Shown here in pieces: positions 1 to 46,814 of a stretch of DNA of 46,814 nt. The position numbers were made by a program, and so were the translations under genes. Positions within the stretch are counted from its first letter, which is position 1; the number at the start of each line of letters is the position of its first letter. The stretch is from Acidiferrobacteraceae bacterium. GTDB lineage: Bacteria; Pseudomonadota; Gammaproteobacteria; Acidiferrobacterales; SZUA-150. The notes beneath the pieces are model-generated. The model saw nothing but the letters and a program-made list of their open reading frames with translations, was not told the DNA's origin and did not search any database. The stretch covers positions 1-46,814 of the forward strand of contig QIGL01000025.1 in assembly GCA_003228915.1 (NCBI GenBank). Reading direction: 5' to 3'.

Positions 1-58
1 GTTTTGATGTGAGCATGTTTTTTCCTTGGTGAATGAGTTACTTATGTTGATTAATGAT

Positions 59-90
59 AATGAGACTTATTTGTCACCGACCCCTTTTAT
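59..90 (-). repeat. RAYT-associated repeat, copy 1
   Basis: The first of two copies sharing AATGAGACTTATTTGTC on the plus strand, followed by CCCCTTTTATT. It adjoins the transposase relic. GGGGTC-type repeats near RAYT genes are common in gammaproteobacteria. Copy 2 is at 266-310. Confidence 0.55.
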
Positions 91-96
91 TCCCTT

Positions 97-177
97 TTAT
101 TCAGCCTGGCGATTATTACCTATTTAAATGACATGGGCGGGAACCTCCGCCAGGTACACACGTTGTTTTCTTGGCAT
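97..177 (-). pseudogene. RAYT (REP-associated tyrosine transposase) N-terminal remnant
   Basis: On the minus strand an AAGGAG Shine-Dalgarno sequence sits a few bases before an ATG at 177. It opens the peptide MPRKQRVYLAEVPAHVI, then a TAA stop at 124-126. The same frame continues IGNNRQAE to a second stop at 97-99. This matches the start of Y1 (RAYT/TnpA_REP) transposases as I remember it, where HVIQRGNNRQ follows the initial arm, so the stop would be a CAA-to-TAA change. The catalytic HUH and tyrosine parts are absent. It is a short decayed relic next to repeat DNA, not a working transposase. The family call is from memory of the N-terminal motif. Confidence 0.7.
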
Positions 178-265
178 TGCAAACTCCTTTTTGCATTGGC
201 TATTACCCGTTCCCTGGATAACTTACTGCTGATGTTTAGTTAGTATTCCTGGGATGATCAATGAG

Positions 266-310
266 AATGAGACTTATTTGTCGTCGACATTTTTTATTAG
301 ACCCCTTTTA
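266..310 (-). repeat. RAYT-associated repeat, copy 2 (overlaps immunity gene stop)
   Basis: The second copy of the repeat at 59-90. The 17 bases AATGAGACTTATTTGTC are identical (266-282), followed after a longer spacer by the same CCCCTTTTATT end. The last codons and TAA of the 80-residue gene (297-539) are formed by this repeat, so the gene's 3' end was probably redefined by its insertion. Confidence 0.5.
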
Positions 311-539
311 TTATTTTTTGTTTGGCTAATTCCACGCCTGTCAAAAAGACATCAAGATCAATTTTCCTCAATACCATATCTTCATCAACATTCTCACCAG
401 ATAACTCTATTTTTAGATTATCCACTCCTTCATCTTGATTTAGCAGTGCTATGAATTTTCCTTTATAAAATATCTCAACAGTTAGTTTTTCATAATCGCT
501 AGCACTAACTAATAAAATTTCAAAGTCTGATTCGTTCAT
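297..539 (-). CDS. Small acidic protein, candidate immunity protein of the Rhs toxin
   Basis: An 80-residue, acidic, soluble protein with no signal peptide or membrane segment. Its ATG (539-537) overlaps the TAA stop of the upstream Rhs-core gene by one base, so the two are probably translationally coupled. I do not recognise the family. Position directly behind an Rhs protein with a variable C-terminal tip, small size and cytosolic character fit an immunity protein that neutralises that tip; this is inference from context. The last codons (IIKGV then stop) lie in a repeat, so the C-terminus may be truncated or replaced compared with homologues. No regulatory site of its own is visible. Confidence 0.6.
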   Translation of the reverse strand: MNESDFEILLVSASDYEKLTVEIFYKGKFIALLNQDEGVDNLKIELSGENVDEDMVLRKIDLDVFLTGVELAKQKIIKGV

Positions 540-1495
540 TATGGCTCCAAAAATGCATCCATGCTGCCATCGCCTTTGAATCTAACGCCTCTGCCAGTAT
601 TGTTATCAAAAATATCTTTACCTCCAAAGCGGTTGGGTTTAGATGTTTGACGGCCGCTCTTTAATATGCCTTCCAAAATATCTTGTCCTTGTTGATTTCT
701 TGCAGCAGCACTGCCAGTGGATTTAGGGAAGACACTTCCTTGCCTGTCTCCATGTTTTTGTAGAGCTCGACCAGCTTTTGTAAGCCCATTTCGATCGAGT
801 TGCTGTCCTGCCCTTAATAGGTCGTCGATTCCATTTCGTATGCCTCTTCTAAATAATCCCCCGCCAAATCTGATTGCACTCCTAGCTGCAAGGACGCCTG
901 AACCTCCACCATAAATCAGAGTTGCGCCTCCAGCATAAACCGTTAATCCAACTCCTAATGCTTGAGTTCCCGGTGCGTTCATTCGTACAGCTTGATCAAG
1001 AGACACACCGCGTGTATTTGCATAGAGCAGTAATAATGCCGCCTCCCCATCCGGATCCACATACTTATAGGGATTATTATTGGCATAGGCATAACGATTA
1101 AACGTCTGGGGATTGCCTATCTTGAATCCCTGGGGATCAATGGCCATGAAACGACCCAACTGCGGGTCATAAAAACGGGCACCCATATAAAGCAGACCGG
1201 TTTCTTTATCTTTCACATGACCGGAAAAACTGCGACTATTATTGTCCGCGGCCGTTTCATTGCGCAGGGTTTCACCAAAGGGCCGGTATTGTTCCCGCCA
1301 GATGACTGTGCCACTTGCATCAGTCGCGGCCACCGGGGATCCCAGGGCGTCATTATGATAATAAGTGATGGTGGTTGCGGCCTGGCTGGTGGCTGAGAAC
1401 AACAAAACAGCGAGGGGTAATACCACGCTACCCAGTAGTCTCAGGCAGCGACGGCCAGATGTCTTTTGATAAATACTTGCGTTAAAAATACTCAT
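539..1495 (-). CDS. Secreted Rhs-core protein with variable C-terminal tip (candidate toxin)
   Basis: A 318-residue protein. A signal peptide occupies about residues 1-39, with a hydrophobic core ending SATSQA. The Rhs-associated core follows at about 40-150, with YYHNDALGSP, REQYRPFGE, GLLYMGARFYDPQLGRF and NPYKYVDPDG. This is the conserved junction that normally precedes a polymorphic toxin tip. The remaining ~168 residues are the variable tip; it contains GRALQKHG and ends DGSMDAFLEP. I recall such endings in Rhs/CDI tips of the small RNase type, but cannot name the class. Unlike a full Rhs protein it lacks the YD-repeat shell, which is on the large upstream gene. Its ATG overlaps the upstream gene's stop (ATGA), and its own stop overlaps the next gene's start. 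Toxin activity is inferred, not shown. Confidence 0.75.
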   Translation of the reverse strand: MSIFNASIYQKTSGRRCLRLLGSVVLPLAVLLFSATSQAATTITYYHNDALGSPVAATDASGTVIWREQYRPFGETLRNETAADNNSRSFSGHVKDKETGLLYMGARFYDPQLGRFMAIDPQGFKIGNPQTFNRYAYANNNPYKYVDPDGEAALLLLYANTRGVSLDQAVRMNAPGTQALGVGLTVYAGGATLIYGGGSGVLAARSAIRFGGGLFRRGIRNGIDDLLRAGQQLDRNGLTKAGRALQKHGDRQGSVFPKSTGSAAARNQQGQDILEGILKSGRQTSKPNRFGGKDIFDNNTGRGVRFKGDGSMDAFLEP

Positions 1496-2080
1496 GGTAA
1501 TGTCCTGGTTTTGGTTATTTCAATATTACCGGCGGTATCGGTAGCAAAATATTCCAGTGTCATTGTTTCTGAGGTGGGAAAAGTTACCAGAAATAAATTT
1601 TGATATGGCTGCCAGCTGGCAGTATTGGCAGCGCCTACGATATTAATGATGTTACCCAATAACCTGAAGCTAATACTTGCTGGCTCGTCTGCGGTTAATA
1701 TGACCAGCGAAATGGTTTGCCCCAGGAAGGGTATATTCGCTGAAAACACCTGGTCTGTTGTAATTGGTGGCGTGGTATCACCAGAGGTTGGTACGTCCTG
1801 CACAATTACGTTCACCAGATCCGATGCCGTGCCACCATCATTATCCGTGACGGTTAACTGGAATGTTAATGTCGTACGGTCACGTTAGGCGCAGTAAAGC
1901 TGGCACTGGCAGTATTGGCTCCGGTTAGTGTTACCACCGGGCCAGTTGTCTGGGTCCAGGCGTAACTAACAATGGTGCCATCGGTATCAGAGCCACTACC
2001 GGTAAGGGTCACCGGTGTAGCTTCATTGACGGTTTGATCGGGGCCAGCATTGGCAGTGGGGATAACGTTGACGTTATTAA
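1492..2080 (-). pseudogene. Frameshifted 3' end of the giant Rhs/PKD gene
   Basis: After the 2778-codon frame goes wrong near 2080, a second frame continues the same repeat (NVNVIPTANAGPDQTVNE, then YAWTQTTGP) to about 1876. A third frame then continues TTLTFQLTVTDNDGGTAS and runs to the stop at 1492. Each jump equals one missing base. With two added bases, 1492-10345 becomes exactly 2952 codons. The last ~95 residues form a separate domain ending YFATDTAGNIE, like the bacterial Ig-like or chitobiase C-terminal domains that follow PKD arrays. The stop overlaps the start of the Rhs-core gene (ATGA). These may be real mutations or sequencing or assembly errors. The ATG at 1815 is not likely to be a true start. 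Confidence 0.8.
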
Positions 2081-5000
2081 TATGCCTACGCCGCCTTCAT
2101 TGTCAGTTACCGTCAACAGGAAGCCTAGCGGGGTGGTTGTGGTTACCGCTGGCGAAGTGAAGCTGGCAGTGGCCGTGTTGGCACCAGTAAGCGTGACGGC
2201 AGGACCCGTTGTTTGTGTCCAGAGATAAGTTAGTACGCCTGCTTCTGGATCGGTGGCTGACCCTGTTAACGTAACATTGTCCTGCTCATTAACAACCTGG
2301 TCTGCCCCGGCGTTCACTTGTGGGGGCTGATTGCCAAGCACCGTGACACTAATGTTACCGGTGACAGTCAGGCCAGCACTATCTGTAATCGTAATGTCAA
2401 ATGTGAATACTGTGTCTGATGCTAAAACCGGGGCCGTAAAGCTTGCCAGTGCGGTATTGCTACCCGCGAGAACAACTACCGGTCCGGCACTTTGGGTCCA
2501 GACATAGGAGACAATGGTGCCATCAGGATCAATAGAACTGGTTGCATCCAGTGTTACCGTGGCGCCCCGGGTCGCTGGGTTTGGGCTGGCTGTCAAAGTA
2601 ATAGTCACTGGCTGGGTAATTTCAATCACAACCTGGTCAGTGGCAGTCAGGCCACTATCATCGGTGACCGTCAGTTCAAAGGTCAGCGTTCCGGGTGTTG
2701 CCGGTGAGGTAAATGACGCTGTCGGAGTCAATTGATCCGATATAAGTATCACTGGCGCACCACTTAGCTGTACCCAGTTATACTGCACAATGGTGCCGTC
2801 AGGGTCGGTGCTTGCAGCACCATCCAGAACAAGACCTGACTGGTTGGTGCTATAGGTCATGTCCGGGCCGGCATTGGCCACAGGGGGCTGTGTTATTTCC
2901 GATGTAGTTATCTGAACCAGGTCAGAGGCCGCAAGATTATTGTTATCCCAAACCGTTAAACTAAAGACAAAAGTGGTGCCCACGGTAACATCAGGCATAG
3001 TGAATGTTGGGGTGGCAGTGGTGCTCCCGGTTAACGTTACAAAGGGTCCAGATTCCTGTAACCACTCATAGCGTCTGATGGTGCCATCGGTATCAGAAGA
3101 TGCCGTGCCATCCAGTGCGACCAGTGCGAATGCTGGTTGAGCTTGATCAGGTCCGGCATTGGCAACTGGTGTACCAGGAACGACTACTACATTGATGATG
3201 ACTTGATCGGTACCAATTGCTCCTTCGTCATCAGTGACTTTTAGTTCAATCGTGATGGGAATATTTGCAATTACTGCAGGCGCTGCAAAAGTTGGATACA
3301 TGCTATTTGCATTAATGATGTCTACTGGCGGACCTGCGACCTGGGTCCATGAATAGGAAATGACGAAACCGTCTTCGTCTGTAGAGGCGCTACCATCAAG
3401 GTAAACAATCGTACCTTCATTTACGGTTTGATCAGGACCTGCATTTGCTACCGGTAGAATCACATCCAGGACATAAACGGAAGTCGTAACTCTGGCCCGT
3501 AGACCGTCAACATCAAACACCAGCAACTCAAAGCGTAACAGTGTGTCGCTTGTAACTGTTGGCGTAGTAAAAGTAGGTGTTGCAGTATCGGCACCCGTTA
3601 GCACAACCGCTGGGCCTTCAATCTGGGTCCACTGGTAAGTAGGAATAAAACCTTCTGGATCGTAAGACTTGCTTCCGTCCAGGCTGGCAGCAGTTTCTTC
3701 GGGGATATACTGCGGTAATCCTACAAATGCAACTGGTGCACCTGGGACGACCCAATAGTGACGGCCAAAGTAAGTGATATAGTCTGGTGACGGATAGGGT
3801 CTTGTATCAAAACGGTTCCAACCAATAGCAGTGTTACCATTATTCTGTAAAACGGCGGTAGGGAAGAACCTACCATCTCCTTCATTGGAGATTAATTCCG
3901 CCCCCTGCCAGCCCAGTCCGTCTCGATAACGAGCGGCATAAATCTCTCTTTTTTCGTCAGTTTGAACAGTAGGTAATTGTTCCCAAGCAATGATGGCATT
4001 GCCAATGTCGTCCATTGCAACTGATCGTGCACCACCGTTATCATTCTGATAAAACAGATTTTTGTTTAATGGCGGGCCTGCGTCTAATTTGACAGGCTCT
4101 TCCCATCCGGTAGCAGGATCAAATCTGGCCGCCCAGGTAAAATATACAGGTAAGCCGCCAGTTAAAATTGATATCCAGCCATCATTACCATCTAGACCTC
4201 CATCTCCTGATAACGCTTGACCCCAGACAGCAATAGCTTTGCCATTGGGAGACATCGCTAAATCGCCTCCTGATACCATCGCTACTGGTGTATTGGAGAG
4301 TCGACGAGGTCTTTGCCAGCCTGTATTGTTATCTAATCGGGCGGCATAAACTGCAGTATCAAAAAGGTCAAATACATTACCATTGTAAGGGAGATCAATT
4401 GCACTAGCAGAGTAAGGAATACTTGACCAAATGGCCATTCCATTTCCATTGTCATCAAGCGCCAAGAATGGACCGCCAATGTAGTCCGCAAAGGAGTCAA
4501 AGGCTTTTTCGCCAATTATTTTTGGAGCAGACCAACCGGTGAAATAATCACGTTGCGCTGTGTTTATGTCGTTTGTAATCTGACCAGAAGTAGGGCTTCC
4601 GACCCATACCATTACAACATTACCAACTTGATCTATTTTAACCGCAGTATCGCGCAAGTGCAGGTTACCAGACCAGGCCTCAGAGTTCGCAACTAGAGTT
4701 GGCAGTTCCCATCCATTGACTGGATCATAAAAAACGGTATACAACTCACGAGAAACAAGACTTGGCAATGCCCCTGTAACAGTAGTTTTAATCCATGTCA
4801 CGATGGCATGACCAAAATCATTAATTGCGACGTGCACGTTGCTGCTTGAGGTAGCAGATATTTCTACAGGCGTTGACCAGCCTGTTAATGCCCGGTATTG
4901 ACTTGCCATCAAGAATGAATTATTCCCGGCGTCAAGTGCACTCCATACAACAATTCCATCACCATTTCTATTAAAGGCAGAATCCATGATCTTGATTGAT

Positions 5001-8000
5001 TTATATTCACCAGAAATTGGCAATGTTTCACCCCAGCTGCCAGTTTGGCTAAACTGTTTAATTAATAATTCAATGCCGTAGTTCTTGTTTTTGATAGTTT
5101 TTAAGAAAATATTTCCGATTTTGTCTGTTTTTAAAGGTTTTTGAGGGGGCGCATTTTCTAACAGCAACGTATTTTCACCCCAAGCACTTTCTCCTGGTAT
5201 GGCATGTGCTTCCAGTGATTCAGCAGTTTCGCCACCTGCATTTTCAGAAGTGACAACAAAATAATACTTTGTTCCGATAGGTAGCCCAGTATGAATATAG
5301 GGCCTAGTAACATTCGTTACTTTTGTGCCAGTTGTTTTGGTTACGCCTGGGGTGATACTCCAGTAAATATTATAAGTAACTGCTACCGGTAATGGTGACC
5401 AGCCAATGGTAATGCTGTTCGCAGTCGGTTTAGCGGTAACCGAAATAGGTGCCGGAATATCTGTGACGGTGATAATGACATTATCAGTAGATGTGCTGCC
5501 TGCAGTCAGCATAAACTCTAACGTAGTATCACTGGCGACTTCTGGTGCGATAAAACTTGGAGAACTCGTAGTTGCATTGATAAGCACAACAGTTGGGCCA
5601 CCGATTTGTATCCAATCGTAACTCGTGACGGTACCCAGGGCATCACTTGTTGCGCCGCCATACAAAAGAACATCAGAGGTCTCTATCACTTTCTGGTCAG
5701 GTCCGGCATCAGCAGTCAGTATGCTTTTCACTGTTATGCTGACTGTATCAACAGCGGTTGCGAAATCATTGTCTGTGACTGTTAGCTGAAAAGTCAGCAC
5801 TTCCGATGTAGTTGTGAGCGGTGCAGTGAAACTTGGTTGTGCGATATTTGGATTAAAAGATGCTCGCACCCCTGATAGCTGCTCCCAAAAATAATTCGTT
5901 ATAGTGCCATCGCTGTCTGTTGAAGTTGACCCATCCAGAGTCACGAGACTGCTTTCAGCTACCGTTTGGTCAGGGCCAGCGTTTGCAACAGGTAGTGCTG
6001 TTAGTTTATATATCGTAATAACAACTGTGTCGGTCGCAGTTTGCCCGAAACTGTCTGTTACTGCTAATTCAATGAGAGCAGTGGTTGGACCTGGAACTGT
6101 CGGTGCTGTGAAATCGGGACTGGAGGTTGTAGCATTATTGATTACAATTGACGGTCCACTCAATTTTACCCAGGAGTAAGAGATAGTCGGATCCTCAGCA
6201 TCTGAAGAGCCTGACCCATCAAGCGTTACAAAATCACCCGCAGTAATTGTTTGATCCGCACCTGCATTTGCAACAGGTCTATTGTCGATGTTTAGCACTA
6301 TAAGAGCGACTGAATCTGTGGCAGTAGCTCCCAGGGTATCTTCTACAGTTACATCGAAGATAAATGTCGTTTTGGCATCGACGTATGGTGTGGTAATACT
6401 AAGTGTTGGGCCTGAGACAGGGGCGGCCAATAAAGGCGGTCCACTAGTCTGGGTCCATTCTATTGAGACAAGTTCGCCGTCGGGATCAGAGGCAACTGCG
6501 TTAAAGGTAACACTTGTTTTTTCGTTTTTAGTTTGGTCTGCACCTGCTGATACTGTTGGTAATTCATTGACGATATTGGCTACAGCGATCAATTTATTAT
6601 GCAGGTAGGCATATTCTTTTATGGGGCCGCCGAATTCACCATATTCACCTAAAAGTTGACCATTTTTTGCATAGGTATAATAAACACCAGCACCGGATCT
6701 GTTGGCATAAACCCGGCGATTATTACCGTCATAACCATAAAAGAAATTATCGCCTGCATCAATCTGTCGTAGGCTACTTGCATGATCATAAACATAAGTA
6801 TGTTTGCTATCGCCAGTAATATTTCCGTAATTATCGTAACTGAAAGTCGATATTCGATCACCGGAGGTACTGGTTAATTTATTTGTTGCATCATAGTTAT
6901 ATCCAATATTTAAACCAGTACCAGTAAAATTTTTGGCCGCAATGTTACTTGTAGCATCATAAGTAATAGTGCCTGTGCCCCATTCACCCGTAGCAACACT
7001 CAGCCTGTCCAGGATATCATAGTCTAAAGTTCGGTTATATCCAGAATTGACGGTATCAAGGATCGAGCTAATATTTCCTCTGCCATCATAACTGTAAGTA
7101 AGATCAGTCACCGGGCCACCAGTAGAAACAACATTAATATTCTTCACCCATTGTCGGATGTCTTGTGTCAGGTTACTTTCCGCTCCGTTTGCATAGACCA
7201 TTCTTTTTGGTAGGCCATTGGGATAATACGAAACACTGTTGACGAAGGGCGCAACTTGAGTGGGTCGTCCAAGGCTGTCTGGCGCATAGGAAACTATTTG
7301 TGTGCTTGGGTATTTGATGCTGCTTAGATTGTCAAGCGCATCATAGGTACGAGTAAAAGTGTAACTTGGTCCATTTAAAATAAAAATATTTTCATTTAGA
7401 ATATTATCATTCTGGTCATAACCATAACTCCAGTTCACATTATATCTATCGACTGAAGTTGTATTGCCATTCTTGTCGTACTTAAAAGTTACGTCTTCTG
7501 TACCAATAGGATAATCGACCAGAACAAGCCTATTAGAAAAATCATAATTGTATTTTGTAACAGGCATATTAGCGCCAACCTGTCGCTGAACGATATTGCC
7601 GGTGCCATCTACTGCAAAAGTCGTTACGCCAGTTTCAGGGTCTTGCGTGGATTTTATAAATGGCCTGGTAACATAATAGGTATTGGTGCGGGTGAACCCA
7701 CCCTGGGTTACATCCAGAACGAACCCGCGCACATCGCGCGTAAAGATTGTGCTTGCTTCACCAGCAGGTTCTATACGCATTAAAACCCTCTTGTTGTCAT
7801 CCCCAGGGTCACCATAAGAACGATACGTATAAACAGTTGTAAAATTTCTTTCATTAAGAATGCTGACTTTATTGCCAGGTAAATATGAATATGTGCGAGA
7901 GGTACTATCTGGATGGGTAATGGTGTTTATACGATCCAGTACATCGTAAGTGTTTGTAGTGCCATCGACATTCAGAGGTGGACTGCTACTCCAGGCTGGA

Positions 8001-10345
8001 CATGCACCATCGATTAAATACGAAGTAAATGTATTCCGACCCAAATTGTCGTATCGAGTGACCTGGCTAATAGTGGTGCCAGCAGTTGCATCGGTAGTCG
8101 TGACACAAATTGGCCGCCTGAACCCGTCATAATTAGTTACCTGTTGATAGTTTCCCCTGGTTACTTTTTGTGTGTAATTGAGATTATCGCGACTAATCGA
8201 TACATCACTACTCGCCACTCGCGGCATATCAATAAAGGTCAGCCTGTTGAGGCTGTCGTAATCATATTTCGTTGTAATGCCCCGGCCATTGGTTTCACTG
8301 GCCACGGTGCCGGTATCAAATACAGTGCGGGAGATCAAAATATCATTTTCGGGCAGAAGATCAACGGGCTGAATTTCCTGACGAGGAATGCCGCGGTAAT
8401 AATCAAGATATGTCCAAGTAATACCGCGAGCATCATACCTGGTATTTCGGTCTCCCGAGAGGGTGTAAGTATAAGTTTCAGGAACGCCATAGGCTTGATA
8501 AGTTTTCAAATTACCTGTAGCAAAGTCGTAAAAACGATAAGTACTCAGCGCCATGTCAGGATTAGTAGTATTCGGAACATTTTCATTGACCAACTGATCC
8601 AGAAAGAACACTTGACCGGGAGCTAGAATATTTGGATACCATTCCAAGCCAGCGGTACGAACTGCCGCCTGGGGTGTGCCTGCCTGACCTGTTTCTACCT
8701 GGTAAGTTGGTCGTATGCTAAGCCCTGAAGCCCCATAGGTATACTGCGTTTTGTAAATGGTGTTGTCGCGAGTTATTGTTTTAGAGAGCATAATTGGATT
8801 TGTAACATTAACATCAAAATAATCAAACGCAGTTGAATAATGTTTTTCACTGGAAATCTTGCCCCTATTGATCCATTCATAGGATTCAGTTTCAACAGTA
8901 CTATAAACATTTGCAGAAATTTCTTTTTGTGTTATTTTTTTAACCAGCCTGCCTGTTTTCCATAATTCTCGTTTAACTCCCAGCCCTACGCCTAACTCAA
9001 TTTGCCGCTGAATGCCGTAATGTTTGTAAATAGTTCTGCCGCCTGGAAAATTGACAGTTGTCTGGTCATTCATGGTGACGCCTGTTTCGATTGTGTTTTC
9101 TGTTCCTGGTGCATAGGTGTAAGACCATGTGCCTGGTTCAATATTGCGGCCACCCTGCGTTTTAGTGGCTATCGCTACTGAGAAATAACGCTCTGCAGGA
9201 AAGCTGGGCGACAAAAGAACAGGACCGGCGAAATCTACGTGCTTGTATGTGTATGTAGCGGTAGCACCATAGGGATAGGTAACCGATTGAAGTGCGCCAG
9301 GCGCGACTGCGGCCCCGGAAGGATTATAAGCATATTGCCATTTCAGACCGTCTGGGCGCACGACTTCTGTCAAGACTTTATTGCCCGTACCCATATTCGT
9401 GTAGTTGTAAGTCCATGTCTGTGGTACTTTATTTGGCTGACTTAAATCTGTAGCGGTAATCGAACTCAGATAACCACTGGTATATGTAAAGATAACTTCA
9501 CGACCATCACTGGCTGTGACTCTATTAATTAAGGCGCGCGATCCTTTGCTGCCTGAATAGGTAATCGTAAGGTAATTCCCATTGCCATCTTCTATTCTGG
9601 TGGGGTACCAGGCACGGTTAACACGAGCAGTGTAAGTGACCTCATCATCGAGGGCAGTTACTAAATGATCCATGGTGTATATAAGGCCATCGGGCGAATA
9701 AACTAATAACCCTTTGCTTGCGCCAGAACAATCTGCTCTCCACATACCCTGCGTGACAAATGTTTTTAACCAAGACTGGTTAGCATCGCTTACGGCAAGC
9801 ACTTCCTGGCCGCCATCTGGCCGTTCCAATACGGCGTCATCTAAAGTGGAATTGACTGAGGTGGTGTAACTCGCGTCGTCGCAAATGCCATCAGTTGTTG
9901 TATTGGGATTTTCTGCTTTGACAATACGGCCAAAGTTTACCGTCCAGCCCAGACCAGTTGTACCTTCTGGTGCAAAATAGTTCGGGAATGGCGGGGCTGA
10001 ATAAATGTTTGCACGTGTAAGCCAAATATTGCTGGTGTAACTACGTCGAATCTTGATATCAAGACCACCATTACCTGGTACGACTAAATCAATATTTGAA
10101 AATCTAAGCGATCCACTAAAAGGGTCTATATTTTCTGCACCAGTAGATACTTCGTCGCGCCATTTATTAAAACCCGGCTCTGAATAAAAATCAGGCATAA
10201 CAGATTCTGCATCGGCATAAATAGCTGCAGAAAAAAATATCGACAGGATACTGGCACAGATACCCAGTGACAGAATTTTTCTGAAGTAAAAAGACGGAAT
10301 GTTTACTGTGAATAATTTTGCAGGTTTGCTCATAAGTCTATCCAT
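2009..10345 (-). CDS. Giant secreted Rhs/YD-repeat protein with PKD/REJ, FN3 and propeller-like domains (3' frameshifted)
   Basis: 2778 residues as read; ~2951 if two frameshifts near 2080 and 1876 are repaired. A signal peptide lies at about 1-46. Next comes a DUF6531-like start (ENIDPFSGSLRF, then IKIRRSYTS), then Rhs/YD repeats to about 1255 (many TYDALDN, YDYDSLNRL and YGYDGNNRR motifs). Four PKD/REJ-type repeats (ANAGPDQTV...WTQ.SGP) fall at ~1262-1625 and one FN3 domain at ~1625-1715. A ~480-residue region with recurring W/GW motifs (AVWSALD, TGWSTPVEI) follows, perhaps a propeller, then six more repeats to ~2775. An eleventh repeat lies past the first frameshift. Residues after ~2760 are out of frame. 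ATG 10345 has no clear Shine-Dalgarno; ATG 10333 is an alternative. Likely an exported or surface protein encapsulating or displaying the downstream Rhs-core protein; that role is inferred. Confidence 0.85.
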   Translation of the reverse strand: MDRLMSKPAKLFTVNIPSFYFRKILSLGICASILSIFFSAAIYADAESVMPDFYSEPGFNKWRDEVSTGAENIDPFSGSLRFSNIDLVVPGNGGLDIKIRRSYTSNIWLTRANIYSAPPFPNYFAPEGTTGLGWTVNFGRIVKAENPNTTTDGICDDASYTTSVNSTLDDAVLERPDGGQEVLAVSDANQSWLKTFVTQGMWRADCSGASKGLLVYSPDGLIYTMDHLVTALDDEVTYTARVNRAWYPTRIEDGNGNYLTITYSGSKGSRALINRVTASDGREVIFTYTSGYLSSITATDLSQPNKVPQTWTYNYTNMGTGNKVLTEVVRPDGLKWQYAYNPSGAAVAPGALQSVTYPYGATATYTYKHVDFAGPVLLSPSFPAERYFSVAIATKTQGGRNIEPGTWSYTYAPGTENTIETGVTMNDQTTVNFPGGRTIYKHYGIQRQIELGVGLGVKRELWKTGRLVKKITQKEISANVYSTVETESYEWINRGKISSEKHYSTAFDYFDVNVTNPIMLSKTITRDNTIYKTQYTYGASGLSIRPTYQVETGQAGTPQAAVRTAGLEWYPNILAPGQVFFLDQLVNENVPNTTNPDMALSTYRFYDFATGNLKTYQAYGVPETYTYTLSGDRNTRYDARGITWTYLDYYRGIPRQEIQPVDLLPENDILISRTVFDTGTVASETNGRGITTKYDYDSLNRLTFIDMPRVASSDVSISRDNLNYTQKVTRGNYQQVTNYDGFRRPICVTTTDATAGTTISQVTRYDNLGRNTFTSYLIDGACPAWSSSPPLNVDGTTNTYDVLDRINTITHPDSTSRTYSYLPGNKVSILNERNFTTVYTYRSYGDPGDDNKRVLMRIEPAGEASTIFTRDVRGFVLDVTQGGFTRTNTYYVTRPFIKSTQDPETGVTTFAVDGTGNIVQRQVGANMPVTKYNYDFSNRLVLVDYPIGTEDVTFKYDKNGNTTSVDRYNVNWSYGYDQNDNILNENIFILNGPSYTFTRTYDALDNLSSIKYPSTQIVSYAPDSLGRPTQVAPFVNSVSYYPNGLPKRMVYANGAESNLTQDIRQWVKNINVVSTGGPVTDLTYSYDGRGNISSILDTVNSGYNRTLDYDILDRLSVATGEWGTGTITYDATSNIAAKNFTGTGLNIGYNYDATNKLTSTSGDRISTFSYDNYGNITGDSKHTYVYDHASSLRQIDAGDNFFYGYDGNNRRVYANRSGAGVYYTYAKNGQLLGEYGEFGGPIKEYAYLHNKLIAVANIVNELPTVSAGADQTKNEKTSVTFNAVASDPDGELVSIEWTQTSGPPLLAAPVSGPTLSITTPYVDAKTTFIFDVTVEDTLGATATDSVALIVLNIDNRPVANAGADQTITAGDFVTLDGSGSSDAEDPTISYSWVKLSGPSIVINNATTSSPDFTAPTVPGPTTALIELAVTDSFGQTATDTVVITIYKLTALPVANAGPDQTVAESSLVTLDGSTSTDSDGTITNYFWEQLSGVRASFNPNIAQPSFTAPLTTTSEVLTFQLTVTDNDFATAVDTVSITVKSILTADAGPDQKVIETSDVLLYGGATSDALGTVTSYDWIQIGGPTVVLINATTSSPSFIAPEVASDTTLEFMLTAGSTSTDNVIITVTDIPAPISVTAKPTANSITIGWSPLPVAVTYNIYWSITPGVTKTTGTKVTNVTRPYIHTGLPIGTKYYFVVTSENAGGETAESLEAHAIPGESAWGENTLLLENAPPQKPLKTDKIGNIFLKTIKNKNYGIELLIKQFSQTGSWGETLPISGEYKSIKIMDSAFNRNGDGIVVWSALDAGNNSFLMASQYRALTGWSTPVEISATSSSNVHVAINDFGHAIVTWIKTTVTGALPSLVSRELYTVFYDPVNGWELPTLVANSEAWSGNLHLRDTAVKIDQVGNVVMVWVGSPTSGQITNDINTAQRDYFTGWSAPKIIGEKAFDSFADYIGGPFLALDDNGNGMAIWSSIPYSASAIDLPYNGNVFDLFDTAVYAARLDNNTGWQRPRRLSNTPVAMVSGGDLAMSPNGKAIAVWGQALSGDGGLDGNDGWISILTGGLPVYFTWAARFDPATGWEEPVKLDAGPPLNKNLFYQNDNGGARSVAMDDIGNAIIAWEQLPTVQTDEKREIYAARYRDGLGWQGAELISNEGDGRFFPTAVLQNNGNTAIGWNRFDTRPYPSPDYITYFGRHYWVVPGAPVAFVGLPQYIPEETAASLDGSKSYDPEGFIPTYQWTQIEGPAVVLTGADTATPTFTTPTVTSDTLLRFELLVFDVDGLRARVTTSVYVLDVILPVANAGPDQTVNEGTIVYLDGSASTDEDGFVISYSWTQVAGPPVDIINANSMYPTFAAPAVIANIPITIELKVTDDEGAIGTDQVIINVVVVPGTPVANAGPDQAQPAFALVALDGTASSDTDGTIRRYEWLQESGPFVTLTGSTTATPTFTMPDVTVGTTFVFSLTVWDNNNLAASDLVQITTSEITQPPVANAGPDMTYSTNQSGLVLDGAASTDPDGTIVQYNWVQLSGAPVILISDQLTPTASFTSPATPGTLTFELTVTDDSGLTATDQVVIEITQPVTITLTASPNPATRGATVTLDATSSIDPDGTIVSYVWTQSAGPVVVLAGSNTALASFTAPVLASDTVFTFDITITDSAGLTVTGNISVTVLGNQPPQVNAGADQVVNEQDNVTLTGSATDPEAGVLTYLWTQTTGPAVTLTGANTATASFTSPAVTTTTPLGFLLTVTDNEGGVGILITSTLSPLPMLAPIKPSMKLHR

Positions 10346-10803
10346 GTATTTATTAATTTTGAACCAGCATTGATCAGTACAACCCTAAATTAACAAGGTC
10401 CTGATTTTGAGTAGTTTGAGGATTGAGATTTATCAATGCTTCACATCCCTGTAACTAAGCTAATTTTTTATGTAGCGCTATTTCTGGTGCTGGTACTTGT
10501 TATGCGCGCCGTCGATAACACTACTTTTTGTGAGAGCAGTCAAGCAATAAAATGTAATATTACATTGTGGTGAGATATGTCGGTAATTCGGGTCAGCTCC
10601 AAACATGGTCTAATTCTTAACTAATTATGTTTTGTCATAATAAGTTAGAACAGATTCATAATCCTATTTAGCAGCTAAGGCCTGGCTAAATTAAATTTTC
10701 ATTATTTTGATAATAATTTAGAACTTTTGTTAACAAATACTGGAATTAGATATATAAGATAGTCTGCGATTTACAATCTGAAAACCAGTCATAAAGGCGC
10801 TAG
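10346..10803. other. Intergenic region upstream of the Rhs operon
   Basis: 458 bases without a credible gene, AT-rich, between the 3' end of ispH and the Rhs start. It should contain the Rhs promoter, but I see no convincing -35/-10 pair. The one clear structural feature is a perfect 16-bp palindrome at 10551-10566. No strong terminator is visible behind ispH. Confidence 0.5.
10551..10566. promoter_or_regulatory. Perfect 16-bp palindrome, possible operator
   Basis: AATGTAATATTACATT is its own reverse complement and has no loop or T-run, which suits a dimeric repressor site better than a terminator. It lies about 206 bases upstream of the Rhs start. No cognate regulator is encoded nearby, and its distance from the gene makes the role uncertain. 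Confidence 0.3.
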
Positions 10804-11736
10804 TTAAAGTCCTTGGTTTCGTAACGCCTTCGGCAGTGTAAACACGATCTGTTCCAGCTGACCCGCTTGTTCTTCGCTTTGATTGACGCCCCACGCTTTT
10901 AATTTTTCAATGACTTGCTGAACTAAAATCTCTGGTGCCGAAGCACCCGCTGTCAAACCAATACGATCACCTTTTTTGAACCAGTGTTTTTGTAAATCAT
11001 CAGCACCATCTACCATGTAACTTTGGGTGCCCACTGCCTCGGCAACTTCCCGCAAGCGATTTGAGTTTGAGCTATTTACCGAGCCGACTACCAGCAACAC
11101 ATCACAATCTTTTGCGATTTTTTTGACCGCATCCTGCCTGTTCTGGGTGGCGTAACAAATATCGTCTTTTTTTGGACCCCGGATATCCGGGAATCGCTGT
11201 TTTAAGGCATTAATGATTTCCGAGGTATCATCTACCGAAAGTGTTGTTTGGGTGACGAAAGCTAAAGCCCCGGGATTTTTTACAGCAAGCTTCGCCACAT
11301 CTTTTTCGGACTCAACCAAAAACATGCCGCTATCAATCTGGCCCATGGTCCCTTCTACTTCCGGGTGCCCGGCGTGACCAATTAAAATAACTTCCATTCC
11401 TTTTTTGCAATTACGCACCACTTCCATGTGCACCTTGGTTACCAGCGGGCAAGTGGCATCAAAAACCTGCAACTTGCGGAGTTTCGCTTCTTGCCGAACT
11501 GCCTGGGAAACACCGTGGGCACTGAAAATCACTGTCGCACCATCGGGCACTTCTTCAAGTTCCTCAACAAACACAGCGCCGTTTTCCCGCAGCCGTTCGA
11601 CCACAAAACGATTGTGTACCACTTCGTGACGCACATAAATAGGCGCACCAAACATGGTAATGGCACGATCGACGATTTCGATTGCCCGGTCGACACCGGC
11701 ACAGAAACCCCTCGGGTTGGCAATAATTAGTTCCAT
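10804..11736 (-). CDS. ispH: 4-hydroxy-3-methylbut-2-enyl diphosphate reductase
   Basis: A 310-residue cytosolic [4Fe-4S] enzyme making IPP and DMAPP from HMBPP, the last step of the MEP isoprenoid pathway. The family's opening [13 protein letters not shown] places the first cluster cysteine at residue 12, as in E. coli. HEVVHN gives His41, [12 protein letters not shown] holds the second cysteine near 95, and a later Cys in [10 protein letters not shown] the third. [10 protein letters not shown] and TAGASAPE, the substrate-binding loops, are intact. Length is normal. It follows fkpB by 24 bases, the standard lspA-fkpB-ispH order, and is probably the last gene of the ileS operon. Confidence 0.97.
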
Positions 11737-11760
11737 AATTTTTTCATACCAGGACGTGCG

Positions 11761-12210
11761 TTAATTTTCCTGACCAGGAGATTTTATTGAAATGATCTCA
11801 ACTTCAAATATCAGGTCATGACCTGCCAGCGGGTGGGCGAAGTCCATGACCACTTCTTTTTCCTTCACCTCGATTATGACACCCGGAATTGCATCACCGG
11901 CAGGTGTTTCAAAACCAACGACTAACCCTGGCTCCAGGTTCATGTCTTCAGGAAAATCTTCGCGGGGCATATTTGTCAGTACTTCTTCATCATCAGCATT
12001 ATAGGTCTCAAGAAAGGAGACCTCGAATCTCTCTTTTGCGCCCGCTTGCAGCCCGATCAGGCGGGACTCCAGTGCCTCCATCATCTCGCCGTCGCCAATG
12101 ACAATTGAAAATGGTTCTTCGTCCTCCGTGCCATCTACCAGCTTGTTTAATTCGGCCAGCAACAACCGGTAGTGGAATGTCACCTGGGACCCTTGTTCTA
12201 TCGTAGTCAT
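11761..12210 (-). CDS. fkpB: FKBP-type peptidyl-prolyl cis-trans isomerase (SlpA/FkpB type)
   Basis: 149 residues, cytosolic. An FKBP core is split by an insert-in-flap (IF) domain, as in the SlyD/SlpA subgroup. VTFHYRLLLAELNKLVDGT is the FKBP start and FSIVIGDGEMMEALESRLIG the helix/active-site segment. About 70 residues of IF domain follow, and AHPLAGHDLIFEVEII is the conserved end. No His-rich metal tail is present, which favours SlpA over SlyD. It sits between lspA and ispH, the usual position of this gene. It assists folding of cytosolic proteins at proline bonds. Confidence 0.93.
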   Translation of the reverse strand: MTTIEQGSQVTFHYRLLLAELNKLVDGTEDEEPFSIVIGDGEMMEALESRLIGLQAGAKERFEVSFLETYNADDEEVLTNMPREDFPEDMNLEPGLVVGFETPAGDAIPGVIIEVKEKEVVMDFAHPLAGHDLIFEVEIISIKSPGQEN

Positions 12211-12241
12211 ATCAACTATTTGCTATTCAAGTATTTTCGTT

Positions 12242-12730
12242 TTAATTATTTTCTTTGGAACGGTTCGAAAAAAATTTAAACCCAAATGAATCAAGAATCA
12301 GAATTATAGCGCCAATGGTGATAGCAGAATCGGCAATATTAAACGTTGGAAAATGCCAGTTATTGACATAAAAATCGAGAAAATCGACCACTTTTCCCAA
12401 ACGAATCCGGTCAATCACGTTGCCCAGGGCGCCACCCAGAACCAGCATCAGTCCGGTTAATTCCCATTTAGCATCCGGTCCCAGCTTGCGGGCCATATAA
12501 AAAATAACGGCGCTGACAACCAGGGCAATACTGATAAAAAAAATATTTTGCCAGCCCGATGAATTGTGCAAAAAACCAAAAGCCGCACCGGTATTAAATG
12601 CCAGGGAAAAATTAAAAAACGGCAGAATCTCAATCGCTGGCTTATGAAATAAATATTTTACGGCCATTATTTTACTAACCTGATCAAGTATTATGACCAG
12701 TACCGGTAACCAGAGAAAACGTTTTATCAT
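12242..12730 (-). CDS. lspA: Lipoprotein signal peptidase II
   Basis: A 162-residue inner-membrane aspartyl protease with four membrane segments that cuts prolipoprotein signal peptides before the lipidated cysteine. The family signatures are present: ILDQVSK near the first helix, [39 protein letters not shown] with the first catalytic Asp, and [11 protein letters not shown] with the second. Length is typical. The ATG overlaps the ileS stop (ATGA), so it is cotranslated with ileS, as in most gammaproteobacteria. Confidence 0.97.
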
Positions 12731-15552
12731 GCGAATAACCTCTGCTCGCCTTTTTGTTCAATATTAGTAACACAACGATCACAAATTTCAGGATGTTCTG
12801 TATGGCTACCGACATCTTCACGGTGGTGCCAGCACCTGATACATTTTTTATGGCCGGATGCAGTGATGAGAATATAAACATCATCAAGCGCTTCCATTTT
12901 TACCGCCGTACCAGGTCGATTTTCCAGGTTATGAACCCTGGCATAAGAAGTAATTAATAAAAATCGTAACTCATCCTTTAATTTATTTAGTTTATTATAA
13001 ATCTCACCCTGGCAGTATATGTCCACCTCGGCATCCAGCGCCGAACCAATGTCACCTGCTACCCGCAATGCCTCCAGCTCCTTACCAACCCCATCGCGCA
13101 ACTTGATTAATGATTGCCAGGCCGACATGTTTATTTCGCTTGTTTTTGCCGCCTCTGGAAACTCATACCACTGGCTGGCAAAAACCGGTGTGCTGCGGTC
13201 ACCGGGCATGTGGCGCCACATTTCATCGGCGGTAAAACTCAGTATTGGCGCCAGCCAGCGTACCAGCGCCTCCAGGATATAATACATCGCAGTCTGGGCC
13301 GAGCGGCGACCAATGCTGGTGGTCGGCATGGTATACATCCTGTCCTTTAATACATCCAGGTAAAAACTACCCATATCCACTACGCAAAAATGATGCAAGC
13401 GCTGATAAATCTGGTGAAAACTGTAGCTATCATAAATCGCGACCAGCTCATCCTGGAAAGCCCGGGTCCGTTCCAGCGCCCAGTTATCCAGTGCCAGTAA
13501 ATCAGAAACCGGTAACGCATCTGCCGGATCAAAACCATCAAGGTTTGATAACAAATAACGGGCAGTATTCCTGATGCGCCGATAGGTATCTGATGTCCGC
13601 TTGAGTATTTCGTCAGACATACTCATTTCACTACTGTAGTCTGTACTCGCTACCCATAAGCGCAAAATATCTGCACCTAAACTTTTCATAACTTTCTGGG
13701 GCGCAATTACATTGCCTTTTGACTTGGACATTTTTATGCCCTTGGCATCAATGGTAAAACCATGGGTCAGGGCACAATGGTAAGGCGAACGATTATTCAG
13801 GATCACTGAAGTAAGCAGAGACGACTGGAACCAGCCCCGGTGTTGATCGGAACCTTCAAGGTATAAATCCGCCGGTGACCCCAGGTTATCACGGGTATCC
13901 AGGACACAGGCATGACTGACGCCGGAATCAAACCAGACATCCAGGGTATCAGTCACTTTTTCATATTGGTCAGCATTTTTTTTCAGACAATCTTCTGGCG
14001 CCAGTTCGAACCAGGCGTCCACCCCTTTTTGTTCAATGAGCCGGGCCGCCTTTTCAAACAGGGAATTACTATCCGGATGAGGCTCACCGGTTTTTTTATT
14101 GACAAACAGTGCGATTGGCACACCCCAGGTGCGTTGCCGGGAAATACACCAGTCGGGACGATTTTCTATCATGCCTTCAATACGCGCTTTACCCCAGTCC
14201 GGTAGCCAGGCGGTGTCGTTAATGGCCTTGTTTGCCTTAACCCGCAATTGATCCATTGATATAAACCATTGTGAGGTTGCCCGGAAAATAATAGGCGTGC
14301 GATGACGCCAGCAATGAGGATAACTGTGATTAAGGGCTTCAATATGTACCAGTTTATTAACAACTTTTAATGTTTCAACCACATGGTCGTTGGCTTTGAA
14401 CACATGTTCACCGGCAAATTTTTCGGTGCCGGGTAAAAACACACCATCAGGACCAACCGGGTTATCAATTTTTAGTTTGTATTTCAGGCCCGCGACATAA
14501 TCATCCAGGCCATGGCCCGGTGCAGTATGGACCGCACCGGTACCCGCTTCGGTGGTGACATGGCTGCCTAAAATTATCGACACCTCACGTTTGTAAAACG
14601 GGTGTAACAGTTTGAGATTTTCCAGTGCCGCACCGTTACAGTTAGCCAAAATCTTATAATCCTCAATCTCCCAACGCAGCATACAGGCCTTTAACATGGC
14701 CTCGGCAATAATCAGGCGTTCCTTGCCGCGGGCACTGTCACACTGGACCACGACATACTCCAGTTCGGCATTGACGGCAACGGCCTGGTTGGCAGGTAAG
14801 GTCCAGGGGGTGGTGGTCCAAATGACAACACTCATCTCCCCTTCGCCTTCATGGTCGCTCGGGTGTTCTGTGCGTGCGAATAACTGGGTCTCATCGACAA
14901 CTGCAAACCTGACATCAATCGCAGGAGAGTTTTTATCTATGTATTCAACCTCGGCCTCGGCAAGTGCCGAGCCACAATCCGTACACCAGTGCACAGGCTT
15001 GTGTCCGCGTGTGACATAACCAGCCGCAAAAATGCGGCCCAGGGTACGCACCATGTCGGCTTCATATTTAAAATCCATGGTCAGGTAGGGATTAGACCAC
15101 TCCCCCAGTACGCCAAGGCGAATAAAATCATCCCGCTGACGGTTCACCTGCTTCTGGGCATATTCCCGGCAGGCCTTGCGAAAGGCAGGTGCGTCAATTT
15201 TCCGCCCTACCTTGCCAACCTTTTTTTCCACGGCCAATTCAATTGGCAAACCATGACAATCCCAGCCAGGCACATAAGGCGCATCAAAGCCACTGAGTGT
15301 TTTTGATTTGACCACAATGTCCTTGAGTATTTTATTAACAGAATGGCCCAGGTGAATATCACCGTTGGCGTAGGGCGGGCCATCATGCAAAATAAATTTT
15401 GGCTGGCCTTTTTTGGCGCTACGAATCTGTCCATAGAGATCAGTTTCCTGCCAGTGTTTTAATATCTCGAGCTCCTTGTTGGCAAGGTTGGCCTTCATGG
15501 GAAACTTCGTTTTTGGTAGATTAAGTGTATCTTTGTAGTTTTTTTCAGTCAT
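12727..15552 (-). CDS. ileS: Isoleucyl-tRNA synthetase
   Basis: A 941-residue class I aminoacyl-tRNA synthetase that charges tRNA-Ile. The HIGH-type motif HLGH is at 67-70 within [11 protein letters not shown], and KMSKSKGN is near residue 605. An editing (CP1) domain lies between them, with [11 protein letters not shown] and [12 protein letters not shown]. The C-terminal zinc site has CIRCW near 901 and CDRC near 921. Length matches the bacterial eubacterial-type enzyme. ribF lies upstream across a MITE-like element and a microsatellite; lspA overlaps downstream. Confidence 0.98.
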
Positions 15553-15589
15553 GGTAATGCTTTAATACTTTATCTTTTTCTGCTTATGA

Positions 15590-15624
15590 TTTTCTGTTTT
15601 CTGTTTTCTGTTTTCTGTTTTCGG
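15590..15624. repeat. Heptamer microsatellite (TTTTCTG)
   Basis: Four perfect tandem TTTTCTG units at 15590-15617 and a fifth as TTTTCGG (15618-15624). It lies 38 bases upstream of the ileS start codon, in the probable ileS leader. Slippage here would change leader length without altering the protein. Confidence 0.8.
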
Positions 15625-15669
15625 GTTTCATCTGAATATGTATTCTCAGGTTTTAATTTTTTTATTAAA

Positions 15670-15847
15670 GAAGCTCTGATCAATTGTCATCTCGACCGAA
15701 GTGGACGACTCCATGGATGGAGGAGCTAGAGCAACGCATGGAGCAGTTGCCGAGAGATCTCATACCACGGAACTTCAGCAGTATCAGGAAGTTACAAGAT
15801 TCCTCCACTTCGGTCGGAATGACAAACATATAATTGATCAAAGCTTC
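15670..15847. repeat. MITE-like palindromic element, copy A
   Basis: About 178 bp with long imperfect terminal inverted repeats. The left end has TGATCAATTGTCAT followed by CGACCGAAGTGG; the right end has CCACTTCGGTCG, ATGACA and AATTGATCA. Related copies lie at 25935-26322 and 28638-28829. There is no coding capacity. Its right end runs into ribF and supplies the final codons and TGA stop of that gene. Confidence 0.8.
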
Positions 15848-16794
15848 CTTAATTTTTTTTTGGCCTTTTTATTTTTAAGCCAGTGTCGGGTTTCTTTAAT
15901 ATCCTCAAGGATACGTTGTTTTAAACTCTCAAGTGAATCAAATTTTTCCTCATCACGAATCTTGTGCAGGAAATCAACATTCAAATGGCGACCATAAATT
16001 TCTTCATCAAAATCCAGTAAATAAATTTCCAGTAAGGCGCGGGTGCCGCCCACGGTTGGCCGGGTACCAACGCTGGCAACACCGGGCCAGGGCCGGCTAT
16101 TGATACCATAAACCTCGACTACATAGATGCCCTGAACCGGACTCACGTTGCGGTGCAGGTGAATATTGGCAGTGGGAATTCCCAATGTTCGACCAATCTT
16201 GTCGCCGTGGGCAACCCGGCCACACATACGATAAGGGCGACCCAGTAATTTCTCAGCCGCTATTAAATCACCTCTGACCAACGCATCGCGGACACGGGTA
16301 CTGCTGACCCGGTGATTATCGATACTGAATGTACGCATATTAGCAACTTTAAAACCATATTTATCACCATCGGCCTTGAGGCGCTCCAGGTCACCTAGTC
16401 GGTTCTTGCCATAACGAAAATCATCGCCAACCACCAGGTATTTTATGCCAAGTCCATCAACCAGTATTTGCTTAACAAACTCATCAGCAGTGATGTTGGC
16501 AAAAGACGGGTTAAATTGCACGCACAATACCCGGTCAACGGCAAAACGACTCAAGGCCCGCAATTTTTCCCGCAGGCGTGTTAACCGGGGCGGTGAGTTT
16601 TCGGGTTTGAAAACCTCCATGGGCTGGGGCTCAAAAGTCATAATCAGGGTCGGCAATCCAAGATCCTGACCCTCTTCCGCCAGCTCGCCAATCACCGCCT
16701 GGTGACCGAGATGGACGCCGTCAAAGTTGCCAATGGTAGCAACACAACCTCGATGGGCCGGCCTGATATTTTGTAGTCCTCTGATTAATTCCAT
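15838..16794 (-). CDS. ribF: Bifunctional riboflavin kinase / FAD synthetase
   Basis: A 318-residue cytosolic enzyme converting riboflavin to FMN and then FAD. The N-terminal nucleotidyltransferase domain has IGNFDGVHLGHQ at 21-32 and VVGDDFRYGKNRLGD and SSTRVRDAL further on. The C-terminal flavokinase domain has HGDKIGRTLGIPTANIHL, PWPGVASVGTRPTVGG and LEIYLLDFDEEIYG. Length is within the family range. The last residues (KKLRKL, stop) lie in the end of a MITE-like element, so the native C-terminus was probably replaced without harming the domain. It is upstream of ileS, as in E. coli. Confidence 0.96.
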   Translation of the reverse strand: MELIRGLQNIRPAHRGCVATIGNFDGVHLGHQAVIGELAEEGQDLGLPTLIMTFEPQPMEVFKPENSPPRLTRLREKLRALSRFAVDRVLCVQFNPSFANITADEFVKQILVDGLGIKYLVVGDDFRYGKNRLGDLERLKADGDKYGFKVANMRTFSIDNHRVSSTRVRDALVRGDLIAAEKLLGRPYRMCGRVAHGDKIGRTLGIPTANIHLHRNVSPVQGIYVVEVYGINSRPWPGVASVGTRPTVGGTRALLEIYLLDFDEEIYGRHLNVDFLHKIRDEEKFDSLESLKQRILEDIKETRHWLKNKKAKKKLRKL

Positions 16795-17189
16795 AACCGT
16801 TTTAATATATTACAAACTTGCGCAGATTAACCGCTCAACCCCGATTTATCCAGAGATCAGATACCTGATGACTGATATTAGAGCGCAGGGGCCAGAAGCC
16901 GGTTCCTTGCCAAGGTAGGGTGTCATCCCTTTCCATCATTTATTTTATTTTAAAAAAATAAAATACTTTTAGACAGGATTAACAAGATTTTCAGGATTAA
17001 ACTTTATGAATTAAGCCATCAAAATCGTAATAATCCTGTTAATCCCGTCAATCCCGTCTATTTTTTATCACATGCTTCTGTGGTCCTGGAGGTCAGGCAT
17101 CGCCTACCATTACCATAATCTTCTTTTTTGATGGACAGTGTCCGCCCTACGCGACTATCGGGTTTTCCTCGCTACTCGTCCCTGGCACC
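16795..17189. other. Gene-free spacer between ribF and the DUF2203 gene
   Basis: 395 bases with no credible gene. It holds the inverted-repeat element at 16972-17049 and, at about 17090-17189, a degenerate GTAGGGCGGA-type intergenic repeat (seen on the minus strand). No clear ribF promoter could be picked out. Confidence 0.5.
16972..17049. repeat. Inverted-repeat element of the ACAGGATTAACA type
   Basis: The left arm GACAGGATTAACAAGATT (16972-16989) pairs with the right arm AATCCTGTTAATCCCGTC (17032-17049) at 16 of 18 positions, and a T-rich tract follows on the plus strand. Similar AGGATTAACAGGATT repeats are scattered in many bacterial genomes (from memory). It could form a ~78-nt hairpin in RNA. 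Confidence 0.65.
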
Positions 17190-17609
17190 CTAATACCTTG
17201 CCCAGTCAGGGTCGGTTTCTTCCACCACCTGGTCGATGGGTTTTCGTTTGGCAAAACCCTCGTGGTAACCGTGGTAGTAACCCAACTTGAGCTCCGGGAA
17301 GCGCCAGCACAAACAGCCCTCGCCGGTATCAAAATCAATTAACCATAAGCCTTTTACCTGCAGGCCCAGGCGTTCCATTTTGCCCACCCACTGCAGAACC
17401 ACCGATTCATAATCCTGCTCAACCAAACTAATATCTGGATGGGTAGGTAACATGGCCTCGAGTCGTTTGCGAACAGGTTCCAGCTCCTCGTAACTGCTGC
17501 GCGTAATGCGGCTAACCAGCGGCATCATTGCCTCGGCCTCGGCTAATGTGAATACCCTCGGGGTATCACACAAATTGATATCACTAATTTTTGCTGAGTT
17601 TGTTGCCAT
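17190..17609 (-). CDS. DUF2203 family protein
   Basis: 139 residues, cytosolic, function unknown. The family pattern is clear: RVFTLAEAEAMMPLVSRI at the start, a helical middle, then GLWLIDFDTGEGCLCWRF and a YHEGFAKRKPI end, as in DUF2203 proteins. I chose the ATG at 17609, 8 bases after the murJ stop, because the longer frame would overlap murJ by more than 100 bases and the family begins at this point. Directly behind murJ on the same strand, so probably cotranscribed. Nothing links it mechanistically to MurJ. Confidence 0.8.
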   Translation of the reverse strand: MATNSAKISDINLCDTPRVFTLAEAEAMMPLVSRITRSSYEELEPVRKRLEAMLPTHPDISLVEQDYESVVLQWVGKMERLGLQVKGLWLIDFDTGEGCLCWRFPELKLGYYHGYHEGFAKRKPIDQVVEETDPDWARY

Positions 17610-17617
17610 TATCTCGC

Positions 17618-19165
17618 TCAATCGTGTCCGTGTTTGAGTAACATCGCGGGTCGTAATCCTAATAGCCATAAGGAACCCATATATATAAGTATACCCGCCA
17701 ATATCCACAGGGACAGGCTCCAAATCCTCGTAAATACTGTCATTTCAGTCCAGAGACCTGATTCGGTGAGGCCAAAAAACAACCCTAAGCCCATGATTAT
17801 TGAGGCAATTAATACCCGAAAATGAAATAAACCCCAGCCTGCCGCCGGCCGGTAAATATTTTTTTGACGTAAAGCCCTATACAGTAAACCGGCATTTATA
17901 AACGCGGCAATGGAAATAGACAGGGCCAGGCCAACGTGTTTCAGGGAATAAACCAGTGACAGGCTCAGCACAATATTGATTATAAAGGCGATGCCGGCGA
18001 TTCGGGCCGGTGTTTTGGTGTCCTGACGGGCAAAAAATCCGGGCGCCAACACCTTGGCCAGGATAAAACCGGGCAGGCCCCCGGCGAATGCCATCAACGC
18101 CAAGGCGCTCATTTCCACGTCATAAAGATTAAATGCCCCATAATGAAATAGTGTAATCAGGATGGGTTTTGCCAATACCACCAACCCCACTGCTGAGGGT
18201 ACCGAGATCAGAATGACCCAGCGCAAAGACCAGTCCATGAGACCCGAAAAAGCCGCGCCATCATCATTGGCGTGTTTCCGTGACAGGCTGGGTAAAATTA
18301 CCGTTGCCAGGGCAATACCAAAGACGCCCAGTGGAAACTCCATTAACCTGTCCGCGTAATAAAGCCATGAGACACTGCCCGTCACCAGGAAGGATGCCAG
18401 CAGGCGATTCACCAGCAAATTGATCTGGGATATGGAACTGGCGAAAATTGCCGGCCCCATGAGACGGAACACCTTGGCGACTTCGGCATGTCTGGCTATG
18501 CGTGGTCGGGTCAGCATATTAATGCTTTTTAGTAATGGTAATTGAAACAACAACTGCATGATGCCTGCGGCAAACACACCCCAGGCCAGGGCCATAACCG
18601 GGGCTGCCATCAGGGGAGCCAACCAAATGACCGCCGCAATCAGGGACAGGTTCAGGATCACAGGGGTAAACGCCGCTGCCCCGAAACGACCATAGGTATT
18701 GAGAATACCGGCCGCCATTGAAACCAGGGAAATGAATATCAGGTACGGAAAGGTGATGCGCAACATGGCTGCTGTCAGGTTAAATTTATCGCTTTCATCG
18801 ATAAAACCCGGTGCCAGGGCCATCACCAGCAAGGGCGCGGCCACCACCCCAACCAGGGTCACAATAAACAGGATAAGCCCCAGGCGACCGACCATATGGC
18901 TGACAAAATCACGGCTGGCCTGCTCATCCCCTTTGGACTTGTGTTCTGACATCACGGGCACAAATGCCTGTGAAAAGGCCCCTTCGGCAAAGATTCTGCG
19001 AAAAAAATTGGGAATGGCGAAAGCCACGTAAAAGGCATCGGCAGAGACTCCGCTACTGGCACCCAGCAGCCGCGCGAACAGAACGTCACGTATCAGGCCG
19101 GTAATACGCGATAACAGGGTCATAGAACCGGTTACCGCCGTAGATTTGATCAATTTCGAGGACAA
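17618..19165 (-). CDS. murJ: Lipid II flippase MurJ
   Basis: A 515-residue inner-membrane MOP-superfamily flippase that moves lipid II across the membrane for peptidoglycan synthesis. The N-terminus SSKLIKSTAVTGSMTLLSRITGLIRDVLFARLLG (split here: AVTGSMTLLSRITG, then LIRDVLFARLLG) is characteristic, as are PNFFRRIFAEGAFSQAFVPV and the repeated hydrophobic helices (about 14). The start is TTG at 19165; the next in-frame ATG would remove the conserved amphipathic start, so the TTG is preferred although its ribosome-binding site is weak. It is divergent from rpsT, the typical gammaproteobacterial arrangement. Confidence 0.94.
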   Translation of the reverse strand: MSSKLIKSTAVTGSMTLLSRITGLIRDVLFARLLGASSGVSADAFYVAFAIPNFFRRIFAEGAFSQAFVPVMSEHKSKGDEQASRDFVSHMVGRLGLILFIVTLVGVVAAPLLVMALAPGFIDESDKFNLTAAMLRITFPYLIFISLVSMAAGILNTYGRFGAAAFTPVILNLSLIAAVIWLAPLMAAPVMALAWGVFAAGIMQLLFQLPLLKSINMLTRPRIARHAEVAKVFRLMGPAIFASSISQINLLVNRLLASFLVTGSVSWLYYADRLMEFPLGVFGIALATVILPSLSRKHANDDGAAFSGLMDWSLRWVILISVPSAVGLVVLAKPILITLFHYGAFNLYDVEMSALALMAFAGGLPGFILAKVLAPGFFARQDTKTPARIAGIAFIINIVLSLSLVYSLKHVGLALSISIAAFINAGLLYRALRQKNIYRPAAGWGLFHFRVLIASIIMGLGLFFGLTESGLWTEMTVFTRIWSLSLWILAGILIYMGSLWLLGLRPAMLLKHGHD

Positions 19166-19336
19166 GGCTTTGTTCTTTATGGTTTTTTTAGGTTATCGGC
19201 GGCCTATAGTATGATAATTGGCGCCCATCAGCTAATGGTTGGCAAATAATTGATTCTAGATTGATTCTAGATTGATCATTGGGGCCCTAATAATTGCTGT
19301 TTTTAGCAGATTTGCGGCCAAATCTGTCTGTCAGCA

Positions 19337-19365
19337 TTGACAAATGCACTGAAAATTAGCATAGT
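19337..19365 (+). promoter_or_regulatory. Probable sigma-70 promoter of rpsT
   Basis: A consensus -35 TTGACA at 19337-19342, a 17-base spacer, and CATAGT (4 of 6 matches) at 19360-19365. Transcription would begin near 19372, about 50 bases before the rpsT start. Confidence 0.6.
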
Positions 19366-19422
19366 TCGGCGCCCAAAAGTCCAGAAAATGAGTATCCTGG
19401 ATGACAAACAGTGGAGAAGAGA

Positions 19423-19686
19423 TTGGCTAATACAGCACAAGCACGAAAACGCGTCCGCCAGGCGGAAAAAAGTCGCCAACGAAACGTCGGTCAGCGCTCA
19501 AGTATGCGTACTGTCATCAAGCAGGTCCAACAGGCGATTACGGACAGTAATAAAGATGGCGCAAAAACTGCATTCCAGACAGCTGCCAGTGCCCTCGACA
19601 AGGCCTGCAGCAAAGGCCTGATTCACAAGAACAAGGCAGCAAGGGATAAATCCCGCCTCAACAATGCGGTTCGTAAACTGGCCTAA
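19423..19686 (+). CDS. rpsT: 30S ribosomal protein S20
   Basis: 87 residues, very basic, a three-helix bundle that binds 16S rRNA. It begins LANTAQARKRVRQAEKSRQ and ends ARDKSRLNNAVRKLA, as in the family. The start is TTG at 19423 behind a GGAGAAGAGA Shine-Dalgarno stretch. The GTG four codons upstream (19411) lies inside the ribosome-binding site and would add MEKR, which S20 lacks. E. coli rpsT also uses UUG, which is linked to its translational autoregulation, so the rare start is probably functional here. Confidence 0.96.
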   Translation: MANTAQARKRVRQAEKSRQRNVGQRSSMRTVIKQVQQAITDSNKDGAKTAFQTAASALDKACSKGLIHKNKAARDKSRLNNAVRKLA

Positions 19687-20214
19687 AACCAGCACCGAAT
19701 TAACCCAGAAATAAACTGGGCATAGATACACTACTGTCCGACCTAAAAATACTAAAGTGCATTAAAAGCCCTTATGTCTGCTATATCACCATACTAGTAC
19801 AGTATGTGGACATGAAATAATAAAATTAGAAGCGCGTCATACCCGCAAAAGCGGGTATCCAGCAAGTAATTGATTAGGCTATAAACCAGAATGACTGGAT
19901 TCTGACCGCCAAGGATGGCGGAAATGCAAGAGGATTGCCGGGAGCAATCCTTGCCCGTTGCCACGGGAATGACGGAGTTGTGGGACAGCAATGGCGCAGA
20001 TACCTAAACCGACTGTTGGCTATCAGATTTTTGAAACTGGTGGCTGGATGTCGGTTTTTTCTTGCTAACAAAACTGATCAATGCCACTTGAAATAGGCAG
20101 ACAACACCCCATAATCACGAATCAGGCGACAAGTCGTTTTTTCGGCAAATAGATCGCTGCATAGTTAGCTAGGACAATTGGAGAAATTAGTACATAACAG
20201 GGAGCAGAGTATCC
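19687..20214. other. Gene-free region between rpsT and the efflux operon
   Basis: 528 bases without a convincing gene. A small inverted repeat (CCCAG at 19704, CTGGG at 19716) without a T-run may end rpsT transcripts weakly. A cluster of four hairpins fills 19841-19967. The last ~100 bases should hold the efflux promoter, but no clear match stands out. Confidence 0.5.
19841..19967. repeat. Cluster of four consecutive hairpins (BIME-like)
   Basis: The stems are ACCCGC/GCGGGT (about 19841-19857), CCGCC/GGCGG (19906-19921), GGATTGC/GCAATCC (19932-19950) and CCCGT/ACGGG (19954-19967). The flanks carry GTCATACCCGC and GGGAATGACGGA, typical of dispersed intergenic palindromic repeats. Non-coding. 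Confidence 0.65.
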
Positions 20215-21570
20215 ATGCGTTCTATAAATATCTTTAGCCTTGCCGTTTTGTTAGGGCTGGTCAATATCCCGGTACAAGCTCAGGTACTGACCCTGAGTGA
20301 TGCCATCCAGCGTGCGCTGGAACAAAACCCGGCCATATCAGCTACCCGTTACCGGGTCAAAGCGGCCAGTGCCGCCACACGCGTTGCCCAGGGTGCGCAC
20401 CTGCCACAGCTGGACCTGAATTATATTGCCCGCCAAAGCAATAACCCCTTAGATGCATTTGCCGATAAGCTGAATACCCGCAGTGTCGATCCAGTACTGG
20501 ATTTCACTGCTGATGCGCTCAATGAACCTGACCCGAGCACCCTTTATAACACCCAGTTATCCTTGCGCATTCCTGTTTATGCCGGTGGTGCTGACGCGGC
20601 GGGTGTCCGGGTTGCCAGTGCCCGGGAACAAGGCGCCGTCCACAGACGAGATCGCGTTCAAGCCCAGGTCATTCATCAAACAATCCAGGCCTATCGCAAA
20701 AGCCAGGCCACGACCAAAGCACTGGCCATTAGTGACGATGCCGTCAAGGCGGCAAAGGAACATGTTAAAACTACCAGTCAACTGGCCCGGGCCGGCCGCA
20801 TTATTACTTCTGACAAACTGACTGCCGAAATCTACCTGGCAGGCATCCAGGCCCAGTACGAACAAGCACGTTTACAAGTCGACCTGGCAATTGAACAACT
20901 GCTGCAAGTAACCGGTCTTGATACTAAAGACGAAACGATTCTCAGTGCCTGGCAAGCCAATAGCAACATACCAGTTGGTAAAGCCAAACCACTGGTGCAA
21001 CAGGCCCTGGCAACACGAAAAGATTTGTTGTCTCTTGAGTCTCAGATCAAGGCCGCGGAAGCCCGGGTCGACCAGGCGAGTGCGGCCTACCAGCCACGGG
21101 TTGACGTAATCGCCACCAGCAATTGGTATGACCAGAATGGCGGATTCGATGAGCAAAGCTGGGCTGTTGGCGGCGTCATTAACATGAACTTGTATGCAGG
21201 TGACCGTCACCGGCAACAGATTGCCGCAAACAAATTCCGGGCAAACATGATGCGGGATAAACTGCGCCAGCAACAACTCATGGTTCGCCGGCAAGTACGA
21301 AGTGCCATTGCCCGCGAACAGGCAGCGCGACGACGCCTGAAAATTTCCAGTCGCTACAACGATAAAGCCAGGCAAACTGTTCGTTTGGTTAAAAAACGCT
21401 ATGGCCAGGGGCGTACAATTCTTATCGATTTATTACAAGCAGAGCGTGCGTTGATTGCTACACGCCAGGAAACACTGGCCGCCGGACTGGAACTACAACT
21501 GGCTGATAGTGATTTAAACCTGGCAACAGGTAAGTGGGCATCAGCAGACTGGCAAGGTGCGCTTAAATGA
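20215..21570 (+). CDS. TolC-family outer-membrane efflux protein
   Basis: 451 residues. A signal peptide ends near residue 23 (NIPVQAQ). Two repeated outer-membrane-factor domains follow: LTLSDAIQRALEQNPAISA, a long helical stretch rich in A, Q and K, then a second set beginning VQQALATRKDLLSLESQI and ending LIDLLQAERALIATRQETL. These build the beta-barrel and alpha-helical tunnel of a TolC trimer. It is first in an operon whose next gene overlaps by four bases (ATGA) and whose third efflux gene is an RND pump. Substrate unknown. Confidence 0.9.
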   Translation: MRSINIFSLAVLLGLVNIPVQAQVLTLSDAIQRALEQNPAISATRYRVKAASAATRVAQGAHLPQLDLNYIARQSNNPLDAFADKLNTRSVDPVLDFTADALNEPDPSTLYNTQLSLRIPVYAGGADAAGVRVASAREQGAVHRRDRVQAQVIHQTIQAYRKSQATTKALAISDDAVKAAKEHVKTTSQLARAGRIITSDKLTAEIYLAGIQAQYEQARLQVDLAIEQLLQVTGLDTKDETILSAWQANSNIPVGKAKPLVQQALATRKDLLSLESQIKAAEARVDQASAAYQPRVDVIATSNWYDQNGGFDEQSWAVGGVINMNLYAGDRHRQQIAANKFRANMMRDKLRQQQLMVRRQVRSAIAREQAARRRLKISSRYNDKARQTVRLVKKRYGQGRTILIDLLQAERALIATRQETLAAGLELQLADSDLNLATGKWASADWQGALK

Positions 21571-21932
21571 TTACGTTAACACGAACCCTCATACCTGCAG
21601 TACTGATTGTGATTGCGATGACCCTGACTGGTTGTTCCCAACCGGTGCCAACTACACCAAAATCCACATTACCAACATTGGATCGTCCGGTGTTAACAAT
21701 CAAGTTCAAAAGCAATAATCGAATTATGGTGCCTGCCAGTAATATTATAAAGCGCGGCGGCATTACTGGTGTCTTTGTCTTGCAAGATAAACTGGCCCGT
21801 TTTCGAATGATCAAAACTGGCAAGCTCGTAGTCAATCATGTTGAAATTCTGAGCGGACTGTCTGGCAATGAAACACTGGTTGCTGGTGATTTAACATCAG
21901 TACATGATGGCAGCCCGATCAATACTATTTAA
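21567..21932 (+). CDS. Minimal lipoprotein resembling the C-terminal part of an RND adaptor (MFP)
   Basis: 121 residues. A lipobox LTGC gives a lipidated Cys23. After a short Pro/Thr linker, residues ~50-121 (MVPASNIIKRGGITGVFVLQ ... VEILSGLSGNETLVAGD) look like the membrane-proximal end of RND periplasmic adaptors, which are normally 350-400 residues. The alpha-hairpin, lipoyl and most of the beta-barrel domain are missing. It sits exactly where the adaptor gene belongs, overlapping tolC by ATGA. It may be a deletion product that kept reading frame, lipobox and C-terminus, or a real minimal adaptor. The homology call is from the motif pattern only. Confidence 0.7.
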   Translation: MITLTRTLIPAVLIVIAMTLTGCSQPVPTTPKSTLPTLDRPVLTIKFKSNNRIMVPASNIIKRGGITGVFVLQDKLARFRMIKTGKLVVNHVEILSGLSGNETLVAGDLTSVHDGSPINTI

Positions 21933-22122
21933 TTCCAGTTTGGATTAATTAAGACTAGGCTCTTCAGAATAATTTATGGGTAACTTCTACAGATATACAC
22001 GTATAATCTATTGATATTGGATGATTTCTTAAATGATTTGATAAGACATTTTCTGGGCATAACTATATATTTTTCCAGGATGCACCGGACGAAAGTCATG
22101 GAAAGGACTCTAACGAAGGATT

Positions 22123-22143
22123 CCCTCTCCCTCCGGGAGAGGG
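22123..22143. repeat. Hairpin flanking the DUF559 cassette, left
   Basis: CCCTCTCCC (22123-22131), a 3-base loop, and GGGAGAGGG (22135-22143). A near-identical hairpin lies at 22506-22526, at the far end of the DUF559 gene. Confidence 0.75.
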
Positions 22144-22166
22144 GCAGGGAGAGGGGGTCAAAAAAT

Positions 22167-22532
22167 ATGAAATCGTTAGCCCGGGCACTCCGGCGGCAAG
22201 CAACCGATGCCGAACACCTGCTATGGAAACATTTGCGAGGCCGTAGATTGGCTGGCTATAAATTTAGGCGCCAAGTGGTGATTGAACCCTACATTGTGGA
22301 TTTTGTGTGCTTTGAAACCAAACTGATAGTGGAAGCCGATGGAGGGCAACACATTGAACAGATGCAATACGATGAAAAGCGAACAGCTATTTTGCAATCC
22401 TTGGGATACGAGGTTATGCGCTTTTGGAATAACGAAATACTGGGGGACGTCAATGCTGTACTTGAACAGATACAGTATCGCCTGATTGAAGTCCCCTCAC
22501 CCCAACCCTCTCCCGGTGGGAGAGGGGGTTAA
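22167..22532 (+). CDS. DUF559 (Vsr-like, PD-(D/E)XK) endonuclease-domain protein
   Basis: 121 residues. KSLARALRRQATDAEHLLW and LRGRRLAGYKFRRQ open the DUF559 fold; IVDFVCFETKLIVEADGGQH carries the acidic residues of the PD-(D/E)XK-like site; YDEKRTAILQSLGYEVMRFWNNEIL is the conserved end. I chose ATG 22167; upstream codons in the frame run through the left hairpin. The C-terminal ~10 residues (PSPQPSPGGRGG) come from the right hairpin. The gene with its flanking hairpins lies between the adaptor and the RND pump and looks like a mobile cassette. Biological role unknown; relation to very-short-patch-repair nucleases is structural knowledge of the family. Confidence 0.85.
   Translation: MKSLARALRRQATDAEHLLWKHLRGRRLAGYKFRRQVVIEPYIVDFVCFETKLIVEADGGQHIEQMQYDEKRTAILQSLGYEVMRFWNNEILGDVNAVLEQIQYRLIEVPSPQPSPGGRGG
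22506..22526. repeat. Hairpin flanking the DUF559 cassette, right
   Basis: CCCTCTCCC (22506-22514), a 3-base loop, and GGGAGAGGG (22518-22526). It overlaps the last codons of the DUF559 gene and matches the hairpin at 22123-22143 in both arms. Confidence 0.75.
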
Positions 22533-22574
22533 CCCACAGACTCCTCTGACGAGGCTAAAATTAGAACAGCAACT

Positions 22575-25500
22575 ATGTCGCAAACTCCTGAAGAACAAAA
22601 TAACGAACTCAATATTGCCGGTCGTATAACCAGCCTGCTGATTGATAACAAGATTACCATATTAATTATTGTATTCGCGTTACTGGCTGGCCTGCTTTCA
22701 TTCCTGGTTACGCCACGAGAAGAAAATCCGCAAATCGTCGTGCCGGCTGCCAATATTATTGTTGCCAAACCCGGCGCCACGCCAAAGGAAGTGGAACAAC
22801 TTATTGTCAAGCCACTGGAAGCGATCCTGCAGGGCCTGGAGGGCGTTGAACACACCTATGGCATAGCCATGGATTCAATGGGAATCGTCAGTGTCCAGTT
22901 CCAGGTGGGCGAGAATAAGGAAGAATCCCTGGTCAAACTTTATGACCGTCTGGCCAGCAACCTGGATGCTATGCCGCCTGGCACCCAGCAACCACTGGTA
23001 AAACCGGTTGATGTCGATGAGGTGCCAATCCTGACAATTTCATTGTCGGCCAACACACGAAATGACCAGGAATTAAGGCGCATCGCCAACGATGTGCTGG
23101 AACATTTACGACAGGTAAAAGATGTCTCGGTTTCCTTTATTCATGGTGGACGCAAACGCCAGGTCAATGTCGAGCTGGACCTGGCGCGCCTGAAGCGCTT
23201 CAATATTACATTGCTCGATATTAGTAAGGCACTGGCAGCCACTAATATCGATATTCCCTCGGGCACGCTGGTTAATAATAATCGTGTTACCACTGTTGCG
23301 GCCGGGGGCGCCCTTGGTGACGCCAAAGACGTGGCATTACTGGTTGTGGGTTTGCGCAACCATCGTCCTGTTTACCTGAAAGATGTCGCAACGGTACGTG
23401 ATGGTCCCGGGGAAATTAAACGGGTAACCCGTATTGGCTATGGCCAGGCCTACCAGGGCAAACGGCCAGCTGATTTTGAGGCAACGGCCGTGAGTATTGC
23501 CATTGCCAAGGTTGCCGGTGCCAATGCCGTCACCGTGGCCGAGAATGTGCTGGCACGGCTTGATGCGATTAAGGCAAGCGTGATTCCTGCTGATGTCACC
23601 GTCAACATCACCCGTAACGATGGTGAGCGGGCCCGTGATGCAGTGAATGTGTTAATGGAACACCTGGCGATTGCTATTATCACAATTGTTGTATTGCTGG
23701 TGATTTTCCTGGGTTGGAGGGCCGCCGGTATTGTCACGCTTACTATTCCACTCATATTATTTATTGTGCTTACGATTGGTTTTATTTTCGGTCATTCCAT
23801 AAACCGTATTACCCTGTTTGCGCTGATCCTGTCACTGGGCATGTTGGTGGATGACTCCATTGTCGTGGTCGAGAATATATTTCGCCACTATTCCCGCAAG
23901 GGCATTGATAAGCTCAATGCAACCGTGCAGGCAGTCAACGAGATCGGCAAACCCACCAACCTGGCAACGTTTACCGTAATACTGGCCTTCCTGCCCATGG
24001 CCTGGGTAACCGGCATGATGGGACCTTACATGGGACCAATCCCTTTTTACGTACCGGTAGCGATGATCACTTCATTATTGATTGCCTACACGGTTGCACC
24101 CTGGGCAGCCTACAGGTGGTTAAAGGTTACTGGTAGCGAACATGAACACAACGAACATAATGGCCGGCTTGAACAATTGTACACTCGCTTCATGCAACGG
24201 TTACTAACCAGCCGTGCTGCCCGCTTCTCTTTTCTTGCCACCTTAGTGGCGATTATGATCCTGGTACTGGCCATGCCCAGCATGGGCCTGGTGTTATTCA
24301 AGATGTTGCCAAAAAATAACAACAATACTTTTAATATCACCATTAACATGCCCGAGGGAACCGCACTGGAAGAAACTGACCGGGTAACACGCCGGATCGG
24401 TGATATCCTGCGCCAGCATCCCCAGGTAGAAACTTATGAGACCACGGTTGGTGAGACCGGCGTGGTTGATTTTAATGGCTTGTTGCGCGGCAGTAATCTC
24501 AGCCGTGGTCCACACATTGCTGAAGTCAGGGCGAACTTGCGCAACAAACATGAGCGCGATGTTTCTTCAATTGATATTGTGCTGCAACTACGAGAATCAC
24601 TGGCCAAACTGGCCAGTGAAACCGGCGCCAATATCAAACTGGTAGAAGACCCGCCGGGGCCACCGGTACGGGCCACTATCCTGGCTGAACTCTATGGCCC
24701 GGACTATGAACAACTACGAAGAATTGCCAAAGATTTACGACGCGAGGTATTTGAAACGACGGAAGATGTTGTCGACATTGATGATACCGTCGGCCACGAT
24801 ACCCAGGAATATCGAATTGTAGTTAACCGTGAAAAGGCGGCATTATCCGGCATTGCCCCGGCACAGGTAGCCGAGACCCTGCATGCCTTTTTATCAGGCC
24901 ATAATTTTGGCGCTGTCCAAATGGAGCTCGAGAAAGAACCAGTACCGATTCACCTTAGCATCCCGGTTGCCGATCGGGTTACCTCCAGCGATCTCAATAA
25001 AATATTTTTTACTAATCCCCAGGGCAAGCAAGTGGTGCTCACTGATATTGCCGACATCAAAGCCGGACCGGCCACCAAACCCATTCTGCACAAGGACCAG
25101 CGTCCAGTTGTCTACGTGACAGGTGAGTTGGCCGCAACCAGCCAGGTGTACGCGGTTTTGCGCATGACAAAATATCTTGATGAACATCCATTGCCGGGCA
25201 ATATAAAACTCAAGCAATACTTCATGGCAGACCCGGATACGCTGGGTTATAGCGTACGCTGGGATGGGGAAATGCGGCTAACCCTGGATGTTTTCCGGGA
25301 CATGGGCTCAGCCTTTATCGTGGCCATAATCCTGATCTACCTGGTACTGGTGGGTTATTACGGTTCATTCATGGTGCCTATGATTGTCATGGGGGCGATT
25401 CCACTCACCATCATTGGTTTCCTGCCTGGTCATGCCATCGTTGGCCAGTACTTCACTGCCACGTCCATGATTGGTGTCATCGCACTGGCAGGTATTGTGG

Positions 25501-25772
25501 TACGAAATTCTTTATTGTTAATCGATTTTATTATTGAGCACCAGGCCCAGGGGCGTAGTGTTCACGAGGCAGTGTTACTGGCAGGTCAAACCCGGTTACG
25601 GCCGATTATGTTAACGGCACTGGCAATTGTGTTTGGTACACTTGTGATTATTGTTGATCCCGTTTTTGGTGGACTGGCGACGTCATTGATTTTTGGCACA
25701 TTTGTATCCACCGTGCTGACCCTGTTTGTGATACCACTACTTTATTTTATGTATGACCCCGAGAAGGCCTGA
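22575..25772 (+). CDS. RND-family efflux permease (AcrB/AcrF superfamily)
   Basis: A 1065-residue inner-membrane proton antiporter. TM1 lies near 30-50. A large periplasmic loop begins with EENPQIVVPAANI and GATPKEVEQLIVKPLE. TM2-6 follow, with LGMLVDDSIVVVENIFRHY, the TM4 motif holding the proton-relay aspartates. A second periplasmic loop comes next, and then TM8-12 with GIVVRNSLLLIDFI. Length is normal and no break is visible. The start ATG at 22575 lies 42 bases after the DUF559 stop and has a weak ribosome-binding site, probably because the original adaptor-pump junction was disrupted. Substrate class cannot be assigned. Confidence 0.93.
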   Translation: MSQTPEEQNNELNIAGRITSLLIDNKITILIIVFALLAGLLSFLVTPREENPQIVVPAANIIVAKPGATPKEVEQLIVKPLEAILQGLEGVEHTYGIAMDSMGIVSVQFQVGENKEESLVKLYDRLASNLDAMPPGTQQPLVKPVDVDEVPILTISLSANTRNDQELRRIANDVLEHLRQVKDVSVSFIHGGRKRQVNVELDLARLKRFNITLLDISKALAATNIDIPSGTLVNNNRVTTVAAGGALGDAKDVALLVVGLRNHRPVYLKDVATVRDGPGEIKRVTRIGYGQAYQGKRPADFEATAVSIAIAKVAGANAVTVAENVLARLDAIKASVIPADVTVNITRNDGERARDAVNVLMEHLAIAIITIVVLLVIFLGWRAAGIVTLTIPLILFIVLTIGFIFGHSINRITLFALILSLGMLVDDSIVVVENIFRHYSRKGIDKLNATVQAVNEIGKPTNLATFTVILAFLPMAWVTGMMGPYMGPIPFYVPVAMITSLLIAYTVAPWAAYRWLKVTGSEHEHNEHNGRLEQLYTRFMQRLLTSRAARFSFLATLVAIMILVLAMPSMGLVLFKMLPKNNNNTFNITINMPEGTALEETDRVTRRIGDILRQHPQVETYETTVGETGVVDFNGLLRGSNLSRGPHIAEVRANLRNKHERDVSSIDIVLQLRESLAKLASETGANIKLVEDPPGPPVRATILAELYGPDYEQLRRIAKDLRREVFETTEDVVDIDDTVGHDTQEYRIVVNREKAALSGIAPAQVAETLHAFLSGHNFGAVQMELEKEPVPIHLSIPVADRVTSSDLNKIFFTNPQGKQVVLTDIADIKAGPATKPILHKDQRPVVYVTGELAATSQVYAVLRMTKYLDEHPLPGNIKLKQYFMADPDTLGYSVRWDGEMRLTLDVFRDMGSAFIVAIILIYLVLVGYYGSFMVPMIVMGAIPLTIIGFLPGHAIVGQYFTATSMIGVIALAGIVVRNSLLLIDFIIEHQAQGRSVHEAVLLAGQTRLRPIMLTALAIVFGTLVIIVDPVFGGLATSLIFGTFVSTVLTLFVIPLLYFMYDPEKA

Positions 25773-26335
25773 GGATTGGCAGGCGTTCGTCGGAATCACA
25801 GCGTTGAAAAAAATACCTCCTGTTATACGGACCTACAGAATTTATAAAAATCATTTATGTGGCGTGCTTCGGGTCAGTGCAACTGGAATCTGATTCTTTT
25901 TTCCTGCTATAGGAACCAGCAATAAATAAAATTTGGAATCTCTGATCAATTGTCATCTCGACCGCAGTGGTGTCATCTCGACCGCAGTGGTGTCATCTAG
26001 ACCGCAGTGGTGTCATCTCGAGATCTCAACCCACGGAACTTCCGTAGCATCAGGAAGTGACAAGATTCCTCCACTTTGGTCGGAATGACAAACATATCAG
26101 GAAGTGACAAGATTCCTCCACTTTGGTCGGAATGACAAACATATCAGGAAGCTAAAAGATTCCTCTGTCATCTCGACCGCAGTGGTGTCATCTCGACCGC
26201 AGTGGAGAGATCTCAACCCACGGAACTTCAGTAGCATCAGGAAGTGACAAGATTCCTCCACTTTGGTCGGAATGACAAATATAGATCGGAATGACAAACG
26301 TATATTGATCAGAGTTTCCTAAAATACACGGCTCA
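25773..26335. other. Convergent intergenic region between the RND pump and proB
   Basis: 563 bases with no credible gene. Most of it is the expanded copy B of the MITE-like element (25935-26322). The first ~160 bases show no terminator or other feature I can support. Confidence 0.6.
25935..26322. repeat. MITE-like element, copy B, with internal tandem expansion
   Basis: Same family as 15670-15847 but ~390 bp. The 20-bp unit TGTCATCTCGACCGCAGTGG occurs at 25951, 25971 and 25991 (the third with one mismatch), with a partial unit at 26011. A 47-bp unit is then tandemly doubled (26049-26095, 26096-26142), and two further 20-bp units lie at 26166 and 26186. It ends with ATTGATCAGAGTTTCCT. It appears to be a nested duplication of the basic element. 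Confidence 0.85.
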
Positions 26336-27472
26336 TTAAACAAGCGCCATGTTGTCCCGGTGAATTAACTCGGCCTCATCCACGTAACCGAGTATCGATT
26401 CTATTTTGTCACTGGCCTGACCAATTATCCTGCTCGCTTCTTCGGCATTGTAATTGACCAGGCCACGGGCGACCTCTGTACCGTTATCATCGACACAAGT
26501 CACCACCTCGCCGCGTAAAAAATTACCCTGCACTTCTTTAACGCCAACTGGCAACAAACTGCGACCGGATTCACGCAACACTTTTACGGCACCGGCATCA
26601 AGCACCAGTTTGCCATCGGATTTTGCATGGCCAGCCAACCAGTGCTTCCGTGCTTTTACCGGAGTTTTCTCTGGTGCCAGGGTCGTGCCAACAGGGTCGC
26701 TGGAATTTTTGGCCAGTATTCGTGTAATGACATTATTTTCGCGGCCGTTAGCTATCACCGTGGTGGCGCCGGATAAAGCGGCCTGTTGCGCCGCCTGTAA
26801 TTTGGTTGCCATGCCGCCACGCCCCAGGGTATTGGCGCCACCGGCCATGGCCGTCAAAACCGCATCACCGGCCCTGCCTTTTGTGATCAACCTGGCATCG
26901 GCATGTTGTGTCGGATCACGATCATACAAGCCTTGCTGATCGGTGAGAATTATCAATAAATCAGCCGCTATTAAATTAACCACCAGGGCTGCCAGCCTGT
27001 CATTATCGCCCAGGCGAATTTCTTCTGTGGCTACCGTGTCATTTTCATTTATGACCGGGATCACGTCCATGCTCAATAAACCAGATAAGGTACTGCGAGC
27101 ATTCAGGTAACGCGCCCGATCTTCCATGTCGTCGTGGGTCAGCAATACCTGTGCGGTATGGCGGCCATGTTTTTGAAAAGCTGACTCATAGGTCTGGATC
27201 AATCCCATTTGGCCAATGGCTGCTAGTGCCTGCAACTGGTGCAAGGCGTGCGGCCGTTCAGATAAATCCATACGATGCATGCCCACGGCGACAGCACCTG
27301 AAGTGACCAACAAAACTTCAAAACCCTGCTCCCGCGCCTGGTTCATTTGCTGCACCCAGTTTTCGATAGCCTGGGTATCCACGCCCTGCCCGGCTTTTGC
27401 CAGCAAGGCGCTGCCAATTTTGACAACAACTCGCCCTTTTCGCTGATTATTTCCGGACTTATCAGTCATCAT
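26336..27472 (-). CDS. proB: Glutamate 5-kinase
   Basis: A 378-residue cytosolic enzyme phosphorylating glutamate, the first step of proline synthesis. The amino-acid kinase domain has [47 protein letters not shown] and [13 protein letters not shown]-like [28 protein letters not shown] binds nucleotide. A C-terminal PUA domain covers about 285-370. Length fits the PUA-containing form. The start overlaps the obgE stop by about 10 bases; ATG 27472 and ATG 27469 are adjacent alternatives. The rplU-rpmA-obgE-proB order is common in gammaproteobacteria. Confidence 0.97.
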
Positions 27473-28571
27473 TTTTCTCTTCGTTCAACGCCGCTTCATT
27501 ATTCAATTCTACCGAATCATTATTCACATCATCCAGCTCTGCCAATTCTTGATTCATTTCATTCAACGCTTCTATACGCAACATCAGGTTACCAGTGAGT
27601 TTGTTACAGGCCTCGCCCTTAAGTGCAGATATTTTATGCACAGGTCCGGTCCAGTCCAATCCATCGATAACCGCCTGGCAACGACTTTCACGATCTTCGT
27701 CTGCCAACATATCGATTTTGTTTAATACCAGCCAGCGTTCCCGGTTGGCCAGGTCATCACTGAATGCAGCCAGCTCTTTGACCAGGGACCGGGCGTCGGC
27801 AACAGGATCAGCACCGGGATCCAGTGGTGCGACATCTACCAGGTGCAACAATATGCGGGTGCGATTCAGGTGCTTCAAAAACTGCACGCCCAGGCCCACC
27901 CCTGCAGCTGCCCCTTCAATCAATCCGGGGATATCGGCAATTACAAAACTTTGATGGCTGCCGACACGGACAACTCCCAGGTTTGGATATAAAGTGGTAA
28001 ATGGATAATCGGCAACCTTGGGCCTGGCTTGTGATACCGCCCGCAAAAAGGTTGATTTGCCGGCATTAGGCTGACCAAGCAAACCCACGTCCGCCAATAC
28101 CTGTAACTCGAGCTTAAGTTCCCTGCTATCTCCAGGTGTGCCCGGTATAGTTCGCCTGGGTGCCTGGTTGGTGCTGGACTTGAACCTGGCATTACCCACG
28201 CCACCCTGGCCACCCCGTGCGACTTCAAGTCGTTGACCTTCCTCGGTGACTTCACCAATCTTTTCTTCGGTATCGGCCTCCCAAACAACTGTGCCCAGTG
28301 GCACCTGGATCTCCAGATCTTCGCCTGATTTACCCGTTCGGTTTCTGCCTTTACCGGCAACCCCTGCCTCGGCACGAAAACGCCGGGTATGCCTGAAATC
28401 TGCCAGGGTATTCAGGCCTGTCTGACCGACGAGAAATACCGAGCCGCCACGACCACCATTGCCACCATCGGGACCGCCCCGGGGGACAAATTTTTCACGT
28501 AGAAAACTACAGCAGCCATTGCCGCCCTTGCCGGCGTCGACAGTAATTGTTGCGTCATCAATAAACTTCAT
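27462..28571 (-). CDS. obgE: Obg-family GTPase (ribosome assembly, stress control)
   Basis: 369 residues. A glycine-rich Obg fold opens the protein ([18 protein letters not shown], then [12 protein letters not shown]). The G domain has the P-loop GQPNAGKST, switch [11 protein letters not shown] and specificity motif NKID, followed by a short acidic C-terminal tail rich in Asn, Glu and Asp. An essential GTPase associated with the 50S subunit. It starts at ATG 28571 and overlaps proB at its 3' end. A MITE-like element and the rpmA terminator separate it from rpmA, so obgE probably has its own promoter or depends on read-through. Confidence 0.97.
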
Positions 28572-28637
28572 AGTCTTACGTTACCCATTATTTGTAGTTG
28601 ATAGCAATAAATTGCGCTAATTAAATAAAAGCCTGAT

Positions 28638-28829
28638 GAAGCTCTGATCAATTGTCAACTCGACCGCAGTGGTGTCATCTCGACCGCAGTGGTGTCATCT
28701 CGACCGCAGTGGAGAGATCTCAACCCACGGAACTTCAGTAGTATCAGGAAGCAGCAAGATTCCTCCACTTCGGTCGGAATGACAAACATTTCGGCTGGAA
28801 TGGCAAACATATATTGAACAGAGTTTCCC
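28638..28829. repeat. MITE-like element, copy C
   Basis: ~190 bp of the family at 15670-15847. It begins GAAGCTCTGATCAATTGTCA, contains three head-to-tail copies of the 20-bp unit (the first with one mismatch), and ends ATTGAACAGAGTTTCCCT. It fills most of the obgE-rpmA spacer (28572-28889), in which I see no gene. Confidence 0.85.
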
Positions 28830-28830
28830 T

Positions 28831-28870
28831 AAAAACAAAAAACCCCGCCCTGAAGCCAGGACGGGGTTTT
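28831..28870 (-). terminator. Rho-independent terminator of rplU-rpmA
   Basis: Reading the minus strand, AAAACCCCG (28870-28862) pairs with CGGGGTTTT (28847-28839). An inner 4-bp stem and 4-base loop close it, and a T-rich run follows to 28831. It begins 20 bases after the rpmA stop. Confidence 0.9.
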
Positions 28871-28889
28871 CAATCATAGCAATTGGGGC

Positions 28890-29150
28890 TCAGGCTGCCG
28901 CGATAATACTCACGGTCTTGCGTTTGCTGGGACCCTTGATATCAAATTTTACGGTGCCTGTTGCCTTGGCAAACAGGGTGTCATCCTTGCCTTTACCAAC
29001 GTTAGTGCCGGGATGAAACTTGGTGCCCCGCTGGCGTACCAGGATATTGCCCGCCAATACATTTTCGCCGGCATAACGTTTTACGCCCAGGCGTTTGGAT
29101 TCTGAATCACGGCCGTTTCTCGAACTACCGCCTGCTTTTTTATGTGCCAT
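28890..29150 (-). CDS. rpmA: 50S ribosomal protein L27
   Basis: 86 residues, basic. The N-terminus [20 protein letters not shown] and the [20 protein letters not shown] and [20 protein letters not shown] segments are those of L27, whose N-terminal arm reaches the peptidyl-transferase centre. Full length, no N-terminal processing motif. It lies 42 bases behind rplU and is followed by a strong terminator. Confidence 0.98.
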
Positions 29151-29192
29151 CTTGAATAACCTCTAAATTCTATATTTAACCAACTTGAGCCA

Positions 29193-29501
29193 TTATGAAA
29201 TACTGGTAATTTCCAGCTCAGTATAATCCTGCCGGTGGCCGGCCTGGTTACGATAATGCTTACGTCGTTTCATTTTAAAAATCCGGATTTTTTCGCCACG
29301 ACCATGGCCTACTACCTTGGCCTTGACGGATGCACCTTCAACGACCGGTTTACCGATACGAATATCCTTGCCATCCTGCACCAGGAGCACTTTTTCCAGG
29401 TCAATTGACTGTCCAGCCTCAACTGCCAGTTTTTCTACCCGAACGGTGTCACCAGGGGCTACCCGGTATTGTTTGCCACCGGTCTCTATAACCGCGTACA
29501 T
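29193..29501 (-). CDS. rplU: 50S ribosomal protein L21
   Basis: 102 residues. [40 protein letters not shown] and [20 protein letters not shown] are the L21 signatures, a 23S rRNA-binding protein. The start is ATG 29501, with an AGGAG Shine-Dalgarno 8 bases upstream. The adjacent ATG at 29504 would add one Met; a longer frame from 29546 adds residues L21 lacks. First gene of rplU-rpmA, divergent from ispB. Confidence 0.97.
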
Positions 29502-29615
29502 CATTGATTCTCCTGCCAGTTCACATGAAATAATCACCAAATCCATGGATTCGGTGCGATAGACTCAAAATCGAGGGCGGCAATTCTATCCACAGGGGCC
29601 GCTCAGGTCAAACCC

Positions 29616-29645
29616 TTGACAGGACAATCTCCGACCCCCTAGGAT
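29616..29645 (+). promoter_or_regulatory. Probable sigma-70 promoter of ispB
   Basis: A consensus TTGACA at 29616-29621, an 18-base spacer, and TAGGAT (4 of 6) at 29640-29645, about 25 bases before the ispB start codon. Confidence 0.55.
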
Positions 29646-29670
29646 TGCGCCCCCGATCAAGGCATATATT

Positions 29671-30672
29671 ATGGTATCAGAACTCAAAAAACCGGCGGAA
29701 TCCATGGATCAGGACGAAATTCAGACCCTGGTGGCCCCGGAAATGAAGGCCGTCGATACAGAAATCAGTGCCCGTTTAAGCTCTGAGGTGGCCCTGATCG
29801 GTGAATTGGGCGCTTATATCATCAATAGTGGTGGCAAGCGCCTGCGGCCAAACGTGGCCTTACTGGCCAGCCTGGCCTGTCATTACCAGGGGCAACAACA
29901 TGTCCTGATGGCCACCATTATCGAATTTATCCATACGGCCACCCTGCTCCATGATGATGTGGTGGATAGCTCCGAAATGCGACGCGGTGAATCCAGTGCT
30001 AACGCCGTTTGGGGTAATAGTGCCAGTGTCCTGGTAGGTGATTTTCTCTATTCCCGGGCCTTTGAAATGATGGTGGAACTGGACGATATGCGTATCATGC
30101 AGATACTGGCAAAAACGACCAATACCATTGCCGAGGGCGAAGTCATGCAGCTCATGAATTGCCATAATCCAGACACCAGTGAAGCGCGATATATCCACGT
30201 TATTCACAGTAAAACTGCCAAGCTGTTTCAAGCCGCCACCCAGCTCGGTGCAGTCATTGCCAAACAACCGGATGATATTGAAAAAGGGCTGGCAGATTAC
30301 GGCATGCATTTGGGGACCGCGTTTCAGCTCATAGATGACGTCCTGGATTATAGTCAGGACAGTGGCGTACTGGGGAAAAATGTCGGTGATGACCTGGCCG
30401 AAGGCAAACCCACCCTGCCCCTGATCCATGCTATGCAAAATGGCGGTCCTGAACAAAAAGAATTATTGCGCGCCGCCATTAAAACTGGTGGGCTTGAACA
30501 AATCGATGCGGTAGTAGCAGCGCTTAAGGAGACCGGATCAATCGCCTATACAGCCAAACGGGCAGAACGTGAGGCAGAACTGGCAGTCCAGGCACTGGCC
30601 CCGGTACCGGAATCGCAATACAAGCAGGCGCTCATGGATCTGGCGCTATTGTCTGTACATCGAAATTTTTAA
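29671..30672 (+). CDS. ispB: Polyprenyl (octaprenyl-type) diphosphate synthase
   Basis: A 333-residue trans-prenyltransferase that elongates FPP with IPP to the quinone side chain. The first Asp-rich motif is LLHDDVVDSSEMRRG and the second LIDDVLDYSQD; GGKRLRPNVALLA and GEVMQLMNC are also family segments. Chain length (likely C40) follows from the family, not from residues I can prove. It is divergent from rplU, as in E. coli, and followed by tRNA-Pro. It uses IPP/DMAPP produced by the ispH pathway in this window. Confidence 0.94.
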   Translation: MVSELKKPAESMDQDEIQTLVAPEMKAVDTEISARLSSEVALIGELGAYIINSGGKRLRPNVALLASLACHYQGQQHVLMATIIEFIHTATLLHDDVVDSSEMRRGESSANAVWGNSASVLVGDFLYSRAFEMMVELDDMRIMQILAKTTNTIAEGEVMQLMNCHNPDTSEARYIHVIHSKTAKLFQAATQLGAVIAKQPDDIEKGLADYGMHLGTAFQLIDDVLDYSQDSGVLGKNVGDDLAEGKPTLPLIHAMQNGGPEQKELLRAAIKTGGLEQIDAVVAALKETGSIAYTAKRAEREAELAVQALAPVPESQYKQALMDLALLSVHRNF

Positions 30673-30686
30673 TTAAGCTCGAAAAA

Positions 30687-30763
30687 CGGGGTGTAGCTCA
30701 GCCTGGTAGAGTACTGCCTTCGGGAGGCAGGAGCCGAGAGTTCGAATCTCTCCACCCCGACCA
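30687..30763 (+). tRNA. tRNA-Pro (anticodon CGG)
   Basis: 77 nt with a complete cloverleaf. Acceptor CGGGGTG pairs with CACCCCG, and the D-stem is GCTC/GAGT. The anticodon stem CTGCC/GGCAG holds loop TTCGGGA, giving anticodon CGG. The T-stem GAGAG/CTCTC carries TTCGAAT, and CCA is encoded. It reads CCG codons. Its 3' 46 bases are repeated exactly at 32265-32310. Confidence 0.96.
30718..30763 (+). repeat. attL-type site (tRNA-Pro 3' half)
   Basis: 46 bp from the anticodon loop to CCA, inside the tRNA gene. Identical to 32265-32310; identity stops right after CCA. Confidence 0.8.
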
Positions 30764-31255
30764 ATTAAAACAAGGGCTTACATTACTTGTTTGCACTTAC
30801 TCAGCCACACTCACCACAATCTCTTACCATTATATGCTTAGTCTTTCCTGATCTTTCCTATATAGGATTGTGGCAAGGATGTGGTAAATCTGTGATTTCT
30901 GAATTACTGGGTGCTAAAATTGTAAATGGATCCCACTTAAGGGCTTCAAAGGAGGTCAATCTTGACCAACATATTGAATGTCCCGTCTTCGCTCTTGGTG
31001 TAGAGACCAGGATAATCTAACTCAGCGGGATCTAGGTGGCATAGCCTGAATGGATAACCCCTGAAAAGAGGCCCTTCCGATAATCTCTACAATTGTCGGA
31101 TCCAAAGGATAGGGTGTGAATGGCGTGTAATAGAGCGTTTGTCTGTGAAGCATCGTCCAGAGTTAGTATACCTGGTTGAAACTTATAGCCGATCTTTCAA
31201 AGGTAGCGAAGACGCTGTTCATGCCACCGCTTTTAATTAAACATTTATGTAAATG
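30764..31255. other. Gene-free left part of the tRNA-Pro island
   Basis: 492 bases with no gene I can support. It contains a 17-bp repeat (30839-30855), a TGTGGCAAGGATGTGG stretch at about 30870, and a perfect-looking AAAGGAGGT Shine-Dalgarno at 30949. That leads only to a 13-codon TTG frame. At about 31050-31243 a ~60-codon open stretch without a start codon ends in a TAA shared with the island's AT-rich spacer. The overall look is decayed coding DNA, possibly a former integrase region, but the encoded peptides are not recognisable. Confidence 0.45.
30839..30855 (+). repeat. 17-bp direct repeat, left copy
   Basis: TAGTCTTTCCTGATCTT, identical to 32239-32255. It lies 76 bp inside the left attachment repeat. 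Confidence 0.75.
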
Positions 31256-32122
31256 TTAGTCTAGATCTAACTGCTCCGACTTATTTATATGTTTTTTTAC
31301 CCGCTTAATTTCGTGTTTGACAACAAGTTTGCCGCGACTATATTTTTGTTCACTATATAAATCGACAATCAACATATCTCCTTTTGAAAATGGTTCACCG
31401 CTATTAATCCGGGCTAAAAAAACTTCATCATCAATTGAAGCGCTAAAGCGACTTTGGCCATCATAAAATTCCCATTTATTTCCATCTCTAAATTTTATAG
31501 ATTCAATATACAGAGCTTTTTCTACCGTGCTTTCAATTACTGTTTGGTCGCGAGATATATCTGTAAAACAATCACGATCCTCTCGAACAACTGTTACAAC
31601 ATCTTTCAAATCCTTATCTTCTATTTCAATTTCAGTTATACCCGCCTGGTCCATTGGTTTCTGTATTAATTGCTCTAAAGCATCGCCGGCTTTCGGATCG
31701 TTGATAAGCACTGTGATGTTTTGGGTAAAATACTCAACATCCCCATTAATATTTGTCAGGCCAAAATTATCGTTATCCTGATTTTTTACAATCGATTCTG
31801 GTGGTTTTCCTTTAAGAAATTTCCATGCCCTAATACTGTCTTTAAGTATTCCCCATATCTCGCTCGCTGTTACAGGAGTAAGTAATGCTGCCTGCCCAAT
31901 AGCAGCTGCATATACAAGGAACTCGAATGACATGGAACCAGTTGGCGATACACTGCTAACCTTTGTCTCAACCTTAGCGCCAGCTCCGAATGAGGCGCGA
32001 GACATTGCGCCAACAAAATCTCCAAAAGCCATCATTGCTGTGGCGGCAGCGTAGTACCCCAATTCGCCATCGTCAGTTTCACCTCCACGGTAATGAAGCA
32101 CGAGATGTCCTTTATCTGCCAT
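31256..32122 (-). CDS. Uncharacterised island cargo protein
   Basis: 288 residues; no function assigned. The start is ATG 32122, behind GGGAG five bases upstream (an upstream GTG at 32128 sits in the ribosome-binding site). Residues ~5-75 read HLVLHYRGGETDDGELGYYA and then SSVSPTGSMSFEFLV. A weakly hydrophobic helix (AAAIGQAALLTPV) follows, then a charged middle with GDVEYFTQNITVLIND. The ~80-residue C-terminal part is beta-rich (KWEFYDGQSRFSASIDDEVF, then KGDMLIVDLYSEQ), ending very basic and then acidic. The layout recalls DUF7946-like hypothetical proteins, from memory and unverified. As the only cargo of a tRNA island it could be a defence or fitness gene; that is inference. Confidence 0.75.
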   Translation of the reverse strand: MADKGHLVLHYRGGETDDGELGYYAAATAMMAFGDFVGAMSRASFGAGAKVETKVSSVSPTGSMSFEFLVYAAAIGQAALLTPVTASEIWGILKDSIRAWKFLKGKPPESIVKNQDNDNFGLTNINGDVEYFTQNITVLINDPKAGDALEQLIQKPMDQAGITEIEIEDKDLKDVVTVVREDRDCFTDISRDQTVIESTVEKALYIESIKFRDGNKWEFYDGQSRFSASIDDEVFLARINSGEPFSKGDMLIVDLYSEQKYSRGKLVVKHEIKRVKKHINKSEQLDLD

Positions 32123-32238
32123 AGTCACTCCCTTTAAGAAGAACGGAAATATTAATGAAAAACACGCCTACTCACTATAACTATTTGTGGCAACAGTGTG
32201 ACACAAAGGTAGCGAATGGCGCTATTACTCTTTATTCC

Positions 32239-32255
32239 TAGTCTTTCCTGATCTT
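32239..32255 (+). repeat. 17-bp direct repeat, right copy
   Basis: TAGTCTTTCCTGATCTT, nine bases before the right attachment repeat. Same orientation as 30839-30855. Possibly integrase arm-type sites or a trace of an earlier integration. Confidence 0.75.
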
Positions 32256-32264
32256 ACACTTTTA

Positions 32265-32310
32265 CTTCGGGAGGCAGGAGCCGAGAGTTCGAATCTCTCC
32301 ACCCCGACCA
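32265..32310 (+). repeat. attR-type site (duplicate of tRNA-Pro 3' half)
   Basis: A perfect 46-bp copy of 30718-30763, from the anticodon loop to CCA, without the 5' half of a tRNA. It lies 10 bases from the end of the polysaccharide locus. Confidence 0.8.
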
Positions 32311-32319
32311 TTAATTTAC

Positions 32320-33870
32320 CTAAGATCTGGTTTTATCTTTTTTGAAAATCAGCAATTCATCTCCGAACTGATTTTTCAACCTCTTTGCAGGCGGGCTGCC
32401 TACCAGGTTAATGATTTCCTTTTCCTGCTCTTTGTATTTTTTCTTGATACTAATAGCGATATAATCAAAATTCCTTCCTTGATTATTTTTTAATATTTTG
32501 TACACGTCTTCCCGTTCGTATGGTCGTACATTTACCCATGCGTCTACATCAACACGCTTGTACGGATTTCGGCCTGCGTAGTAAGTTATTGCTATGTCGG
32601 TACTTAATAATTTCTCATCTGATTTAATTTGTTGTTTTATCCAGAGGCCGCCATCTTTGTAATGGTTCTTACCAGTAAATGTAGCCAGGCTCGGTAGCGA
32701 CGCCACGATAATTAAAAGAACAGTGACAGGAAAAAACCACCGGATGACAACATTGTTGTTTCTGCTATCTTTCCAGTCCTGGTACATATTTGAAAGAATA
32801 AAGGGCACTGGCAGCAAAACGGTTAAGCTGAGCGCCAGTGGGAAGCGACCGGTAATGAAATAATATTTTAGCAGTGCGCCAGTTAAAATTAGTAATTGGA
32901 TAATAATAAGTATTATCCATGCATTCCTGACCCTGTCTTCACTAAATATTACATACTTGCGCCAACTATAAATTAATATAAATGTGTAAGCCAAAGTAAT
33001 ACTTTGAATCACTTCACTAAAAAGAATGATTATTAATGTAGCAAATAAGGCAACAGGGGCATAACTTTCAGAATATTGCGTCAACAAAGTTCGCATCTGT
33101 TCTAGTCGCACTGAGTACTCAGCAATAGAACCTGCCATAAATCTATTTGCAAGATCGAATATACCCTCTATTCCTGAGTAATTAGCATTATTCAGACGAC
33201 TCCCCGCAAACCACCATGCCAATAATAAAAATGTGGCAAGTAATACAAGACCGAACGTTGCGCCGATCTTGATGCGTTTTTTTCTTGAGTCTGCAAATAC
33301 AAACCAGGAAATAAAAGGCAGACTAATTAATATAGCAATCGCTTCAATTCGGAATAATGCAGCAATAACAAGCAATATAGACCAGAGGACAGGTAAGTAC
33401 CATTCCGGCTTGACAAGATGCCTGAAAAAAACAAACAGGCTCAGCATATAAAATGCCAGGTACCCGAAGTCGCGACTAATAAAAGAACGATAACGATTAA
33501 TACCTGAAAATAAAAGTATAACAATTACAGCAAATATAATGACCCGTTGATCCCCGCCAAGTAACCTGACAGTAGAAATAAAACTTATAGTAATAATTAT
33601 TGCCAGGATAATGTTTAACAGGTATGCAATTACCTCGCTAGACAAGCCCGATACATTACTCAAACCAGCTAACATGAATGAGTAAAATGGCCAACGATAA
33701 ATATTGAACGCATTTGAATAGTTGCCATCCTGTATTGTCTCGGAAACCAGGATATATAAAAAACCATCGTTATTAATCACAGGGTCAATATAAATCGACC
33801 AGAATGAAAATAGCAGGCTAATACCTCCTGCGATTATTAGGATGTTTCGGTTAGTTATTTGATGATTCAT
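32320..33870 (-). CDS. Multi-spanning membrane glycosyltransferase (GT-C fold, PMT/ArnT-like)
   Basis: 516 residues with about 10-12 membrane helices. The first periplasmic loop has INNDGFLYI, an acidic residue placed as in GT-C polyprenyl-phosphate-sugar transferases, and a second loop begins YRSFISRDFGYLAFYML. The C-terminal ~110 residues form a soluble domain with DIAITYYAGRNPYKRVDVDAW. Such proteins transfer a sugar from a lipid carrier to a glycan or protein on the outer face of the inner membrane. It is the last gene of the polysaccharide operon. Specific donor and acceptor cannot be read. The class call is moderate, from topology and the DG/RD loop motifs. Confidence 0.75.
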   Translation of the reverse strand: MNHQITNRNILIIAGGISLLFSFWSIYIDPVINNDGFLYILVSETIQDGNYSNAFNIYRWPFYSFMLAGLSNVSGLSSEVIAYLLNIILAIIITISFISTVRLLGGDQRVIIFAVIVILLFSGINRYRSFISRDFGYLAFYMLSLFVFFRHLVKPEWYLPVLWSILLVIAALFRIEAIAILISLPFISWFVFADSRKKRIKIGATFGLVLLATFLLLAWWFAGSRLNNANYSGIEGIFDLANRFMAGSIAEYSVRLEQMRTLLTQYSESYAPVALFATLIIILFSEVIQSITLAYTFILIYSWRKYVIFSEDRVRNAWIILIIIQLLILTGALLKYYFITGRFPLALSLTVLLPVPFILSNMYQDWKDSRNNNVVIRWFFPVTVLLIIVASLPSLATFTGKNHYKDGGLWIKQQIKSDEKLLSTDIAITYYAGRNPYKRVDVDAWVNVRPYEREDVYKILKNNQGRNFDYIAISIKKKYKEQEKEIINLVGSPPAKRLKNQFGDELLIFKKDKTRS

Positions 33871-33913
33871 TAATATAATTTTACTTTGTATACTGCTGGC
33901 TCATAATGCTACC

Positions 33914-35113
33914 TCATAGTTGTTTTCTTTTTTCTATGAGGCATTTATATTCCTCAACAAGTAGAGCATTTACAATATTTGCATCATATTCCTGTAAACA
34001 GCGTAACCGTGCCGCTTCTCCTAGTCGTGTGCGAAGGGCCTGATCTTGAATCAGCTTGCTTAATCCTTTTTCAAGTTCTCGAGAATTAGCGCGCGGAACC
34101 AGTAAACCCGTTACACCATCAACTACGGCATCGACTAACCCGGGAATGCATGTACCCAGTGTTGGTATTCCCATGGCAGCTGCTTCAATCACTACTGTAC
34201 CAAACCCTTCTCTATGACTTGGTAAACAGAGAATATCGGATATTGCCATATAAGATTCTGGGTCATCCCGATAACCCAGAGCATGCAAACCCGGTCTTTG
34301 TTTTATCGCCTTCTGCACAGCTGTATCACCACTCACTTCCACTGGTCCCACAAGAAGAAGTTCCACAGCAATCCCCCGGTCTCGCAAGGCACCAAACGCC
34401 TCCATTAACTCGATGATACCCTTGTCCCGGGTGATTCGCCCGATGAAAATCAAAACAACCGAATGTGGCTCCAGTCCTATTGAATTTCGCAGTAATTTTT
34501 TTTTATTATTATCGATACAATCTCGCCTAAAGTGATCAGTGTCTACACCTGCCAGGGATCCTGCGCCTAAAACACTTATGTTATTCGCGCTAGTTATCTT
34601 CTCGCTAACTAAAAAATCCATCTGGCTCTTACTATCTGCATAACATCTTGTATTTAGTTTCGCGATAATGCGATCAGAGTTTTTTACAATTTTCCTGCTC
34701 ATGCCATGCATAGTCACCCATCGTTGGCCCGTGAATGTGTGTAATCGAATTTTTATCCCAGCCATCATGCCCGCAATTACCGCTAGCAGTCCTGCCTTGG
34801 GTGTTGTTGTATGTACAATCTTGAACTGGTTTTTTTTGAATATCAAAAATAGATGAAATATCGCGATAAGGTCCCTTATCGGCGCGGGTTCTCGCTCTAT
34901 ACCAACAACAATGTGATTCAAACGATCTCCGAATTCCAATTGTGACAACTGCGTGCCTTCTGATGAAATAAGCGTGATGTCCATACCAGTGGAATGCAGA
35001 TATTTAATTTGCTGTTTTAGGTTGGTTACAAGGAAGAAAGGAACTGATGTGACTATGGCAATTTTAGTGTTTTTAATTGCAATATTACCGGATTCATTTT
35101 TCGAATGTATCAT
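33914..35113 (-). CDS. GT4-family glycosyltransferase
   Basis: 399 residues, two Rossmann domains (GT-B). The N-terminal half is KIAIVTSVPFFLVTNLKQQI ... TTPKAGLLAVIAG. The C-terminal half is VVLIFIGRITRDKGIIELMEAFGALRDRG and HREGFGTVVIEAAAMGIP, with the EX7E pair that binds the nucleotide-sugar donor. The N-terminal pattern (VPFFL..Q, HTTTPKAG) is close to PglA/WbpY-type enzymes that extend undecaprenyl-linked glycans. A cytoplasmic, membrane-associated transferase of the locus; sugar specificity is unknown. Confidence 0.88.
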   Translation of the reverse strand: MIHSKNESGNIAIKNTKIAIVTSVPFFLVTNLKQQIKYLHSTGMDITLISSEGTQLSQLEFGDRLNHIVVGIEREPAPIRDLIAIFHLFLIFKKNQFKIVHTTTPKAGLLAVIAGMMAGIKIRLHTFTGQRWVTMHGMSRKIVKNSDRIIAKLNTRCYADSKSQMDFLVSEKITSANNISVLGAGSLAGVDTDHFRRDCIDNNKKKLLRNSIGLEPHSVVLIFIGRITRDKGIIELMEAFGALRDRGIAVELLLVGPVEVSGDTAVQKAIKQRPGLHALGYRDDPESYMAISDILCLPSHREGFGTVVIEAAAMGIPTLGTCIPGLVDAVVDGVTGLLVPRANSRELEKGLSKLIQDQALRTRLGEAARLRCLQEYDANIVNALLVEEYKCLIEKRKQL

Positions 35114-35150
35114 ACTGCTATAATAAACGTTATCGAGAAATTGGACGTGC

Positions 35151-36113
35151 CTAATTACCAGGTTTTTTAATATTCATGCTCATCCATTCTTTTACAAGCA
35201 CTTCAAGACCCTCTTCCATGCTAACTTTGTGTCTATACTCCAGTTCTTTCTCTATCTTGCTTATGTTATAGGAAACTCTTGTTGTAAGACCGTCTATACG
35301 ATGCTTGCCAAGAGGATATCCAGGCACCAAACCAAATAATAATGCTGCTATCCTGAATGGTAGTATCGGTAATCTGATAAAATTGTTTTTTCTTTCAAGT
35401 CCCCTGCTAATTACTTCAATAAATTCTTCCATAGTGCGCCGATCACATACATTATAGACTTTACTCTGATTGTTGCCGGCCTTGGTACATAACATCAGCG
35501 CGTGTATCAGGTTATCCACATGGATATAATTAGTAGAGGCGCCTGCTGCACCAATGTAAAAAAAAACTCCCTTGTCAATATAGGATATCAGCCTGTATAT
35601 ATCACGGTCGATTGCATTCACCCCCATCACTTTACACGGCCTCATAATAGTGTATCTAAACCCACCATCTCGAGAGGATTCCTTGATAATATGCTCTGCC
35701 TCTGTTTTTGTTCGCTCGTATAAATTCTCTGGTTTTTCCTTCGAAGATTCATCAATCACGCCCCTCGCAAGCGAACCATAAACACCCACACTGCTAAGAT
35801 AGACAAAGTGGTCAACCTTTCCCCGGGCACAGGATGCAAGATTTTTCGTGCCTTGTACGTTCACTTCATTCATTTTAGCTTCGTTTCTTGTTTCAGAAGC
35901 ACAGTGAAACAATACGTTAACTTCCTGGACAAATTTTTCCAGACAACGATTTTTGCCGCTTAAATCACCTGCAACTACGCTGAGATTATTCGATTTTACA
36001 GATATACGACTTTCTTCACGGGTAAGTGCTGTGACCGTATGACCTTCTTCCAAACATTTACTGAGGAGCTTGTGTCCTATACTGCCCGATGCTCCTGTAA
36101 TCCCGATTCTCAT
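35151..36113 (-). CDS. NAD(P)-dependent sugar epimerase/dehydratase (extended SDR)
   Basis: 320 residues. GITGASGSIGHKLL carries the GxxGxxG dinucleotide loop, YLSSVGVYGSL the serine region and YERTKTEAEHI the catalytic YxxxK. The C-terminal substrate domain includes NYIHVDNLIHAL and VYNVCDRRTMEEFI. Full-length for the family. It probably reduces or epimerises a nucleotide-sugar or lipid-linked sugar of this locus; the exact reaction is open. It lies between the FkbM methyltransferase and the GT4 gene, all on one strand with short spacers. Confidence 0.88.
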   Translation of the reverse strand: MRIGITGASGSIGHKLLSKCLEEGHTVTALTREESRISVKSNNLSVVAGDLSGKNRCLEKFVQEVNVLFHCASETRNEAKMNEVNVQGTKNLASCARGKVDHFVYLSSVGVYGSLARGVIDESSKEKPENLYERTKTEAEHIIKESSRDGGFRYTIMRPCKVMGVNAIDRDIYRLISYIDKGVFFYIGAAGASTNYIHVDNLIHALMLCTKAGNNQSKVYNVCDRRTMEEFIEVISRGLERKNNFIRLPILPFRIAALLFGLVPGYPLGKHRIDGLTTRVSYNISKIEKELEYRHKVSMEEGLEVLVKEWMSMNIKKPGN

Positions 36114-36137
36114 ATGTGATGGCTGTTTTTTCTAATG

Positions 36138-37061
36138 CTAGGACTTTTGTAGACCAATTAACTGTATCCCTAGCAATTTCAGAACTCTGTTGGCAACGCG
36201 AATGATAAAAGTAGCAATTCCTCTGCGCCTTAAAAGTGATTTGTGAAAACTCTCAACTGACTCTATGTCCTCTTCTTCAAGAAATCTTTTGAATTGCTTG
36301 ACACATACCGGAAGCAGATCAATATGTCCATAAAGTGCCACAATAGCAATATACTTAAGTGCTTTGCTGCGGGCATGCTCCGTTGAGAGGTTATTTAGCA
36401 TGCTTCCAAAAACTTCTGGTGTGCGCAGAAATAATCCATCTCCAAAAATAACCTGGCCAAACAGGGTAAAATTGTTTCGCTCCCATCTGCATATATTCAC
36501 AAAATCAAAGAATTCAAAATTCTTTTTTGCCAGGTATGAACACACATCACCAAAAAGTGACTGATTTTTATATAGCTGTAAAAACTCTACTTCTATTTCC
36601 AGGCCGATAAACGGGCTATTTAGAATTGAATCTCCTCCTTTCAGGATATCCAACTCAGTTCCTTGTGTGTCAATCTTGATAAAATCATATTCAACCCCTC
36701 TTTCAAGTAAACATTTATCAAGAGTTGTAACTTTAATTGGTTCTGATTTTATTACTTCGAATCGTTTCGAATCAGGAAACCTGGACACAAACTCAAAATG
36801 TGGATTTAACAGCGACGATACTCTTGGCTCCTGACACAAGTTCAGGCTGGCTGTTTCTTCTTTCTCACCCAGGCCCATCGAAATTACTTCTTCGACGTGA
36901 GCCAAAGATTCAATCTTGTTTCTTGATCTCTCATCTGGCTCGAAAAGTAATGACCTGATATTTGAATCAATTGAGCGCCAACGAGGCTCAAGACCTCCTC
37001 TTGCTCCTACGTCTATTAACCCAATTTTATTTTTCCCAAGAAACGCTTTTAGCGCTTTCAT
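36138..37061 (-). CDS. FkbM-family methyltransferase
   Basis: 307 residues. GLIDVGARGGLEPRW is the SAM-binding opening of this subgroup, LLFEPDERSRNKIESL the acidic strand, and TTLDKCLLERGVEYDFIKIDTQGTELDILKGG (the FkbM signature, ending DTQGTE) the core motif. The C-terminal ~120 residues are an extra helical part. Such enzymes O-methylate sugars in polysaccharides. A second methyltransferase of another type is at 43094-43981, so the glycan may carry more than one methyl group. Confidence 0.88.
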   Translation of the reverse strand: MKALKAFLGKNKIGLIDVGARGGLEPRWRSIDSNIRSLLFEPDERSRNKIESLAHVEEVISMGLGEKEETASLNLCQEPRVSSLLNPHFEFVSRFPDSKRFEVIKSEPIKVTTLDKCLLERGVEYDFIKIDTQGTELDILKGGDSILNSPFIGLEIEVEFLQLYKNQSLFGDVCSYLAKKNFEFFDFVNICRWERNNFTLFGQVIFGDGLFLRTPEVFGSMLNNLSTEHARSKALKYIAIVALYGHIDLLPVCVKQFKRFLEEEDIESVESFHKSLLRRRGIATFIIRVANRVLKLLGIQLIGLQKS

Positions 37062-37198
37062 CGATATTCCTTTTGTCTAAAGACTCTCAACTTGTTAGTA
37101 AATGACGACAGCAACATAAATAATTATTATCCGGATTATGAAACCTCCCCTGGATAATAGCCCTATACTTGCTGACCTTGTTAAATACCAAAGAATTG

Positions 37199-38137
37199 TT
37201 ATTCATTTATAATATCAAAAAGGGATCTTCCAGACATCAATATAACTAAACCTCTTAAAAGACCAATTAGCTGTCCAGTAGAAAATATTATTGAATTTGG
37301 CTTAAGCGTTAATATACCCAATGCCGTTCTATATCCTATTTGACAAACTGACATCCAGTAAAAAGAAGCGAGTGACAGTTCCTTGTGTAAACTTACAAAG
37401 TACATTCGCCAGAGCACCGTATTTTTTCCTCGATAAATGTTTTTAAAATTAAAATACTGTTCGATAGGAATATCATCATGAAAAACCCTGGCTTGCTTGC
37501 ATACATACATAGGATATTTCTTGCTTACCGGGTAGCTAAATATAATATCCTCACATATCGCCCATTTGCTTTTTATCGCCAGGTGTGAAAATTCTTTTAT
37601 TATTTTCGCGCGCCAAACAGTAGCTCCCCCACACAACCAACTGGTTTTAACGCTTTGGTTATTTGCAGAGACTGGAACATTGTACCCTGAATTGAGAATT
37701 GCCCCGGGCTGATCAGATCCCATTCCACTAACTCTATGAAATAAACTATTTCTATATTCTGGATTATTGGTTATGGTGAATCCAATCCCGGCGGTTTCTT
37801 TTTCCTTAAGATTCCAGCAATTAATCATTCTTTCTATAGCATCACTCTCAAATACAATATCATCATCTATATATGCCACTAAAAGAAATTTTTCCCCAAC
37901 AAGCTCAAGACCATGGTTTCGTTGCGCTATTTGTCCTGTTATATCCGTATCTCGATATATTATGTTTAGTTTATCGAGATATTTTGAAACTACATTTTTA
38001 CTTTCTCCCCCGCTATCTATAATAATCAACACGCCTGGCTGCTTTACTTGGCTCACCATGCTTTCAAGCAGATTTTTTATTTTATGAGGACGTCCCTTAG
38101 TAGGGATTAAAATGGCCAATTCGCTTTCTAAATACAT
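37199..38137 (-). CDS. GT2-family glycosyltransferase
   Basis: 312 residues, GT-A fold. LAILIPTKGRPHKIKNLLES is the donor-binding opening, and AYIDDDIVFESDAIERM carries the metal-binding DxD. KTSWLCGGATVWRA and an acidic CEDIIFSYPVSKKY follow, in place of the usual ED motif. The hydrophobic C-terminal helix region suggests membrane association. Substrates unknown. About 55 bases from the upstream 566-residue gene. Confidence 0.87.
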   Translation of the reverse strand: MYLESELAILIPTKGRPHKIKNLLESMVSQVKQPGVLIIIDSGGESKNVVSKYLDKLNIIYRDTDITGQIAQRNHGLELVGEKFLLVAYIDDDIVFESDAIERMINCWNLKEKETAGIGFTITNNPEYRNSLFHRVSGMGSDQPGAILNSGYNVPVSANNQSVKTSWLCGGATVWRAKIIKEFSHLAIKSKWAICEDIIFSYPVSKKYPMYVCKQARVFHDDIPIEQYFNFKNIYRGKNTVLWRMYFVSLHKELSLASFYWMSVCQIGYRTALGILTLKPNSIIFSTGQLIGLLRGLVILMSGRSLFDIINE

Positions 38138-38192
38138 CTGTCCTGCTTTTCATAGAATTTCACGACAAAGTCCTCCCCGGTTGCAATAATGT

Positions 38193-39893
38193 TCATTGTC
38201 TGTTTTCGACCTTCTGAACAAGATCGTTCAACCACTGACCATTATCTCCTTCAAAGTAATCTTCAATTTCAAGACTAGTCGGCTCGGTATTTTCTATATT
38301 TTCCTCAATAAAGCTTTGTAGTTCTTTCGCATTATAAACAACTCCCCACCTTCCATTCTGCACAAGACCCTCCAATGGGTTCATCGTTGGACCTGTGTGG
38401 CTGCCAACTATTGCTACAGGTATACCCAATACAGCACCCTCCATACATACACTCGATGCCTCGGAAACCAGAATACCTGCTGTCTCAAGCAAATCTCCAA
38501 TTCGTTTGCTGGTAAATATTAGCTTGTTATCAGAATTTTTAATCAGTTTTCTAATTTTCTTTTGATTATGTGCAGGATGATATTTTACAACAAACTCTGT
38601 CTCTGGCAGGGTGCCTGCCACTTTTTCGCAAAGCGTTAGTATTTCATTGCAGGAAGGAAGGAAGAGCGGTAGAGCCACGACTACCCTGTTTTCTGGTTTC
38701 TGCTGACTCCTTTCATTATAGAGCCGAATTATATCCTTGAACCTGTAAGCCGGTGCTATTGAAACATAAAGTTTTTCACACTGAGCCAATTTTTCTTCTT
38801 TATAGGATTTACCTATTACACACATCTCTTGCGGCAAGGTCTCTCCTGTCAACTCATAGGGTGTTGGATTCACACTGAGATAATATCCCGGCACAATAAA
38901 TCCCTGATAACCCACTACATAGGTTTCCGGATGGTACTTTTTAATTGCTAAATTAAGCGCTCTGTCAATAACCTGATTTTCATTCCAGTCAATAACTAGT
39001 GCTAATTTCTTTTTTTGTTTAGATAGTCTCCGTAAAAAGTAATACAACAACAAGCTGTTCAGTAATGTTGTAGTGGAATATTCTCCATTTCTCTCCTCTA
39101 AAATAATTTTAGATATATTTAAACCATCCCATTCCGGATATTTATTTATTTTAAATGGTATGGAGTAGTTTTTTATTAGCGCCTTTAAGTAATCTCCTGC
39201 TTTTAAATAATATTCTTTGAGGAGCACTTTCTCGTCGGTTCTATAAGTTCTCCAGTAGGCTAAGATAAACTGAAGTGGCGTGCGTATATGATAAAATGTT
39301 GGCATAAGAACAACATCATACTTGTCAGTTATGTGAGCTACGTTATCAAGTAGACCTGGATAATTTCTGGATAGCAGGCCGCTATCCGCCTTATAACTAT
39401 CGGGGTAAAGAAAGGTGTCAATAAGTATTGCGGGTTTGGCGTCTGGCCTGATCGACCTGGGTATCAGCTTTGGCCATAGCCACATATTAAGCACCAGGTA
39501 CAGGCTTTTAAATACATTTGTTGCCAGCAAGTAAAAAAGATTATTTTTGTAGTTTCTCTTAAGAACTACTCTTGGAGCCAGGGAATGTTTGGCCATTATT
39601 TGATCTACCGCTTCATACATACCCGCGCTATCAACTATTATAACGCTGATACTCTCATTTTTGGCTAGCAGGTGTTTAAGTAGGCTTAATTTACATAATT
39701 TATCGTAGAGTGTACCTGCAAATGTGTTTCTGCTGGTAACACGTGCCAACCACACAAGACCCTCAACTTTATTATGCTTAACTAGCTCACCGATGTAAGC
39801 ATTAAAACGCTTTCGTGAATGCCTCTCAATTTCTGTCAGTAATTTTGCTTGTTCTGTACCTAGAGATCCATTTTTTGCCAGATTGAGCTTCAC
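38193..39893 (-). CDS. Surface-carbohydrate biosynthesis protein, probable GT-B transferase
   Basis: 566 residues; family not certain. The C-terminal half (~400-540) reads like GT-B capsule or glycerophosphotransferase-type enzymes: VVVALPLFLPSCNEILTLCE, ETEFVVKYHPAHNQKKIRKL, then ILVSEASSVCMEGAVLGIPV, a donor-site loop, and GVVYNAKELQSF. The N-terminal half has a short hydrophobic segment (FYLLATNVFKSLYLVLNMWL) and many basic residues. I recall a TIGR04326 'surface carbohydrate biosynthesis' family of this kind, but cannot confirm membership. The start is GTG 39893, overlapping the HAD stop (GTGA), so the genes are coupled. Confidence 0.65.
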   Translation of the reverse strand: MKLNLAKNGSLGTEQAKLLTEIERHSRKRFNAYIGELVKHNKVEGLVWLARVTSRNTFAGTLYDKLCKLSLLKHLLAKNESISVIIVDSAGMYEAVDQIMAKHSLAPRVVLKRNYKNNLFYLLATNVFKSLYLVLNMWLWPKLIPRSIRPDAKPAILIDTFLYPDSYKADSGLLSRNYPGLLDNVAHITDKYDVVLMPTFYHIRTPLQFILAYWRTYRTDEKVLLKEYYLKAGDYLKALIKNYSIPFKINKYPEWDGLNISKIILEERNGEYSTTTLLNSLLLYYFLRRLSKQKKKLALVIDWNENQVIDRALNLAIKKYHPETYVVGYQGFIVPGYYLSVNPTPYELTGETLPQEMCVIGKSYKEEKLAQCEKLYVSIAPAYRFKDIIRLYNERSQQKPENRVVVALPLFLPSCNEILTLCEKVAGTLPETEFVVKYHPAHNQKKIRKLIKNSDNKLIFTSKRIGDLLETAGILVSEASSVCMEGAVLGIPVAIVGSHTGPTMNPLEGLVQNGRWGVVYNAKELQSFIEENIENTEPTSLEIEDYFEGDNGQWLNDLVQKVENRQ

Positions 39894-40567
39894 TTAAATA
39901 ATTCTGAGAAATCGGGTATTGCCAGAAATGCGCCTGATCGTTCTGATAATTTCTGCATAGCCTTGCCAACACCAATAAATTCTATACTGCTATTACTTGC
40001 TGCTTCCAGGTCTGTATTCGAGTCTCCAAAAAATAAACAATCCCATTTATTAACATCAAATGTTCCGATTAATTCTGCTAAATTACTCTCTTTGGTTAGA
40101 GGCGAGCCCAGAACCTCTGAAAAATATTTCGCCCACCCCTTTTCCTGCACAATCATTCTTATATCGTCTTGAGGCGTAGCAGAGTTAACGCAACAAATAT
40201 AATCCTGATTACAGTTTCTTTCCAGAAAGTCTATTGAACCTGATATCTCCCCTGACCCAATAACTTTACGATTCACCAGATTCGAAAATTTTCCAGACAT
40301 CTGGTCAATTTCCTGCTCTGATAAATTTAAGCCAAGATACTCCTGGTGATAATGAATAAATTTATCAGCTCTGGACATGCCGCCATTTTTTCTATGATGA
40401 TCTGCTACCCTGGATGCTACGCCCTTACCGTAACATAAATACATCTCATAGAATGCTTGTGTTTTGATCTCTACCGAATCTGCGAGCACTCCATCAAAAT
40501 CAAAAATTAGAAGTTTCTTTCCATTGATTAATTTCTCAACTTTTTCGAAATTTGAAATGTAAGTCAT
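39890..40567 (-). CDS. HAD-superfamily phosphatase
   Basis: 225 residues, cytosolic. Motif I is LLIFDFDGVLADSVEIK (nucleophile and acid/base Asp), motif II is the VNSAT region, and motif IV is CLFFGDSNTDLEAA. An alpha-helical cap lies between about 25 and 95, as in the phosphoglycolate-phosphatase subgroup. In this locus, next to an aldolase and a KdsB-like cytidylyltransferase, it could dephosphorylate a sugar-acid phosphate before CMP activation, the job of KdsC or NeuNAc-9-phosphatase. The role is inferred. Its start overlaps the cyclase stop (ATGA). Confidence 0.85.
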   Translation of the reverse strand: MTYISNFEKVEKLINGKKLLIFDFDGVLADSVEIKTQAFYEMYLCYGKGVASRVADHHRKNGGMSRADKFIHYHQEYLGLNLSEQEIDQMSGKFSNLVNRKVIGSGEISGSIDFLERNCNQDYICCVNSATPQDDIRMIVQEKGWAKYFSEVLGSPLTKESNLAELIGTFDVNKWDCLFFGDSNTDLEAASNSSIEFIGVGKAMQKLSERSGAFLAIPDFSELFK

Positions 40568-40978
40568 CTTCCTTTTAACTTACCAATTACAGTTATTGGC
40601 GACCCGTCTGAATTTATATAGCGATACGGCAGTGCTATGACCTGATCAAGCACTATGTCACTGGGTATGCCTGCAAGAGATAGATCTTCCATAATGATAA
40701 TCCCGTTTCCGAGGAATTCTTTATGAGCCTCCCTGCCGGTAGTTCTATGCGTAAGACTTGATATAGAAATAGTATCCATTCCGATTGCCCTGAATGACGG
40801 GAAAGATGTCTGAAAAAATCTGAATAAGTCAGGAGAAAATCCAGGAGCATGTTTCCAGTATTTCTCCCTGCTTCTGAAAGCTTCCATCCCTGTTCGTATT
40901 AATACTATGTCTGCATCATTTATATCAGGTGTAATTGATTTTTCAATGATTTTACTATCTATAATCGTATCATCGGTT
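40564..40978 (-). pseudogene. C-terminal part of a cyclase-family hydrolase, separated by a frameshift
   Basis: Translation in this frame gives ITPDINDADIVLIRTGMEAF, then SFPSFRAIGMDTISISSLTH, EFLGNGIIIMEDLSLAGIPS and ITVIGKLKGR, the standard second half of cyclase/kynurenine-formamidase-like proteins. The first half, with the metal site, is in another frame at the end of the gene upstream (40970-42094). The match resumes where the first frame stops (TGA at ~40972), after a net +1 base near 40975-40995. An ATG at 40887 is present in the fragment but is not the natural start. Real mutation and sequencing error cannot be told apart. Confidence 0.85.
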
Positions 40979-42094
40979 ATAAAGAACCGGTTGCCGGAAT
41001 ATCCAGTCTTCGGCCTCGTATTGTTCTATGGTTTTGCCGCCTGGAATGAAGTGGAGAGGAGCATCAATATGAGTACCGCTATGATTTGAAATTTTCAACT
41101 CTACCGTGTTGCATGAATCACCGCAGTCCTGTCTTTTTACCGGAGAGATACTGATTCCCGTATCCCCTCCATAGCAGGGAGTAGTAGGTTCGTTTATATG
41201 GGACATCCATACCCAACTATTTTCCGATTCCTGACTTATTTCTTCCACAAGCTCAAGTATCCCCTGTCCTACATCAATAAATTCACTTGGTACAAGTTTC
41301 TTTGCCGTTTGCGGTGTGTATCTGTATGGGGTCATAGTGTAGTGATCTCTCCCTATATGAGATGCATCAAAAACGACATTTTCTTTTCGTCCTGTAATCT
41401 CAAATATCATTGAAATAAGTTCGGATGAATTGAGTATTTGCGAGCCTGTTACTGTAATCGCAGAATTCCGATGCTCGTCATCCAGGATGTCTACGCTTAG
41501 ACGTGCGGCATCAAGAACATGGATATACTCGCGACGCTCTTTTCCAGTGCCAGAATAGTTCAGTTTTCCCTCGTTGATAACCTGCCTGATATACTTCCTG
41601 AGACCATTCCAGCTCTGGGATCGTGGGCCATATAAGGATCCGTATCTCAGAAATGTATATTCAATATCTGATTTCTCGCAATAGGCTTCCAGAATTGTTT
41701 CAACAGCCTGTTTGCTCGCACGATAAAATGAGCCATATGGGCTATACACATACATTGTTGACGCATAAACGAATCGTTTAACTTTTTCTTTAATTGCAGC
41801 TTCGATTGCAATGGTTGCGCCAATAATATTCAGTTGGATAGTATCGAACGGTCTATGTGATGCTTCACCAATATCTGCAATACCGGCATAGTGATAAACG
41901 TAGTCCACTCCACTCATCGCCTTCTCTACTGCCTCTCTGTCAAGGATATCGCCGATGACCATTTCTTGATCATTCCGCAGCCATGGTGACTCAACACGGT
42001 CAAATATAGTAACTGAATAACCTTTGCTACTAAGCATGTCGGCGGTATGGCTGCCAATAAACCCTGAGCCCCCGATTACCAATACCTTTTTCAT
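40970..42094 (-). CDS. NAD-dependent epimerase fused to the N-terminal half of a cyclase-family hydrolase
   Basis: 374 residues. Residues 1-~285 are an extended SDR: VIGGSGFIGSHTADML (GxxGxxG), VYHYAGIADIGE, YASTMYVYSPYGSFYRASKQ with the YxxxK pair, and REYIHVLDAARLSVDIL. From ~290, with no stop or spacer, a different family begins: VWMSHINEPTTPCYGGDTGI, then the metal motif HSGTHIDAPLHF at about 338-349, as in kynurenine-formamidase-like cyclases. The frame then breaks. The internal ATG at 41206 (MSHINEP) could once have been the cyclase start, but no ribosome-binding site was evident to me. The protein may act on a sugar-acid or lactone intermediate of the pathway; inferred only. Confidence 0.82.
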   Translation of the reverse strand: MKKVLVIGGSGFIGSHTADMLSSKGYSVTIFDRVESPWLRNDQEMVIGDILDREAVEKAMSGVDYVYHYAGIADIGEASHRPFDTIQLNIIGATIAIEAAIKEKVKRFVYASTMYVYSPYGSFYRASKQAVETILEAYCEKSDIEYTFLRYGSLYGPRSQSWNGLRKYIRQVINEGKLNYSGTGKERREYIHVLDAARLSVDILDDEHRNSAITVTGSQILNSSELISMIFEITGRKENVVFDASHIGRDHYTMTPYRYTPQTAKKLVPSEFIDVGQGILELVEEISQESENSWVWMSHINEPTTPCYGGDTGISISPVKRQDCGDSCNTVELKISNHSGTHIDAPLHFIPGGKTIEQYEAEDWIFRQPVLYNR

Positions 42095-42112
42095 TCTAAT
42101 CTACCACTCCAT

Positions 42113-43093
42113 CTAGAAAGATTCTTTCTGTACAAGATACTCTTCTTCCGGCACAAGACCTGTAAGCTTCTGTCCCTTCGAGAATCGTATCACCTCTTTA
42201 GTAGCTTCAATTTCCATGCTTGTTCTACAGTCAACTGACATTGACCCCATATGGGCTGTTAACAAACACCGATCTATCTCCCTTAGTGGGCCTGAATACG
42301 GTTCGTTTTCGAAAACATCGATAGCGGCACCGCCTAAATGTCCTCCCATCATTTCCTGGTACAAGCTGTCCTCATTAATGATTCCGCCACGTGAAGTATT
42401 AATAACAACGGCATCTGGTTTCATGGACCTGATCTGAACAGTTTGGATCATATTATAGGTCTCCGCGGTTAGCGGTAAATGCAAAGAGATGACATCAGAA
42501 CTTTCATATATTTCCGGCTTGGTTTTATACTCAACATTGGGGTATTGATCAAGATTCAAGTCAGTCCTTTTGTCATTCACCAGGATTTGCCTGCATTTGA
42601 ATCCGGAAAGCAGAGACAATACCCCTGTTCCAATTCTTCCAATACCTATTATACCTACCGTACATTCCGCCAGGCGTTTACCAAAATATCGATGCCAATC
42701 ACCATTGTGCATATTCATGTTTGAGACTTGAACAGAGCGCAACAAACTAAGCATCAAACCAATTGTTAATTCTGCAACTGCGGGACTTGGCGCATCAGGC
42801 GTATAGGAAACTTTAATCCCGCGTTTTTCTGCGCTGATCAAATCAACGCTATCTAACCCAATTCCAACCCGTGATATTATTTTAAGATTCTCGGCCCTGG
42901 ACAATACTTTATCGGTAATAGGCTCAGTACCGGCAATAATCGCATCAAATTCTGTTACCATTTCTGCCAGCTCGTCCTCCGTAAGTTTTTTGCCCAATGG
43001 ATTGATTGTAAAATCCAGACCAGCTTCCTCCAGCAAGTCGGTAGGCAAATGGTCTTTTTCCCCGAAAGGAACAGTTGTAATTAGTACTTTCAT
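42113..43093 (-). CDS. D-isomer-specific 2-hydroxyacid dehydrogenase
   Basis: 326 residues. VGIIGIGRIGTGVLSLLSGF is the NAD loop. The substrate/active-site triad is in VINTSRGGIINEDSL (Arg), AIDVFENEPYSGPL (Glu) and CLLTAHMGSMSVDC (His). EPITDKVLSRAENLKIISRVGIGLDSVD is the catalytic-domain start. It is close in layout to phosphoglycerate dehydrogenase-like enzymes without the regulatory ACT domain. In this setting a 2-keto/2-hydroxy acid intermediate is plausible, perhaps oxidised or reduced before or after the aldolase step. Adjoining gene starts one base away. Confidence 0.9.
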   Translation of the reverse strand: MKVLITTVPFGEKDHLPTDLLEEAGLDFTINPLGKKLTEDELAEMVTEFDAIIAGTEPITDKVLSRAENLKIISRVGIGLDSVDLISAEKRGIKVSYTPDAPSPAVAELTIGLMLSLLRSVQVSNMNMHNGDWHRYFGKRLAECTVGIIGIGRIGTGVLSLLSGFKCRQILVNDKRTDLNLDQYPNVEYKTKPEIYESSDVISLHLPLTAETYNMIQTVQIRSMKPDAVVINTSRGGIINEDSLYQEMMGGHLGGAAIDVFENEPYSGPLREIDRCLLTAHMGSMSVDCRTSMEIEATKEVIRFSKGQKLTGLVPEEEYLVQKESF

Positions 43094-43981
43094 TTACCAG
43101 CTATCATACCTGTCTGAAATACGGGAATCTTTCTTTAAGATGCACCCATAATAACCATCGAAGGCAAACTTTTTCCAAAGCAATTTCATAAATACTAAAG
43201 GATTATACGTAGGGTACATTCTAAATATTCTATCTTCTACAATTTCCCACCCGGAAAATCTGAAGAGCAGCCTCCAGTCATTGGGGTTAAGTTCAAATAT
43301 GTGCGTCTCTTCAGCGGTCATTTTTTTATTCATATTCCCTCTAATCTGATGCAACGCTACTTTACTTCTCTTCAGGTACGGTACAGTAATTATCAAATAA
43401 CTGGCATCACATGACTCGGATAAATTATGCAGAAAGTTTATAGGATCTAATAAGTGTTCCAGAGTTTCAAATAACAAAAATACATCAACATTTTTATCCT
43501 TGAACTCTCGGTGCTTGATTAACTCTTCTGCTCGACACTCTATTGCTCTCAGCCCCTTGCTTCGTATTTTTTCTACTGCGATGGGATCTAAATTTACGGA
43601 TAGTGTATCCAGTTTTTTTCCAAGACTAATTTTCTCGTCTTGTAAATATATCAGGTGAGTTCCGGAGGAATCCCCAATATCGACAACATTAAGCCTGTCC
43701 TGATCTTTTAGCTTTAAGACGGCTTGAATTAGCGAAACCTGGAATGCGTGAAGCGTCCTGACCATCGCCTCCTGAAACACATCCAAAATCTCAAAATTTG
43801 TGTATTGTTTGGAAATGTCTGGTACAGCACTTTTGAGATTATTGAGAATTTCTCTATAGCCTTTTTCATAACTGGCGCTGTATATTGTAAGAGCAAAGAG
43901 TTTTTTAACTACATTTTTTATTGCCAACATTAACCACTCTCTCGCCCTTATGAAAACTCTTTGTGCATTAATTTTTATCAT
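43094..43981 (-). CDS. Class I SAM-dependent methyltransferase
   Basis: 295 residues. NVVDIGDSSGTHLIYLQ corresponds to SAM motif I, with a less usual DSSGTH instead of GxGxG; TLSVNLDPIAVEKI is the acidic strand, and DVFLLFETLEHLLDPINFL the FETLEHL motif of methyltransferase type 11/23 proteins. The N-terminal ~70 residues include a hydrophobic helix (ALTIYSASYEKG region). Substrate unknown, presumably a sugar of the locus. Its stop directly abuts the dehydrogenase start. Confidence 0.8.
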   Translation of the reverse strand: MIKINAQRVFIRAREWLMLAIKNVVKKLFALTIYSASYEKGYREILNNLKSAVPDISKQYTNFEILDVFQEAMVRTLHAFQVSLIQAVLKLKDQDRLNVVDIGDSSGTHLIYLQDEKISLGKKLDTLSVNLDPIAVEKIRSKGLRAIECRAEELIKHREFKDKNVDVFLLFETLEHLLDPINFLHNLSESCDASYLIITVPYLKRSKVALHQIRGNMNKKMTAEETHIFELNPNDWRLLFRFSGWEIVEDRIFRMYPTYNPLVFMKLLWKKFAFDGYYGCILKKDSRISDRYDSW

Positions 43982-44104
43982 TAACTATTTTATAAAATAA
44001 ATATTCTGAGGATTAGTGGCAATTATAGGATAATTTTTATAGACATGAATTAAATATAAAGAGTTGTACCCCAATGCTATTAATTCCAGACAACATCACT
44101 ATCT

Positions 44105-44875
44105 TTAATCTAAATATTGGGTCATCAGAGTATCGTTTACCATTAATTCCTCTACTCTTTTCCTGTCTTCTTCAGTATCAACACTAAAAGAAAATTCACT
44201 TGTGTGAATCATTCTTACACTTTCTCCATTTTCAATAATCCTTAGCATATCAACGGACTCAATTCGTTCGAGACTTGTTTCTTCGAGATTATTAAATTTC
44301 AACAAATAGTCTCGTCTAAACGGAATAATGCATACCTGTTTTAACATTGGCACATTACCCGAAAATTTTTTTCTTGATGGTATCGGTTCTCGGGAAAAGT
44401 AGATGGCGTTATTATCATTACCAATTACCACCTTAACCTCATTTGGATCATTAAATTCTTCAATTGTCTTCATATGTGCCGCAAGATTTACCACATTCAC
44501 ATTGGAATCTGAACGTAGCGGTGCAATTGATTCCGAAACCATTTTTGGCGTTACCATGGGCTCATCCCCTTGAACCATTACTACAATATCTACTTCCTCG
44601 CCCAAGCTTTTTTCGACTTTGAGCATTGCTTCCGCGGTCCGATCCGTTGCACGCTCATGGCTATCCAGAGTCATAATCGCTGACCCGCCTATTGACTCAA
44701 TATAGTCTGCAATCACCTGGTCGCAGGTTGCTACGTACACTTCATCCAATTCACTGCACATTTTGGCTCGAAAATAACAGTGGCCAATCATGGGCACGCC
44801 ATGAATCTTCGCCATTGGTTTCCCCGGAAATCTTGAGGAGTCCATACGTGCCGGAATGATTCCGATAATTTTCAC
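44105..44875 (-). CDS. KdsB-like CMP-sugar-acid synthetase (cytidylyltransferase)
   Basis: 256 residues, cytosolic, GT-A-like fold. GIIPARMDSSRFPGKPMAKI is the nucleotide-binding opening of KdsB. VMVQGDEPMVTPKMV is the signature DEP motif. NEVKVVIGNDNNAIYFSREPIPS and the end SVDTEEDRKRVEEL also follow KdsB. The region after SREPIPS differs from classical KdsB, so the sugar may not be KDO. It activates a 3-deoxy-ulosonic acid with CTP to the CMP-sugar. The start is GTG 44875, overlapping the aldolase stop by one base (TAGTG), so the two genes are tightly coupled. Confidence 0.87.
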   Translation of the reverse strand: MKIIGIIPARMDSSRFPGKPMAKIHGVPMIGHCYFRAKMCSELDEVYVATCDQVIADYIESIGGSAIMTLDSHERATDRTAEAMLKVEKSLGEEVDIVVMVQGDEPMVTPKMVSESIAPLRSDSNVNVVNLAAHMKTIEEFNDPNEVKVVIGNDNNAIYFSREPIPSRKKFSGNVPMLKQVCIIPFRRDYLLKFNNLEETSLERIESVDMLRIIENGESVRMIHTSEFSFSVDTEEDRKRVEELMVNDTLMTQYLD

Positions 44876-45633
44876 TATTTCATTTCCTCAAACCATTTTG
44901 TACCGGATCTACACGCTGAATCCAACATTCTAATATCAAGACTATATGCGATAAAACCATAACCCTTTTTAACAGCATCCTCCAATTTGTCTTGTTCAGG
45001 CTCGATCACATGTATACCGGAAGGAATACTGCATTCTTTTGCCGCCGCATTTATTTTTTCTACTGCGGACAGAAAATACGGATTCTCAAACTCCCCTGGA
45101 ATACCCATTGAAGACGAGAGATCATATGGGCCAATAATAAATGCATCAATTCCTTCAACTGAAAATATTTCTCGTATATTCTCAACAGCCTCTATATGTT
45201 CAATTTGTACAACTATTATTGACTGATCTTTTTGCCATTCCAGGTAATCCCCAAATGAGGCGCCATAAGACTGCGCTCTTGCCAGGCCAACACCTCTTAC
45301 ACCTACAGGCGGATACTTTGTATACTTAACCGCATCTGATGCATCGCCTGCCGTTTTAACCATTGGAACAATGATTCCGTGTGAGCCTGCATCCATTACT
45401 CGCTTTATCTGGTTTTGATCATTAGAAGTAAGCCTCACTAATGGGGTTTTTCCGCTCAGGTTAATAATTCTTATCAACTCCTCTGCCTCACGGATAGTTA
45501 TCACGCTATGTTCCAGATCTACTGCAAGCCAGTCAAAACCGGCATTTGCCATAATCTCAGCTACTGCTGGATGTGCTAGCGTTATCCAGGACCCTATTGA
45601 TGTCACACCATTTTTTAATTTATTTTTAAGCAT
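44875..45633 (-). CDS. HpcH/HpaI-family aldolase (2-keto-3-deoxy-acid aldolase)
   Basis: 252 residues, a metal-dependent class II aldolase barrel. SIGSWITLAHPAVAEIMANA and FDWLAVDLEHSVI open the fold; IIVPMVKTAGDASDAVKYTK and YPPVGVRGVGLARAQSYG are the family's phosphate/pyruvate-binding segments. The metal ligands are Glu in VQIEHIEAVENI and Asp in IGPYDLSSSMGIPG. Such enzymes join or split pyruvate and an aldehyde to give 4-hydroxy-2-keto acids. In this operon a biosynthetic role, making a 3-deoxy-2-ulosonic acid for the following cytidylyltransferase, is plausible but inferred; sugar-acid catabolism is the alternative. Confidence 0.88.
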   Translation of the reverse strand: MLKNKLKNGVTSIGSWITLAHPAVAEIMANAGFDWLAVDLEHSVITIREAEELIRIINLSGKTPLVRLTSNDQNQIKRVMDAGSHGIIVPMVKTAGDASDAVKYTKYPPVGVRGVGLARAQSYGASFGDYLEWQKDQSIIVVQIEHIEAVENIREIFSVEGIDAFIIGPYDLSSSMGIPGEFENPYFLSAVEKINAAAKECSIPSGIHVIEPEQDKLEDAVKKGYGFIAYSLDIRMLDSACRSGTKWFEEMK

Positions 45634-45842
45634 AATTTTTCAGATTAATATTTTCTGTTTAAACGTCCAGTGCGCCAGCGATCACCGGCCACCTTTCAGC
45701 AGAACGTAGCCCGGTATTTGTATTTTAGTGATATCTAACACCAATCTAACATGCATGTATCGATCAATCATCCTATCCGAAAATATTACGAAAAATGATG
45801 CTGCCAACACCTATACAAAAATATAAATTGTCAGTCTTTGCC

Positions 45843-46814
45843 TTAACTCACTAATCCCTTTTTTTGCACAGCCTGATAGAGCACTCCCAAATTATTTCTG
45901 CTAACTACCCCAATTGATGTACCGTACGCAATGTAGGCCAACAAAATACCCAGCTTAAAAAGTATAATTGTCAGGACAGCGTTATTTTCATTGCTATAAA
46001 CGAGCGCTAAAACCATGCCAGCGGCAAATATAAAATATATCGAAAGCATTTTGCCAAATTGCCAATCTATTTTATGATACCGTTGGGCAACAATAAGTGA
46101 CACTACATTTGACAGGATGGCCGTAAGAAGCGCACCCCACGCTGCACCCAAAGCGCCCCACTTCATTACAAGCGGGATCATCACCAGCACAGATACAACC
46201 AAGTACATTATAGAGAGTATGGAAATCAGCGCAGTCCTCTTGGCATATACCAGCTGTTTTCCTGTCACCTTCCCGGGAAATTGAACAGCATAAAACGCCA
46301 CCAATATAATCATAATCTCAGCAGCAGCAGCATACTCGCTACCCAATACATAATAAACAATCTCCTGGCTGAACAGTACTACTGACAAAGCAAACAATGT
46401 GGAGATATAGAGAAACGTTGTCAGGTACCCGCCAATCTGCTGTTTTTTATTTGACTCTTCCGAGAACAGCCTCTTATATACTTCAGGTGCAAATACATTT
46501 TGAAGTACTGTCATAAAATAGAAAACAAAATAGGCGACGCGTTGGGCAACCGCATAAATACCGACATTTCCAAGCGTGCCCATAATTCGTATTAGATACT
46601 TGTCCAATTGTGAACTAAAGGTTCCAACCAATATTCTGGGCGTCAGGGGATAAGCAATTTTAATCACTTCAAGAAACACAGGATAGTTTATACTTGGTCT
46701 ATATCTTGTACTGAAAGTCACGGTAAGCAGTACCGCGCCGATTGTTCCACTTATTACCAGTGCATACAAAACCCCGACCGGGCCTGTCTTGACAACTACG
46801 ACAAAATAAATACC
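45843..46814 (-). CDS. Wzx-type polysaccharide flippase (5' end outside the window)
   Basis: The frame is open to the window edge; the internal TTG at 46769 is not a likely start, since GIYFVVVV precedes it in frame. At least 323 residues are visible, with about nine hydrophobic helices. PSINYPVFLEVIKIAYPLTP, then SSQLDKYLIRIMGTLGNVGI, AVAQRVAYFVFYFMTVLQNV and FAPEVYKRLF are typical of MOP-superfamily O-antigen/capsule flippases. It would carry lipid-linked repeat units outward. Transcribed in the direction of the downstream genes and likely near the head of this operon. Confidence 0.85.
   Translation of the reverse strand, partial: GIYFVVVVKTGPVGVLYALVISGTIGAVLLTVTFSTRYRPSINYPVFLEVIKIAYPLTPRILVGTFSSQLDKYLIRIMGTLGNVGIYAVAQRVAYFVFYFMTVLQNVFAPEVYKRLFSEESNKKQQIGGYLTTFLYISTLFALSVVLFSQEIVYYVLGSEYAAAAEIMIILVAFYAVQFPGKVTGKQLVYAKRTALISILSIMYLVVSVLVMIPLVMKWGALGAAWGALLTAILSNVVSLIVAQRYHKIDWQFGKMLSIYFIFAAGMVLALVYSNENNAVLTIILFKLGILLAYIAYGTSIGVVSRNNLGVLYQAVQKKGLVS

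What the first reader, a model, noticed from the sequence alone, without database searches (positions are those of the whole stretch)
539..10345. Rhs shell and Rhs core/toxin on separate secreted proteins
In ordinary Rhs proteins the sequence ...GQLLGEYGE...EYAYLHNKLIAV is followed at once by the core YYHNDALGSP...DPDG and the toxin. Here the first part ends near residue 1255 of the giant protein, then ~1,690 residues of PKD/REJ, FN3 and propeller-like domains follow. The core resumes as a separate 318-residue gene with its own signal peptide, overlapping by ATGA. The two parts look like one protein that was split by an insertion, with the core given a new signal peptide. If functional, shell and cargo would assemble after separate export, which I do not know as a described arrangement.
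Basis: partly seen in the sequence, partly recalled or inferred. Interest (0 to 1): 0.7.

Follow-up and report, generated by a model that had tools for sequence, protein, structure and literature searches.

The report
Split Rhs toxin: shell plus cartridge
This bacterium, like many others, makes the hollow protein capsule of an Rhs toxin weapon and the lid-plus-poison part that closes it as two separately exported proteins, which suggests that the poison is a swappable cartridge fitted to the capsule after export.

Summary
The split is real and recurrent. The window encodes a signal-peptide Rhs shell (residues 1-1255 of a giant protein) with a long PKD/FN3 extension, then a signal-peptide protein of 318 aa: the last ~105 residues of the Rhs cocoon (self-cleavage core) and a probable colicin D-like RNase; a small downstream ORF is probably immunity. 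Of 83 deduplicated loci read, 75 hold such a stand-alone core, and 57 of these have a core-less shell directly upstream (16 with a 4-nt overlap). In 24 of the 57 the shell simply stops there, so the PKD array did not cause the split; in others extra domains sit on the core protein instead. Split cores fit one clade, keep both catalytic aspartates, and are under purifying selection (dN/dS ~0.1) in tandem arrays where toxins differ. Shell model and core tile the TcB-TcC cocoon, but break it elsewhere than Tc toxins, and both halves carry Sec signals. Best reading: a two-chain, Sec-exported Rhs polymorphic toxin with interchangeable cargo cartridges closing a shared shell outside the cytoplasm. 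Assembly is inferred, not shown. I found no description in the papers searched. The window's own giant gene has two frame breaks near its 3' end.

The parts
297..539 (-). 80-aa ORF starting inside the core gene's stop codon; probable immunity gene
   Evidence: Read, placed (codons 300-539; stop 297-299 inferred from the reading); no Pfam or NCBIfam match; position only
539..1495 (-). Stand-alone Rhs core/toxin gene, 318 aa
   Evidence: ORF; TIGR03696 1.1e-24
1379..1495 (-). Signal peptide of the core protein, residues 1-39 (cut SQA/A inferred by eye)
   Evidence: Sequence; heuristic signal test passed
1043..1369 (-). Rhs core: last cocoon strands, plug and the two DPxG aspartates (D120, D147)
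   Evidence: both Asp invariant in 91 of 91; matches the cocoon end in solved structures
542..736 (-). C-terminal toxin domain, residues 254-318, probably colicin D-like RNase
   Evidence: AlphaFold pLDDT ~90 from residue 261 on; CdiA-CT 6d7y Z 7.1, colicin D 1tfk Z 6.5; no Pfam match
2009..10345 (-). Giant gene as its main open frame, 2778 aa
10214..10345 (-). Signal peptide of the shell, residues 1-44 (cut by eye)
   Evidence: Sequence
6581..10213 (-). Rhs/YD shell without core (to residue 1255)
   Evidence: homologous shell of L070 modelled
2009..6580 (-). Extension: PKD repeats, fn3, propeller-like stretch, PKD
1492..2069 (-). Rest of the extension in two other frames: last PKD, then an OmpL47-like domain
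   Evidence: OmpL47 1.6e-5, below cut-off; similar ending in L057 and L133

Best explanation
It is a two-polypeptide Rhs polymorphic toxin. Gene 1 encodes a Sec-exported hollow Rhs shell that lacks its closing end; in the window it carries a long PKD/FN3 extension at the free C terminus, probably for adhesion or display. Gene 2 encodes a separately Sec-exported cartridge: the last cocoon strands and plug with the two self-cleavage aspartates, followed by a variable antibacterial toxin (here probably a colicin D-like RNase), with a small downstream ORF as probable immunity. After export the cartridge closes the shell, threads its toxin inside and cleaves itself, as in one-chain Rhs proteins and in TcB-TcC. 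Several cartridges can share one shell. Shown: both genes, both signal-peptide-like starts, exact complementarity, recurrence, selection on the core, toxin diversity. Inferred: non-covalent assembly, its place (periplasm or outside), cleavage, antibacterial action, and the route across the outer membrane (T2SS is plausible for most hosts, not for this MAG).
For: Shell and core pieces tile the cocoon: the L070 shell model aligns to TcdB2-TccC3 chain 47-2071 (1026 residues, rmsd 3.2) and the core profile to 2082-2190 of 2191; in 5 fused relatives the two matches lie about 4-14 residues apart. Recurrence: 75 of 83 deduplicated loci have stand-alone signal-peptide cores; 57 of 75 have a shell directly upstream, 51 of those 57 at -65 to +66 nt, 16 with a 4-nt overlap. 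Signal peptide: 97 of 104 unfused against 29 of 2019 controls; in 88 of 97 the predicted cut lies -1 to 11 residues from the core. Function: tandem cores within a locus have median identity 90% (25 pairs) against 55% between loci (598 pairs), while C-terminal parts are 20% alike and dN/dS is 0.11 (25 pairs, 12 loci). Both catalytic Asp are invariant in 91 of 91. Toxins include Ntox10, HNH, EndoU, colicin D, colicin E5. One clade not rejected. Precedent: YenB and YenC3 assemble from two chains (PMC11067744, passages).
Against: No complex was predicted or measured. About ten loci have stand-alone cores with no shell nearby, so some cartridges act on a distant shell, alone, or not at all. AlphaFold gives most of the window core low confidence in isolation, which fits a need for the shell but also a thin alignment of 30 rows. 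The window's genome has no GspD above the family cut-off, so the exit route is open here. Two frame breaks mean that the window's own giant gene may be decaying or mis-assembled. The within-locus similarity of cores could partly come from recombination.
Confidence: 0.72

Rival explanations
1. The core genes are ordinary orphan Rhs cassettes: silent toxin/immunity modules kept for recombination into a shell gene, with no role as separate proteins.
For: Tandem arrays with changing toxins, and residual shell tails before cassettes in L109 and L059, look like recombination cassettes. Known orphan cdiA-CT of EC93 lacks translation start signals and a signal sequence (PMC3150448, passages).
Against: These have starts and signal peptides (97 of 104). 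The first cassette after a shell is itself unfused, so there is no fused gene to recombine into at 57 of 75 loci. dN/dS near 0.1 between tandem copies.
Confidence: 0.1
2. The core protein is a free secreted toxin that no longer needs the shell, and the shell with its PKD array does something else, such as adhesion.
For: Separate signal peptides; about ten core genes have no shell nearby; shells carry C-terminal extensions in 33 of 57 pairs.
Against: The core keeps both self-cleavage aspartates in 91 of 91 and stays near-identical within a locus while toxins differ, expected if it must fit the local shell. The gene order is conserved, often with 4-nt overlap.
Confidence: 0.15
3. Sequencing or gene-calling artefact, or a recently broken Rhs gene in this MAG.
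For: The window's giant gene has two frame breaks; MAG contig end; masked or broken frames in L055, L058 and L075.
Confidence: 0.03

Closest known systems
Tc toxins, TcB-TcC subcomplex (Photorhabdus, Yersinia entomophaga)
   Same: A hollow Rhs shell made of two chains; the C chain carries core, self-cleavage and variable toxin; several C proteins, one from an orphan locus, can use one B (PMC11067744, passages).
   Different: Tc splits the shell in the middle (TcC begins at about residue 706 of the L070 model), here at residue 1133, leaving only ~105 residues of cocoon on the cargo chain. Tc subunits have no recognisable export sequence and B and C must be made together in the cytoplasm (PMC3789776, passages including its abstract); here both chains have Sec-type signals.
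One-chain Sec-type Rhs polymorphic toxins and bacterial teneurin-like proteins
   Same: Signal peptide, YD shell, core with DPxG pair, variable C-terminal toxin (PMC3482391 and PMC13018210, passages).
   Different: Described there as one protein; here two genes.
T6SS Rhs effectors (RhsA, Tse5, Tse15, RhsP)
   Same: Same cocoon fold; best structural matches.
   Different: T6SS-linked and one chain; here an N-terminal signal peptide and no VgrG or PAAR match in the proteins scanned.
Orphan rhs-CT/rhsI modules
   Same: Tandem toxin cassettes sharing a short conserved core piece.
   Different: Here each has its own start and signal peptide and evolves under purifying selection.
Xanthomonas perforans Bcn-A locus (PMC7259588)
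   Same: Rhs protein (1398 aa) plus a required 290-aa ORF4 with signal peptide, a downstream immunity gene, activity in the supernatant, loss in a T2SS mutant (passages and section 22). Split loci do occur in Xanthomonadaceae (family placed by the XVIPCD domain).
   Different: ORF4 was not recognised as an Rhs core and I could not get its sequence; ORFA's own C terminus was modelled as capping the barrel. Unverified lead.

Membership tests
Rhs polymorphic toxins | Rhs-associated core domain (TIGR03696) | tested here: met
   1.1e-24 in the window core; 91 of 91 members of A4, window included
Rhs polymorphic toxins | YD-repeat shell of cocoon fold | tested here: met
   Window shell matches the shell profile, which was seeded with it; homologous L070 shell model Z 26 to Rhs cores
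Rhs polymorphic toxins | Aspartate pair of the self-cleavage site | tested here: met
   Invariant in 91 of 91; cleavage itself not tested
Rhs polymorphic toxins | Variable C-terminal toxins after a constant core | tested here: met
Rhs polymorphic toxins | Cognate immunity gene downstream | tested here: inconclusive
   80-aa ORF in place, no family match
Rhs polymorphic toxins | Shell and core in one polypeptide (usual, not strictly defining: Tc departs from it) | tested here: not met
   57 of 75 loci have separate adjacent genes
Tc toxin B-C pair | Shell divided in the middle between B and C | tested here: not met
   Break at model residue 1133 against about 706 in Tc
Tc toxin B-C pair | TcA translocation partner | not tested
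   No search made
Tc toxin B-C pair | No export signal on B or C | tested here: not met
   Signal-peptide-like start on the cores; on the window shell by reading; the Tc property is from PMC3789776
T6SS Rhs effectors | N-terminal PAAR, VgrG or clade domain instead of a signal peptide | tested here: not met
   No such Pfam match in the giant protein; a signal peptide is present by reading
Orphan rhs-CT modules | No own start or signal sequence (as in EC93 cdiA-CT) | tested here: not met
   97 of 104 with signal-peptide-like start
Bcn-A-type bacteriocin locus | ORF4 is an Rhs core protein | tested here: inconclusive
   The published 51-aa stretch matched nothing in plasmids, 369 and 297 genomes

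The most novel reading that the evidence does not exclude
A widespread class of two-component Rhs weapons in Beta- and Gammaproteobacteria in which an open shell and a core-plug-toxin cartridge cross the inner membrane separately by Sec and are put together non-covalently outside the cytoplasm, so that one shell can be loaded with any of several resident cartridges without genetic recombination, and toxic cargo and its protective shell never meet in the cytoplasm.
Probability: 0.55. Interest if true: 0.85.

Novelty: new variant of a known kind. Interest (0 to 1): 0.7.

Why it matters
Rhs proteins are normally treated as single self-loading capsules whose payload is changed only by DNA recombination at the 3' end. 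If shell and cartridge load after separate export, payload choice becomes protein-level mixing, as with orphan TcC proteins, but in many environmental bacteria and without a cytoplasmic assembly step. It would also give a reason for stand-alone Rhs core genes with signal peptides, and it makes cocoon closure testable with two separate proteins.

Tried and rejected
PKD insertion as the cause of the split: rejected, since 24 of 57 pairs have no insertion and decorations also occur on the core side. Recently broken gene: rejected for the family, not for the window's two frame breaks, which no close relative could settle (the same-genus genome G001 had no match). T2SS as the sole exit: GspD above cut-off in 50 of 55 split genomes against 226 of 369 of an even draw of the class (Fisher p 6e-6; not corrected for genome size or kinship), but missing in the window's own genome and, by their best E-values, in G724, G738, G751 and G759, so not general. 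Plasmid search for the core: 410 records, none above 60% identity, not followed. Window core fold: low confidence outside the first hairpins and the toxin. Hydrophobic C-terminal tails of shell extensions: a crude score finds 5 of 33 against 15 of 485 control ORFs; by eye about 12 of 33; unexplained. I ran no complex prediction: the fold tool takes single chains.

Counting notes: five duplicate loci (L071, L076, L089, L098, L100) were dropped but are still in the 109 core genes. One search took one strand per locus and so missed the shell-core pair of L057 seen. Eight of the 83 loci were not counted as stand-alone: five fused (L062, L122, L125, L136, L137), three unresolved (L131, L135, L143). 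In an even draw of 339 genomes of the phylum, 18 had a core at E <= 1e-20; I read loci of 6 of these (the window's included), and all 6 had a stand-alone core preceded by a signal-peptide-like stretch; 12 were not read.
Full report
Observation. The window is the whole contig C35 of a 2.66-Mb MAG. On the minus strand lie a 2778-aa ORF (2009-10345) and a 318-aa ORF (539-1495). The first has a signal peptide, an Rhs/YD shell to residue 1255, then PKD (PF22352, 10 stretches) and fn3 domains; it has no Rhs core. The second has a signal peptide that runs straight into the Rhs core (TIGR03696, E 1.1e-24) and a variable C terminus. Near its 3' end the giant gene changes frame twice; only the third frame, which ends in a domain weakly like OmpL47, overlaps the core gene by ATGA. 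An 80-aa ORF begins inside the core's stop codon, a usual place for an immunity gene, but it has no family match.

Recurrence. In 96 related genomes the closest core homologues were again stand-alone genes near core-less shells: G002 (two loci), G084 and G075. G075 has a shell (in several frames) whose end stops cleanly, 11 nt before the core gene, with no PKD at all. G092 and G004 have cores without a full shell beside them, and G093 has the fused one-gene form. An alignment of ten such cores found 79 loci in named genomes, mostly Beta- and Gammaproteobacteria. With profile models of shell and core, 75 of 83 deduplicated loci, window included, hold a stand-alone core with a signal-peptide-like start; 57 of the 75 have a shell ORF directly upstream on the same strand, 51 of those within -65 to +66 nt, and 16 with exactly 4 nt overlap. 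Twenty-four of the 57 shells end at the junction; 33 are extended. In seven loci (L072, L092, L102, L103, L106, L111, L128) the shell ends cleanly and the core protein carries extra domains, Ig-like by my reading, between signal peptide and core. So the junction is a site where domains are added on either side of the break. Within an even draw of 339 genomes of the phylum, 18 had a core at E <= 1e-20; the 6 read (one being the window's genome) all had the stand-alone form, including Xanthomonadaceae.

The pieces fit. The core profile matches solved Rhs proteins exactly over the last ~105 residues before the self-cleavage site, for instance 1048-1151 of 1152 in RhsP 8h8a and 2082-2190 of 2191 in TcdB2-TccC3 4o9x. 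The 1133-aa shell of Undibacterium jejuense (L070), modelled with pLDDT 86.6, ends in a strand (1125-1132) at its stop codon; it aligns to 4o9x over 1026 residues, chain 47-2071. Shell and core thus tile the cocoon with a gap of about ten residues, much as in five fused relatives, where the two matches lie about 4-14 residues apart. TcC proteins begin at about model residue 706, so the break differs from that of Tc toxins.

Function. Ninety-one cores keep both DPxG aspartates. Their C termini match many toxin families: Ntox10, Ntox47, Ntox8, Ntox24, HNH, EndoU, colicin D, colicin E5, ribonuclease, M91. The window's toxin domain is modelled confidently and resembles the Pseudomonas CdiA-CT toxin 6d7y (Z 7.1) and colicin D (Z 6.5); these Z values are modest. 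Where one locus holds several cartridges, cores have median identity 90% within the locus against 55% between loci, while C-terminal parts are 20% alike. dN/dS between these tandem cores is 0.11 (25 pairs, 12 loci, dS 0.11-1.66). These are maintained proteins, and the core seems bound to the local shell while the toxin is free to change. On a core tree the label split/fused needs 4 changes against 24.4 when shuffled, and one split clade is not rejected; the tree rests on 111 columns, and many forks are unresolved.

Mechanism. Known from one-chain Rhs and Tc work: the shell encloses an unfolded toxin and the core cleaves itself. YenB and YenC3, co-expressed in E. coli as two chains, form such a complex (PMC11067744, passages). 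Inferred here: shell and cartridge cross the inner membrane by Sec and join in the periplasm or outside. GspD is above cut-off in 50 of 55 split genomes against 226 of 369 in an even draw of the class, and Bcn-A, a possible member, needs the T2SS (PMC7259588, passages); but the window's own genome lacks a GspD above cut-off, so its exit is unknown.

Literature. Ten searches over the open PMC library turned up no description of a split at the core or of signal peptides on both parts; most subscription papers and all bioRxiv preprints are not held, so were not covered. Seen only in passages: PMC3482391, PMC13018210 (also its outline and abstract), PMC3150448, PMC10327511, PMC11067744 and PMC3789776; PMC7259588 in passages and section 22.

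Verdict. A real, recurrent and probably ancient two-gene form of the Rhs toxin; a new variant of a known kind. Assembly after export is the natural reading but has not been shown.

Noticed in passing
window 1875-2110 and 1492-1878: Two frame changes in the last PKD repeats of the giant gene; either decay or assembly error in repeats.
   Followed up: partly
L002 (G000 contig C11 end), 1288-1890: A second cartridge in the same genome, cut by the contig end: 39 core residues 95% identical to the window's, a different toxin and a different downstream ORF. Fragments beginning MPRKQR (a REP-type transposase by recall) lie near it and at window 1-300.
   Followed up: partly
C termini of shells in L068, L074, L077, L080, L081, L095, L113, L116, L120, L123, L126, L127: A short hydrophobic tail such as LSWLPAILQLLLDD ends many shell extensions; a similar stretch follows the signal peptide of the core protein in L092. 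Crude score 5 of 33 against 15 of 485.
   Followed up: partly
L109 9297-9902, L059 and L076: Displaced cartridges are preceded by remnants of the shell's last 60-120 residues, which suggests recombination units that span the junction.
   Followed up: no
L081 4805-10891: Five signal-peptide cores with five different toxins in a row after one shell.
   Followed up: yes
L135 5636-10831, L141 4631-10954: Core proteins with about 1450 and 1800 residues of other sequence before the core in the open frame, and a shell gene downstream instead of upstream.
   Followed up: no
L105 9947-11416: A stand-alone core protein with an inserted stretch that looks like a HINT domain between core and toxin.
   Followed up: no
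L061 1001-7403: An orphan signal-peptide core next to an unrelated 1716-aa ORF, without a shell.
   Followed up: no
L131 9749-10798, L113 10475-10897: Fused remnants of shell tail plus core without a signal peptide.
   Followed up: no
window 31256-40887: A run of minus-strand ORFs; the three tested (31256-32128, 32320-33870, 38193-39893) have no Pfam match at 1e-5.
   Followed up: no
L065: A split cartridge pair like those of Gammaproteobacteria in a MAG labelled Chloroflexi; contamination is likely.
   Followed up: no

What the first reader, a model, noticed from the sequence alone, without database searches (positions are those of the whole stretch)
39890..45633. Possible new route to a CMP-activated ulosonic acid
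The sequence shows, in transcription order, a HpcH/HpaI aldolase, a KdsB-like cytidylyltransferase coupled to it by a one-base overlap (TAGTG), a methyltransferase, a D-2-hydroxyacid dehydrogenase, an epimerase fused to a metal-dependent cyclase-family hydrolase, and a HAD phosphatase. Classical KDO, sialic and related pathways use a PEP-dependent synthase (KdsA or NeuB type), KdsC-type phosphatase and a cytidylyltransferase. Here no KdsA/NeuB-like gene is visible, and a pyruvate-type aldolase takes that place, with two extra sugar-acid-type activities. The inference is a 3-deoxy-ulosonic or ulosaric acid that is not KDO, built by an alternative chemistry. The rest of the polysaccharide locus beyond the window could alter this reading.
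Basis: partly seen in the sequence, partly recalled or inferred. Interest (0 to 1): 0.75.

Follow-up and report, generated by a model that had tools for sequence, protein, structure and literature searches.

The report
New-style route to CMP-activated sugar acid
A bacterial surface-sugar gene cluster carries an uncommon, widely scattered set of enzymes that very probably makes an activated acidic sugar other than the standard one (Kdo), using a pyruvate-type aldolase instead of the usual PEP-using synthase, but the exact sugar is still unknown.

Summary
The gene set is real, but the cyclase half of the "epimerase-cyclase fusion" is broken by a frameshift near 40,978. The aldolase belongs to a clade (support 100/99) separate from HpaI/GarL-type aldolases. 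Every member with readable flanks sits beside a cytidylyltransferase, KdsB-like or NeuA-type. The KdsB-like enzyme differs from Kdo enzymes at 10 fixed positions. The genome makes Kdo elsewhere, with canonical pyrG-kdsA-eno and lpxK-kdsB, and has no neuB. One complete genome carries the module while lacking kdsA, canonical kdsB and waaA. The aldolase is optional. A lactonase is nearly always available: in the module as a cyclase-family hydrolase or a true 6-phosphogluconolactonase, or elsewhere in the genome (7/7 versus 4/4, with two unresolved genomes). I infer that a sugar phosphate is oxidised through a lactone and acid to a 2-keto acid, dephosphorylated, extended by the aldolase in this subset, and CMP-activated for a surface polysaccharide. 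The substrate, the order of steps and the product are inferred. New variant of a known kind.

The parts
44875..45633 (-). HpcH/HpaI-type metal-dependent pyruvate aldolase (Ald)
   Evidence: PF03328 4e-38; below the HpaI/GarL/YfaU equivalog cut-offs; catalytic E41, H42, R67, E145, D171 invariant in the clade (residues as in PMC8560999); own clade 100/99
44105..44875 (-). KdsB-like cytidylyltransferase (Cyt), GTG start overlapping the Ald stop by one base
   Evidence: PRK13368 317 bits; nearest solved structure E. coli capsule-specific CMP-Kdo synthetase; 10 fixed differences from Kdo enzymes
43094..43981 (-). SAM methyltransferase, shared only with L004 (58%); accessory
   Evidence: PF13489 6e-8
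42113..43093 (-). D-2-hydroxyacid dehydrogenase (HADH), core; catalytic Arg, Glu and His kept, phosphoglycerate-dehydrogenase cut-off not reached
   Evidence: PF02826 1.5e-48; TIGR01327 222.7 bits versus cut-off 454; alignment; fused to a cytidylyltransferase in L080
41220..42094 (-). Extended SDR (Epi), core; YxxxK active site; Ser/Thr in place of the Asn of the 'RYxNxYGPR' motif seen in the NDP-sugar epimerase hit
   Evidence: PF01370 3.5e-43; orthologues 40-67% identical; AlphaFold2 model pLDDT 90; best fold match UDP-glucose 4-epimerase Z 32.7
40970..41220 (-). N-terminal half of a cyclase-family (PF04199) metal hydrolase fused in frame to the SDR; metal motif HSGTHIDAPLH intact; ends at a stop after a frameshift near 40978
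   Evidence: PF04199 1.9e-10, 297-368; frames
40564..40980 (-). C-terminal half of the same hydrolase, +1 frame (ORF 40887-40564), stop overlapping the HAD start (ATGA)
   Evidence: tblastn to the intact cyclase of L037 48-50%; PF04199 second half over cut-off
39890..40567 (-). HAD phosphatase, core
   Evidence: PF13419 5.8e-14; 31-38% orthologues in the module loci
38193..39893 (-). Putative GT-B glycosyltransferase overlapping the HAD gene by 4 bases; candidate transferase for the CMP-sugar
   Evidence: weak TIGR04326/TIGR04396/BFO_1060 matches; homologues in L006, L018, L023, L040; low-confidence GT-B model pLDDT 59
45843..46814 (-). C-terminal part of a flippase (Wzx-like), also directly upstream of Ald in L004; runs off the contig
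   Evidence: ORF open at the end; L004 34%

Best explanation
The locus is a copy of a widely but patchily distributed module that makes a CMP-activated acidic sugar other than Kdo (a 2-ulosonic or ulosaric acid) for a surface polysaccharide. Core: HADH, SDR (Epi), HAD phosphatase and a CMP-sugar synthetase. In the subset that includes the window, a dedicated HpcH/HpaI aldolase is translationally coupled to a KdsB-like synthetase. Most likely chemistry, inferred: (1) the SDR oxidises C1 of an aldose phosphate to a lactone; (2) a cyclase-family hydrolase, or a 6-phosphogluconolactonase in other clusters, opens the lactone to a phospho-sugar acid; (3) HADH oxidises the 2-hydroxyl to a 2-keto acid; (4) HAD removes the phosphate; (5) in this subset the aldolase forms a C-C bond with pyruvate or hydroxypyruvate, taking the chemical role that KdsA or NeuB has elsewhere; (6) Cyt couples the ulosonic acid to CMP; (7) the adjacent GT-B enzyme transfers it. 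Shown: gene content, conservation, clade structure, independence from Kdo, a lactonase available in 11 of 13 assessable genomes. Inferred: substrates, order of steps, product.
For: Module conserved: Ald+Cyt+HADH+Epi+HAD in window, L018, L022 (a compact operon), L023, L038; with a NeuA-type synthetase instead of KdsB-like in L008 (Dehalococcoidia) and L019 (Acuticoccus plasmid). Ald clade 100/99, all members with readable flank beside a cytidylyltransferase; the other clade has none. Cyt differs from three Kdo enzymes at 10 fixed sites including SGT(D/E)R->R(A/C)(T/S)xR, HxGIY->QxxII, LEQLR->VDMxR. Kdo made elsewhere; no NeuB. Complete genome G376 has the module but no kdsA over cut-off, no waaA and no canonical kdsB; G801 and G804 also lack kdsA and waaA. 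Cytidylyltransferase-HADH fusion (598 aa) in L080. Lactonase link: PGL inside the module in L022, L040, L041, L042 (three tested exceed the TIGR01198 cut-off), chance 1.3e-6; cyclase in window, L037, L008; genomes with a module lactonase have no other PGL (7/7), those without have one elsewhere (4/4 resolved), Fisher 0.003, or 0.021 with two unresolved genomes counted against. Precedents: PF04199 includes a lactone hydrolase and esterases (PMC5341072), SDR-type glucose-6-phosphate dehydrogenase (PMC8506132), G6PD-6PGL gene fusion in Giardia (PMC6165198), HpcH aldolases accept pyruvate, hydroxypyruvate and some ketones (PMC7610986).
Against: The SDR's fold neighbours are NDP-sugar epimerases and dehydratases, so it may epimerise rather than oxidise. 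HADH and Epi also occur with NeuB (L044) or transketolase halves (L043, L045), so their product may be an aldehyde precursor. Several lactonase-bearing genomes are 76-82% complete, so absence of other PGLs is weak there, and the lactonase pattern was found after looking. The window's own cyclase is frameshifted. How the aldolase connects to the oxidative arm is not resolved. No enzyme has been assayed and no product is known.
Confidence: 0.5

Rival explanations
1. Simple substitution: Ald replaces KdsA/NeuB, HAD replaces KdsC, Cyt is KdsB-like; the SDR and HADH tailor the aldehyde precursor. The product is a 3-deoxy-ulosonic or ulosaric acid.
For: Ald and Cyt are adjacent in nearly all KdsB-like loci (two genes apart in L023), also where SDR and HAD are absent (L005-L007); NeuB stands beside the trio in L044; NeuA-type or KdsB-like synthetases interchange.
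Against: The same core occurs with no aldolase, NeuB or KdsA nearby in L039, L040, L042, L080, L081; it does not explain the lactonase pattern.
Confidence: 0.3
2. Kdo redundancy: the cluster makes extra CMP-Kdo for the polysaccharide, with Cyt as a KpsU-like capsule copy and kdsA serving from elsewhere.
For: The closest solved relative of Cyt is E. coli KpsU; kdsA exists in the genome.
Against: KpsU keeps the residues that Cyt has lost; the module occurs in genomes without kdsA or waaA; it would leave HADH, SDR and lactonase unexplained.
Confidence: 0.06
3. Catabolic or accidental neighbourhood: aldolase, dehydrogenase and cyclase form a sugar-acid degradation set inserted into a polysaccharide locus.
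For: Each family has catabolic members.
Against: Recurrent linkage to cytidylyltransferases across phyla, with the clade split from the catabolic aldolases; cytidylyltransferase-HADH fusion; neighbouring glycosyltransferases and flippases.
Confidence: 0.04
4. Branched product: HADH's 2-keto sugar acid is the ketone acceptor for pyruvate in Ald, giving a branched dicarboxylic ulosonic acid.
For: Some HpcH aldolases accept ketones as acceptors (PMC7610986); it would link the oxidative arm and the aldolase in one chain.
Against: No direct evidence; the ketones accepted so far are small.
Confidence: 0.07

Closest known systems
Kdo pathway (KdsD-KdsA-KdsC-KdsB)
   Same: KdsB-like cytidylyltransferase, a phosphatase, end product a CMP-ulosonic acid (inferred here)
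   Different: No PEP-dependent synthase in the module, an HpcH aldolase instead; HAD_2-type phosphatase instead of KdsC; Cyt lacks residues fixed in Kdo enzymes; extra HADH, SDR and lactonase
Nonulosonic acid pathways (NeuB/NeuA: sialic, legionaminic, pseudaminic acid)
   Same: Some loci of the same module use NeuA-type synthetases; L044 has a NeuB beside the trio
   Different: No NeuB in this genome; no UDP-sugar 2-epimerase or aminotransferase set in the window
HpaI / GarL / YfaU-RhmA pyruvate aldolases
   Same: Family PF03328, same metal and pyruvate-binding residues
   Different: Separate clade, biosynthetic neighbourhood, below all equivalog cut-offs
Oxidative pentose-phosphate start (G6PD + 6-phosphogluconolactonase), including SDR-type G6PD and G6PD-6PGL fusion
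   Same: Proposed dehydrogenase-to-lactone-to-acid logic; true PGLs occur in sister modules
   Different: Dehydrogenase is a different SDR family with unknown substrate; followed by a 2-hydroxyacid dehydrogenase and CMP transfer
Leisingera plasmid cluster: HMGL-type aldolase + KdsB-like + HAD (L025)
   Same: Another pyruvate-type aldolase beside a KdsB-like enzyme and a HAD
   Different: Unrelated aldolase family, no HADH/SDR; its KdsB-like enzyme keeps the GTDR motif

Membership tests
Kdo biosynthesis (KdsA/KdsB/KdsC) | PEP-dependent KdsA in the same gene set | tested here: not met
   None in the window; the genome's kdsA is on another contig between pyrG and eno
Kdo biosynthesis (KdsA/KdsB/KdsC) | Cytidylyltransferase with residues shared by Kdo enzymes | tested here: not met
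   10 fixed differences against KpsU, H. influenzae KdsB and the genome's own KdsB
Kdo biosynthesis (KdsA/KdsB/KdsC) | KdsC-type phosphatase | tested here: not met
   HAD_2 / phosphoglycolate-phosphatase-like; no KdsC model listed
Kdo biosynthesis (KdsA/KdsB/KdsC) | Enzyme uses Kdo as substrate | not testable with these tools
   needs an assay
Nonulosonic acid (NeuB-type) pathway | NeuB synthase in the genome | tested here: not met
   PF03102: no match in G000, which is 95.9% complete
HpcH/HpaI aldolase family (PF03328) | Domain match and catalytic Glu/His, Arg and metal-binding Glu, Asp | tested here: met
HpcH/HpaI aldolase family (PF03328) | Membership of a known catabolic equivalog (HpaI, GarL, YfaU) | tested here: not met
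   178, 162 and 141 bits against cut-offs 369, 407 and 441; separate clade
Phosphoglycerate dehydrogenase (SerA) | TIGR01327 cut-off | tested here: not met
   222.7 versus 454 bits
Cyclase-family hydrolase (PF04199) | HxGTHxDxPxH metal motif | tested here: met
   HSGTHIDAPLH in the window; motif as in PMC5341072
Cyclase-family hydrolase (PF04199) | Intact reading frame | tested here: not met
   frameshift near 40978; assembly error not excluded
NDP-sugar epimerase/dehydratase (extended SDR) | Fold | tested here: met
   Z 32.7, rmsd 2.5 over 281 residues to 4zrn
NDP-sugar epimerase/dehydratase (extended SDR) | Asn in the RYxNxYGPR motif (phosphate-binding; my recollection of the family) | tested here: not met
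   Ser or Thr in all 16 orthologues; what this means for the substrate is inference
SDR-type glucose-6-phosphate dehydrogenase (Azf) | NF041293 cut-off | tested here: not met
   42.8 versus 400 bits
6-phosphogluconolactonase (in sister modules) | TIGR01198 cut-off | tested here: met
   153, 132 and 196 bits versus 124.45 for L022, L042, L040; none in the window's genome

The most novel reading that the evidence does not exclude
A family of pathways in which the 2-ulosonic acid is made by oxidising a sugar phosphate (lactone, acid, 2-keto acid) rather than by PEP condensation, is activated by interchangeable KdsB- or NeuA-type synthetases, and is optionally lengthened by a dedicated pyruvate-type aldolase, giving acidic sugars not yet described.
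Probability: 0.3. Interest if true: 0.75.

Novelty: new variant of a known kind. Interest (0 to 1): 0.55.

Why it matters
To my knowledge the known CMP-activated ulosonic acids (Kdo, sialic, legionaminic, pseudaminic) start with a PEP-using synthase. A recurrent module with a pyruvate-type aldolase, or with no condensing enzyme nearby, would point to a second biosynthetic logic for acidic surface sugars, found in Gammaproteobacteria, Alphaproteobacteria and Chloroflexota, including genomes with no Kdo machinery. It would also warn against annotating these KdsB-like genes as Kdo genes. The module is small (five genes in L022) and therefore directly testable in vitro.

Tried and rejected
Viral contigs: no aldolase relative. 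Open-access paper searches for the gene combination found nothing relevant (most subscription papers are not held). Structure of the neighbouring GT (38193-39893): low confidence (pLDDT 59), generic GT-B matches, donor not assignable. Programmed +1 frameshift in the cyclase (CTT TAT context): considered, no supporting evidence. Phosphonate link in L008 (PEP-mutase-like neighbours, judged by eye): not repeated elsewhere. Klebsiella K38 pentulosonic acid as a structural anchor: recalled, could not be tested here. Azospirillum HAD neighbours: unrelated context. L005-L007 share Ald-Cyt but not the SDR/HAD; treated as a second architecture. Families missing from the structural match list are not taken as excluded.
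Full report
Observation. The window is one whole contig (C35) of a 2.66-Mb genome, 95.9% complete. Between 45633 and 39890 on the - strand are an HpcH/HpaI aldolase (Ald), a KdsB-like cytidylyltransferase (Cyt) whose GTG start shares one base with the aldolase stop, a methyltransferase, a D-2-hydroxyacid dehydrogenase (HADH), an extended SDR (Epi) running into half a cyclase-family domain, and a HAD phosphatase. The last gene of the set overlaps a GT-like gene by four bases. In L037 the SDR and an intact cyclase are separate overlapping genes. Mutation and assembly error cannot be told apart without reads.

Is it Kdo? No, most likely. The genome has a canonical kdsA between pyrG and eno on another contig, a canonical kdsB beside lpxK, waaA and no neuB. 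Against three Kdo cytidylyltransferases (the genome's own, E. coli KpsU, H. influenzae KdsB), eight module enzymes show ten fixed differences, among them S75R, H180Q, Y184I and LEQ to VDM at 208-210. These positions are only presumed to be near the sugar: the cited work says that the C-terminal domain binds Kdo (PMC3149649). Genome G376, complete in one contig, has the compact module (L022) but no kdsA over cut-off, no waaA and no canonical kdsB; G801 and G804 (Dehalococcoidia, L008) also lack kdsA and waaA.

Is the aldolase specific? A collection-wide scan found five relatives at 56-64% identity, all beside a cytidylyltransferase, and seven at 33-38% with none. With further loci the tree gives the cytidylyltransferase-linked aldolases as one side of a branch with support 100/99. 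Residues that bind metal and pyruvate in HpaI (PMC8560999) are invariant in the six aligned members. The trait is rare and patchy: 2 of 57 genomes of the order and 3 of 369 of the class sample, own genome included. GC drops from about 0.50 to 0.38-0.42 after a tRNA-Pro gene, which fits horizontal gain.

What is the core? Searching with the SDR found it in 10 of 398 genomes of the phylum sample, own genome included, and in 3 of 400 of a Chloroflexota sample, counting the query's own genome. Reading the neighbourhoods shows HADH next to Epi almost everywhere, usually with HAD and a cytidylyltransferase. Ald is present in window, L004, L008, L018, L019, L022, L023, L038 and L041. The cytidylyltransferase is KdsB-like in most of these but NeuA-type in L008 and L019 (in L041 the contig ends before one is seen). 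L039, L040, L042, L080 and L081 have NeuA-type enzymes and no Ald, NeuB, KdsA or HMGL-type aldolase in the stretch read. In L080 cytidylyltransferase and HADH are one 598-aa protein. NeuB accompanies the trio in L044 and transketolase halves in L043 and L045.

A lactone step. Four loci (L022, L040, L041, L042) carry a 6-phosphogluconolactonase; the three tested exceed the curated cut-off. In L022 it overlaps the HAD gene and in L041 it abuts HADH. Window, L037 and L008 carry a cyclase-family hydrolase instead. Genome-wide, the seven genomes with a lactonase in the module have no other PGL-family gene, and the four with a PGL elsewhere have none in the module; G530 and G550 show neither, and L004 is cut by a run of N. 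The chance of four PGLs falling in these stretches is about 1e-6, and the complementarity has Fisher p 0.003, or 0.021 with the two unresolved genomes counted against. This pattern was noticed after looking, and some genomes are only 76-82% complete. PF04199 includes trans-dienelactone hydrolase and esterases (PMC5341072). An SDR-type glucose-6-phosphate dehydrogenase exists (PMC8506132). In Giardia G6PD is fused to 6PGL (PMC6165198), the same logic as the SDR-cyclase fusion here.

Mechanism proposed. Sugar phosphate to lactone (SDR), to acid (cyclase or PGL), to 2-keto acid (HADH), dephosphorylation (HAD), C-C bond formation with pyruvate or hydroxypyruvate by Ald in this subset, CMP activation (Cyt), transfer by the neighbouring GT-B enzyme. 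Steps are inferred. The weak points are the SDR, whose fold neighbours are NDP-sugar epimerases (pLDDT 90 model, Z 32.7) although the motif Asn is Ser or Thr in all 16 orthologues, and the unresolved link between the oxidative arm and the aldolase. HpcH aldolases can use hydroxypyruvate as donor and some ketones as acceptor (PMC7610986), so several links are chemically possible.

Verdict. A real and reproducible biosynthetic module for a non-Kdo, CMP-activated sugar acid; the aldolase-for-synthase idea is plausible but not established; the product is unknown. The open-access literature searched here did not describe the set. New variant of a known kind.

Noticed in passing
window 30687-31256: tRNA-Pro (cgg) marks the point where GC falls from about 0.50 to 0.38-0.42; the polysaccharide island 31256-46814 abuts it.
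   Followed up: partly
window 40960-40990: Frameshift in the cyclase; both halves stay conserved and the downstream half still overlaps the HAD start, so the break is recent or an assembly error.
   Followed up: partly
L006 16061-16360: A cyclase relic ending at the same region as the break in the window, directly before a GT gene.
   Followed up: no
L025 6664-9666 (Leisingera plasmid): HMGL-type 4-hydroxy-2-oxovalerate-aldolase-like protein beside a KdsB-like enzyme and a HAD: possibly another pyruvate-aldolase route to a CMP-sugar acid.
   Followed up: partly
L080 9580-11376 (Chloroflexota): 598-aa fusion of a NeuA-type cytidylyltransferase and a D-2-hydroxyacid dehydrogenase, with a second NeuA-type gene 0.4 kb upstream.
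   Followed up: partly
L005 8983-15962, L006 8998-16053: Ald-Cyt with Gfo/Idh, SDR, DHQ-synthase-like and HADH genes (plus a SIS-domain gene in L005): a second architecture around the same aldolase.
   Followed up: no
L039 7766-8941 and L040 11791-12957: Radical SAM/SPASM protein (50% identical between the two) inside aldolase-less versions of the module.
   Followed up: no
window 2009-10345 and 539-1495: 2778-aa RHS-like protein with many PKD-like repeats and a separate RHS-core ORF.
   Followed up: no
window 31256-32128: LAPAL-motif putative phage structural protein at the island edge.
   Followed up: no
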